44,232 nucleotides of DNA. Source: Lampropedia puyangensis. GTDB lineage: Bacteria > Pseudomonadota > Gammaproteobacteria > Burkholderiales > Burkholderiaceae_C. This document shows, piece by piece, positions 1 to 44,232 of the stretch. The stretch covers positions 1 through 44,232 of the forward strand of contig NZ_STFG01000026.1 in NCBI RefSeq assembly GCF_004833285.1, in the 5' to 3' direction. The position numbers and the translations under genes were made by a program. The notes under the pieces are model-generated. The model did no database searches and was not told the DNA's origin. It saw only the letters and a program-made list of their open reading frames with translations. Each line of letters begins with the position of its first letter. Within the stretch, counting starts at the first letter, position 1.

Positions 1-1879
1 GACCACTATTAGCGTACGTGCTCAGCTTCAGGGCTCCCTGCTCCTGAACATTCACAGTTACCGACTTTTCAAGTAAACCAGGAGCGCTCAAAGTAATCGA
101 AGCCTGCCCCGCAGAGATGCCTTTGATAGTAATTGGTGTGGTAGCGTAGATTTGTCCATCCAATACGGTCAATTCAGAAGGAGTTACAGAGGCGATTTCA
201 GGGTCGCTACTACTGACGGCGATCGTGACGCCACCTTGTGGCGCTGCTTTGGAAAGCAATACCCGCAAGCTGCGGCTGAGCTCCACATTTGTGGTGAGGT
301 TGCCGTTGGGTTCGGTTTGAATCGCGATCGCATCGACCAATACGGAAGCACTGGCCGACTGGTAGCCGCTGGCACTGGCTGCCAGGCTCGTGGTTCCCAA
401 TGCATGGCCTTGTACGTTCAACACCGTTTTGCTTTGCCCTGCAGGAATCGTCACGGAAGCAGGCACAGTGGCGGTACTGGTTTGCTGGGTTGACAATACA
501 ACGGTAAGACCTCCTGCGGGGGCAGGTTCCGTCACTTCCAGCGCAACCTGGGTAGACCCACCAGGAGCCACGACAACGCTGGTGGGCAAAACCAAGGCTT
601 TGCCACGCACAGTGACGGTAGCCAATGCATCGGCATAGCCTTCAGCGCGTGCAGACAATCGCGTTTGGCCATCCACCAAGCCGGTGACTTCAAAGCTGAC
701 ACTTTGCTGGCCAGCAGCAACCAAAACGCTGCTGGGAGCGCTTGCAATAGTGGAATCGGTGTTGACCAATTGCACCGTCAATCCGCCATCCGGTGCTGGG
801 TTTGGCAGTGAGAGCATCAATGGTGTGGGGCGATTCACGCCGATGGTGGGTTTACCGGGCACCAAACTCATTGCGGGCAGTTGAAGCACTTCTACAATGG
901 TTTCTGCCGTGCCCAACTGTGCATGGCTAACCGTGATTTTGGTTTGACCCAAAGCGTTGGCTTGTACTTCAATATCCGCACTGCGCTGGTCTTGTGCAAT
1001 GGTGACGCGGCTGGCCGTAGAGGCTACAGAAGGCACACTACTAGAGACATCCAAAACGATGCCGCCTGCGCCTGCTGGCTGGGCCAAGCCCGCTTGCAAC
1101 AGCGCGACCACACCGGGACTCATGCGCAAACGACTGGGCTCCAGTGCCAAAGGCGCTTGGCCCACCTGCACGATGCCTTGCTGCACGAGGTAGGGAATGC
1201 CTACCAGCCCCCAGATCACCTGCGAGCGGATGGTGCCCGCTGGCACGGCAATGGCGTTGACGGCATTGTCATGGGCACTATTGCCTGCACCAATGGGCGA
1301 CGAGGCCAGATCAATGCTGATGGCCGCTGAGCTGTGGAAGCGAAACTCTGAATTGCGAATCACCGGTGAGGCGTTGTCAATCGCAACCCCTGCGCCGTAT
1401 TCCATCACCACATGTTCCAGCAAGGTGCGGGCGTTGTCTGTGCCAGAGGTGAAGCGCCATTGCCCCCAGTCGCCAGGGGCGGGATTGGCATTGGCTGATG
1501 TAATGGTGATCGGTGCTTGTGCGTTGCCTTGTGCTTGCAAGGCTCCACGCTTGAGGGTAAAGCTGGCATTGGCAGCCATGCGCACGGTCACGCCGGGTTG
1601 CACCGTCAGCAGTGCGCCGTTATCGAGCACCACGTCCCCTTGCAAATCGTAAGGTGAGTTTTGTGTCGTCCAAGTGGTATTGCCGGTGATCGTGCCAGTG
1701 ACAGGGGTCGTCGCCAAAGCGTTACCTGTGCCTGCCATCAAAGTAACGGCTAGCAGCATGAACATGCCTATCCATATCTGACGCAAAAGCAACGGCAACA
1801 GGCTGCCTTGTGACTGAGTCGATGCAAGAGGCTGGGCTGCACATGCGGCCCTCGATGCGGTGGATAGGGATTCCCTCAT
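1..1879 (-). CDS. Secreted repeat surface protein, C-terminus outside window
   Basis: An open frame without stops runs from an ATG at 1879 to the left edge, giving about 626 residues; the C-terminus is missing. A GAGAG sequence precedes the start at suitable spacing. Residues about 28-52 form a hydrophobic stretch ending in NALA, consistent with a signal peptide after a long n-region. Residues about 55-270 contain short beta-like phrases (DGALLTVQPG-like, ITITSANA, GDWGQWRF, VVMEYGAG) that resemble a right-handed beta-helix domain. After that come Ig-like segments of about 85-90 residues with recurring features such as PAPDGGLTVQL, PAPAGGLTVVL and AAPQGGVTIAV, each followed by a PSSV/PASV-type phrase. 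Third gene of an operon with the rhodanese-like and giant surface genes (70-bp gap). Probably exported; the exact function is not recognisable. Confidence 0.8.
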   Translation of the reverse strand, partial: MRESLSTASRAACAAQPLASTQSQGSLLPLLLRQIWIGMFMLLAVTLMAGTGNALATTPVTGTITGNTTWTTQNSPYDLQGDVVLDNGALLTVQPGVTVRMAANASFTLKRGALQAQGNAQAPITITSANANPAPGDWGQWRFTSGTDNARTLLEHVVMEYGAGVAIDNASPVIRNSEFRFHSSAAISIDLASSPIGAGNSAHDNAVNAIAVPAGTIRSQVIWGLVGIPYLVQQGIVQVGQAPLALEPSRLRMSPGVVALLQAGLAQPAGAGGIVLDVSSSVPSVASTASRVTIAQDQRSADIEVQANALGQTKITVSHAQLGTAETIVEVLQLPAMSLVPGKPTIGVNRPTPLMLSLPNPAPDGGLTVQLVNTDSTIASAPSSVLVAAGQQSVSFEVTGLVDGQTRLSARAEGYADALATVTVRGKALVLPTSVVVAPGGSTQVALEVTEPAPAGGLTVVLSTQQTSTATVPASVTIPAGQSKTVLNVQGHALGTTSLAASASGYQSASASVLVDAIAIQTEPNGNLTTNVELSRSLRVLLSKAAPQGGVTIAVSSSDPEIASVTPSELTVLDGQIYATTPITIKGISAGQASITLSAPGLLEKSVTVNVQEQGALKLSTYANSG

Positions 1880-1949
1880 GAACTTGCTCTCTTTATTCAA
1901 TGGTCTTATGGCGGTCAGGCCTTGTTATTTCTGCAGCGGGGCCATCGCT

Positions 1950-2999
1950 TTACAAAGCACCACAAGCGCGCTGTAAGGATTGCGCCGCAGTGACCTGTAT
2001 TTCATGGTTTTGTTGAACAAAGGCCTCGTAAGCGGGCCAACCACCTTCCAGTACGTAGATAGGTGTCGAATGCGTAGCCTGAATGCCAGAGATAGATGCT
2101 TTAGATCCAGCTTTTACTGCTGCTGACTGCAACTGTTGCTCCAACGCTTGGGAGGTCAGCCCATCAGCTAACACAATCAATGGCGACGACAATGCAGTGG
2201 TAGTGTTTGCAGAAGTCAACTTGGCCTGTTGTTGCCTCAAAACAGTGGCTAAGCTGCCGAGACTTTGGCTTTGTTTTGCACTCCACTGCAGCGCAGCTGG
2301 CATTGGTAGCTCATTGGCGTGTTCTTTTGCTTGTGTCGCACTGATGGCCAGGTGCCATTGCTGGCCTTGCATCAAACTCTGTACCCATTGCGCAGGGGTG
2401 ATTGAGCGCACATAAGCGGTAGAAACCAACCCAGCTGCTTCTAAAAAAGCAGGCGCACCGCCTCGCACCGATTGCACTTGACTAAAGCCTTGACGCTGCA
2501 AGTCTTCGCAAACGGCCAGTAGTGTTGGATCATCCAGCCCAGTGCCTAGCAAAACAACATTTTGTCCCTTTAAAAAAGAGCGCTGCGGGAGGTCTCGCAG
2601 CGAAACCTCTAAAGCATGAGGAACGTAGTCACGCTTGGCTGCAAAAGGGCGAACATCCACCAGTGTCATATTGCCACTGGACTGCTCCAGCGCTTGTTTG
2701 ATGTCCATCGCCTCAACAGAGCAACCGGCAATACGATTCGGTTGAACGGGTTGTGCTGGTTGGGCTTTAGGCCACACCATCGCTTTGGTGTCTTGTGGAA
2801 GATAGTCACTGGCCTGGCACGAGGCGCTTAACGCTTCCAAGGCGCCCGCAGTGACAGACTCTGAAACAACCACTCCCGATGTTGATGAAGCAACGGCAGC
2901 GTTTGGCGGGTTCTGCGCTTGTGCCGCTGCCATTCCCACCGCACTCAAACACACCGATACGACGAGCCAACGTGCATTCCATGTACATGCTTGCATCAT
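1950..2999 (-). CDS. Secreted tandem rhodanese-like protein lacking active-site cysteines
   Basis: About 349 residues with an N-terminal signal peptide (hydrophobic WLVVSVCLSAVGMAAAQAQ). Two rhodanese-like folds follow. The first, about residues 95-190, has LVDVRPFAAKRDYVPHA and a VRGGAPAFLEAAG end. The second, about 200-335, ends in IYVLEGGWPAYEAF. In active rhodaneses a cysteine opens the loop after the central strand; here the loops read LLGTGLDDPT and IVLADGLTS, so neither domain has it. A GTG lies two codons upstream at 3005, but an AAGGTGG ribosome site fits the ATG at 2999 (or 2996). The gene starts 9 bp after the stop of the giant surface gene, so it is co-transcribed and perhaps translationally coupled. 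It may be a periplasmic binding or chaperone-like partner of the surface proteins; that is inference. Confidence 0.8.
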   Translation of the reverse strand: MMQACTWNARWLVVSVCLSAVGMAAAQAQNPPNAAVASSTSGVVVSESVTAGALEALSASCQASDYLPQDTKAMVWPKAQPAQPVQPNRIAGCSVEAMDIKQALEQSSGNMTLVDVRPFAAKRDYVPHALEVSLRDLPQRSFLKGQNVVLLGTGLDDPTLLAVCEDLQRQGFSQVQSVRGGAPAFLEAAGLVSTAYVRSITPAQWVQSLMQGQQWHLAISATQAKEHANELPMPAALQWSAKQSQSLGSLATVLRQQQAKLTSANTTTALSSPLIVLADGLTSQALEQQLQSAAVKAGSKASISGIQATHSTPIYVLEGGWPAYEAFVQQNHEIQVTAAQSLQRACGAL

Positions 3000-3008
3000 G
3001 GCCACCTT

Positions 3009-6000
3009 TTATCGCTGCGCAGCGCGCCAGAATCCAGCACGCTGTACACGTTTTGCGCCAAAGAGCATCGCCAGAGCCAACAACAGTAAACCCAACTTGG
3101 TGTTCACAGGGACTTGCACTGGGGTTTCAGGCGCAGGCAATGGGCCAGTTTGAATCACCGGACCGCCTGGATCACGGATGATCCCGTTGGCCGTGAGATC
3201 GTCATCTCCCCAGCCCCCATCCGTGATGGTGAAGCTGATCGCCCTGCCAACGATTTTGAGGTTTTGCGGTGGATACCAGATGCTGCGACCTCGCGAAGTT
3301 GGCGTTGGACCATACTTGAGATAACCCGTGATATTGAGCAGGTTTGGCCATTCAGTGGTCACGGTGACGGTGCTGCCCGGGTCACAGCCGATCAACTCAA
3401 AATCAAACACACCATGCGGGAACAGCAGCATCTGCAGGATAGGCACAACGCCTTCTGGACGTTTAATGGCTGTGTTTTCAGGATTAAAACGACATTGCGC
3501 ACCGCCACCCACAATGCTGGATTTCACAATGCCTGTCCCCGTTGGAGTTGCGCCTGTGAAGAGACGGTTATCAGCACTTGGAATTGCGGAGTTGGTCAAT
3601 CCAAACTGCACCGTTTGCTGAGCGCCTGCTGTGCTTGCAGTGGCTGTCCATGAGCCAGCCACTGGATTGGCTACCATCAGAGGCGATGAAGCAAGGCCTT
3701 GTGTATTGGTTTGCACTGTCACGGTAGTCAGGTTCCCTGCGAACAAGGCACTGGCCCCACTTACAGGCAAGCTAAACACCACCGCCCGATCAGCCAATGC
3801 TTGGCCGTTGGCATCGGTAACCAGCACTTGCAAGGCTTGTGCAAACCCCGTATTAACCGTGGCCGTTTGACCGTCACCCGCTTGACTTTGCAGCACAATC
3901 ACAGGCACAGAGACTGGGACGTTACTCAGTGTGAATGTTGCTGCTTGCACGCCATTGGCCACGCGAGCAAACACGACATACTGACCAGCCGTGGCATTGG
4001 CTATTGGTACGGCACTGGTTGCCTCGCCTTGGGCGTTCGTTGTGACCTCTTGCTCATAATGATTTGAACCAAACAGTGCCGAAGCTCCACTGGTAGGTGC
4101 TTCAAAGTGAACGTGAACACCCTCGACTGGCAAACCGGCCGCATCGGTTACACGCACCCGTAAACCTTGTGCAAAGGCACTTTCAATGGTTGCCGTTTGC
4201 TCAAAGCCGCTGACCATTTGCACATTCAATCGAGGTGTGGCAACGGCTGTGTTTTCTAGGCTAAATTGAACCGGAGCCTGTGCATTAACGGTAGAAGCAT
4301 TCACCACGAAGTTACCAACGCTGGCATTGGCTTGCATTTGCGGCGCTTGGGCATAACCTTGTGCGTCTGTGCTCACTTGCGCGGTTGTTTGGCTTCCCCC
4401 AAATACGACACTCGCACCACTATCAGGAGCGGCGAAACTCACCAATTGGCCGGACACCGGCAATCCCTGTGCATCGACCACACGAACGCGCAGAGCTTCG
4501 GCATAAGCCGTATTAACAGGCGTACTTTGCCCATGACCTGTAATGACTTGCAAAGTCCAGACAGGGGTGGCAACGGGAACATTGGTAAACCCAAACTCCA
4601 CTGCTTGCTGAGCGCCTGCTGTGCTTGCAGTGGCTGTCCATGAACCAGCCGTTGCGTTTGCCACCATCAGAGGTGATGTTGCAAGGCCTTGTGTATTGGT
4701 TTGCACTGTCACAGTAGCAAGATCGCCTGCGAACAAGGCGCTGGCCCCACTTGCAGGCAAGCTAAAGACCACGGCCCGATCAGCCAAGGCTTGGCCGTTT
4801 GCATCTGTAACTAGCACTTGCAAGGCTTGTGCAAACTTGGTATTGACCGTGGTCGTTTGGCCGTCTCCGACTTGTGGCTGCAACAAAATATATGGCGCAG
4901 ATATAGCCAAGTTGGTCAACGCGAACTCTACTGGCGCCACAGCCTGGTCGGTCAATGCTTGTGCTGTAAAACTGCCGACCTGCGCATTGGCAGTGAGCAC
5001 TGGAGAGCTGGCAATACCTTGCGCATCGGTGTGCGCCGTCGCTTGCAGGGCACCACCAGCAAACGTTGCGGAAGGCCCCGCTGCAGGCAATACAAAATTG
5101 ACCAGTACACCAGCTACCGGCAGACCCTCTTCATCGCTGACCTTGGCCATGAGCACCTGGCCGAATTCAGAACTCACATGTGTGCTTTGTCCCGATCCCG
5201 CAAAGACGGCAATAGACAACTCGGACGCACCTGGACCCTGCCCATCACTCCAGTGAACAGCTGCCAAGCCCAGCCACCGGCTAATCGCCTGTTGCAATAC
5301 GGCTTGTTGGCTTACCCCTTGCAAGTTCTGGCTTAAGGTGAACGCATCCAGCAGCGCATCCAGCGCAGCATCATGATCTTGGCTATTGAGGGCCTGTTGC
5401 GCCTGCGCAAGCAAATCGGCGATCGCATCCAAAGCTGCTTGTTGCGAGCTCGGCGCATTGGTTATTCCGGCAATGATGCTCAAGGCATGACTCTGAGCTT
5501 CAGCCTGGTCAATGACACGTACAGGGAACTGCCAGCTTTGAACTGCGGTTTGTGTACCGCTATTGACCAGAGCGGATTGCACCACAATGGCCTGCGTTTG
5601 CTCTGGCAATTGCAATTCGGCGATGACGTTTTTGGGCGCGCTTTGGGCTGCCAAGCTTTGACGCCACAGAGCTTTATCGTTGTCGCTTGTCGTGGCTGCA
5701 GGTTGGGCTTGTAAAAGCTTGAGGCTATTACCAAGCTGCGTGGTTAAGTCTAAAACCACATCATCGGCTGAGAGGTTGGTTACTTCTGAGACCAAGCTTA
5801 CGCGTGAGCCTGCCAACATAGGATCAACGATCTTGGGTGCAATCGCTTCTGTGATCTGTTCTTGCAAGAACGCTTTTAGCAAAGCTTGCGAAAGGTTACT
5901 GCCAAGCACATCAAAGCCCGCGATCCACACTTGACCTTGCCCCAAAGCGGTTTGCGCCACGGCCACATTGTCATCAGCAAATAGCAAATGCGTTTGCGTG

Positions 6001-8513
6001 TCATTACTGACCTGGACTGGGCGAGAAGCCCCTACGATGGCAATGGCTTGCCCATCAATACGCACATTGGAGGTATCGCCTGCATACACCGCGCCTAGAC
6101 CTGGCGCCCAGAGGCCTGCAGAAGCGATGGACTCATCATTGGCAGAGCCATCCAGCATCACGCTGACACCCCGCACGGCAGCGGCTTGTATCTCTGTGAG
6201 CATGTCGGCGCTTAAACCTTGGACACTGCCATGTAGCCAGATCACGCTGTGCGCTCCACTGCGCAAGGCCACACGCAAAGCCTGCTCGGTCGTGACAGTG
6301 GTAATGGACTCAGCCACATCACTCAGCGCTTCTTGCGCAGAACTGATTTGCAACTGTGGGCAATCCACTGCATTGCTTGTGCAACCCACATAGAGCAGTA
6401 CACGTGTGCCTTGCCACAAATGTTGTGCCGCCTTGACCGCATCGCCTTGCTCAACGGCGATGCTGATGGTGCGGCTGTTATTGGTGGTAATCGGATCGCG
6501 GGTAGAAGAGCCGATGCTTGCGGTCATGGTTGCGTTTTGAGGATCCTTCGCAGTGACTTCCAACTCCAGCGTCAGCTGCGCTTGGCTATCTGCGGCAAAG
6601 CTGCCGATCGACCAACTGCTGCCTGAGAAGCTGCCAATACTTGCTTGCGATCCTGTGACCTTCAGATTAACTGGTAATCCAACACTCACAGCCGTGGCCT
6701 GCGCATTGGCGGGGCCTTGGTTGCTTGCGGCGATGGTCAATGTGACGGTATCACCGACCTTGGCATTGTCTAGAGAGACACTCAGCGCTATTGCCAAGTC
6801 CGCAGCATCAGTCCCGTTTGAACCCACAGTGGTTTTAGCAAATTGGTAATTTGTCGCACTCATGCCAGCTGTGAGCGCGATACCGGAAATCACCCCAGGC
6901 ATTGCTTGCCCACCGGCGCTGCCAGCCAAGGCAACCCCATCAATAAAGCCCGCCTGTACATCGGCAGCCAAGTGATAGGTTCCAGGCTTTAGGTTGACGA
7001 ACTGGAAACTGCCATCGGCCTCTGTATGTGCAGTGGTTTGTACGTTTTGACCTGTGGTCGTTTCTACACCGGTCAGAACGACGGGAGCACCCCCCATCGC
7101 AGGCTCACCCTCATCACGCACACCATTGCCGTTGACATCACGGTAAACACTACCCGTGATTTGCGCAAACTCCGATTGCGCAAAACCTAACTGGTACTGG
7201 CCTGTCGTGTTGGCATCAAAAATATTGATGTAGTAATGCCACTGAAGGTTGTCATCCCTCTCCTTGGAGAGCCAGGCGTTTTCTGGAGGCAAGATATAGC
7301 CATCAGAACGCCGTACAGCGCCTATGGCTTGACTGCCCCTTGAAGGGTCTGGCACACGGGCATAAGCAAAGCCATTTGCAACAGGCGGGAAGCTCAGCGC
7401 ACTGGTAGCCCCTTGGCTGCTGAGACTGGCACGATCACTTTGATCAAGGACCTCTGTATCGTTGCCGTCGGATTCATACACACGTAGCACGCTGCCATCA
7501 CGCGCCAAAAAATCGCGTATTTGATCGCGGCCAGCCAAATCGACCAATACATCACTGACAAGCGTGTGAGTACGCACGGCACTGAGCAAAGAAGTGACGG
7601 CCCCACCCAAACTGTCAGCATGGGTAAAGCTGGCATCGAACTCCACAAACTTACCAGAAAGAGTGGTCACCATATTCCAGCGACCTGTGGCGGCAGTGCC
7701 GCCATCGACGTCACCAAAGTTCAATAGCAGGCTTTTGCCCGCCGGTTGGTCGCCAACAAACCCACCCAAAATCTCAAAGCCAACCAGCAACCCTTGGTCG
7801 TTTTCTACAATTTTTGGCTGGGCTGATTCAATATGCGTTTTATAAGAAACGCCTGCACCGACGTTTTTAACTCGAACACCTAAGGTAAATGGCTCCGGGG
7901 GCTCAACAGGTGCAGTGAATGGGTCATCGCCATGCACATCGCGCGGCAAGAAATAATCGAGCTCTAATAATGGCTGGGGACGCACTACGATGAATTCTGG
8001 CGTCACCTCGACGGTTTCTGTTTTGCCTTCAATCGTATAAGTGAGCTTGGCGCCGATGTAGTACACCTTGCCCTGCGACTGATCACCGCCCGTACCAGCC
8101 GATGGAATGATGAGCCAGTTAATATCAGCAACCGCTTTTTCGTTGATCGTGCCTGCTGTTAAAGAGTTGACACCCTCTACTCTGTCGGTGCGAAAAAAAA
8201 ATGGCGAACCAACCGCATTAGGATCGGTAGTGGCGTTGATTGGGGTATTGTTTTCATCAAAAAACAATAATTCAATGCTGACGTTTTCGAGTTTCTGATC
8301 GGTCAGGCCATTGGTGATTATCATTCGAGCATCAAATGCTTGACGCTCCAGAGAGAGTTTTTGCTCAATGACGATTTTGACTTCAGCGCACACCGCATCA
8401 GCAGCTTGTGCCAATGCCACACCACATAATTGCCAAAATGCAAAAAACACAAACAGCATCCACGCAAAGCGTTGCCACATCCTGTGCTTTAAAAACACTC
8501 CCTCATCTCTCAT
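3009..8513 (-). CDS. Giant Ig-repeat surface protein with IPTL-CTERM-like tail
   Basis: 1834 residues. The start is taken at the ATG at 8513 because an AAGG ribosome site precedes it; an in-frame GTG at 8579 has none. A signal peptide (WMLFVFFAFWQLCGVALAQA) follows. Domains in order: an N-terminal beta-rich region; an SdrD_B-like segment near residue 452 (RDVNGNGVRDEGEP); a DUF11-like segment at about 570-690 (VGDTVTLTIAASNQGPANA); an unassigned region to about 1085; five Ig-like units of 110 residues (about 1090-1645); a choice-of-anchor-U-like domain at about 1650-1780 (FDFELIGCDPGSTVTV, LKYGPTP, ITDGGWGDDDLTANGIIRD); then PVNTKLGLLLLALAMLFG and basic residues. That tail matches the layout of an IPTL-CTERM sorting signal although the IPTL motif itself is altered. 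Likely an adhesin anchored or processed at the envelope, and the first gene of its operon. Confidence 0.88.
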   Translation of the reverse strand: MRDEGVFLKHRMWQRFAWMLFVFFAFWQLCGVALAQAADAVCAEVKIVIEQKLSLERQAFDARMIITNGLTDQKLENVSIELLFFDENNTPINATTDPNAVGSPFFFRTDRVEGVNSLTAGTINEKAVADINWLIIPSAGTGGDQSQGKVYYIGAKLTYTIEGKTETVEVTPEFIVVRPQPLLELDYFLPRDVHGDDPFTAPVEPPEPFTLGVRVKNVGAGVSYKTHIESAQPKIVENDQGLLVGFEILGGFVGDQPAGKSLLLNFGDVDGGTAATGRWNMVTTLSGKFVEFDASFTHADSLGGAVTSLLSAVRTHTLVSDVLVDLAGRDQIRDFLARDGSVLRVYESDGNDTEVLDQSDRASLSSQGATSALSFPPVANGFAYARVPDPSRGSQAIGAVRRSDGYILPPENAWLSKERDDNLQWHYYINIFDANTTGQYQLGFAQSEFAQITGSVYRDVNGNGVRDEGEPAMGGAPVVLTGVETTTGQNVQTTAHTEADGSFQFVNLKPGTYHLAADVQAGFIDGVALAGSAGGQAMPGVISGIALTAGMSATNYQFAKTTVGSNGTDAADLAIALSVSLDNAKVGDTVTLTIAASNQGPANAQATAVSVGLPVNLKVTGSQASIGSFSGSSWSIGSFAADSQAQLTLELEVTAKDPQNATMTASIGSSTRDPITTNNSRTISIAVEQGDAVKAAQHLWQGTRVLLYVGCTSNAVDCPQLQISSAQEALSDVAESITTVTTEQALRVALRSGAHSVIWLHGSVQGLSADMLTEIQAAAVRGVSVMLDGSANDESIASAGLWAPGLGAVYAGDTSNVRIDGQAIAIVGASRPVQVSNDTQTHLLFADDNVAVAQTALGQGQVWIAGFDVLGSNLSQALLKAFLQEQITEAIAPKIVDPMLAGSRVSLVSEVTNLSADDVVLDLTTQLGNSLKLLQAQPAATTSDNDKALWRQSLAAQSAPKNVIAELQLPEQTQAIVVQSALVNSGTQTAVQSWQFPVRVIDQAEAQSHALSIIAGITNAPSSQQAALDAIADLLAQAQQALNSQDHDAALDALLDAFTLSQNLQGVSQQAVLQQAISRWLGLAAVHWSDGQGPGASELSIAVFAGSGQSTHVSSEFGQVLMAKVSDEEGLPVAGVLVNFVLPAAGPSATFAGGALQATAHTDAQGIASSPVLTANAQVGSFTAQALTDQAVAPVEFALTNLAISAPYILLQPQVGDGQTTTVNTKFAQALQVLVTDANGQALADRAVVFSLPASGASALFAGDLATVTVQTNTQGLATSPLMVANATAGSWTATASTAGAQQAVEFGFTNVPVATPVWTLQVITGHGQSTPVNTAYAEALRVRVVDAQGLPVSGQLVSFAAPDSGASVVFGGSQTTAQVSTDAQGYAQAPQMQANASVGNFVVNASTVNAQAPVQFSLENTAVATPRLNVQMVSGFEQTATIESAFAQGLRVRVTDAAGLPVEGVHVHFEAPTSGASALFGSNHYEQEVTTNAQGEATSAVPIANATAGQYVVFARVANGVQAATFTLSNVPVSVPVIVLQSQAGDGQTATVNTGFAQALQVLVTDANGQALADRAVVFSLPVSGASALFAGNLTTVTVQTNTQGLASSPLMVANPVAGSWTATASTAGAQQTVQFGLTNSAIPSADNRLFTGATPTGTGIVKSSIVGGGAQCRFNPENTAIKRPEGVVPILQMLLFPHGVFDFELIGCDPGSTVTVTTEWPNLLNITGYLKYGPTPTSRGRSIWYPPQNLKIVGRAISFTITDGGWGDDDLTANGIIRDPGGPVIQTGPLPAPETPVQVPVNTKLGLLLLALAMLFGAKRVQRAGFWRAAQR
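3601..3877 (-). repeat. Near-identical direct repeat, copy A (Ig unit 5)
   Basis: This stretch matches 4591-4867 almost base for base, including synonymous positions, at an offset of exactly 990 bp (three 330-bp units). The units between them are much more diverged. This suggests recent duplication or gene conversion between units 2 and 5. Confidence 0.85.
4591..4867 (-). repeat. Near-identical direct repeat, copy B (Ig unit 2)
   Basis: Partner of 3601-3877, 990 bp away in the same orientation. Both encode SGASALFAG, VTVQTNTQGLA and GSWTATASTAGAQQ. Recombination between them would remove three units in frame. Confidence 0.85.
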
Positions 8514-8908
8514 ACTCGAACCTTGTTGGTTACTTTTATTCCAACAATGTGCCAAATTGTTTGAAGTTGATCCAGGCACTCAGACGATTGTTTGCATTCT
8601 CATCCATTGAAAATATTGAACCTTCATAGGAAAAGTCGTTCATCTAAATTTTTAGATTCATCAAATTTGTGGCGTCTTTCCAAATTGATGCGTCTTCGTA
8701 ATGTGATCCAGCGAACAAGATGCGGTATGAATTCGGCGATGCTTATGACAAACATTCGTTTATGCATGAGTTGCACTATCGATAATCGCTGTTATCGGTA
8801 GTTGAGGGGGGGATTGGAGGTGCACCGTACAAGGCGCATTCAAGCGTGAGGCGGAGAAAGTGGCAGCCAAAAGAAAAGTAATTTCCCCACCCCACTGCAC
8901 CTTCTGTG
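8514..8908. other. 395-bp gene-free region between surface operon and helicase
   Basis: It separates the surface operon start (8513) from the end of the UvrD-like gene (8909), so it should hold the surface operon promoter on the minus strand. I could not pick a convincing -35/-10 pair. It contains the inverted repeat at 8775-8802. The short reading frames here have no ribosome sites or recognisable products. Confidence 0.5.
8775..8802. repeat. 11-bp inverted repeat
   Basis: ACTATCGATAA and TTATCGGTAGT flank a 6-base loop (TCGCTG), with one mismatch that could be a G-U pair. No T-run follows on the minus strand, so it is not a standard intrinsic terminator. It could be an operator or an RNA structure downstream of the helicase gene. 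Confidence 0.5.
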
Positions 8909-10786
8909 TCAGCGTAAAAAGCGACTGATCTGGTTGAGCTCAACGCTTTGCTTTGCAAAACGCCCAACATGGGTCATGGGGCACCATAGTATTGTCAAGT
9001 TGACGCGAGCTCGTGTAACTGCGACATACATCACATTGCGCTCCTCTTTCAGGCGCTTCTGATCAATTGCATATTGGATTGGCATTAATCCATCCACAGC
9101 GCCAATCACCATCACATGATCCCATTCCTTGCCTTTTGCTGCATGTACCGTCATCACACTCACACCACCGTCAAAGCTTTTGAAATGACACCAAGCTTGC
9201 AACGGTGTCTCAAATGCGTTCAGCAGTGGTTCGACAAGCTCTAAGTCTTTCAAAATCGTTTTTTCCGCGTCATTCATTGCACACTGTGTCCGCCAATACA
9301 GCTGTCGAAGAATACGAAATCGACTCATCATGCAGTGTGCTTTGGCGGCATTTCGTAGTTGTTTCTTCTGATGATCGTTTGCTAATGTGCCTAACCAGTT
9401 TGGCATCCATGAATTGGTACTGGTTGGCCTAGAGATCATTTCACAGGCATGCAGCACTTTTTTCAGCGCAACAAGTGTCTTTAGATCAAAACCAAGCAGT
9501 CCCTTCTTAAGCAGCGCTCGCCGCAACATTTTCAGCGAAGCATGTGTGCGACCAATCACTGCAACCTGGTTCTTCGGCACTTCCTGGTTAAGCAGCCTTT
9601 CAGCCCAGCTGGCTGCAAAATTGGCTTGTGATTGTTCACTGGGAAAACGGAGAGTTTTGGGTTTTGAACCTCCGCGAAGGGCTTGAATTGAGGCATCAGA
9701 TTTACGCACTGCATTGGCAAGATCAGCCATTGGCTTAGTCAGTCGGAATGACACACTTAGTGGGTAGTTGACTGAGCCCTTCAGCAGGTTCTTCAGCGGT
9801 TTGTATCCCCCACCTGAAAAACCAAAAATGGCTTGATCAGGGTCACCCACTGCCATCACTGAACAACCAGCAAATAAGCCAAGGTTGCGAATGACGTTAC
9901 GTTGCGCCGAGTCACAATCTTGATATTCATCAACCAATACATGCGTTACGTCGTGTGCTGTCCTGTGTTTTTTAAGATACTCACTTGCACCAATCAGCAA
10001 CTCGTCATAGGTGAATTTTCCATCAGTGGTGCATAGGGTATTGAAAGCTTCAACGACCTTTGCAACGATACGCTCCCCATGGTCAACACCAGGCAACCAC
10101 AGCTGTGCCAACTCCGTCGCATCCATTTCATAAATGGCCTCCGTTTTATTTGCTCCTAACTTTCCCAATTCGGTCAGATGATTGCGAACTGTTTGACGAA
10201 GACTTGCGCCCATTCTTGGCCACACCGTTTTGCTCTCTAACCTTCGTAACACAGAATCAACAGCGTGCTTAAACAACGGGTGCCGCTCTGCATGTGTCGC
10301 AATTCCTTTACAGCCTTGTGGGCGCAGCAAATTGAGAGCAAAACCATGCACAGTTTTGGCCTGAACACGTATCAAACCCTTGCGTATTTGTGCATTCAAG
10401 CTCAGCCCGTTTCTTTCCAATGCACGCTGTGTGTGTTCCGCCAAAGGTGCATCACACCATTCGCGGATACGATCGTTGAGGTTATCTACCGATGCGTTTG
10501 TGAACCCAAGCAATAGGATCTTTTCTGGATCAACTTTATTGACTATGAGATAAAGGATGCGCATCATCAATGTGTGTGTTTTCCCGCTTCCTGCAACTGC
10601 CATGACCTCTACATGTTTGTGGGGGCTGCAAACAATCGCATCTACTTCTTTTTCTGTGCAATCCATAGCGAAGCGTTTGTCATGAAAAGATTCTGCGTGC
10701 CGATTGACGCGCTTGCGCATAGCGCGGTTACGTTTTAGGGCATGTGAATGCCGCGCTGAAGTGCTTGTGGTTGACTCAATAGCCAT
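8909..10786 (-). CDS. UvrD/Rep-type superfamily 1 helicase
   Basis: 625 residues. The ATG at 10786 is chosen because AAGGGGAGA lies just upstream; in-frame ATGs at 10828 and 10813 lack this. SF1A motifs appear in order: Walker A AGSGKT (residues 65-70), motif II VDEYQD (about 286), motif III GDPDQAIFGFSG, motif V TVHAAKGKEW, and motif VI VAVTRAR near the C-terminus. The N-terminal Q-motif region (TEKEVDAIVCSP) is divergent and about 40 basic residues precede it. It is about 100 residues shorter than full UvrD. It should translocate along single-stranded DNA with ATP hydrolysis. Placed next to a Rep-like protein and an integrase, it may serve replication or maintenance of the element, or be a stand-alone cargo gene. 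Confidence 0.9.
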   Translation of the reverse strand: MAIESTTSTSARHSHALKRNRAMRKRVNRHAESFHDKRFAMDCTEKEVDAIVCSPHKHVEVMAVAGSGKTHTLMMRILYLIVNKVDPEKILLLGFTNASVDNLNDRIREWCDAPLAEHTQRALERNGLSLNAQIRKGLIRVQAKTVHGFALNLLRPQGCKGIATHAERHPLFKHAVDSVLRRLESKTVWPRMGASLRQTVRNHLTELGKLGANKTEAIYEMDATELAQLWLPGVDHGERIVAKVVEAFNTLCTTDGKFTYDELLIGASEYLKKHRTAHDVTHVLVDEYQDCDSAQRNVIRNLGLFAGCSVMAVGDPDQAIFGFSGGGYKPLKNLLKGSVNYPLSVSFRLTKPMADLANAVRKSDASIQALRGGSKPKTLRFPSEQSQANFAASWAERLLNQEVPKNQVAVIGRTHASLKMLRRALLKKGLLGFDLKTLVALKKVLHACEMISRPTSTNSWMPNWLGTLANDHQKKQLRNAAKAHCMMSRFRILRQLYWRTQCAMNDAEKTILKDLELVEPLLNAFETPLQAWCHFKSFDGGVSVMTVHAAKGKEWDHVMVIGAVDGLMPIQYAIDQKRLKEERNVMYVAVTRARVNLTILWCPMTHVGRFAKQSVELNQISRFLR

Positions 10787-10876
10787 GTTTCTCCCCTTTA
10801 GGGCCTCATTCATTGATTTAGTGATCACAGGTGGTTGGTAAAAAGTGGTGCCTATATCAGTACCAAAACTGAAGTC

Positions 10877-11689
10877 CTAGGCCTGAATCAACTCTTGCAG
10901 CCACTCTCCAAATGGTTGCTGTGACAATAGTTGTCGCTTCAACTTTGGTTGCTTCACTAGGGCGTTATGCATCACAAACTGCTCCATATCTCCATACGGC
11001 AGGGTGAATGACTGTCGCCACTCACGTGCAAGCTTGCGTAGGGCAGGGTCGCTAATTTTTACTTGTGTATGTGATTGGCGATTGCGATGAAGCAGCTGCC
11101 CAAACTGGGTTTGTGCGAGTGACTTTGTGACGCATATTTTTGCGTTCCAGAAAGCTTCATGATCAAAAGCAATCAAATCGCTGAGCGTTGTAGCTCCTAC
11201 TGCTTGAAGTGCTTCACCATGCAGTCTCCACTCCATGTGAAAACAGTCCCCGTTGCTCCGGGCAGGTTTACTAGGGCGGTCGCAGTAAATAACAAAAATC
11301 TTGTCAGAAGAGTCCCTTTGACCTGAATACCATGTCGTCTCGTCTTTCAGCGTGAGTGATGTTTGAACCGCCTTTAAATAACAATTCTTTAAGAACTTTG
11401 ACGCTAAGGGAATTGCTGCTTCAACCTCATGTTCGCTGGGGACGATGTCAAGTGCGAATTCCACTTTTGATATCTGATGGTTAATAAGAGTGCCTAAGCT
11501 TTTTTTTAGAAATTTTAGGCATTCACTTGAAGGTTGATGTAATTCCAGTTTTGTTTTCCATTTTGGATTCAGTGTCTGAAGTTTTTTTGTCGCAGTGTAC
11601 TGACTGCATTCATCTACCCATTCACCTTGCTCTAGGGTAGAGGAGTCCAGCCATAGAGTGACTAAGTCGTAAAAATGTAAGTGTTTCAT
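10877..11689 (-). CDS. Putative replication-initiation (Rep_trans-like) protein
   Basis: 270 residues. The pattern recalls replication-initiation factors of rolling-circle elements. A strand KVEFALDI (about residue 75) is followed by TTWYSGQRDSSDKIFVIY (about 118-135), like the T-x-Y-x-G-x-x-x-S-D-K segment of Rep_trans proteins, and then by FHMEWRLHG, an R/E-rich strand seen in the same fold. A catalytic tyrosine cannot be placed with certainty. It lies 90 bp upstream of the UvrD-like gene on the same strand; a nicking Rep paired with a UvrD/PcrA-type helicase is a known combination in rolling-circle replication. The family call is from motif pattern only; a different element-encoded protein is possible. 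Confidence 0.45.
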   Translation of the reverse strand: MKHLHFYDLVTLWLDSSTLEQGEWVDECSQYTATKKLQTLNPKWKTKLELHQPSSECLKFLKKSLGTLINHQISKVEFALDIVPSEHEVEAAIPLASKFLKNCYLKAVQTSLTLKDETTWYSGQRDSSDKIFVIYCDRPSKPARSNGDCFHMEWRLHGEALQAVGATTLSDLIAFDHEAFWNAKICVTKSLAQTQFGQLLHRNRQSHTQVKISDPALRKLAREWRQSFTLPYGDMEQFVMHNALVKQPKLKRQLLSQQPFGEWLQELIQA

Positions 11690-11710
11690 TGCCTTGAATT
11701 TTTTTCGTGA

Positions 11711-11719
11711 CTTTGGTTG
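11711..11719. repeat. Target-site duplication, left (9 bp)
   Basis: CTTTGGTTG occurs here and again at 11831-11839, directly bracketing the small inverted-repeat element. Nine bases is the duplication size known for the IS903 group of the IS5 family. Confidence 0.85.
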
Positions 11720-11830
11720 GGCTTTGTTGCATAAATCCGTAAGTCATTGATTTTGTTGGGTTGATTTTATTTTGCATTGTGAAAAATTTATTGATATCAA
11801 TAAGTTAAGATTTATTTGTGCAACAAAGCC
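11720..11830. mobile_element. 111-bp IS903-type MITE
   Basis: The ends are GGCTTTGTTGCATAAATC at the left and, read inward on the other strand, GGCTTTGTTGCACAAATAAATC at the right. These closely resemble the 18-bp ends of IS903 (IS5 family). The interior is AT-rich and too short for any transposase, so the element is non-autonomous. A perfect 9-bp duplication flanks it. It lies between the Rep-like gene and the AlpA-like gene, upstream of the former, and could alter its promoter. Confidence 0.88.
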
Positions 11831-11839
11831 CTTTGGTTG
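11831..11839. repeat. Target-site duplication, right (9 bp)
   Basis: Second copy of CTTTGGTTG, identical to 11711-11719, adjoining the right end of the element. Confidence 0.85.
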
Positions 11840-11866
11840 AGGACTTTACAGCCCTCTTGCATGGTG

Positions 11867-12325
11867 TCAATTGAGAAGAGACTCTATTAATGAAAGCTTC
11901 CAAACATTTTTATTTCCTGATTTTTTTGGAGCTGGAAATTTCTCATCTTTTATCTGACGATAGATAGTGGAGGATGATCGATTTGTATAGATCGAGACAA
12001 AATTCATGCACACAATTGGATCTGCTCCTCCACTTTTTTCTACTGCGATACGTTTCCATTCTTGCTCGTACCATGTATTTTTACTGCAGATTTTTTTGTC
12101 CTCTGATTGACTAGAAATTATCTCGTTTGGTTTGATTTTTTGCCCAATTTTGACGATCTTGCCTTCAATCCAAATACGTTGATTGTCTGAGTCCTTAACG
12201 ATCCAGCCCTGTGTTTTCCCCTGTCCTGAATAGAAAATTTTGGCTGTTCCAGGCTCATCATCATCCAGCGGGTCACAGATTGGGATCAGACGAAGTCCGC
12301 CAAATGCAAGATCAGAGAAGTTCAA
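11867..12325 (-). CDS. AlpA-like DNA-binding protein with extra N-terminal domain
   Basis: 152 residues, apparently starting at TTG (12325); no in-frame ATG occurs until deep in the protein. The last 45 residues (SIYTNRSSSTIYRQI, KFPAPKKSGNKNVWKLSLIE) match the AlpA/MerR-like helix-turn-helix of prophage regulators, in which a basic wing precedes a WxxxxI segment. The first ~95 residues are not recognised; they contain IWIEGKIVKIGQKI, which may be a small beta domain. It is divergent from the integrase, and the promoter region between them carries a tandem repeat that could be its own operator. Probably a regulator of element excision or replication. Confidence 0.6.
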   Translation of the reverse strand: MNFSDLAFGGLRLIPICDPLDDDEPGTAKIFYSGQGKTQGWIVKDSDNQRIWIEGKIVKIGQKIKPNEIISSQSEDKKICSKNTWYEQEWKRIAVEKSGGADPIVCMNFVSIYTNRSSSTIYRQIKDEKFPAPKKSGNKNVWKLSLIESLLN

Positions 12326-12359
12326 ATAAAAACAATAACATGTTGTTTTAAAAGGAACT

Positions 12360-12389
12360 AATGTACACTAATCGTTCAGTATCGTTCAA
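12360..12389 (-). promoter_or_regulatory. Promoter for the AlpA-like gene
   Basis: On the minus strand, TTGAAC (12384-12389) and TACATT (12360-12365) are 18 bp apart, a fair sigma-70 match, about 35 bp upstream of the TTG start. The tandem repeats at 12371-12390 overlap its -35 box and spacer. Confidence 0.5.
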
Positions 12390-12390
12390 C
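12371..12390 (+). repeat. Two tandem ATCGTTCA repeats, 10-bp period
   Basis: ATCGTTCAGT is followed directly by ATCGTTCAAC. The 10-bp period places both copies on the same DNA face. Their position over the minus-strand promoter and in front of the integrase suggests an operator or an integrase/excisionase arm site. Confidence 0.5.
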
Positions 12391-12454
12391 GAAAACCGAC
12401 TCACTCCAATGTTTTATGTGGGCAAGATGTGGGACAGAAAGATTATTGTATTTG

Positions 12455-13651
12455 ATGCCTAAGAAAGCCAAAGAACTCTCTATTCGAGCCGTCCAACAAC
12501 TCAAAGAGGATGGACGTTATGCAGTCGGTGGAGCTGACGGACTACACCTTCGCATCAGCAATGGCAGTAAAGCTTGGGTCTTGCGTATGCTGGTTGGAGA
12601 AAAGCGCCGCGATCTCGGCTTAGGCTCCTTTCCTCAAATTGGTCTTGCAGAGGCAAGGGATCTGGCTCGTGAAATGCGTAAAAGCGTCCAAGCAGGACAA
12701 ATTCCCATCACGCCAAGAAAGCTAGCTAAAGAGCAACTACTTGCTCAACAAAGCACCTCTAAAACCTTTAAAGAGTGCGCGCTAGCACTGATTGCTTCTA
12801 AAAGCAGCGAGTGGAAGAACGCGAAGCACCAGCAGCAGTGGGCTAATACACTGACCACCTACGCCTATCCAACGATAGGAGCATTGGCAGTCGATCAAAT
12901 TGAACTCCCCCACATTCTTGCCTGTCTTGAGCCTATCTGGCTGAGCAAAACAGAAACTGCCAGTCGCCTTCGGGGGCGCATTGAATCCGTGCTCGACTAC
13001 GCCACAGTGCGCAAATACCGCAGCGGGGAAAACCCCGCGCGCTGGAAAGGCCACCTCGACAGCATCCTGCCTAAACCCAGCAAAGTACAAAAGGTAGAAC
13101 ACCATCCTGCCATGCCCATCGATGAAGTACCCGCCTTCATCCAAAGTGTCGTACACAAAAGAGGCCTCGCGGCTCAGGCCATGATCTTTCTGATCCTCAC
13201 AGCGACCCGTTCTGGTGAAACGCGTGGTGCACGCTGGGATGAACTTGATCTAGAGAATAAAGTATGGGTCATACCGGCTGATCGCACCAAAACCTCTACC
13301 GAACACAGAGTGCCACTCTCGACTCAAGCACTAACTCTGCTTTCAGCACTGCCTAGAATTAATCAATCTCCCTTTGTCTTTGCCTCCCCAGGAGGCCATC
13401 AACTATCAGACATGGCCTTGAACCAAATGATGCGCCGAATGGAACTCAAATACGTTCCACATGGATTTCGCTCTTCATTTCGCGATTGGGCGGCAGAGCG
13501 GACCAATCATCCAAGAGAACTGGCTGAGCAAGCCCTTGCCCACACCCTCATCAATAAAGTCGAAGCAGCCTATCGGAGGGGGGATGCACTTGAGAAGCGC
13601 CGCATCATGATGCAACAATGGGCTGATCATTGCATTCAATCACAGAAGTGA
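12455..13651 (+). CDS. int: P4-type tyrosine integrase
   Basis: 398 residues from the ATG at 12455, where the conserved family N-terminus begins (KKAKELSIRAVQQLK); an upstream in-frame ATG at 12416 has no ribosome site. The N-terminal DUF4102-like domain has the typical DGLHLRISNGSKAWVLRM and GSFPQIGLAEARDLA segments. The catalytic domain shows Arg252 (TATRSGE), a TKT lysine, His336 and Arg339 (HGFR), a histidine in LAHTLINK, and the nucleophile Tyr373 (AAYRRGD). It should catalyse integration and excision of the element by site-specific recombination. P4-type integrases usually lie next to an attachment site, often a tRNA 3' end; no such gene is visible here, so the ends are undefined. No residues appear to be missing. 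Confidence 0.95.
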   Translation: MPKKAKELSIRAVQQLKEDGRYAVGGADGLHLRISNGSKAWVLRMLVGEKRRDLGLGSFPQIGLAEARDLAREMRKSVQAGQIPITPRKLAKEQLLAQQSTSKTFKECALALIASKSSEWKNAKHQQQWANTLTTYAYPTIGALAVDQIELPHILACLEPIWLSKTETASRLRGRIESVLDYATVRKYRSGENPARWKGHLDSILPKPSKVQKVEHHPAMPIDEVPAFIQSVVHKRGLAAQAMIFLILTATRSGETRGARWDELDLENKVWVIPADRTKTSTEHRVPLSTQALTLLSALPRINQSPFVFASPGGHQLSDMALNQMMRRMELKYVPHGFRSSFRDWAAERTNHPRELAEQALAHTLINKVEAAYRRGDALEKRRIMMQQWADHCIQSQK

Positions 13652-13693
13652 TTTAAATCAATTTCTTAAAAATAAACGATCAATCAATTCAAA

Positions 13694-14980
13694 ATGCCTA
13701 AACAAAGCAAAATTTCAAAAATCAACCTATCCATTCAAAAAGATACATATCCAGATAGATTTCCAATTGGAGCCAGTGACGAATTCGTATTTCATGACAT
13801 CAAAATCCCGAAAGGCATGCAGGGAACAACGGCGCACGAACAGCTTAGAGAATTAGAAAGAAGTAGAGAGCTGCTATGGGCATCATTGGGATACCATGCC
13901 ATTCGGTCGTACCAACTTGTAGAACCAAGTCTTTCCTATCAATGTAAAAAAACCAATAGGGGCTTCATATTTTTTAATGAAAGCAAATTAGTTCAGGATT
14001 ATGCAGCACTACTCACAGTGCTGCATGACGCCAGAGGAATAAGTGCAATATTACATTCAAAGTCAAATTATTCTATTGACAAACCATTCAATGAATTCAC
14101 AAAGAATGAGCTGCAATCATATCTAACCAATTTGAGATCAATGTACAAAAGCTCAAACATTGGTCATTACTTAGCATCCACGGAAATAAATTCAACCACA
14201 AAAAAAGCCTTAAGCGATTTCTCTCTGAATGATTCAAAAGACTATAAGAACTCCCCTACAAGAACCATCAATATCACCACTACCGCAAAAAAAACATCAT
14301 TCCCAAAAAATCAATCGGAAGAATCTTATATTAGAAAATCCAATCAAAACAAGAAAAATATAATTGAAGCATTCTCACCAGTTGGCAAACTAAATAAGAA
14401 TTTGCTAATTTTAAGCGTCATATCTAGCAGCTCACAAGATCATGATCATTGGCTTTCGATGAAATGGGCATTTACACTGTCTAAACTTTTCAAAGAAAAG
14501 TACTCCTCGGAGTACATTGGCATCATTGCATCCAAGTCTAGCTATGGAGAAATTGTTCGATCTGGAGATCAGTTCGAAATTCCGAAAAATCTTGATTTCT
14601 CATTCACAAATGCAATTTATGTATTTAAACACTCATCAAAATTAGAAGATGAATTTTCAAAAAAGGATTTAACAAAAGAAACATTGACAAATGATGTCTC
14701 ATCATATATCAAAGAGTTATCTAAAAAAAGCAAGCCGATAAGAAAAACGCTGGCATTATTTGAAAAATCTCAAGCACAACTATCATTCAGACCAATGGGG
14801 TTTTCTGCAAAATCACACATATGCAAGATCAATCTGCACTCAAAGTCTGACCAGGAATTCATTAGAGATCTTGCAACTTATCTCACCATCGAGCGCCGCC
14901 TAATCAGGCCCAAATCAGAGGCCAAAGCAGATGAGAGAAGATCATCTCGTTGGTCGTTCAGAATTGATTTGCCTTCTTAA
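13694..14980 (+). CDS. AT-rich orphan protein, 428 aa
   Basis: Not recognised. The frame is rich in Lys, Ser, Asn and Ile, and the DNA is visibly more AT-rich than the integrase 42 bp upstream, suggesting separate acquisition. Residues about 45-75 look helical and charged (GTTAHEQLRELERSRELLW). Residues about 95-125 contain SKLVQDYAALLTVLHDARG. The middle (about 165-215) is low-complexity and probably disordered. The C-terminal third is basic and ends in RRSSRWSFRIDLPS. There is no signal peptide or membrane segment. No ribosome site is evident before the ATG at 13694. Lying directly after the integrase in the same direction, it is a cargo gene of the element. Confidence 0.65.
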   Translation: MPKQSKISKINLSIQKDTYPDRFPIGASDEFVFHDIKIPKGMQGTTAHEQLRELERSRELLWASLGYHAIRSYQLVEPSLSYQCKKTNRGFIFFNESKLVQDYAALLTVLHDARGISAILHSKSNYSIDKPFNEFTKNELQSYLTNLRSMYKSSNIGHYLASTEINSTTKKALSDFSLNDSKDYKNSPTRTINITTTAKKTSFPKNQSEESYIRKSNQNKKNIIEAFSPVGKLNKNLLILSVISSSSQDHDHWLSMKWAFTLSKLFKEKYSSEYIGIIASKSSYGEIVRSGDQFEIPKNLDFSFTNAIYVFKHSSKLEDEFSKKDLTKETLTNDVSSYIKELSKKSKPIRKTLALFEKSQAQLSFRPMGFSAKSHICKINLHSKSDQEFIRDLATYLTIERRLIRPKSEAKADERRSSRWSFRIDLPS

Positions 14981-15318
14981 TTTTTATATACATAAAACTT
15001 CTTTAAGATGTTTTTTAAAAATTCTTTAAGAAATTTTTAAAGCACCGTACTAAGCTTCACTTCTATAGCGAGTGAGTGACTTTTTTGTATCGCGTATGAA
15101 GCTAAAAAAATCATCGTATAACGCACGTCATCTAGCCTGATCGAGTCGTCTGTGTGGTGATGCATGAGACTCGCATCGACAAGCCTTCCGCCTCCTTCTA
15201 GGGCGCCTATTCATGCTGCGGATTTTTTAAATTTCAATTTTTCATTTCCTCTCGTGATGGTTTGAAGAAAACGCACCACATGCGTCGATTCTTCTAAATC
15301 AACACGAATGGAGAAAGA
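14981..15318. other. 338-bp gene-free region before alpA
   Basis: An AT-only inverted repeat (TTAAAAATT at 15015-15023, AATTTTTAA at 15032-15040) lies just after the orphan gene and may help end its transcription. Farther on, around 15140-15185, alternative short stems are possible (CGAGTC with GACTCG; GATGC with GCATC). The region presumably also holds the promoter of the AlpA gene at 15319. No reading frame here looks real. Confidence 0.4.
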
Positions 15319-15558
15319 ATGAACAATTCACCAAAGCAATCTGATTCGATCAATCTGATCGTCTTAAGCCAAGTGTGTCAAAAAACTCAACTTGGCAAAA
15401 CATCAATTTATTCAAAAATAAATCCTAACTCCAAGTACCACGATCCATCCTTTCCAAGAAGCATTCGAATCAGTGATGCTCGGATCGCATGGATCGAATC
15501 AGAACTTAACGAATGGATTGCATCAAAAATTGAAGCAAGCCGCTCTTCAGCGAAATAA
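15319..15558 (+). CDS. AlpA family transcriptional regulator
   Basis: 79 residues, the usual size for Phage_AlpA proteins. The helix-turn-helix is LSQVCQKTQLGKTSIYSKI, followed by FPRSIRISDARIAW and a final helix ESELNEWIASKIEAS, which is the canonical layout. A GGAGAAAG ribosome site precedes the ATG. In CP4-57, AlpA activates the excisionase gene; here it probably controls genes of the same integrative element, whose Gp2-like genes follow directly. It is the second AlpA-type protein in the element; the other, at 11867, is divergent and longer. A hairpin with a T-rich tail follows the gene. Confidence 0.85.
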   Translation: MNNSPKQSDSINLIVLSQVCQKTQLGKTSIYSKINPNSKYHDPSFPRSIRISDARIAWIESELNEWIASKIEASRSSAK

Positions 15559-15624
15559 TTAAACAAAACAAAATCAACGTAAAATCAACATTAGCAAATT
15601 CAATCTCATGCAATTTTCAATTGG

Positions 15625-15660
15625 AACTCTCAATGACAAATTGGGAGTTTATTTCTTTAT
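15625..15660 (+). terminator. Intrinsic terminator-like hairpin after alpA
   Basis: AACTCTCAAT and ATTGGGAGTT form a 10-bp stem (one G-U type mismatch) around a GACAA loop, followed by TTATTTCTTTAT. It lies 66 bp after the AlpA stop codon. Confidence 0.6.
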
Positions 15661-15735
15661 ATATATCAATCAATTAACTTACATAAAACAAATTAATACA
15701 TTCAATCAACTCATTAGACATAAATGGAGTTAACA

Positions 15736-16755
15736 ATGAATCAATCAATCAATCACAAACAAGACAATGTAATTAAATTGCATTTAAAGAAAATCATCAC
15801 ATGCAGAGATTGCATGGAAAGCATGCATGACAAGTATCGATCATCAATAGCATCAGGACTATTCGATAACTGGGTTTGTGACATCATGTTTGCATACTCA
15901 CTTGGTCTAGATGTACCCATCAATTGGTGGGTGCAGAAGATGGATGATTCAGATCCATTCTTGATGGCCTATGCAAATTGGTTCAATCAACTAACGAAAA
16001 TGATGAAAATCCAAGAAAGGGATTTCTCAATCAATTGGGATGATGAATTCACTCGACTAGCCTTCAATGCTCTAATAGAAATTTTTGATTCATCAAATTT
16101 TTTGATGAAGCTTGATAGCTCTCAAAGATTGCAGGAGCACAATACAACCAGCATGGTTAGACGTGTTTGCGGATTCAAAGCACGGCATTCCAAGCTAATG
16201 ATTGTTCGTTTGGATGTTGGCTTTAGCCTCAATCCTCCTGAGTTGGAGATTGGAAGCAAGAGTGGACATAAGGTATTGACAGACAATCTTGATCTACTGG
16301 TCAAGTCAATTCGTGCCGACTATTCCTATTCATACATCCATCACGAGGCGAAGCTTGAATACTCGCAAGAGCGCGGACTTCATGCGCACCTTTTGTTTTT
16401 GTTCAATGGATCGGTAGTTCGGGAGGATGAAACGATTGGGTTTCTGATTGCACAGCGTTGGCGGGCTCAGTTTCATGCTGATGTTGGTTGGGCTTATAAC
16501 GACAACAACCCTATCCGAAAAGCCCAATTAAAGCCCTATGGGCTGGCTCTTGGTGTATTCAATGAGGATTCGCCTCAGTTCGTTGCTAACGTATGCAATG
16601 CCGTACGTTACATGGCGAAGCCGGATCACCTGTTGCGTTTGGCCTTTCCTGGAATCAGACGTGCGATGCGATCAGCACACATAGATCAAACCAAGTGGGA
16701 GAGAAAAATGAAGGCAACGGTGGTGCGCCAGCGGATGCGCAAAATGGGGCTTTAA
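15736..16755 (+). CDS. Inovirus Gp2/YagK-YfjJ-type HUH Rep-like protein
   Basis: 339 residues. The ATG at 15736 is preceded by GGAG at good spacing; the in-frame ATG at 15724 is not. The C-terminal half matches the YagK/YfjJ C-terminal (inovirus Gp2) family. It has a strand LMIVRLDVGFSL, then HHEAKLEYSQERGLHAHLLF with an HxH pair (His216, His218), and VRYMAKPDHLLRLAFPG with Tyr292 and Lys295. HxH plus a downstream Y-x-x-K is the signature of HUH single-strand nicking enzymes. This suggests a role in replication or transfer of the element; the family's biochemistry is poorly known. The first ~140 residues are not recognised. It is the first of three consecutive related genes, and the only one with the full set of catalytic residues. 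Confidence 0.75.
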   Translation: MNQSINHKQDNVIKLHLKKIITCRDCMESMHDKYRSSIASGLFDNWVCDIMFAYSLGLDVPINWWVQKMDDSDPFLMAYANWFNQLTKMMKIQERDFSINWDDEFTRLAFNALIEIFDSSNFLMKLDSSQRLQEHNTTSMVRRVCGFKARHSKLMIVRLDVGFSLNPPELEIGSKSGHKVLTDNLDLLVKSIRADYSYSYIHHEAKLEYSQERGLHAHLLFLFNGSVVREDETIGFLIAQRWRAQFHADVGWAYNDNNPIRKAQLKPYGLALGVFNEDSPQFVANVCNAVRYMAKPDHLLRLAFPGIRRAMRSAHIDQTKWERKMKATVVRQRMRKMGL

Positions 16756-16781
16756 GCTTTGCCTGTGGCAGGATAGAGCGC

Positions 16782-17795
16782 ATGATTTATCCTGTCCATC
16801 ACCGTCTCGGCAAACACGATCGTGAGTTGGCGCGGTGGCGCCTCTCTCTACGGGGCGAGCCACATGCTTTTTCTTCTTCAGTATGGAACTTGGCGGTGGC
16901 ACATCATGCGATGCATGAGTACTTGTGTGAGTACGCAGCGGGTCGCGATGCTGAACTCGACTTGCTCATGCCGCTGATTAAGAGAAAGGCAGCGCAAGCC
17001 TCGCTGTTGGCCGACAAACTCCTACTCTGTGCCCAACTGTTTCCGGTACATCAGTTTGAGTTGCCAATGGATCAAAGCTTCCGGTTCTCAGGTAGCTTGT
17101 CGCTGTTTCAACGTTTGCTGTTACTCCGATGGCGCGTACAGGCCGTGGCACCGCACGACAAAACCCTGCATACGCAACTTGTGGCTGCGTTTAAGCAAAA
17201 GCTGGAAGACGCCTCGTTGCTTGATGAACTGCGTCGACAAGATAAGTTGTTCTACGACAAACATCACGAGGTCGATACCAGACTGCAGAAATACTTGGCT
17301 CATTTTGAGCGACACGAGCATCCACTCCAACTAATGCGCTTTCATTTGTTGGGTGGTATGCAGTGGAATGAGAATTTCCACAACATTCTTAAGCACTCCG
17401 ATCGCTTCGATGCTTTCTATAAGCTCTTTAAATTCTCGTTAGGACCAACTCTTTTGGGGCACTTTGCCGTGATCGGCGTGTCTCGTGATATGCACTTGTT
17501 CTGGGATGTTTGTTTCATCGTCGATGCACGCAACAAACTAAGCATTGGAGAGGTCAAATTGCTGGCGGAGAAGGCTTGGAGTCAGGTCGCTGCTACAGAG
17601 TACAAAGATTACCTACATGGCTCTATACGATTGCATGATGCGGGGTTGCGTGATCACCTGCGAAACGACGATACGTGGGATAAGTTCTGGCGGGGTTTTA
17701 GGTGTCAGTGCATCGCGCCTATGCGATTCATGCGCCTGAAGGTTCCCAAAGACTTCAGAGTGATAAAGCGAGGACGGGTACGAGTTAAAAATTAA
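16782..17795 (+). CDS. Divergent Gp2/YagK-like paralogue, catalytic residues altered
   Basis: 337 residues from the ATG at 16782, which has AGGA upstream; the frame is open farther left but overlaps the previous gene. By eye, the segment LLGHFAVIGVSRDMHLFW aligns with the RGLHAHLLF strand of the gene before it. One histidine is kept (His238) and the second is Phe240. Both proteins continue to an AEKAW/AQRW-type helix. Near the C-terminus MRFMRLKVP matches VRYMAKPD with Phe for the catalytic Tyr. If the alignment is right, this is a non-catalytic relative. Residues 1-180 are helical and rich in His and Leu. It follows the HUH-type gene by 26 bp in the same direction, so it is probably in one transcript. 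Confidence 0.55.
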   Translation: MIYPVHHRLGKHDRELARWRLSLRGEPHAFSSSVWNLAVAHHAMHEYLCEYAAGRDAELDLLMPLIKRKAAQASLLADKLLLCAQLFPVHQFELPMDQSFRFSGSLSLFQRLLLLRWRVQAVAPHDKTLHTQLVAAFKQKLEDASLLDELRRQDKLFYDKHHEVDTRLQKYLAHFERHEHPLQLMRFHLLGGMQWNENFHNILKHSDRFDAFYKLFKFSLGPTLLGHFAVIGVSRDMHLFWDVCFIVDARNKLSIGEVKLLAEKAWSQVAATEYKDYLHGSIRLHDAGLRDHLRNDDTWDKFWRGFRCQCIAPMRFMRLKVPKDFRVIKRGRVRVKN

Positions 17796-17907
17796 AAATT
17801 TATTCAGCTCTTTGATGGTGTGTGTAATAAGTCCACTCAACCGATGGCCTGCAACGCACAGCAGATCTCCTGCCTAGGAGATTCACTCAACACAACCATT
17901 GAAGATC

Positions 17908-18861
17908 ATGAATTTTTCTACTCACACTCATACCCACTCTCATGAAGCCTTGTGCACAGCGCTGGCTTGGCTTGAACAGTGCCGCGAAGTCGTCAAAACG
18001 GTTTATCGCAAACGCTATGCGTTGACGCAAGGTCAGACGCCATTCGTAGAGCGTCAGCAAGATATGGCCGCACTGTTGGAGCTATTAAGGGGTAAGCCGT
18101 CTTTAGGTACGGTCAATATTCAGCATGTTTGGCAGTTAGATGCGTACTGTCGTGCTTTTGCACACTGGCTATCAAACGAAAGGGATTTTTTGTCTAGTGC
18201 GCATTCAGCGATGCCTGATGAAGCTCTGACGGACATGATGTTGACGCAGTTGCTGCTGGCCTTTGAGATGCCCGATGTAGTGGCATTGCGCCAGTCAATT
18301 CGTAAACGACATGCGCATGCCATCACGGCGATGTTTGGGCGTTTGCAGCAATGCAAGATGCGAGCGCCTGAATTGATGTTGCTGCGTATAGATCTTGGCC
18401 GTGCGAATGATTTTGGGCATGAAGGCATTGGATTGTCCCAAGGTCATCTACCGTTTGTAAACCAGTGCACTGAATTACTGGCTTGGATGCGTCAGGAGTT
18501 TGCTCATGCATATGTGCACGATGAGATGAAATTGGTGTACTCGGCTGCCAAAGGGTTGCGCGCACGCGTGTTGATCGCAATGGATTGTGAGCAGGTTTAT
18601 TCGGATCAAGCAGTGGGTGATGCTGTCTGTAAAGCTTGGACGAATCGTTTTGGTCCAACGGGCGCAACTGCATATAACTGCAATAACCCTTGGTACAAAT
18701 CACAGCAAAGCCCTTGTTCAATTGGCTTTTTCCCGCTGGAGCAAGGTAGCTTTATGGAACGGGTCAATCCCATGGTGGTGAGTTTGACTCAAGCCGAGCC
18801 CTTGCTTCATGTAGCGTTTCCCGATTTAAATCGACTGCGGTATGCGAATTTCCATCGCTAA
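17908..18861 (+). CDS. Gp2/YagK-like paralogue with HxH replaced by RxR
   Basis: 317 residues. The ATG at 17908 is used; a TTG three codons upstream is possible. The C-terminal half clearly resembles the gene at 15736: LMLLRIDLG with LMIVRLDVG, YVHDEMKLVYSAAKGLRARVL with YIHHEAKLEYSQERGLHAHLL, a PxxxQ(S/L)-type segment, and LLHVAFPDLNR with LLRLAFPGIRR. The two nuclease histidines are Arg218 and Arg220 here, and the YMAK position reads SLTQ, so metal- and tyrosine-dependent nicking should be lost. The N-terminus begins with a His/Thr-rich stretch (STHTHTHSHE). It may bind DNA or regulate the active paralogue; that is inference. Confidence 0.65.
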   Translation: MNFSTHTHTHSHEALCTALAWLEQCREVVKTVYRKRYALTQGQTPFVERQQDMAALLELLRGKPSLGTVNIQHVWQLDAYCRAFAHWLSNERDFLSSAHSAMPDEALTDMMLTQLLLAFEMPDVVALRQSIRKRHAHAITAMFGRLQQCKMRAPELMLLRIDLGRANDFGHEGIGLSQGHLPFVNQCTELLAWMRQEFAHAYVHDEMKLVYSAAKGLRARVLIAMDCEQVYSDQAVGDAVCKAWTNRFGPTGATAYNCNNPWYKSQQSPCSIGFFPLEQGSFMERVNPMVVSLTQAEPLLHVAFPDLNRLRYANFHR

Positions 18862-19001
18862 CTCGTCACCATGCGGTATGTAATAGACCAGCTGACCACA
18901 TCAATTCGCTTCTGGTATCACGTTGATTGCTAAAAGCTCCCCGGTCATTGAATCAAACGTACAATTGGTTGCAATAGACTGTTCACATTTAGGAGAAGTG
19001 C

Positions 19002-19613
19002 ATGCTACCTACAGAAAAAGCGCAAAGAAAACAGGAATTACTAGAAAAAATGCGCAATGGCTCGGTTGATGATGACACCCTTCAAGAATACAAAGAAATT
19101 AACGAGGCTGAAAAGCAATGGGAGTCTGAGCGTATTACTGAGCTGGCCAACATTGCAAGCGGCATTCTGAAATACCGTGTAAGCATTTCAGAGTTACTTA
19201 AGTATCAGCATGAAGGCCGTTCACTGTTCGATCAGCAAGAGCTTGCCTCTGAGCTTAAATTGTTTACTGCCGAAAAAGGTGCAGCCGCCCCTTCGAATAA
19301 ATCGCAAACAAGTGCTAGGAAAAAGAACAGTACAACTGATGATGAATTGCTTTTGTTTGTTGTGAAAGGTGCTGCGGGCGCTCCCATGCGCATCCGCCAA
19401 GGCGACACGTTGCCAGTTAAGTTTCCTGCCAGCTTTAAAAGAGCATTTGATGGGCAAGACAAAGAAGAGATTAGGAAATCTTTGCTTACAAACTGTCTCT
19501 CTCAAGGTATTTCTAGCTCAACCCAAGAGTATCTGCAGTCTGAGCAAGGAAACAAACAAGTTGCTGAATTGGTGGAGTACATCTATCGGGAGTTAGCACA
19601 AAGCGGAAATTAA
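19002..19613 (+). CDS. Small coiled-coil protein upstream of SNF2 helicase
   Basis: 203 residues, not recognised. A strong ribosome site (TTAGGAGAAG) precedes the ATG. Residues 1-65 are charged and helical (EKAQRKQELLEKM, EYKEINEAEKQWESERI) and likely form a coiled coil. Residues about 90-115 are low-complexity Ser/Thr/Lys. The C-terminal part (DELLLFVVKGAAGAPMRI, FPASFKRAFDGQDKEEI) appears folded. It lacks the known H-NS C-terminal motif although the N-terminus is vaguely H-NS-like. It is 85 bp upstream of the helicase and probably the first gene of the restriction operon; it could be a regulator or an accessory subunit. Confidence 0.7.
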   Translation: MLPTEKAQRKQELLEKMRNGSVDDDTLQEYKEINEAEKQWESERITELANIASGILKYRVSISELLKYQHEGRSLFDQQELASELKLFTAEKGAAAPSNKSQTSARKKNSTTDDELLLFVVKGAAGAPMRIRQGDTLPVKFPASFKRAFDGQDKEEIRKSLLTNCLSQGISSSTQEYLQSEQGNKQVAELVEYIYRELAQSGN

Positions 19614-19698
19614 CCTTCTGTAGCAAGTTCATCGATACAAACCACTTAATTGGCAAAACCGCTAACCATTTTGAAATTCAATTTTTCTAAGAGTTCCA

Positions 19699-22659
19699 AT
19701 GAGTTCCAATGATTGCTCGGCAACTGATTCAATCCCGTTAGATAACCCAAAAGCCTTACTTTTGACTCCTTATCAAAGCCAGTACTACGCATGGCTTCTC
19801 GCCCGTCAAACCGCTGGTGATTCTGTTGACTCTTTGGCAACCACACTGGTCGACTCACAGGTGGACCTGAACCCTCACCAAGTAGATGCGGCACTATTTG
19901 CGTGCCATAACCCGTTATCACATGGTGTGATTCTCGCCGATGAGGTGGGGTTGGGGAAAACGATTGAAGCAGGCCTTGTCATTTTGCAAAAATGGGCTGA
20001 ACGACGAAAGAAAATTCTCATCATTGTGCCTGCCAACCTACGCAAGCAGTGGCACCAAGAACTACAGGAGAAATTTGGACTTCAAGGCCTCATTCTTGAA
20101 ACCAAAAACTACAACGCCCTTCGTAAGCAGGGCATGAAGAATCCCTTCGTCAGCGACAGTGGTCCCGTCATATGCTCGTATCAGTTTGCCAAAACGAAAG
20201 CCAAAGATGTCGGCTCTCTCGATTGGGATCTGGTGGTGTTTGATGAGGCCCACCGCCTTCGCAACGTGTACAAAAACAGCAACGTCATTGCAAAGACGTT
20301 AAGGGATGCTGTAGCTCATGTGAACTCCAAGGTGCTCCTCACAGCGACACCATTGCAAAACTCTTTGCTTGAGTTGTATGGACTGGTCAGCATTATTGAT
20401 GATCGTGTCTTTGGTGATATTGATAGTTTCCGTTCGCAATTTGCAAGCCGTGGTCAGTCATTTTCCGGTCTTCGGGAACGACTTCACACAGTATGCAAAC
20501 GCACATTACGCAAACAAGTTCAGCCATATGTGTCATACACCGCACGAAAAGCCATCGTCCAAGAGTTCACACCGTCGAGCGAAGAACGCGAGCTATCCTC
20601 CTTGGTTGGAGACTATTTACGCCGACCGAATCTGCAGGCTCTTCCACAGGGTCAGCGGCAGCTGATTTCCCTTGTTTTATGGAAACTGCTGGCTTCCAGT
20701 TCGCATGCCATTGCTGGTGCCTTAGAGACAATGATCAAACGTTTACAGGGGCAAGCAAATACCACTGCCCCAAAGACTGAAAGATCAGAAGAAGACAGTG
20801 ATACCTCATTGGTTGACACTCTCGCCGATTACGAAGCGATCGATGAAATTGCAGAAGAGTTTGATGAGTCCGATTCGCAGCCAGACAAGAATGAGCTGAC
20901 TGAATCCGAAGCGCAAGCGCTAGCGGAAGAAATCAAGGAGCTGGACCATTTCAAGAACTTGGCCTCAGGAATCAAAGACAACGCCAAAGGCAAAGCACTT
21001 CTGACAGCCTTAGAAAACTCATTTGCAGAACTTGGGCGGCTAGGCGCAGCTAAAAAGGCCATCATCTTCACTGAGTCGCGACGCACCCAAGATTACCTTT
21101 TGAGTCTGCTGGCAGAAACGAACTACGGCCAGGGCATCGTCCTCTTCAACGGCACCAACAGCGATTCGCGTGCGCAAGCCATTTACAAAGCATGGCTCAA
21201 ACGGCATGAAGGCACCGATAAGATCACAGGCTCCAAAACCGCAGACACACGTGCTGCGCTGGTTGAGTATTTCCGCGACAGCGGCTCAGTGATGATCGCC
21301 ACCGAAGCGGGGGCCGAAGGCATCAACTTACAGTTCTGCTCACTCGTCATTAACTACGATTTACCGTGGAACCCGCAGCGAATTGAACAGCGCATTGGTC
21401 GTTGCCACCGATACGGGCAAAAACATGATGTCGTGGTGGTCAACTTTGTTGATCGTAGTAATGAGGCGGATGCTCGCGTGTATGAGTTGTTGGCAGAGAA
21501 ATTCTCACTATTTGAAGGTGTCTTTGGTGCCAGTGACGAAGTACTGGGCGCAATTGGCTCTGGCGTTGATTTTGAGCGGCGTATTGCAGAAATCTACCGC
21601 ACTTGCCGCAATCCAGATGAAATCAAAGCCAGCTTCGCGCAGCTACAGCAAGACCTCGCAGGCGAGATCAACGACGCCATGGTCAAAACGCGTGAACTCC
21701 TGCTGGAGAATTTTGACGAAGACGTGCAAGAAAAACTGCGGGTGCGCGCAGAAGACAGCCAAAGAACGCGCAACAAATTTGAAAAGATGCTGCTTGGCCT
21801 CACTGCCGCAGAGCTGGCTGCAAACACCCGCTTTGATGAGGCTGGCTTCGACCTACTACGTCTTCCTGATGCGTTAGCAGGCACCACGTCTGTTGAGATT
21901 GAACTTGGCAGGTATGAACTACCAAGGCGCATTGGCGAAGCTCACCTGTACAGAGTCAGCCACCCATTGGCGCAGTGGGTCATTCAACAAGCAAAAAACC
22001 GCCAACTAGGTACCTCTAAACTGGTATTTTATCTGGCCGATTACGGCATCAAGGTTAGTACGCTTGAACCCTATAGCGGTCAATCCGGCTGGCTCACACT
22101 TGAGCTGATTGAAGTTGATGCTTTGGGCAAGCAGGAACAGCATTTGGTGCTTTCGGCATGCGCCGATGATGGCACCGTTCTGCAAGAAGATGATCCAGAA
22201 AAATTGCTGCGCATTCCCGCCATTGAGCAAGCTGCAAGTGAGTCCATTGATGCCATTCCAAGCGCCCTGCAAGCAGACTTGGAAGCGCGCAAAACGCAAA
22301 CGCTGAGGCAAATCAACCAGCGGAATATGGGTTACTTCGAACAAGAAGTGCAAAAGCTCGATGCATGGGCGGATGACCTGAAGTTAGGACTAGAACAAGA
22401 AATCAAAGACATTGATCGTGAAATCAAGGAAGTTCGCAGTACGGCATCTACAGCACCTACCCTCGAAGAAAAAATATCTTGGCAACGCAAGCAACGTGAC
22501 TTGGAAGCCAAACGCACCAAATTGCGTCGTGACTTGTTTGCGAGGCAAGATGAAGTTGAAGCGCAGCGCAATGAGTTGATCGGGCAACTAGAAGATCAGC
22601 TGACCCAACAAGTGGAACACCGAACTCTGTTCACTATTCAGTGGGAATTAGTCAAATGA
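19699..22659 (+). CDS. SNF2-family (RapA/HepA-like) helicase
   Basis: 986 residues. An N-terminal PHQVDAALFA segment leads to Walker A ADEVGLGKT (about residues 80-88), motif Ia LIIVPANLRKQW, motif II DEAH (about 182) and motif III TATPLQNS. The second RecA domain has IFTESRRTQDYLL, MIATEAGAEGINLQ and motif VI RIGRCHRYGQ (about 560-570). About 80 acidic residues are inserted before the second domain (about 350-410), and the last 150 residues are a long charged coiled coil. It is an ATP-driven DNA translocase of the type found in several defence loci (for example DrmD of DISARM), but no other DISARM genes are present. It begins the core operon with AIPR, Mod and Res downstream. Confidence 0.9.
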   Translation: MSSNDCSATDSIPLDNPKALLLTPYQSQYYAWLLARQTAGDSVDSLATTLVDSQVDLNPHQVDAALFACHNPLSHGVILADEVGLGKTIEAGLVILQKWAERRKKILIIVPANLRKQWHQELQEKFGLQGLILETKNYNALRKQGMKNPFVSDSGPVICSYQFAKTKAKDVGSLDWDLVVFDEAHRLRNVYKNSNVIAKTLRDAVAHVNSKVLLTATPLQNSLLELYGLVSIIDDRVFGDIDSFRSQFASRGQSFSGLRERLHTVCKRTLRKQVQPYVSYTARKAIVQEFTPSSEERELSSLVGDYLRRPNLQALPQGQRQLISLVLWKLLASSSHAIAGALETMIKRLQGQANTTAPKTERSEEDSDTSLVDTLADYEAIDEIAEEFDESDSQPDKNELTESEAQALAEEIKELDHFKNLASGIKDNAKGKALLTALENSFAELGRLGAAKKAIIFTESRRTQDYLLSLLAETNYGQGIVLFNGTNSDSRAQAIYKAWLKRHEGTDKITGSKTADTRAALVEYFRDSGSVMIATEAGAEGINLQFCSLVINYDLPWNPQRIEQRIGRCHRYGQKHDVVVVNFVDRSNEADARVYELLAEKFSLFEGVFGASDEVLGAIGSGVDFERRIAEIYRTCRNPDEIKASFAQLQQDLAGEINDAMVKTRELLLENFDEDVQEKLRVRAEDSQRTRNKFEKMLLGLTAAELAANTRFDEAGFDLLRLPDALAGTTSVEIELGRYELPRRIGEAHLYRVSHPLAQWVIQQAKNRQLGTSKLVFYLADYGIKVSTLEPYSGQSGWLTLELIEVDALGKQEQHLVLSACADDGTVLQEDDPEKLLRIPAIEQAASESIDAIPSALQADLEARKTQTLRQINQRNMGYFEQEVQKLDAWADDLKLGLEQEIKDIDREIKEVRSTASTAPTLEEKISWQRKQRDLEAKRTKLRRDLFARQDEVEAQRNELIGQLEDQLTQQVEHRTLFTIQWELVK

Positions 22660-22710
22660 AACCGCTAACGGCTTTAGCTACTACCGATTGTCACGAGAGC
22701 AATCACTGAA

Positions 22711-24507
22711 ATGGCTGAATTAGAAAAACAGCACATGGCAGTGCTTAAAAAACTGCTGGCAGAACGTTTTGTACCTGATCTGCCCCCCTTGATCGGTAAT
22801 GGGCAAGCAGCTGAGCAAGAGGTAAAACAATTATCCCGTGCATTCAGTGCATTTGCATTGCATAAGCTGCTCGATATTTCTCCCAAAGAGGCAGCCGCTT
22901 CCGTTGTGGACGACGTGGATGACAGAGGCATCGACGCTATCTACTACTTCAAAGGAGATAAGACACTCTACCTTCTTCAAAGTAAATTGAAAGCACGTGA
23001 TCAAGTCAATCAAGATGACATGCAATCATTTTGCACTGGCATTCGCTTGCTCTTGAATCAAGATTTCGACGGATTCAACGCCAATGTAACCAATCGATTA
23101 GAGGAAATTGAAAACGCGCTACACGACTGCGATAGCATCAGATTAGTGATTCCTTTCACGGGAGACGGAGTATCTGAATCTGCCAAAAAAGTGTTATCTC
23201 AGTTACTCAACGACGACGACCTTCAAGAAGAACGCCTTGAAAGAAACGTCGTCTACTACTCTGCTGCCGAAATTACGCGCGACATACTAAACGAGCAAGC
23301 CTTCAAGCCCGTCAACACCACAATCAGTTTTCAAAAATATGACAAGATCGGTGAGCCCCGCGTGACGTACTACGGTATGGTTTATCTCTCTGATTTAGTG
23401 GCCCTTCACGAATTGAATGACAAGGCACTTTACGAGAGAAACATTCGCTACTTTCTAGGCAGCAATCGATCCAGTGTGAATCAGGCTGTGCAAAAGACAT
23501 TAAAGGAAGCACCTCAAGATTTCTTTTACTTGAACAATGGCGTTACCGCCGTCTGCGATGAGGTAAAGCAAAAAGGAAGAAATACAAAAAGCAAAGCAAG
23601 AAGGTTTGAGGTTCGCGGTTTTTCCATCATCAATGGTGCGCAAACCGTGGCATCAGCAGCAGAGTTTTCCAAGCAGAATCCAGATCAAAGCATCAAAGAT
23701 GCAAAAGTGATGCTGACCTTGATCAAGGCACCTGCTGATGGTGCATTTGGCAAGCGCATTACCAAAGCTCGCAATCATCAGAATCCGGTTCAACTGAGCA
23801 ACTTCGCTGCCTTGGATGAGAATCAAGAGCGGTTACGGCAAGAAGTAGCCCTTCTAGGGTTTAGCTATCATTACCGCCCAGAAGCTGCGACCTCAAGCAT
23901 CAATGCATTCTCACTAGAAGATGCAATCCGTGCACTCTCTTCATGGCAAAGGGATGCTCGCTTCTATGCCTGGCTCAAGAGTGACATCAAGCGCCTAAGT
24001 AATGCTGATTCTGCAGAATACGCTGGTCTTTTCCCGTCCACGCTGAGTGGAATTAGATTGCTGAATGCAGTGCTTTGCTATCGAACCATTAGCACCTTAG
24101 TGACTGAGTACGAACAAAACGCACCAGCGCACAGCCAAGAAAAGTTGATTTATCGAAATGCGGTGCATGTCATCGCGGCTGTCATGCTGAAGCGCCTCGG
24201 CAAGCGCATTGCTGAGGCCGCAGTGATTGATACAGAAGCCTTAAAGGCAGTGCTCAGTCAACCACTTGATCAATTGAGACAGGAAGCGCTTGATCTGAGT
24301 CAGCGGCGATTGACGAATGTAGGGCCACTAGCGTATTTCCGCAACCAAGGCAACGTTGTTGAGTTCGCGTCAGAGTTGATGGAAACCCATTTTTCGCTTG
24401 GCGTTGATCCCGCTATTGCCACTCTAAAAAACGTACAGAATACGGAAAAACAATACCCTCGCCAGCGCCTGTTTGAATATCTATCAAACAAGGCTCCGCA
24501 ACTTTGA
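22711..24507 (+). CDS. AIPR family protein
   Basis: 598 residues. The AIPR (abortive infection phage resistance) domain is recognised from DFFYLNNGVTAVCDE (about 270-284), the conserved FSIINGAQTVASAAEF (about 305-320), TKARNHQNPVQLSNFAALDENQERLR and YHYRPE. The N-terminal ~150 residues include DDVDDRGIDAIYYF and LQSKLKARDQVNQDD. The spacing of D...D and Q-S-K resembles a restriction-endonuclease-like (PD-(D/E)XK, Mrr-type) fold, which AIPR proteins often carry; this is tentative. It starts 51 bp after the helicase and its stop overlaps the Mod start region, so the genes are co-transcribed. It is likely an effector or nuclease in a phage-defence operon. Confidence 0.85.
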   Translation: MAELEKQHMAVLKKLLAERFVPDLPPLIGNGQAAEQEVKQLSRAFSAFALHKLLDISPKEAAASVVDDVDDRGIDAIYYFKGDKTLYLLQSKLKARDQVNQDDMQSFCTGIRLLLNQDFDGFNANVTNRLEEIENALHDCDSIRLVIPFTGDGVSESAKKVLSQLLNDDDLQEERLERNVVYYSAAEITRDILNEQAFKPVNTTISFQKYDKIGEPRVTYYGMVYLSDLVALHELNDKALYERNIRYFLGSNRSSVNQAVQKTLKEAPQDFFYLNNGVTAVCDEVKQKGRNTKSKARRFEVRGFSIINGAQTVASAAEFSKQNPDQSIKDAKVMLTLIKAPADGAFGKRITKARNHQNPVQLSNFAALDENQERLRQEVALLGFSYHYRPEAATSSINAFSLEDAIRALSSWQRDARFYAWLKSDIKRLSNADSAEYAGLFPSTLSGIRLLNAVLCYRTISTLVTEYEQNAPAHSQEKLIYRNAVHVIAAVMLKRLGKRIAEAAVIDTEALKAVLSQPLDQLRQEALDLSQRRLTNVGPLAYFRNQGNVVEFASELMETHFSLGVDPAIATLKNVQNTEKQYPRQRLFEYLSNKAPQL

Positions 24508-24509
24508 GA

Positions 24510-26204
24510 ATGGCTATGAACAAACAAAAACTAGAACTCACTTGGATCGGAAAGGAAAAGCGCCCCAAGTTGGAGCCGCGTATCTTGCTGGAAGATCCAA
24601 GCAAGTCTTACCACGCCAAGCAGCGTGTGACGGATAACGATATTTTTGATAACCGACTGATCTTTGGCGACAACTTGCTGGCGCTCAAAGCGTTGGAGCA
24701 GGAGTTTACGGGCAAGGTGAAATGCGTCTTCATTGATCCGCCGTACAACACAGGCAGCGCGTTTGCCCATTACGACGATGGCTTGGAGCATTCCATTTGG
24801 CTGGGGTTGATGCGTGATCGATTGGAAATCATCAAGCGTTTGCTTTCGGAGGATGGTTCGCTTTGGATCACGATTGATGATAACGAATCGCACTACCTTA
24901 AAGTTCTTTGTGATGAAATATTTGGGCGTTTAAATTTTGTGGCGAACATTGTCTGGCAATCTAAAGATACACCGGGGAATAATGCGTCAACCATTGCTCA
25001 AACACACAATATGGTTTTGGTATACAAAAAAGCAGTCGATTGGAAGCCAAACCTAGTTCCTCGAAGCGAGAAACAAATCTCTAACTATAAAAATCCAGAT
25101 AACGATACTCGAGGCCCGTGGCTAGGTACCCCTCTGACTCGGGCTGAGTTTAGAGAGCGAGATTACTACCCCCTAATGAATGATGCAGGGCGCAATGTCC
25201 TTCCGCCGAAGGGAAGCTCATGGCGTCGTCCACCTGATGAAATAAAAAAACTACAAGGTGAAAAAAGAATTTATTGGGGAAAAAATGGGAATGCCGAGTT
25301 TCCTGTAGAGAAAAAATTTCTCTCAGAGGTTAAAGGCGGGGTAGTGCCGCAAACTTGGTGGCCGTATGAATTTGCGGGCAGCACCAGAAATGCAAGCGCG
25401 GAAATGAAAGGAATTTTCTATGGTGAAAAATCCTTTGATACACCCAAACCAGAAAAAATCATTCAACGTGTACTTGAGATCGCAACATTAGAAGGGGATT
25501 TAGTTGTTGACTCCTTCGCCGGCTCAGGCACAACCGGAGCAGTCGCCCACAAAATGGGCCGCCGCTGGATCATGGTCGAGCTGGGTGACCACATCCATTC
25601 GCACATCATCCCGCGCCTGCAAAAAGTGGTGGATGGCGAAGACAAGGGCGGCGTGACCGAAAGCACCGGCTGGCAAGGCGGTGGCGGTTTTCGTTACTAC
25701 AAGCTTGCGCCCAGCTTGATCGTCAATGACCGGTGGGGCAACCCAGTCATCAATCCTGCATACAACGCGGACCAGTTGGCTGAAGCTTTGGCCAAGCTGG
25801 AGGGCTTCACCTATGCGCCTTCTGAAACGCGCTGGTGGCAGCACGGGCATTCCAGCGAACGCGACTTTATCTATGCGACTACGCAAAGCCTGTCGTTAGA
25901 TCAATTGCAAGCCTTGTCCGACGAAGTGGGCGAAGAGCAAAGCCTGCTCATTTGCTGCGCTGCGTTTCGTGGCATTACGGCATCTGAAGCGGCCAAACGC
26001 TGGCCGAACTTGACACTCAAGAAAATACCGAAGATGGTGCTGGCCCGTTGTGAGTGGGGGCATGACGATTACAGCCTGAATGTCGCCAACCTGCCCATGG
26101 CCAAACCTGACCCGGTGCAGCCTGCAAGTAGCAGCAGCACCAAGCGAAACAAGAAGAACGGTATTCCGACCACGCAAGGTGGTTTGTTTGGGGAAGATGA
26201 ATAA
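24510..26204 (+). CDS. mod: Type III restriction-modification methyltransferase Mod
   Basis: 564 residues from the ATG at 24510; TTG at 24504 and ATG at 24516 are alternatives. Catalytic motif IV DPPYNTG (about residues 76-82) precedes the SAM-binding motif I DSFAGSGTTG (about 335-344). That order is the beta class of N6-adenine methyltransferases, which includes EcoP15I Mod. The variable middle part (about 140-300) should hold target recognition. The C-terminus ends in a low-complexity S/K/N tail and QGGLFGEDE. It modifies host DNA and, with Res, forms the restriction complex. The stop and the Res start overlap as TAATG, indicating translational coupling. Confidence 0.93.
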   Translation: MAMNKQKLELTWIGKEKRPKLEPRILLEDPSKSYHAKQRVTDNDIFDNRLIFGDNLLALKALEQEFTGKVKCVFIDPPYNTGSAFAHYDDGLEHSIWLGLMRDRLEIIKRLLSEDGSLWITIDDNESHYLKVLCDEIFGRLNFVANIVWQSKDTPGNNASTIAQTHNMVLVYKKAVDWKPNLVPRSEKQISNYKNPDNDTRGPWLGTPLTRAEFRERDYYPLMNDAGRNVLPPKGSSWRRPPDEIKKLQGEKRIYWGKNGNAEFPVEKKFLSEVKGGVVPQTWWPYEFAGSTRNASAEMKGIFYGEKSFDTPKPEKIIQRVLEIATLEGDLVVDSFAGSGTTGAVAHKMGRRWIMVELGDHIHSHIIPRLQKVVDGEDKGGVTESTGWQGGGGFRYYKLAPSLIVNDRWGNPVINPAYNADQLAEALAKLEGFTYAPSETRWWQHGHSSERDFIYATTQSLSLDQLQALSDEVGEEQSLLICCAAFRGITASEAAKRWPNLTLKKIPKMVLARCEWGHDDYSLNVANLPMAKPDPVQPASSSSTKRNKKNGIPTTQGGLFGEDE

Positions 26205-28957
26205 TGACAACACGCATCAAAAACGCCGTGACTGGACGCCTTTCCCTGCGTGCGCCGCAAGCAGAGTCCTTAGCCAAACTGGTGCAAGCCATTGATGCCG
26301 CACCCAGTCTGCTTGAGCATGGAGACAGGGATATTGAAGCTATTCTGAATACGCTCAAAGCAGAATTCCCAACGCTGCAGGCGTTTGAGCGTGACTTCCC
26401 TTCGCTGTGCTTTGCATTGGCAACCGGCGTGGGCAAAACCCGCCTGATGGGGGCTTTTGTGGCCTATCTGCATCTACAACATGGCATCAACAACTTCTTT
26501 GTGCTGGCGCCCAACCTGACCATCTACAACAAGCTGATTGATGACTTTACGCCGAACACGCCGAAGTACGTGTTCAAAGGCATTGCCGAATTTGCTCAGC
26601 AAGCACCGCTGATCATCACAGGCGACAACTACGATCAAAGCGGTGCAGCGGTCAACGATCTGCAAGACGGCTTTGAGCAGGATGTGCGTATCAATATCTT
26701 CAATATTTCGAAGATCAATTCAGAAGTGCGCGGCGGCAAAGAACCGCGCATTAAGCGCATGCGCGAAGTGCTGGGCGACAGCTACTTCAACCATCTAGCC
26801 AACCTGCCCGATTTGGTGTTGCTGATGGATGAATCGCACCGCTACCGTGCCAGTGCAGGCATCCGCGCCATCAATGAGTTGCAGCCACTGTTTGGCTTAG
26901 AACTGACTGCGACACCCTTTACTGAATCGAATAAAGGGCCGGTGCCATTCCAAAACGTGGTGATGGATTACCCCTTGGCCCGTGCACTGGAAGATGGTTT
27001 TGTGAAAGACCCAGCCGTGGTCACACAGCGTAACTTCAAAGCGAGCGACCACACGCCTGAAGAGGTGGAAAAGATCAAGCTTGAAGATGGCATTCGTCTG
27101 CATGAGGAAACCAAGGTAGAGCTGATTACCTATGCACGCGACAACGGCGTTAAAACCGTCAAGCCCTTCATGCTGGTGATTGCGCGTGACACCACGCACG
27201 CATCGCAGTTGTTGGATCTGCTGCAATCGGAAAGCTTTTACGAAGGGCGCTACGCGGGCAAAGTGATTCAGGTGGATTCCAGTCAGACGGGCGAAAAAGA
27301 AGAAGAGATGATCCGCCGCTTGCTGGCAGTGGAAAGCGTGGATGAGCCCACCGAAATTGTGGTGCACGTCAACATGCTCAAAGAAGGCTGGGACGTGACC
27401 AACCTCTACACCATCGTGCCCCTGCGCGCCGCGAACGCACGCACCTTGATTGAGCAAAGCATTGGCCGTGGCTTGCGTTTACCGTATGGCAAACGCACAG
27501 GTGTTGAGCCAGTAGACCGCTTGAACATCGTGGCGCACGACCGCTTTCAGGAAGTAGTGGACGACGCCAACAAGGCCGATTCACCGATCAAGCTCAAGCA
27601 AGTCATCTTGGAGGCCCCAAGCCAAGAAGAAAAAAAGGTTAGTGTTACGGTTGAACCATCTATCAACGCGCAGTTGGGGTTGACACCATCTGCCGTTCAT
27701 AAAACAGACGCAGATGGAAATATCAATGTCGCAGACGCTGCCAACGTTGTGAAAGCGCCCTCACCAGTGTTCACTAACGAGGCAGATAAAAAGATTGCGC
27801 AAGCCACGTTGGCGGTTATTCGCTCTTTAAGCACCAAGGCCACTGAGTTGCCTCAAAGTGCTTCGCTGCAAACACCTGAGGCGCAGCAAAAAATCGTTAG
27901 TCAAGTCAAGGAAAAGCTAAAAGAAATTTCTGGCGATTTACTAACGGGAGTGGATGAACAGGCAGCGGTGCCTGATGTGGCGGCTGTTGTGGCCAAAACC
28001 ACTGAAATTGTGGTGCAAAAAACCATCGATATTCCGCGTATCACGGTGGTTCCAACAGGTGAAGTTAAAGCGGGCTTTCGTGCATTTGAGCTGAATACAA
28101 GTCAACTCAACCTCCAGCCGGGTTCACGGGAAATTGTGGGCCAGGTATTGCGCACCGGCGAACAATTCACCCTCGAATCTAAAGCAGGGTTGAAAGAAGC
28201 ACGACCTGAGGACTACATCGTCCACAGGTTAGTGGACTTCGATGATGTGGACTACTTCACCCAGGCGGACTTGCTTTATGAATTGGCGGGGCAGATGGTG
28301 ACCCACTTACGCTCCTACCTTCCAGAGGAAGACGTGGAAAACGTGCTGAACGGGCAACGTGCCACCATCGCCAAAGAAATTCACTCACAAATGAAGTTGC
28401 ACTTTTTCGAGGAATCTTCCGGTGAGTCTGAGGTGGTTGTTCATCAAGGGTTTACCCCACTCAAACCCTGTAACTACACAGCTGCAGCTGACAAGGCACC
28501 GCAGAACTATCGCCAAACTGTTCAAAACCTAAGCAAGATTAGAACCATGCTGTTTACTGGATTCAGTAAATGCCTCTATGAATTGCAGCGTTTTGACTCC
28601 GACACCGAGCGACGATTTGCTGTACTGCTTGAACGTGATGCATTGAAGTGGTTCAAACCCGCAAAAGGCCAGTTCCAGATCTATTACAAGCAGGGCAATG
28701 ACCATGCCGAATACATCCCAGATTTTGTTGTGGAGCTTGACGATGCGATCTACATGGCTGAAACCAAAGCCAGCGGGGATGTGAACTTACCCGAAGTGCA
28801 GGCGAAAGCCACCGCTGCAAGCCTATGGTGCAAACACGCAAGCGACTACACCAAGACGGTAGGCGGCAAGCCTTGGCATTACTTGCTGATCCCCCACGAT
28901 GATGTCGTTGAGTCGAATACCCTCAAATCGTTTTTGAAGTTTGAGAAACGGACTTAA
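26204..28957 (+). CDS. res: Type III restriction endonuclease subunit Res
   Basis: 917 residues. SF2 helicase motifs: ATGVGKT (about 73), DESHRY (about 208), LTATPF, and motif VI QSIGRGLRLPYG (about 417-428). The C-terminal endonuclease shows YIPDFVV (about 838) followed by MAETKA (about 851), a complete PD...(D/E)XK site. The length suits the family. With Mod it cleaves unmodified DNA after ATP-dependent communication between sites. Between about 470 and 560 there is a less conserved Ala/Lys/Gln-rich stretch. Start at the TAATG overlap with mod; the operon then continues across a structured 87-bp gap. Confidence 0.93.
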   Translation: MTTRIKNAVTGRLSLRAPQAESLAKLVQAIDAAPSLLEHGDRDIEAILNTLKAEFPTLQAFERDFPSLCFALATGVGKTRLMGAFVAYLHLQHGINNFFVLAPNLTIYNKLIDDFTPNTPKYVFKGIAEFAQQAPLIITGDNYDQSGAAVNDLQDGFEQDVRINIFNISKINSEVRGGKEPRIKRMREVLGDSYFNHLANLPDLVLLMDESHRYRASAGIRAINELQPLFGLELTATPFTESNKGPVPFQNVVMDYPLARALEDGFVKDPAVVTQRNFKASDHTPEEVEKIKLEDGIRLHEETKVELITYARDNGVKTVKPFMLVIARDTTHASQLLDLLQSESFYEGRYAGKVIQVDSSQTGEKEEEMIRRLLAVESVDEPTEIVVHVNMLKEGWDVTNLYTIVPLRAANARTLIEQSIGRGLRLPYGKRTGVEPVDRLNIVAHDRFQEVVDDANKADSPIKLKQVILEAPSQEEKKVSVTVEPSINAQLGLTPSAVHKTDADGNINVADAANVVKAPSPVFTNEADKKIAQATLAVIRSLSTKATELPQSASLQTPEAQQKIVSQVKEKLKEISGDLLTGVDEQAAVPDVAAVVAKTTEIVVQKTIDIPRITVVPTGEVKAGFRAFELNTSQLNLQPGSREIVGQVLRTGEQFTLESKAGLKEARPEDYIVHRLVDFDDVDYFTQADLLYELAGQMVTHLRSYLPEEDVENVLNGQRATIAKEIHSQMKLHFFEESSGESEVVVHQGFTPLKPCNYTAAADKAPQNYRQTVQNLSKIRTMLFTGFSKCLYELQRFDSDTERRFAVLLERDALKWFKPAKGQFQIYYKQGNDHAEYIPDFVVELDDAIYMAETKASGDVNLPEVQAKATAASLWCKHASDYTKTVGGKPWHYLLIPHDDVVESNTLKSFLKFEKRT

Positions 28958-28972
28958 TCGAGGAAGTGAGAG

Positions 28973-29008
28973 GTCGTGCATAAACACCCTCTCTTCAGAG
29001 GACACGAC
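28973..29008 (+). terminator. Nested hairpin between res and the zinc-finger gene
   Basis: An outer GTCGTG/CACGAC pair encloses a CCTCT-CTTC-AGAGG inner stem. It is 16 bp after the res stop and has no T-run, so it may be a weak or Rho-type terminator or an mRNA-stability element rather than an intrinsic terminator. Confidence 0.4.
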
Positions 29009-29044
29009 TGAAAACTTAAGAAATCCAAGCAAGAGGAAATCAGC

Positions 29045-29677
29045 ATGCCCACAGATCAGACCGCTCAAGAAGATCTTGTAGTGTGCCCAAACTGCAAGAT
29101 TAAGATTTCGCCTAAAAGGCTACAGAAGCATATAAATAAAGTCCATTCGCCAGAAGCGATTGCAGCCCATGGAAAGCGCCTTCATGACGAAAAATTAAAA
29201 CAAATCGCTGATAAAAATCTTGCGAAAAAACGCACCATCCTTAAAAACAATATCAACGCGCTTGAGCAAGCTAAACGCAAATATCTGGAAGTAAAAGTGC
29301 AATGCAGTTATTGTGAAAAAATGATGCCTTTGCACAGTCTGAAAAGCCACTTCATGGATGTCCATCGCATCGAAATGACTAAGGACATGCAAGTTTTGTA
29401 TGCACTATCAGGCGGTGAGTACATGTTTCAGACACCTGCTATTAGAGAAGCCTATGCACTACGCGCATCAGGAGTTATGCCTGATGCGGCTAATAAGCCC
29501 ACCCCCAAGAAAACTGCAGTGACTCAAACCCAAAACAAGTTTTCCTCCGCAAGGCAGCGTGAAAACTTCTGGCGAGAGCAACAGGGAATCGAACGCTCAA
29601 GAAGCGAAGACTTATTTGATCGCACCAAAGTGCTATCTGGTGGTGCTTATGGCCTGGGAAAAAACAATAAGCACTAG
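29045..29677 (+). CDS. Double C2H2 zinc-finger protein
   Basis: 210 residues with two fingers of identical spacing, C-x2-C-x11-H-x4-H: Cys14, Cys17, His29, His34 and Cys87, Cys90, His102, His107. Between them is a Lys-rich helical spacer of about 50 residues (LKQIADKNLAKKRTIL). The C-terminal third (about 140-210) is polar and contains REQQGIERSRSEDLF. A GAGGAA ribosome site precedes the ATG at 29045. The fingers probably bind nucleic acid. It lies after res in the same direction and may be an accessory part of the defence operon; C2H2 proteins are uncommon in bacteria outside the Ros/MucR type, which this does not resemble in spacing. Confidence 0.75.
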   Translation: MPTDQTAQEDLVVCPNCKIKISPKRLQKHINKVHSPEAIAAHGKRLHDEKLKQIADKNLAKKRTILKNNINALEQAKRKYLEVKVQCSYCEKMMPLHSLKSHFMDVHRIEMTKDMQVLYALSGGEYMFQTPAIREAYALRASGVMPDAANKPTPKKTAVTQTQNKFSSARQRENFWREQQGIERSRSEDLFDRTKVLSGGAYGLGKNNKH

Positions 29678-29697
29678 CAGTTGGCTTTCCACAAACA

Positions 29698-30216
29698 ATG
29701 CTCTATCTCAAATGCACCACCGACGTTCAGAAAGCACTTGGCCTGACCAAAGCGAATTTGTCTGAGCCTGAGCCATCGAAAGCGCCACTTGGGCATTGGT
29801 ACGTCAATCGTTTTGACTTGGCCAGGCACAAGGCCTTGGTATTTATGAGTGAGCCCACGTTGCTTTCGTTCATTCTGTATGAAGGCAAGAAACCGTTGTC
29901 ACCCACAACCTTGCCACAGATGTTTTTAGCAGGCCTATCCCAACTGCTGCTTTTGCGCGGTTTTTCGCAAAACGTGGTGGAGAAGGCAATCACTCCATAT
30001 CACACAGGCTTGTTTGCCAAAACCGACAGCCGATCGGCGCTGGGCTCACTCAACGACATCGTTGCCCGATACCAATGGAGTGTGGAAGGCAGTGGTGGCT
30101 TGGACTCTTGCGACCTCACCGCAATCATCATGCAGGCCAACAAGGCACCGCAAAGGCGCCTTGGCTGGGACTCCGCGTGGAATGCCGTTGAGGCAAAGCT
30201 ATCTAAATTGTCCTAG
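29698..30216 (+). CDS. DUF6933-like protein
   Basis: 172 residues. The layout matches what I recall of DUF6933: an N-terminal MLYLKCTTDVQKALGL, then GHWYVNRFDLARHKALVFMSEPTLLSFILY, then an FLAGLSQLLLLRGF helix and a hydrophobic/charged tail. The function of this family is unknown. It begins 20 bp after the zinc-finger stop, with no clear ribosome site, so translation probably depends on the upstream gene. Its 3' end meets the convergent gene at 30220 with only 3 bp between. Confidence 0.65.
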   Translation: MLYLKCTTDVQKALGLTKANLSEPEPSKAPLGHWYVNRFDLARHKALVFMSEPTLLSFILYEGKKPLSPTTLPQMFLAGLSQLLLLRGFSQNVVEKAITPYHTGLFAKTDSRSALGSLNDIVARYQWSVEGSGGLDSCDLTAIIMQANKAPQRRLGWDSAWNAVEAKLSKLS

Positions 30217-30219
30217 CAT

Positions 30220-30987
30220 TTAAATTCCAAAAGAGCGTTTGCGCATTCTGGTCAGAAACTCTTTAGTCAATGGATATCCTGCAGCAGACCCAATCACCGC
30301 ATCAATCCCACAGTAGGGGCACCAAGCGGTATAAAGCAGTTGTTGCTCGTTCTGCGATTCGGTGTCAGGTCCATCCTCAGACCACTGTTCAATTTTGCTT
30401 GGTTTGAAGCTACGCAAGCAGTAATAGCAACCGCATCGCTGGCTATGCAATATTTCGCGCATGTTACGGATGCTGTGGCGTGCAGCATTGCGCAAAATGT
30501 CCCGCGTTTGCGCAGGTTTCAGCTCGTATGGCAAAGCAAGCTGCTCTTGAACCAAAGCATGCATTCTGCTCGCATGGGCTTGTATGCGGTCTAGGTATGC
30601 ACGGTGGCGTCCCTGCAGATCCATGGTGTAGGCGCGCTCTGGGCCAAACCAATAGTCGTGCAGTTTCTGTAGTTCGATCTGTGATGTTTCTCGATCATCT
30701 GAAACATTCAGAACCGTATCAAACCCGCATGAGGGGCAAAGCGGCATATCACCACTTTTGGTACGTTTTTTTGGGGATCTTGAGGTGTATATGTTGGGTG
30801 TTTTTCCAGCCCCCTCAATCCACTGCTTAATCGCTTGAGACTTGAATTGATGCAAGCATTGAAAGCAACCGCAAGACTGTCCGTAGCGGTAGCTTTCTCT
30901 ATCAACACTACCGAGAGAAACTGCGTTATGCATGTCGCAATCAAATTCTGTCGATGCTTCGTTGTTATCGAGTAGGCGAGGATCCAT
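30220..30987 (-). CDS. Duplicated zinc-ribbon cytoplasmic protein
   Basis: 255 residues consisting of two copies of one domain. Copy 1 (about 30-125) has SCGCFQCLHQF, IKQWIEG and LCPSCGFDTVL, then IELQKLHDYWFG. Copy 2 (about 175-255) has RCGCYYCLRSF, IEQWSEDG and WCPYCGIDAVIGSAAGYPL, then TKEFLTRMRKRSFG. The cysteines (CxCxxC plus CPxCG) should bind zinc in each copy. Single-copy relatives are annotated as cytoplasmic proteins of unknown function in other bacteria. It is transcribed away from the following unknown gene by more than 100 bp and is convergent with the defence operon; no role is assigned. Confidence 0.75.
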   Translation of the reverse strand: MDPRLLDNNEASTEFDCDMHNAVSLGSVDRESYRYGQSCGCFQCLHQFKSQAIKQWIEGAGKTPNIYTSRSPKKRTKSGDMPLCPSCGFDTVLNVSDDRETSQIELQKLHDYWFGPERAYTMDLQGRHRAYLDRIQAHASRMHALVQEQLALPYELKPAQTRDILRNAARHSIRNMREILHSQRCGCYYCLRSFKPSKIEQWSEDGPDTESQNEQQLLYTAWCPYCGIDAVIGSAAGYPLTKEFLTRMRKRSFGI

Positions 30988-31103
30988 AGAGTTGTTGATG
31001 TGAAGTTGAAAGACTGCGCCTTGTAAAGGCTCGTTTAATACGGCCTATCGGCCTAGTACAAAAATTTCTTCGTCCTGTAGGCGCCAAAATATGCAGCAAA
31101 AAA

Positions 31104-31574
31104 TTAACTCGCTAGGCGCTTGATATGCTTTCCTAGCTCGCCTGAATCCCACAAGAGGATTGTTTCATCTAGGCCGCCCTTCTTCAATGGGGTTTCCAAA
31201 TGCAAGAGTCCTAGTTGCTCTGAATCGATGCTCAGCGAGACGCCCAGCAGGTAATCCAGATCGTAAAAGTCATCGTACTCATCGACTTTGACCGCCGCTA
31301 AGGAAGGAACCGGTCCTGTTGCGCGCGTTTGGTTTTCGCCTACCGATGTCACCCCGTCGTCATGGGTAAAGCTACCACCCACCCATATCGTCACTTCTCG
31401 CAATGCTGCAGGGGTGTTGTTGACCAAGAAGAGTCCGTGCCCATCGCGCGCCAACCACAGCAATGGTGTGCGCAGCTCTGGTGTGCGTGGCGGCATGGTT
31501 CCACCAAAACGTCCCACTCTATCTTGCGGTGCTACCCATACAAAATAGCCAGGCTCGCGTGTTTCTGGTTTCAT
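31104..31574 (-). CDS. Hypothetical protein, 156 aa
   Basis: Not recognised. AGAGGA lies upstream of the ATG at 31574 at suitable spacing. The protein has beta-rich phrases (HGLFLVNNTPAALREVTIWVGGSF, LLGLHLETPLKKGG-like) and acidic stretches (VDEYDDFYDLDYLL), with no signal peptide or membrane segment. The gaps to both neighbours (116 and 216 bp) suggest its own transcription unit. Confidence 0.6.
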   Translation of the reverse strand: MKPETREPGYFVWVAPQDRVGRFGGTMPPRTPELRTPLLWLARDGHGLFLVNNTPAALREVTIWVGGSFTHDDGVTSVGENQTRATGPVPSLAAVKVDEYDDFYDLDYLLGVSLSIDSEQLGLLHLETPLKKGGLDETILLWDSGELGKHIKRLAS

Positions 31575-31790
31575 GTTTCAAATCCTCTCAATCATTTATG
31601 TGACTGAAATGCAGAGCCACCTGCACATGCGTGGCCTTTTCACTCACCCATTTTGAAATGAAGTTTGGTATGCACAGTGAACGTGTCGGTGAGAACGACA
31701 GCGATATGCCTGTAAGCGATTAGACGAACCCATGTTCAGCGCAACGGCTATTCAGTCTCTGCTTGATGTGGTTAGCTCACTATTTCCCAC

Positions 31791-32378
31791 TCACTCCCCA
31801 CATGGCTCGCCAAACATAAAGCTCATATTGATGCCGCGCTCAATATGCTGATTCAGCAAATCAAAAGCCTCAAACGAATGACTTCCGCCCTCTAAAGTGA
31901 TCAAAGCGGATTGCTCAAAAAAGTGCAATTGAGAAGGTTGATCAACCACCTCATCCCCCAGCTCAATCAGCGCTGTTTCAGGACCATCGCGCGAGCCAAT
32001 ACGCTGACCCACTTCTTGTTCCAATTGTTCATACTGCGCTTGGAATGCGGCAGGCATACTGCGCTCGCCACCATTGAACAATGTCAGCGATGGCTTGAAT
32101 GATGGATTTAGCAAGATGGAAGAAAACCCTCGCAAACGCAATTGCGCCAAGCGAGTAAAAAAGCACCCCAAGCTGTGCGCCACCACTACCGACTCCAATT
32201 GATCTAACTGGCGCACACGTTCGACCAATCGGTTCAGCACCAAGTAAGGCGGTTCAGCTCGGTAGTCGACCTCAAAAATGTTTACGGTATAGCGATCAGT
32301 CAAGGTCTGCAAATGCAACCACTTGCTCGACTGCACGCCGGACATGAATCCGTGGACAAAAAGAATTTCAGGCTTCAT
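31791..32378 (-). CDS. YqiA/YcfP-like alpha/beta-hydrolase
   Basis: 195 residues, close to the family's 190 or so. The ATG at 32378 has AAAAAGGAG just upstream; an in-frame ATG 33 bases earlier does not. LFVHGFMSG is the oxyanion-hole strand, AHSLGC carries the nucleophile serine, LIELGDEVVD the aspartate and EGGSHSF the histidine, all in the order and wording of YqiA (GDEVLDYR, EGGDHAF in that protein). The strand ILLNPSFKP also matches. It should be a soluble esterase of unknown substrate. It is divergent from the PLD-helicase operon, and the WYL-type operator lies 34-58 bp upstream of its start, so it may belong to the same regulon. Confidence 0.85.
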   Translation of the reverse strand: MKPEILFVHGFMSGVQSSKWLHLQTLTDRYTVNIFEVDYRAEPPYLVLNRLVERVRQLDQLESVVVAHSLGCFFTRLAQLRLRGFSSILLNPSFKPSLTLFNGGERSMPAAFQAQYEQLEQEVGQRIGSRDGPETALIELGDEVVDQPSQLHFFEQSALITLEGGSHSFEAFDLLNQHIERGINMSFMFGEPCGE

Positions 32379-32411
32379 GCGCACTCCTTTTTGAGTCTGA
32401 TCATAGAACAA

Positions 32412-32436
32412 GCTTATGACAGCTTGTGTCGTATAA
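32412..32436. promoter_or_regulatory. Candidate WYL operator, site 1
   Basis: On the minus strand it reads TTATACGACACA, A, GCTGTCATAAGC: an inverted repeat with core CGAC-N7-GTC(A). The 10-mer TACGACACAA is identical to one in site 3 (41897-41906). It lies between the divergent esterase gene and the PLD-helicase operon, nearer the esterase. Confidence 0.55.
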
Positions 32437-32571
32437 AAAGCTCGTACAACTATTCTTTTCAGGTGCGCATCAAAACGGCAACGACTCGTGCATTTACGCT
32501 ATTTCGCAGACAAAATTGACTTTAATACCCATTAAGATTCCATCACAAGTAGCTACATAAGGAAACGATTT

Positions 32572-33843
32572 ATGCGTAATGAGCGATGGGGGTTGCTAGG
32601 TCCTGAATCATTGGAGAGTGAACGACGCACTCGGACACTACAGCTCTCTGCTGCTACGCGTTACTTCAACGATCGCGCAGTCCCCGGCTTAGGGGGTGTT
32701 TGGTTTGGTAGGCAGCTGTTATTGGCGACCCTTGGTGTCGTTGTCGCTGAGAGGGCGGCAGAAAAAGGCAAGAAGTACAGCAATATTAAAGTGGCCAATG
32801 CAATAGAAGCTTTGGCGTGTACGCTGGCTTATAAAAACAACCAATGGAAATCAGATAGCCGACTCGCAGGGCGCAGAAAGCTGCAAAATAAATCGGAAGA
32901 CTTGGCATTTGAAAAAGTATCCGAAGACAGTCACTACGTCACTCAGCCCATGCGCATGGCTACCGTGCAGGCACTGCCAGCCCTGGGTTTTGTTTCTCCA
33001 CAGGGCCAACGTTTCAATGATTTTGAGCCTACTGATGAGGCATGTGAATTCATTTCTGCTTCCTGCTCGGCTCTTAGGCCAAAGAATAAAGAAGTTACTC
33101 TTCACTTGGCTGAGTGGGTATGCGGGGGCGTAGATATTAGCGAGAACACATTGCGGAATGCGATCTCACCCTGCTTGCCATTGCCTGAAAAGGCACGAAG
33201 AAACTTGCGCAATCACTTAGCAGGCCCTAACGGCACACAAGAAGACGTCAAACGCCGACAAAATCTACTGGCGTGGATGGACGCACTCAGAGCCAATCCT
33301 TCAGCGGCCAAGCTAAAGCCTGCCGTTCTTGATGAGACGCATTGGCACGACATTCAAGCCGGATCGCTATTTTTCAAAGCCCAAACGCTTGCCCTTGAAG
33401 CGTTGGATGCCGTAGAGCTCGGTATGGGGCCGAAATGCTCATACGTTGATGCAACGCAAAAAGCACAAAAGCAACTACAAAAACTGCAACAAGCTGCACA
33501 AGCATTTCTTGCGTCTGGTAATCAGCATTCAGATGCAAAAAGATTCTGTGAAGAATGCACAAATCCAAACCCTACAGCAGTATTGAAAGCTTTGGTTCAA
33601 CGCGATGGCACCGGTTTGCGCGAACGAGAAGACGACATTATTCGAGGTCCGGCATTCAGCGGAAAACTTCCTCCCCCACCCACTGATGAGGATGCGCCTC
33701 CATCAGAGAGCAATGCCACGGACATTCCAATCCCAGAAGGGGTTTCGTTCAGGTTGCGGAATTTTTATCTTTTGAACCTCGACTTGCATGGTGAGTTGGA
33801 TGCATGGTTACAGCGTCATAAAGAATTGGAAAATGCAGCATGA
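32572..33843 (+). CDS. Unknown first gene of the PLD-helicase operon
   Basis: 423 residues, not recognised. AAGGA precedes the ATG at 32572. Helical regions dominate: GLGGVWFGRQLLLATLGVVVAERAAE-type hydrophobic start (about 38-62), a Lys-rich centre, and a Gln/Lys-rich coiled segment QKAQKQLQKLQQAAQAF at about 300-320. Residues about 365-395 are Pro/Glu-rich and probably unstructured (KLPPPPTDEDAPPSE). The last part (RLRNFYLLNLDLHGELDAWLQ) looks folded. Its ATGA overlap with the next gene indicates coupled translation, so it is likely an obligate partner of the PLD and helicase proteins. Confidence 0.75.
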   Translation: MRNERWGLLGPESLESERRTRTLQLSAATRYFNDRAVPGLGGVWFGRQLLLATLGVVVAERAAEKGKKYSNIKVANAIEALACTLAYKNNQWKSDSRLAGRRKLQNKSEDLAFEKVSEDSHYVTQPMRMATVQALPALGFVSPQGQRFNDFEPTDEACEFISASCSALRPKNKEVTLHLAEWVCGGVDISENTLRNAISPCLPLPEKARRNLRNHLAGPNGTQEDVKRRQNLLAWMDALRANPSAAKLKPAVLDETHWHDIQAGSLFFKAQTLALEALDAVELGMGPKCSYVDATQKAQKQLQKLQQAAQAFLASGNQHSDAKRFCEECTNPNPTAVLKALVQRDGTGLREREDDIIRGPAFSGKLPPPPTDEDAPPSESNATDIPIPEGVSFRLRNFYLLNLDLHGELDAWLQRHKELENAA

Positions 33844-35858
33844 GTAATAAAAAAACGTACTTTCTATCGTTGCTGGATTACTTTGATGCCCCCGATGGAT
33901 TCAAAGGCCAATTTGGCTGGGTCGTGGGTTTCTCTGCTGACCGTTTTTTCATGAACGAGGCAGCAGAACGCTTTACTGGAAACACCAAGCCAGAACGCGC
34001 TTACAGCGGTGAGATGGCTATCGGTTTATTTTTGGATCCTAGTAACCCGACATTGAACTTAGAGGAAGTGCCCGGTGTCGCGCACCTGCCCATTAAAGGA
34101 AAAGCAGGGTTGGAGAGCAAACGTTGCCGACTCATTCACGCCAAAGTGGCGTTGCTGGGCTTTCGCGATGAAAAGCAGCCAAACGTTTGGTGCCTGCGGC
34201 TGGTGGTGGCAACTGGTAACTGGACTCGGCAAACGTTGGAGGAAAGCCTCGATCTTGCTTGGAGCATTGACGTTACCAGCGGCGATTTGACCAATGCAGA
34301 AGAGAAAACCAAACAGGCCTGCGCAGATCTGTTCGCAGCAGCGCAGCTTTTTGAATGGTTGCGTAGTGGTGCAGACGGCTTGTTCAATACCGATCTGTTG
34401 CATCACTCAGCCGAAAAACAAAAAGCTGTGGATAGTTGGCTTAGCCTCTGCCAAAAAGCGGCAAGAGGATACAAGCCTCGCTTCTTAGACAACCGAAGCC
34501 AATCACTTCTCTCCCAATTGCCCAAACACGTCGCTCGATTGAGTGATGTCACAAGAAACTATCTCGCAATGGGCTCAGGCTTTTTTGAGGGGGGAACACA
34601 CTGCTCAGTACCTCAAGAGATTCTGACGGCTTTGCGAAATAAAAATCTTCTGACCCAATCTGCAGAAGTTGATATCTTCGTCAATGCGTCAGGGTGCCAA
34701 TCCATCGCTGGATCCAAAGAATTACTAAAGGATGCGAATGTCAAAATTCGTCCACCAAAAACATCTCAAGCTGTATTTGGCAAGAAAAAAGAAAAACAAA
34801 ATGACCGAGGTTTGCATGCCAAGTTCCTTTTTAGCGCCAATTATCAAAAGAACTCAAACGCTTGCAACAAGGGATGGGTGTATTTAGGCTCGGGCAACTT
34901 AACACGCCATGGGTTTACGCAACAGATGGATGCCCACCGTGGCAACCTTGAGGCTGGGGTCATCTTTGAACTGCATGATGCATATTGGTATAAGGAACCC
35001 AGCATCAACGCTCAGCAAGTCATCACAAACCTGCTGCCGATTCAATGGGATGAGGAATGCAAACCTGAAGAATTGGCAGCTGGTGACGCTTGGGAGCCAA
35101 CTGACCCTCAGCACTTTGCCCCCCCTGTGCCTTGGCTGGTTTGGTACCAGACAGATGAGCGGGTTGAATTGCGTTTGCCAGATTCCGTCAATGATGTCGC
35201 AAACTTTACGATTCTGGATGATGCTGGTGCACATATGCCAATGATGAACAATGCATTCCATTGGCGAGGGGAGTGGCGTCAACAAGTCCTCTGTGAATGG
35301 ACAGATTCAGGAATTGTCCATACCGCTTACATTCCGATTTTAGATACGGATGGCCGCTTAGCGGCCACACCCTACTCAGTCATTCATGACCTCAATGACC
35401 TGCTTCGAGAGTTAAGCGCATTCCCTAACCCTCCAGATATTGAAGATGAAGATGAAGACGAGGAAACAGTCCCACCAGAGAAAAAACCCCCAAGGGATGC
35501 GAAAGGCAGCGGTTTGACTGGTGTAGGCACATCCAACCGTTATGCAGTACGCCAAATGATGGAGCTCCTCGAACGCATCGCCTCTCAACAGACCCAAGTG
35601 GCCGAACACGATTGGCGCACCTGGTGCACTCGGCTAGAGCAGACGCTGGTGCGTGCAAACAAAGTCGATGCAGTGATCTATTTTGTCGAGCATCTCAAAT
35701 TAAACCCTCTTGCCCCCTTGCGCGATCCAGCTTTCAGACCAGATTTTGCCGTTCAAGTGGATTCAGATGCTTATAGGCAATATAAGGATGCTTTAGACAA
35801 AATCGAACAACAATGGGTTGGGGGCGCAGACTTGAAGCCACTGGGAGGTGAGCAATGA
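33840..35858 (+). CDS. TDP1-like phospholipase-D superfamily nuclease
   Basis: 672 residues with two catalytic half-sites. The first is IHAKVALLGF (His100, Lys102) with VVATGNWT (Asn127). The second is GLHAKFLFSA (His326, Lys328) with LGSGNLTRHG (Asn353). H-x-K followed about 25 residues later by an Asn is the HKN layout of tyrosyl-DNA phosphodiesterase 1 and of related PLD nucleases; phospholipases usually have Asp in that place. A C-terminal acidic region (about 540-555, DEDEDEETVPPEK) leads to a helical domain. It probably cuts or processes DNA ends or RNA. The gene overlaps both neighbours by ATGA, so the three products are made together. PLD plus helicase occurs in Mokosh and DISARM, but the partners differ here. 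Confidence 0.8.
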   Translation: MSNKKTYFLSLLDYFDAPDGFKGQFGWVVGFSADRFFMNEAAERFTGNTKPERAYSGEMAIGLFLDPSNPTLNLEEVPGVAHLPIKGKAGLESKRCRLIHAKVALLGFRDEKQPNVWCLRLVVATGNWTRQTLEESLDLAWSIDVTSGDLTNAEEKTKQACADLFAAAQLFEWLRSGADGLFNTDLLHHSAEKQKAVDSWLSLCQKAARGYKPRFLDNRSQSLLSQLPKHVARLSDVTRNYLAMGSGFFEGGTHCSVPQEILTALRNKNLLTQSAEVDIFVNASGCQSIAGSKELLKDANVKIRPPKTSQAVFGKKKEKQNDRGLHAKFLFSANYQKNSNACNKGWVYLGSGNLTRHGFTQQMDAHRGNLEAGVIFELHDAYWYKEPSINAQQVITNLLPIQWDEECKPEELAAGDAWEPTDPQHFAPPVPWLVWYQTDERVELRLPDSVNDVANFTILDDAGAHMPMMNNAFHWRGEWRQQVLCEWTDSGIVHTAYIPILDTDGRLAATPYSVIHDLNDLLRELSAFPNPPDIEDEDEDEETVPPEKKPPRDAKGSGLTGVGTSNRYAVRQMMELLERIASQQTQVAEHDWRTWCTRLEQTLVRANKVDAVIYFVEHLKLNPLAPLRDPAFRPDFAVQVDSDAYRQYKDALDKIEQQWVGGADLKPLGGEQ

Positions 35859-38482
35859 ACAAAAAATTCAAAGGCTGGGATGCGGTTGCATCTCAACTTC
35901 ACTCTATTGCCAATGGGGAAACCATCGAACTCAACGCTGGCCAACGTGCAAGCCTGAAGGCTCTTGCAGAGAGGCTGCCGCAGAACGGCGTCATCATTGC
36001 GGATGAGGTTGGCATGGGTAAAACCCGTATCGCCACAGCACTGACGAACGCGGTGATTCATTGCGAAGGGCGTGTGGCAATCCTGACCCCTCCTGGGCTG
36101 GGCTTTCAATGGCGCGACGAATTACGCAAAGCCCATGTGCCTGAGAAAACACAGCTTCTGCGCAGTTTGTGGCAATTCTTAAAAAAATGGGAAAACGACA
36201 TTCGGCCAGAAGGCCACGCCACTTGGCTTGAGGATGATGTTGTACTAATTTCACACGCCTTCTGTAATTGGCGCCTAGGGGAAAATAGCGCTTACTGGCG
36301 GTGGGCGTTACTGCCTACGCTGTATGCACATTGGAGAAAACAGCATAGTGGTCGCTATCCGAGAAATTTTTATGAAAAGAAGGAGCTACGTAACAAATGG
36401 GAGGAGAATGCTGCAAAATTGGCGATGAATGCTGCAGAAAACATAGTTCAAATAATCAACAACACCCCAACTAAACACCCTTTGCGTATGCGAATGGAGG
36501 AGCTGCAAGACATAACGCCTTGGCCTGCAGCGCTGGAGGGGAGTGAGTATGCGAAAAATAGCAACCTGCGTCACGCTCTGGAGCAAGCGGTAGGGCTTGG
36601 TCTCGGAGCATTTGATCTGGTCATTGTGGATGAGGCACACAAAAGCCGCGGTGAAGACAGCGGCCTCAACAGGTTACTCAATACCATCATCTTGCCTTCA
36701 GCCCATGCACGTCGCTTGCTCATGACAGCCACGCCGGTTGAGCTGCATGCAGGGCAATGGAAGCAATCACTGGCTCGTGCTGGCATCACCGATGACAATG
36801 CCACGACAGCGATCGAACGCTACAGCGAAGCGGTGACACGCATTCAAAAAATGCCCAGTGATGCGTCTGCGCTGACCGCCTTCCGTCATGCAGCAGCGGA
36901 GTATCAAACAGCGCTATCCACCTATGTGTTGCGCAGAGATAAACGCGAAGTGGAAGCAGTCAAGCAGTACATGCAACACAGCAACAATGGCAAGGATGAT
37001 TACCGTAAGGTTGAGCAGCTAGGCATATCGGCATCTCATTGCTCACCTGAATGGCGACAGGCCATCTGTGCGGCTGAAGCACTCTCTTTTGTTGCTAGAG
37101 GTTCGCAAGATCAAAGCGCCAAACGCTTGCGATTGACCATCGGCAATGGCCATGGCATTTCAGCCATCTTGGATGAACATTTAAAAGGAGAGGGAGATCA
37201 GTTATTAAACAAGCCGCAAGAAGAGGAGAACTCCGCAAAGTCGAGCACCATAGAATCGTTTGACATCAAAAAGCAACAACGCATTGATTTCTGGAAGCGC
37301 ACGCTCACACTCCCTTTTCAATCCACCGATAGTGTGCATGGCGATGAAAATCGTTTATTTGCACATCCAGCCATTCAAAAGGCCGTAGAAAAAATTGAAG
37401 CGGTTTGCGATAGTGGCGAAAAAGTGCTGGTTTTTGGTCGCTTCACGCGCCCTATGCAAGCATTGGTACGCTTACTCAATGCAAGACAAATGCTTCGTAG
37501 TCTTAGAGAAGGGAGTCTGTGGCCACAGGCCTCCGTACATCAGGCAGAAGTAGCTGCTGTGCAGTTTGCCTTACACGAGCAGGAGTCGACTGACACGATT
37601 GAAGACATCAATCTGAAATTAGAAAAACAGTACCGCACACTAGAAAAAAGGCGTGAAGAGTTCCGCAATCATTTTCTTGAGGTGATTGAAAACAATTGGG
37701 GAGCTGCACACTATAAGAACGATTCTTCTACAGGGGCATTGTTTCAGGCACTCAAGTCTGCTCCATCAGCAGATATTGCCATGGTGGCACGCGCCATTCA
37801 AGAATACTTGCCAACACCCGACTGGAAAGTTGCCGAAAAAATCACCCATGCATTTGGTGTACTGCTCAGTGCACTTGCAGATACGGAGTGGGAAGAAGCT
37901 GATGATGACGAAGGTGATGGTGAGTTAGATTCCGTTCGTGTTCAAGAGAAGCTCGCATTACGAATCGAGCGCTTGCGTGACGAATACAGCCGCACTGAAA
38001 GCAGTTTTGCACGATTGATGAACGGCAATACACAACCGTCAACACGCAGATTGCTTCAACAAGCATTCAACCGTCCGCATAGCAACCTAAAGGTGCTAGT
38101 CGCCCAATCAGTAGTCGGGCGTGAAGGCTTGAATTTACATGAAGCCTGCCGCACGGTGGTGCTGCTCCATGCGGAGTGGAATCCCGGGGTGGTAGAGCAA
38201 CAAATTGGCCGTGTCGATCGCATTAACAGCCTCTGGGAAAAACGGCTTAACAGTGCTCTTGCAGACAAAAAGTCAGGAATGGACTTACCGAAAATAGAAG
38301 TCTACCCCATTGTTTTTGAAGGTACCTACGATGAGGCGAACTGGGAGGTTTTGATGCAACGCTGGGACGATCTACGAGCACAGTTGCATGGCGTTGTCAT
38401 TACCCCCACTATCGCGGAAAAAACCGATGATGAAACAGTCCGCCTCATCAATGAGACTGCACCTCGGTTCTCACTCCATTGA
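35855..38482 (+). CDS. SNF2/DEAD-type SF2 helicase
   Basis: 875 residues. Walker A IIADEVGMGKT (about 46-56), motif Ia ILTPPGLGFQWRDEL, motif II VDEAH (about 258-262) and motif III MTATPVELHAG are followed by the second domain with VLVFGRFTRPMQAL, VAQSVVGREGLNLHEA and motif VI QIGRVDR (about 782-788). An inserted segment of more than 200 residues with acidic and Gln/Glu-rich helices lies between the two domains. It should be an ATP-driven nucleic-acid translocase. It begins within the stop of the PLD gene (ATGA). A perfect 9-bp hairpin follows its end. Confidence 0.9.
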   Translation: MNKKFKGWDAVASQLHSIANGETIELNAGQRASLKALAERLPQNGVIIADEVGMGKTRIATALTNAVIHCEGRVAILTPPGLGFQWRDELRKAHVPEKTQLLRSLWQFLKKWENDIRPEGHATWLEDDVVLISHAFCNWRLGENSAYWRWALLPTLYAHWRKQHSGRYPRNFYEKKELRNKWEENAAKLAMNAAENIVQIINNTPTKHPLRMRMEELQDITPWPAALEGSEYAKNSNLRHALEQAVGLGLGAFDLVIVDEAHKSRGEDSGLNRLLNTIILPSAHARRLLMTATPVELHAGQWKQSLARAGITDDNATTAIERYSEAVTRIQKMPSDASALTAFRHAAAEYQTALSTYVLRRDKREVEAVKQYMQHSNNGKDDYRKVEQLGISASHCSPEWRQAICAAEALSFVARGSQDQSAKRLRLTIGNGHGISAILDEHLKGEGDQLLNKPQEEENSAKSSTIESFDIKKQQRIDFWKRTLTLPFQSTDSVHGDENRLFAHPAIQKAVEKIEAVCDSGEKVLVFGRFTRPMQALVRLLNARQMLRSLREGSLWPQASVHQAEVAAVQFALHEQESTDTIEDINLKLEKQYRTLEKRREEFRNHFLEVIENNWGAAHYKNDSSTGALFQALKSAPSADIAMVARAIQEYLPTPDWKVAEKITHAFGVLLSALADTEWEEADDDEGDGELDSVRVQEKLALRIERLRDEYSRTESSFARLMNGNTQPSTRRLLQQAFNRPHSNLKVLVAQSVVGREGLNLHEACRTVVLLHAEWNPGVVEQQIGRVDRINSLWEKRLNSALADKKSGMDLPKIEVYPIVFEGTYDEANWEVLMQRWDDLRAQLHGVVITPTIAEKTDDETVRLINETAPRFSLH

Positions 38483-38513
38483 TAGAAATCAAGTTTCTGA
38501 TTCGTTAAGCCTT

Positions 38514-38542
38514 GGTCCTAGGAAAAATCGTACCCTAGGACC
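38514..38542. terminator. Hairpin between convergent genes
   Basis: GGTCCTAGG and CCTAGGACC pair perfectly around an 11-base loop. It lies between the 3' ends of the helicase gene (+) and the degenerate Sir2 gene (-), so it may act for both. No T-run follows on either strand, so the call is tentative. Confidence 0.45.
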
Positions 38543-38591
38543 CCGCGACTCACTGATGCTGGCAAAGAGCGATTAGAAGACTTCAAGCAAG

Positions 38592-39668
38592 TCAAACCTC
38601 GCGATTCATAGCAGAGCGCAAGGACGCTAAAGCCTGATCAAATGGCACCATCACACTAGTCCCATCGAATTGATTTTCTTCCTCGCTATCCATATACATG
38701 TGAATGCATTGCCTGCCTCTGGTTCTCGCTACAAATTGATGCAGTCGTGTTTCATGTGCTTGAACCCCTAACAAAATAAAGAGCGGCGAACGTGAGCGAG
38801 CTAACCAGTCCTCTAGAAGGTTACGCTGCCTGTTGCGTCTAGAGGTATTCCAATACTGATCATGCGGTAGCAAACAATTAGGGCGAAGAGAGGCATTACA
38901 GTATGGGCACTGGGGTGGCTCTGGAAGGCATGCCCCCAATGCCGCAATGGCATGACTGCGAACACTAAATGAAGGCCAGATCACTTCTCGGCTGTCACTA
39001 CAGTTAGCTGCACATTGAAGTCTGTGGATGGTGCCGTTTCGTTCGTACACACGTGCCAAAGGGAAACCGGCTTTTTGGAAGCGCCCATCCACCAATGAGG
39101 TGTAAATAAAAGCTCCTTGTGGGCGACTATCGCACCATTGCTTGATAACGGCGACGTCCGCATTGAGCTTGGTTGCACGGCTGTGCGCTAAGTAGGAGCG
39201 ATAGGCAGCAAAAGCCCAATGTGGCCTGCTATGAAATGCATCAGCGGTAAACGCCGGATCATTCCAAGCCGAACTATGCTTGGCTAACGAAGCGGAGGTT
39301 GAATGTACGGTAAGTTCAGGCTCACCCCCTTGTTCATCTAAGTGAGCGATCATCCCCTGACCGGCAACAATGACTAAGCATTGTGCTTCCTGCATCCACG
39401 CTTGTGCGATAGATAACCGCTGTGCAAGCGGTCTAGCATCCCTTTGAGGTAACCTAAGTTCTGCTTTAACCAGCGCATCTCCTGTTGAGATATTGAAATC
39501 CAAAATATCTCCTAGCATGGCACCAAATAAGGTCGTTGCTTGTACACGATCAATACCAAGCTGATGTTCGATACATGCGATGTTTGGTTGCGGATGCTGT
39601 AAAACAACTTTTTTTGCCTCGGTGTACAAACTGCTTTTTCGCAACAAATCCTGAGTAGCCAAAGACAT
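38592..39668 (-). CDS. Degenerate Sir2 protein with FtsK-gamma-like N-terminus
   Basis: 358 residues. Residues 13-58 (LYTEAKKVVLQHPQ, HQLGIDRVQATTLFGAM) have the pattern of the FtsK gamma winged helix (LYDEA..VL....S...LQRRL.IGYNRAARL...ME). From about 95 the protein follows the Sir2 gene next to it. Residues 187-219 mirror that protein's catalytic region, but the catalytic His is Asn211 and the NAD-contacting Asn is Leu192. The GAGIGVDSG loop is reduced to GQGMIAHLDEQ (103-113). Both zinc CxxC-type pairs remain (Cys219/223 and CPYC). It is probably an inactive sensor, DNA-binding or regulatory partner of Sir2. It lies 246 bp after that gene, in the same direction. Confidence 0.75.
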   Translation of the reverse strand: MSLATQDLLRKSSLYTEAKKVVLQHPQPNIACIEHQLGIDRVQATTLFGAMLGDILDFNISTGDALVKAELRLPQRDARPLAQRLSIAQAWMQEAQCLVIVAGQGMIAHLDEQGGEPELTVHSTSASLAKHSSAWNDPAFTADAFHSRPHWAFAAYRSYLAHSRATKLNADVAVIKQWCDSRPQGAFIYTSLVDGRFQKAGFPLARVYERNGTIHRLQCAANCSDSREVIWPSFSVRSHAIAALGACLPEPPQCPYCNASLRPNCLLPHDQYWNTSRRNRQRNLLEDWLARSRSPLFILLGVQAHETRLHQFVARTRGRQCIHMYMDSEEENQFDGTSVMVPFDQALASLRSAMNREV

Positions 39669-39914
39669 CGCGTATCCAATCTATTGCAAGGGTATAAATA
39701 AAAAAATTGTGCCAAACAGCGAACTGCTCAGCACTTTTCTGTGCGGTAACATACTTGCCCACTTTTGAGTGACAACGCCTCTGGAGATACTCATCCATCA
39801 ACTCAAACTATCAATGAGCATTGCGTACTTGCCAACGTTCGACCCGCGCAGTCAATGCATTAAATGACCTAAGGTGAAAGCATCAACCGTTATCACCTTT
39901 CAATACTCAAGCTA

Positions 39915-40763
39915 TTAGCTTCCGCGCAGCATCACAGCATCTATTGCCTCCAACGCTCGGCGCGCAGGCCATACGATCTCAATGCTGTCACCACTCTCCA
40001 TATTAGGCTCATTGAGGTTAATACGAATCAGCTGGCTGCCAGCCTCCACCATGCGTTTACTAAACGAGCGAACAGCTGGGACAGCCGTTCCTGCACCCAC
40101 TTCAATCACCAATGGCGCTTGGACTTTCACTATCCAATCCAGTAAGTTCTTGCGTTGCGCACGGCTGTGACTGCCGTTCCAGCTCCAGTCGTTGAACATC
40201 AAAATATTCGGGCGTGCGATACCGCCACAATTCGGGCATTGCGGCAGGCCATTGAGTAGAAGGCATTGCTGCATGTCTACTTCTGGTTTGAGATCTTCGG
40301 CCGACCACAGCTCATCCTTACAAGGCCGCTGGCACTGTAGCCGGTGAATGGAGCCATGGCATTCAAAAACTTGGCTTTCAGAAAAGCCTGCTTTCTGAAA
40401 ATGCCCATCGACATTGCTGGTGTGCACAAAGCCACCATGGGTTGCCGCATCACACCACTTTTTCAGAATGTCAAAGCCAGTATGCGGCTGCAATTTGCGA
40501 TACATATTCAGCCGGTGCCCGTAGAACCCCCAAGCCAGCGCAGGCTTGGCATCAAAATTTTGTGGTGCGGCTATATCCTGAAACGACATCCGTCCTTGCG
40601 CTAAAGCGGGATAGGTTTTCCAAAAGCCATTCTCACTGCGAAAGTCTGGCATGCCTGAATCCACACCAATGCCAGCGCCTGCGGCAATCACAATTGCATC
40701 GGCTTGCGAAACTAAAGCGGCTGCTTGTTGTATGCGAGTTTTAATCAGTGCATCTTTGTCCAT
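39915..40763 (-). CDS. Sir2-family NAD-dependent protein
   Basis: 282 residues. NAD-binding motif GAGIGVDSGMPDFR (29-42), HTSNVDGHF (114-122) with Asn117 and Asp119, catalytic His136 in ECHGS, zinc ligands Cys144/Cys148 and CPNC, and EVGAGTAVP in the last Rossmann strand are all present, so it should be active. Sirtuins remove acyl groups from proteins using NAD; Sir2 domains in defence systems instead break down NAD. Both remain possible. An AAGGA ribosome site precedes the ATG at 40763. It is divergent from the WYL regulator, with a shared near-palindrome between them. Confidence 0.92.
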   Translation of the reverse strand: MDKDALIKTRIQQAAALVSQADAIVIAAGAGIGVDSGMPDFRSENGFWKTYPALAQGRMSFQDIAAPQNFDAKPALAWGFYGHRLNMYRKLQPHTGFDILKKWCDAATHGGFVHTSNVDGHFQKAGFSESQVFECHGSIHRLQCQRPCKDELWSAEDLKPEVDMQQCLLLNGLPQCPNCGGIARPNILMFNDWSWNGSHSRAQRKNLLDWIVKVQAPLVIEVGAGTAVPAVRSFSKRMVEAGSQLIRINLNEPNMESGDSIEIVWPARRALEAIDAVMLRGS

Positions 40764-40830
40764 TCGGTTTCCTTAGTAATGAGAGTCACTATGCACCTCA
40801 ACTGGCATGCATGTACGCATTGTTACAGGA

Positions 40831-40855
40831 CAATACGACATAATACGTCGCACTG
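40831..40855. promoter_or_regulatory. Candidate WYL operator, site 2
   Basis: CAATACGACATA, A, TACGTCGCACTG: imperfect 12-bp arms around one base, with a perfect CGAC-N7-GTCG core. It lies between divergent Sir2 and WYL genes, about 58-68 bp from each start. A 20-bp core matches site 3 at 16 positions by direct comparison. Confidence 0.65.
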
Positions 40856-40912
40856 ATTTCTCATTTTCGTGAATAACGGACTTCTGCCTTTCTTACGCCC
40901 ATCATTTCAGCC

Positions 40913-41884
40913 ATGAAATCCAAACAACGTACAGACAGCTTCGAAACCGCATTGATGATTCTGGCGCTACTTGAGCGCATTCCTGCCAGCCCCAAAAAAA
41001 TCACTTCTAAAAAACTGCAAGAAAAATTGCAGGCAGCCGGTTTTGATCGTGATCTTCGAAGTGTGCAACGGTTGTTAGATTCTTTGTCTCAACACTTTGA
41101 TATTGAGCGCGATGACAGAAGCAAACCGTATGGCTACAGCTGGAACAAAGATGCCAAAGGATTCAGTTGGCCAGGCTTGAATGAGCAAGAGTCCCTGCTA
41201 TTGCGCCTTGCGGAGCAACATTTGCGCAACTTGTTGCCGACACGCCTGATGAAGTCGATGGATGGTTTTTTTAAACAAGCGCAAGAGAGGCTTGCGCCGC
41301 ATGGCGATGCGCAGCTGGCTCGGCAATGGTTGGGAAAAGTGCACGTCATCAGTGCAAGGCAACCATTATTGCCACCAGAAATTCGTGCAGGCATTCTGGA
41401 TGCCGTCAGCAATGCGCTCTATGAGAACAAATGGCTAGAAGTGGATTACGAGAACCAGCGCAGCGTGCGATCCAAAGTGCGCGTGATGCCGCTGGGGTTG
41501 GTGCAGCAAGAACAATGCTTGTATTTGGTCTGCCGCTACGATGGCTATGACAACGAAAGGCATTTGGCCTTGCATCGTATGCACAAAGCGACTGTTGAGC
41601 CATGGCCTTTTGAACGCCCGCGCTTTGACCTTAAAAAATATGGCGCGGATGGCCATTTCGGTTTTGGCGAAGGCAAGCTAGTGCGCCTGCATTTTCGTAT
41701 TGCCAAAGATGCCGGATTCCACTTACTTGAAAGCAAACTCAGCAAAGACCAACAAGTTCAAGAGGAAGATGATTGCTACGCCATTACCGCCACGCTGGTG
41801 GATAGTGCCATGTTGCAATGGTGGCTCAACGGTTTTGGGGAGGCGGTTTGGGACGTCAGAAGAACACCGGTCAAGACAACATAA
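40913..41884 (+). CDS. WYL-domain transcriptional regulator
   Basis: 323 residues. An N-terminal winged helix (TSKKLQEKLQAAGFDRDLRSVQRLLDSL, about 30-60) is followed by a WYL domain (KWLEVDYENQRS, KVRVMPLGLVQQEQCLYLVCRY, HLALHRM; about 165-225) and a C-terminal WCX-like segment ending in GFGEAVWDV. This is the architecture of BrxR/CapW-type repressors of defence genes. No ribosome site is evident before the ATG. Near-palindromes occur upstream of its start and downstream of its stop, before the AAA gene; it likely represses itself, Sir2 and the AAA gene, and perhaps the esterase and PLD operon. Confidence 0.9.
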   Translation: MKSKQRTDSFETALMILALLERIPASPKKITSKKLQEKLQAAGFDRDLRSVQRLLDSLSQHFDIERDDRSKPYGYSWNKDAKGFSWPGLNEQESLLLRLAEQHLRNLLPTRLMKSMDGFFKQAQERLAPHGDAQLARQWLGKVHVISARQPLLPPEIRAGILDAVSNALYENKWLEVDYENQRSVRSKVRVMPLGLVQQEQCLYLVCRYDGYDNERHLALHRMHKATVEPWPFERPRFDLKKYGADGHFGFGEGKLVRLHFRIAKDAGFHLLESKLSKDQQVQEEDDCYAITATLVDSAMLQWWLNGFGEAVWDVRRTPVKTT

Positions 41885-41893
41885 AACAATAAG

Positions 41894-41918
41894 CTGTACG
41901 ACACAAATAGTCGCACGA
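41894..41918. promoter_or_regulatory. Candidate WYL operator, site 3
   Basis: CTGTACGACACA, A, ATAGTCGCACGA: perfect CGAC-N7-GTCG core, 10 bp after the WYL stop codon and 48 bp before the AAA start. It shares TACGACA and GTCGCAC, at the same spacing, with site 2. Confidence 0.65.
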
Positions 41919-41965
41919 GGAATTAACAATACGTCCATTCCCAATCAATTCTAAGAGGTTGTTTG

Positions 41966-44056
41966 ATGAGACGGTTTCCTGTGAGCAAAGTGTCGTGTGA
42001 GTTGTCAAAACCAGTTCTTCTGTGGATTCTTCGTGCCCTTGTGCACCTAGGGGCTCACAAAGAAATCTGCACAAAGCACGGTATTAGTCATGATGAGATG
42101 GCCATAGCCATCGGTCTGGAAAAATGGGTCGACCGAGATGACGACTACAGTCAAGCAGCCGCCATTGCGGATCTCAAAAAACTCTTAAAGCAAACCAGCA
42201 ATAGCGCTATAAATGAAACGGACTTCCCAGCCATATTGAATGCCAACGTTCAAAAACTGGCCAGTATTACTGGCTTGGGTAATGTGGATTGTCTTGTCTT
42301 GAAGTTTGTCATTTGGTCCAAGAGCGAGCCATTGCTCGAGTCTGCGCTCGATTGGCTTGGCGACATCACATCCTTGCGACTTATCCATGCGTTATCCATT
42401 GTTTTAGATATTTCTATTGAAGAGCTACGCTCCACCATCCAACCGGATGCTGCTTTGATTCGATCGGGTCTGATTCGAATCGACAGACATGGCATTGATA
42501 ACTTCAGTAGAAAACTACGCTTAATTTCAGACCGGTTTGCAGATGCGATGCTGTCATTTGACAGCGACCCGATAGACCTGCTCAAAGATTGCGTAGAGAG
42601 AAGTGCTCCTCCCACCCTCAGCATCAACCACTACACACACATTGAAAAACATACTCAGCTTCTACTGCCTTACCTCAAGCACAGTGTGCAGCACGCCCGA
42701 AAGGGGGTGAACATTCTGATTCATGGCAAGCCTGGTACGGGAAAAACAGAGCTCACCAGAGTGTTGGGGCAAACGTTGAACTGCCATGTGTTTGACGTCA
42801 GCAGTCAGCGTGCAAATGACGCAGACGTGGTGCCTATTGATGCCAATGAACGCCTTGCGGCTTTGCGTATGGCGCAGTCTTTAGCTGCTCACCAACGGGC
42901 ATTGATTGTTTTTGACGAGGTGGAGGATGTATTTAACGATGGCGGCATGCTTTTCGGAACGAAAAGTACCGCACAAACGCACAAGGGATGGATTAACCGC
43001 GCCCTTGAAGAAAACCCCATCCCTACCTTATGGTTGTCCAACGCGATAGAGGGAATGGATCCTGCCTTCATACGTCGCTTCGATATGGTGATCGAAGTCC
43101 CCATGCTCAATCTCGTCCAACGTACTGATCTCTTAAATGAGAAGTGCGGTGACTTGCTGAATCCAGCGCAACTGAAGACTTTGGCCAAAGTGGATTACCT
43201 TGCTCCGGCCATCGTTGCCAAAACAGCTTCTGTCATTCGCTGCATACAAGAAGAAAATCAAGAGACGAATCCCCCGTCAGCGAATACCTTCAACTTTCTG
43301 GTTAACAACACTCTGCGTGCCCAGGGTCATCGCCCAATTCATGCCAACACCACACTGCCAGAGGTGTATGCGACCGAGTCTGTCAATGCCAATCATGACC
43401 TGGAAAAACTTGCCTCAGGCCTTGCGAATCAACCTTCTGCTCGGATTTGTCTCTACGGACCTCCCGGAACTGGAAAAACCGCTTATGGGCATTGGTTGGC
43501 ACAGCAACTGGGAATGCCGCTACACCTCAAAAAAGCCTCTGATTTAATGTCCATGTGGGTAGGGGGAAATGAAAAAAACATAGCCCAAGCCTTTCAGGCA
43601 GCAGAAGCAGAAGGTGCATTGCTCTTAATTGATGAAGTCGATAGTTTTCTGCGCGAGCGAGAAAACGGCACCCGCAGTTGGGAGCAAACCATGGTCAATG
43701 AAATGCTGGTGCAAATGGAAAATTTTCAAGGCCTGTTTATGGCTTCAACCAATTTAATGCATGGCTTAGATTCGGCTTCCTTGCGACGCTTTGATCTCAA
43801 AATTCAGTTCAATTACCTCAAGCCACAACAAGCCATTGCACTGCTTGAGAAATACTGCCTGCAATTGCACTTAGGCGTATGCCATACATCGCAATCAAAA
43901 CGCTTGGAAAAACTCACCTCTTTAACCCCTGGTGACTTTGCACTGATCGCGCGTCAACATCGATTCCACCCCTTGTTATCTGCAGAGGACTTTGTGATTG
44001 CCTTGAAAGCTGAGTCTGCCCTAAAAAAGCAGCCAAACTCCATTGGTTTTGTCTGA
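41966..44056 (+). CDS. Tandem AAA+ ATPase
   Basis: 696 residues from the ATG at 41966, with AAGAGG upstream (a TTG directly before it is in frame). About 240 helical residues precede two AAA domains. The first has GKPGTGKTE (about 254-262), IVFDEVED (about 313-320) and RRFDM. The second has GPPGTGKTA (about 498-506), LLIDEVDS (about 553-560), NLMHGLDSASLRRFD. Both thus carry Walker A, Walker B and arginine-finger-like residues. The second is close to the FtsH/Cdc48 type, where hexamers remodel proteins. No partner protease is visible. An operator-like repeat lies just upstream, so it probably belongs to the WYL-controlled set. Nothing else of the family is fixed. Confidence 0.88.
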   Translation: MRRFPVSKVSCELSKPVLLWILRALVHLGAHKEICTKHGISHDEMAIAIGLEKWVDRDDDYSQAAAIADLKKLLKQTSNSAINETDFPAILNANVQKLASITGLGNVDCLVLKFVIWSKSEPLLESALDWLGDITSLRLIHALSIVLDISIEELRSTIQPDAALIRSGLIRIDRHGIDNFSRKLRLISDRFADAMLSFDSDPIDLLKDCVERSAPPTLSINHYTHIEKHTQLLLPYLKHSVQHARKGVNILIHGKPGTGKTELTRVLGQTLNCHVFDVSSQRANDADVVPIDANERLAALRMAQSLAAHQRALIVFDEVEDVFNDGGMLFGTKSTAQTHKGWINRALEENPIPTLWLSNAIEGMDPAFIRRFDMVIEVPMLNLVQRTDLLNEKCGDLLNPAQLKTLAKVDYLAPAIVAKTASVIRCIQEENQETNPPSANTFNFLVNNTLRAQGHRPIHANTTLPEVYATESVNANHDLEKLASGLANQPSARICLYGPPGTGKTAYGHWLAQQLGMPLHLKKASDLMSMWVGGNEKNIAQAFQAAEAEGALLLIDEVDSFLRERENGTRSWEQTMVNEMLVQMENFQGLFMASTNLMHGLDSASLRRFDLKIQFNYLKPQQAIALLEKYCLQLHLGVCHTSQSKRLEKLTSLTPGDFALIARQHRFHPLLSAEDFVIALKAESALKKQPNSIGFV

Positions 44057-44060
44057 AGAA

Positions 44061-44168
44061 ATGAACGGCAAGAACTACCCCAACGCTCAAACTTCCATTA
44101 ATAATCCACAGCCAACTGTGGTGGCTGACATTAGCGCTACCCGCATTTCTTCGCGCTTAACCAATTGA
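44061..44168 (+). CDS. Possible 35-aa small protein
   Basis: ATG 4 bp after the AAA stop, with GAAGAA directly before it; it encodes a polar peptide ending RISSRLTN. Nothing identifies it and it may be chance. It contains a CCACAG/CTGTGG hairpin (44106-44121). Low confidence. Confidence 0.2.
   Translation: MNGKNYPNAQTSINNPQPTVVADISATRISSRLTN
44106..44121. terminator. Short hairpin downstream of AAA gene
   Basis: CCACAG, CCAA loop, CTGTGG. No T-run follows, so it may not be a true terminator. Confidence 0.3.
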
Positions 44169-44232
44169 CGTCATCCTGGTGATTCCTAATAACTTGGATT
44201 AGCGTCTGACCAGAGGTTCTTCTTGGGATGCA

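What the first reader, a model, noticed from the sequence alone, without database searches (positions are those of the whole stretch)
32412..41918. One near-palindrome repeated at three promoters links a WYL regulator to a multi-gene set
CGAC-N7-GTCG occurs with a perfect core at 40831-40855 (Sir2/WYL intergenic) and 41894-41918 (before the AAA ATPase). These two share 16 of 20 central bases. A related copy at 32412-32436 (esterase/PLD operon intergenic) carries the same 10-mer, TACGACACAA. All three sites are in intergenic DNA, two flank the WYL gene, and WYL proteins such as BrxR and CapW repress defence genes from inverted repeats. The inference is a single regulon spanning about 12 kb.
Basis: partly seen in the sequence, partly recalled or inferred. 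Interest (0 to 1): 0.82.

Follow-up and report, generated by a model that had tools for sequence, protein, structure and literature searches.

The report
DriD-like switch for defence genes
A bacterial defence island carries its own switch protein and three matching DNA landing sites that look built to turn genes on, probably when single-stranded DNA appears during damage or infection, rather than to keep them off.

Summary
Three places in the window lie within one mismatch of TACGAC-N7-GTCGTA, and they are the three named; all are intergenic. The own genome has four others (3 of 4 in ORFs). The box belongs to this WYL family: in 35 loci (window plus 34 relatives) half-sites give 50 boxes with a 7-bp spacer and 0-4 with any other spacer from 3 to 11. 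A -10-like hexamer lies 8-9 nt beyond 32 of the 50 boxes (34 composites; permuted half-sites at most 2). Five of five hold-out plasmids repeat it.

This is the published operator and promoter layout of DriD, the ssDNA-activated WYL activator of Caulobacter (ATACGAC-N7-GTCGTAT, over -35). DriD is also the closest solved structure, with full-length profile homology. So activation is more likely than the repression proposed by analogy to BrxR/CapW, though a repressor is not excluded. Orientation corrects the targets: Sir2, the AAA ATPase and a UPF0227 hydrolase, not the WYL gene and not the PLD/helicase operon. Each of these three target types has a box-driven counterpart elsewhere. In two plasmids AAA, WYL and the PLD/helicase genes are contiguous. 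ssDNA sensing and activation are inferred, not shown.

The parts
40834..40852 (.). DriD-type box 1, Sir2/WYL intergenic
40819..40824 (-). -10-like hexamer AACAAT, 9 nt from box 1, directed at Sir2a (39915-40763)
41897..41915 (.). DriD-type box 2, before the AAA ATPase
41925..41930 (+). -10-like hexamer AACAAT, 9 nt from box 2, directed at AAA ATPase
32415..32433 (.). DriD-type box 3, UPF0227 hydrolase / PLD-operon intergenic (one half-site GTCATA)
32400..32405 (-). -10-like hexamer TATGAT, 9 nt from box 3, directed at UPF0227 hydrolase
40913..41884 (+). WYL regulator, DriD-like
   Evidence: Pfam WYL; full-length profile match to DriD; Foldseek top hit DriD
41966..44056 (+). AAA ATPase with two AAA modules (IetA-like C-terminal module); predicted target
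   Evidence: start ATG 41966
39915..40763 (-). Sir2a, sirtuin with intact active-site motifs (motifs recalled); predicted target
38592..39668 (-). Sir2b, sirtuin relative with degenerate active site; same strand as Sir2a, but the 246-nt gap holds promoter-like and terminator-like matches, so co-transcription is uncertain
31791..32378 (-). UPF0227 alpha/beta hydrolase; predicted target
   Evidence: start re-placed at ATG 32378
32572..33843 (+). first gene of PLD/helicase triple; next to WYL in L080 and L125, no box points at it here or there
33840..35858 (+). PLD-like protein, weak ZacB match
35855..38482 (+). SNF2/ResIII helicase, matches PDC-M27C, BrxH, DrmD and ZacC models

Best explanation
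The WYL protein (40913-41884) is a DriD-type transcription activator. A dimer binds TRCGAC-N7-GTCGYA boxes that take the place of the -35 element in promoters with a fair -10, and recruits RNA polymerase. By analogy with DriD it is held inactive until its WYL domains bind single-stranded DNA made by damage, replication arrest or phage attack. It then turns on, from three boxes, Sir2a (minus strand, perhaps Sir2b too), the AAA ATPase (plus strand, perhaps with genes beyond the contig end) and the UPF0227 hydrolase (minus strand). Shown here by sequence: the box, its conservation with this WYL family, its fixed phase to the -10, and full-length kinship with DriD. Inferred: binding, activation, ssDNA as signal, and a defence function of the targets.
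For: Spacer test: in 35 loci (window included) 50 boxes with N7 and 0-4 with any other spacer from 3 to 11. Phase test: 34 box + (-10) composites at offset 8-9, on 32 distinct boxes, at most 4 at other offset pairs; 50 permuted half-sites give mean 0.16, max 2. Hold-out: 5 of 5 plasmid loci, two of them near-copies. 25 of the 50 boxes are intergenic by crude gene calls against mean 0.28, max 1, for 60 permuted half-sites, in loci 91% covered by ORFs. In 40 promoters a -35 hexamer at 17 bp matches TTGACA at 0-2 of 6, and the sigma-70 scan reports no promoter at the three boxes. DriD: consensus ATACGAC(X)7GTCGTAT, site over -35 at a constant distance from -10, poor -35s, activator. The driD box fires the divergent operon, not driD, as box 1 points at Sir2 and not WYL. 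A DriD orthologue locus (89% identical over the fragment searched) has TGCGACAGAAACGGTCGTA with a divergent GACAAT 7 nt away. Profile-profile E 8e-11 over residues 7-321, with R49-x3-R53 of the recognition helix on R-T-A-E-R of DriD. Best PDB structures: DriD E 4e-15, PafBC 2e-10, CapW 1e-7, BrxR 1e-7. Recurrent targets with co-directed composite: Sir2 in 6 of 8 loci with a Sir2 hit (L075 at 2 mismatches), AAA in 13 of 18 (L024, L068 at 2 mismatches); UPF0227 in L065.
Against: No binding or expression data. A box over -35 could also serve a repressor: the Acinetobacter BrxR site overlaps -35 too. With an 18-bp spacer, 16 of 40 promoters match TTGACA at 3 of 6. The Arg four residues before the conserved Pro in the DriD WYL domain is not kept in this family, so the ligand may differ. 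The structure model has pTM 0.48 and TM-scores to DriD near 0.31, so domain packing is not established. 6 of 35 loci have no composite hit even at 2 mismatches, and 16 of 40 loci, the window among them, have none at the start of the WYL operon itself. Strict boxes also occur in 58 of 275 family genomes without the WYL gene (my count of rows), and the backward control pattern hits many of the 299 genomes too (not tallied). One permuted half-site of 60 reached 24 hits in all, though at most 1 intergenic. The -10 criterion was set after looking at the alignment. Box 2 is also listed as a terminator-like hairpin on the minus strand.
Confidence: 0.72

Rival explanations
1. The WYL protein is a BrxR/CapW-type repressor: it covers the -35 region of these promoters and leaves when a ligand binds.
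For: WYL repressors of defence genes are known and bind inverted repeats. The Acinetobacter BrxR site overlaps the -35 of its promoter, and its 10-bp half-sites are 5 nt apart, a geometry close to TGCGACA-N5-TGTCGCA. Fold kinship to BrxR and CapW is significant.
Against: BrxR and CapW have Foldseek E-values about seven orders of magnitude weaker than DriD, and BrxR is at E 0.15 in the profile search against 7e-6 for DriD. -35 matches are 0-2 of 6 at 17 bp in 40 promoters, which suggests that they need help from an activator. One fixed phase to the -10 is expected of an activator that touches polymerase, less so of a repressor; the E. fergusonii BrxR site lies downstream of its promoter.
Confidence: 0.2
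2. The boxes belong to another regulator of the host, for instance one of the two other WYL proteins in the genome, and the neighbouring WYL gene is a passenger.
For: The genome holds two more WYL genes, at C1:296695 and C23:52102. Boxes also occur in relatives without this WYL.
Against: The loci were picked by this WYL alone, and boxes are concentrated around it in Beta- and Gammaproteobacteria and on plasmids. No box within 1 mismatch lies in the 3-kb stretches around the other two WYL genes. Family genomes with the WYL have strict boxes more often, 14 of 24 against 58 of 275, P 2e-4.
Confidence: 0.06
3. Chance palindromes in intergenic DNA.
For: Three sites are few, and control patterns of equal form are as common in the own genome.
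Against: Enrichment, spacer specificity, phase to -10 and hold-out in relatives.
Confidence: 0.02

Closest known systems
DriD regulon of Caulobacter crescentus (PMC12340889, a preprint: passages and section 11 seen)
   Same: Operator CGAC-N7-GTCG with T(A/G) outer bases; box over -35 at a fixed distance from -10; poor -35; full-length protein homology; box beside the regulator gene facing the divergent operon.
   Different: DriD is a Caulobacter regulator of didA, bapE, recJ and dnaG; here the regulator is sporadic (24 of 299 family genomes), also on plasmids, in a defence island, 21-24% identical, with Sir2, AAA, DUF2779 and UPF0227 targets. Consensus of 40 promoters is TGCGACACAwTTTGTCGCA.
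BrxR and CapW repressors (PMC9122601, PMC9122589: passages; PMC9122588: listing only)
   Same: WYL proteins with wHTH tied to defence systems; BrxR binds inverted repeats near its own gene, in Acinetobacter over the -35.
   Different: Lower structural and profile similarity; act as repressors. Their operator letters were not compared.
PafBC (PMC11804915: abstract opening and passages)
   Same: WYL activator of a DNA damage response, ssDNA effector.
   Different: Heterodimer; does not bind promoter DNA without polymerase; weaker match.
Azaca-like PLD/helicase systems (PADLOC ZacB, ZacC models; the name Azaca is recalled)
   Same: PLD protein and helicase in order after an unknown first gene.
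   Different: Matches are weak and the helicase fits PDC-M27C, BrxH and DrmD models at least as well.

Membership tests
DriD-type WYL activators | wHTH, helical linker, WYL and WCX domains in one chain, homologous over full length | tested here: met
   hhalign 306 columns, E 8e-11; Foldseek top hits; domain packing not reliable
DriD-type WYL activators | Operator ATACGAC-N7-GTCGTAT or close variant | tested here: met
DriD-type WYL activators | Operator overlaps -35 at constant distance from -10 | tested here: met
   by sequence only:
DriD-type WYL activators | Arginines of the DNA-binding domain reading the guanines | tested here: inconclusive
   R49 and R53 align with DriD R-T-A-E-R; which arginines make the contacts was not read (paper not held)
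DriD-type WYL activators | ssDNA binds the WYL domain and triggers DNA binding | not testable with these tools
   R216 and R222 align with DriD arginines, the Arg before the conserved Pro is not kept
DriD-type WYL activators | Activates transcription with RNA polymerase | not testable with these tools
   only indirect: poor -35s
BrxR/CapW repressors | Closest relatives by structure and profile | tested here: not met
BrxR/CapW repressors | Represses target promoters | not testable with these tools
   no expression data
Azaca | ZacA, ZacB and ZacC all matched | tested here: inconclusive
   ZacB 7e-10 and ZacC 2e-15 weak, no family hit for the first gene

The most novel reading that the evidence does not exclude
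Defence islands of Beta- and Gammaproteobacteria carry a portable, SOS-independent ssDNA response. One DriD-type activator and its boxes switch on not only nuclease-like, AAA and sirtuin genes but also island copies of replication and division genes (FtsZ-like in L018 and L070; boxes beside DnaB and DnaA-like genes in L021). An infection or damage signal would thus arm defence and halt the cell together.
Probability: 0.3. Interest if true: 0.8.

Novelty: new variant of a known kind. Interest (0 to 1): 0.62.

Why it matters
It gives a defence island a predicted trigger (ssDNA), a predicted sign (activation) and a promoter code (box, 8-9 nt, -10) that can be tested at once and used to find further genes of such regulons. 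It would extend DriD from a Caulobacter pathway to a mobile regulator class, in contrast with the repressor logic known for BrxR. In the seven paper searches made no listed title or abstract opening speaks of this box in defence islands; only listings and the named passages were seen, and most subscription papers are not in that library.

Tried and rejected
Box 1 as activator site of WYL itself: no phased -10 on that side, so not claimed; how WYL is transcribed is open. Box 3 as operator of the PLD/helicase operon: no phased -10 on that side either, and none of 3 loci with the first gene of that triple has one facing it. Repressor by analogy: kept as rival. phmmer of the single WYL protein against PDB found nothing at E 1, so the profile of 33 sequences was used. 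E. coli megablast: no match. Strict DriD consensus in 398 phylum genomes: 7 with a match, 5 of 7 in ORFs, no use. Outgroup WYL loci at 31-34% identity (4 fetched of the 21 plasmid records below 40%): a perfect box with phased -10 in 1 of 4, 2-mismatch hits in 2 more. Phage record MT835507 holds an AAA-WYL pair; boxes there are few and partly weak. In one search the hydrolase query was out of frame; repeated correctly. Hold-out plasmids were 5 of the 6 remaining close records (H2-H5, H7; H6 not fetched; H1 is locus L065 of the discovery set). Rows dropped: L027 (WYL reading frame with a stop) was left out of alignment A1, as were L020 (same contig as L039/L064), L040 and L054, and L056, L057, L058, L060 (33-38% identity); L064 was dropped from counts as a copy of L020, except, where it has no box; L031 (same contig as L024) was not used.

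Full report
Observation. TACGAC-N7-GTCGTA with at most two mismatches occurs three times in the window, each with one, and these are the three. In the whole own genome (3.97 Mb) there are seven places with at most one mismatch, three of them in this 44-kb contig; three of the other four lie in ORFs and the fourth between the 3' ends of convergent ORFs. Backward control patterns are as frequent or more so in this genome, so the case rests on relatives. The looser core CGAC-N7-GTCG also hits inside the ORF at 32726 and misses the third site's GTCA. The hydrolase start is better placed at ATG 32378 than at the listed TTG 32411.

Conservation. WYL orthologues were collected from genome contigs (16 loci), from 299 genomes of the same family (24 genomes at E 1e-40, hence sporadic) and from plasmids (28 records). 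The host genome is in the same family as Diaphorobacter, since G018:C2 has the length and match coordinates of plasmid record NZ_CP049906.1. In 36 loci (538 kb; the window and 35 relatives, one of these a duplicate) 50 boxes TRCGAC-N7-GTCGYA with at most one mismatch were found, 25 of them intergenic by crude gene calls, though ORFs cover 91% of the DNA. Sixty permuted half-sites gave a mean of 5.3 (max 24) in all and 0.28 (max 1) intergenic. Only spacer 7 is enriched: 50 against 0 to 4 for spacers 3-6 and 8-11.

Promoter phase. Listing boxes with their flanks showed a -10-like hexamer just beyond the box. With a criterion fixed after that look (A2, T6, at least 4 of 6 to TATAAT), both orientations of all 50 boxes were tested: 21 and 13 hits at offsets 8 and 9, at most 3 at any other offset from 0 to 39; the largest count at any offset in 1000 shuffles was 8. 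The composite count is 34 (32 distinct boxes) at mismatch 1, in 21 of 35 loci, and 49 at mismatch 2, in 29 of 35; 50 permuted half-sites give mean 0.16, max 2 at mismatch 1. Hold-out: five plasmid loci not used before each have a composite just before the WYL operon; two of the five are near-copies. The box centre falls at -30/-31. Hexamers at the -35 position with a 17-bp spacer match TTGACA at 0, 1, 2 of 6 in 16, 21, 3 of 40 promoters; with 18 bp, 16 of 40 match at 3.

Targets in the window. Box 1 has TAACAAT on the Sir2 side and nothing phased on the WYL side; box 2 has TAACAAT on the AAA side; box 3 has TATGAT on the hydrolase side and nothing phased on the PLD-operon side. Each target class recurs with its own box elsewhere: Sir2 in 6 of 8 loci with a Sir2 hit (window, L063, L066, L069, L071 and, with two mismatches, L075; not L030, L078); AAA in 13 of 18 (L024 and L068 with two mismatches; not L025, L073, L075, L078, L080); a composite directly before DUF2779 in 7 of 21; UPF0227 in L065, the only other hit of the hydrolase query. 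At the start of the WYL operon a composite stands in 16 of 40 loci at mismatch 1 and 6 more at mismatch 2; 2 are cut by contig ends and 16, the window among them, have none. In L124 the order is AAA, DUF2779, WYL, hypothetical, PLD, helicase, and in L125 AAA, WYL and the three homologues of 32572-38482. So the PLD/helicase triple is a partner of the WYL gene in some relatives, although in this window no box points at it.

Mechanism. The operator and its placement equal those published for DriD: consensus ATACGAC(X)7GTCGTAT, site over a poor -35 at constant distance from -10, transcription activation with the housekeeping polymerase, ssDNA as effector (PMC12340889, passages and section 11). The box next to driD activates the divergent operon and not driD, the same layout as box 1. 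As a control, a DriD orthologue locus (L129, 89% identical over the fragment searched) has TGCGACAGAAACGGTCGTA before the gene with GACAAT 7 nt away on the divergent side. By eye, 8 of 20 DriD-homologue loci have a box within one mismatch near the gene start, and 5 of those 8 show a divergent -10-like hexamer at 7-9 nt, two of the five being near-copies; the other 12 have none near the start. The window family and DriD align over 306 columns, and DriD entries lead both the profile search and the fold search. The model is fair locally (pLDDT 79.7) but not in domain packing (pTM 0.48).

What is not shown. No step of binding, ssDNA sensing or activation has been measured. Two WYL-domain arginines align with DriD (R216, R222) and one does not. 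Strict boxes are found in 58 of 275 family genomes that lack this WYL against 14 of 24 that have it (my count of rows), so single boxes in GC-rich genomes are weak evidence. Loci L028-L030 have the box behind the WYL gene, facing a small gene with a weak SHOCT match (L028 tested). The Acinetobacter BrxR site also overlaps -35. A repressor is therefore kept at 0.20. Whether Sir2b shares the Sir2a transcript is open: the gap between them holds promoter-like and terminator-like matches.

Verdict. By sequence, a DriD-type regulon in a mobile defence island: known regulator class, new setting, corrected targets and probably the opposite sign to that proposed.

Noticed in passing
window 38592-39668 and 39915-40763 (-): Tandem sirtuins: Sir2a keeps GAGIGVDSGMPDFR, TSNVDG and ECHGS; Sir2b has lost the matching residues, so an active/inactive pair is likely (motif meaning recalled).
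   Followed up: partly
L018:1114-2187 (-), L070:4432-5460 (+), L076:5727-6845 (-): FtsZ-like genes beside WYL loci; the first two have a box with phased -10 facing them, the third a box without one.
   Followed up: partly
L021:1685, 3133, 4099, 4422, 10804: Five boxes in one locus, next to DnaB helicase, a DnaA/Hda-like gene, DUF2779 and AAA genes; the boxes at 1685 and 3133 have no phased -10 by the criterion.
   Followed up: partly
L016:3592-4440, L076:4813-5736: Histone-deacetylase-family proteins in WYL loci, as if Sir2 and HDAC enzymes replaced each other.
   Followed up: no
L063:4220-5416, L071:6596-7654, L065:4603-5706: Weak FtsK-gamma domain matches (below Pfam cut-off), in two cases in a Sir2 protein.
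   Followed up: no
window 19699-28957: SNF2 helicase close to DrmD, AIPR/AbiU-like protein and a type III restriction-modification pair; no box within 2 mismatches there.
   Followed up: no
L152 (Pseudomonas aeruginosa plasmid): A distant WYL gene followed by three dynamin-family genes.
   Followed up: no
L153 (MT835507.1): A phage record holds an AAA-WYL pair at 40% and 28% identity, with a 1-mismatch box and, by eye, a phased -10 at L153:9679.
   Followed up: partly
window 44056-44232: The contig ends just after AAA, so the DUF2779 partner seen in relatives cannot be checked here.
   Followed up: no
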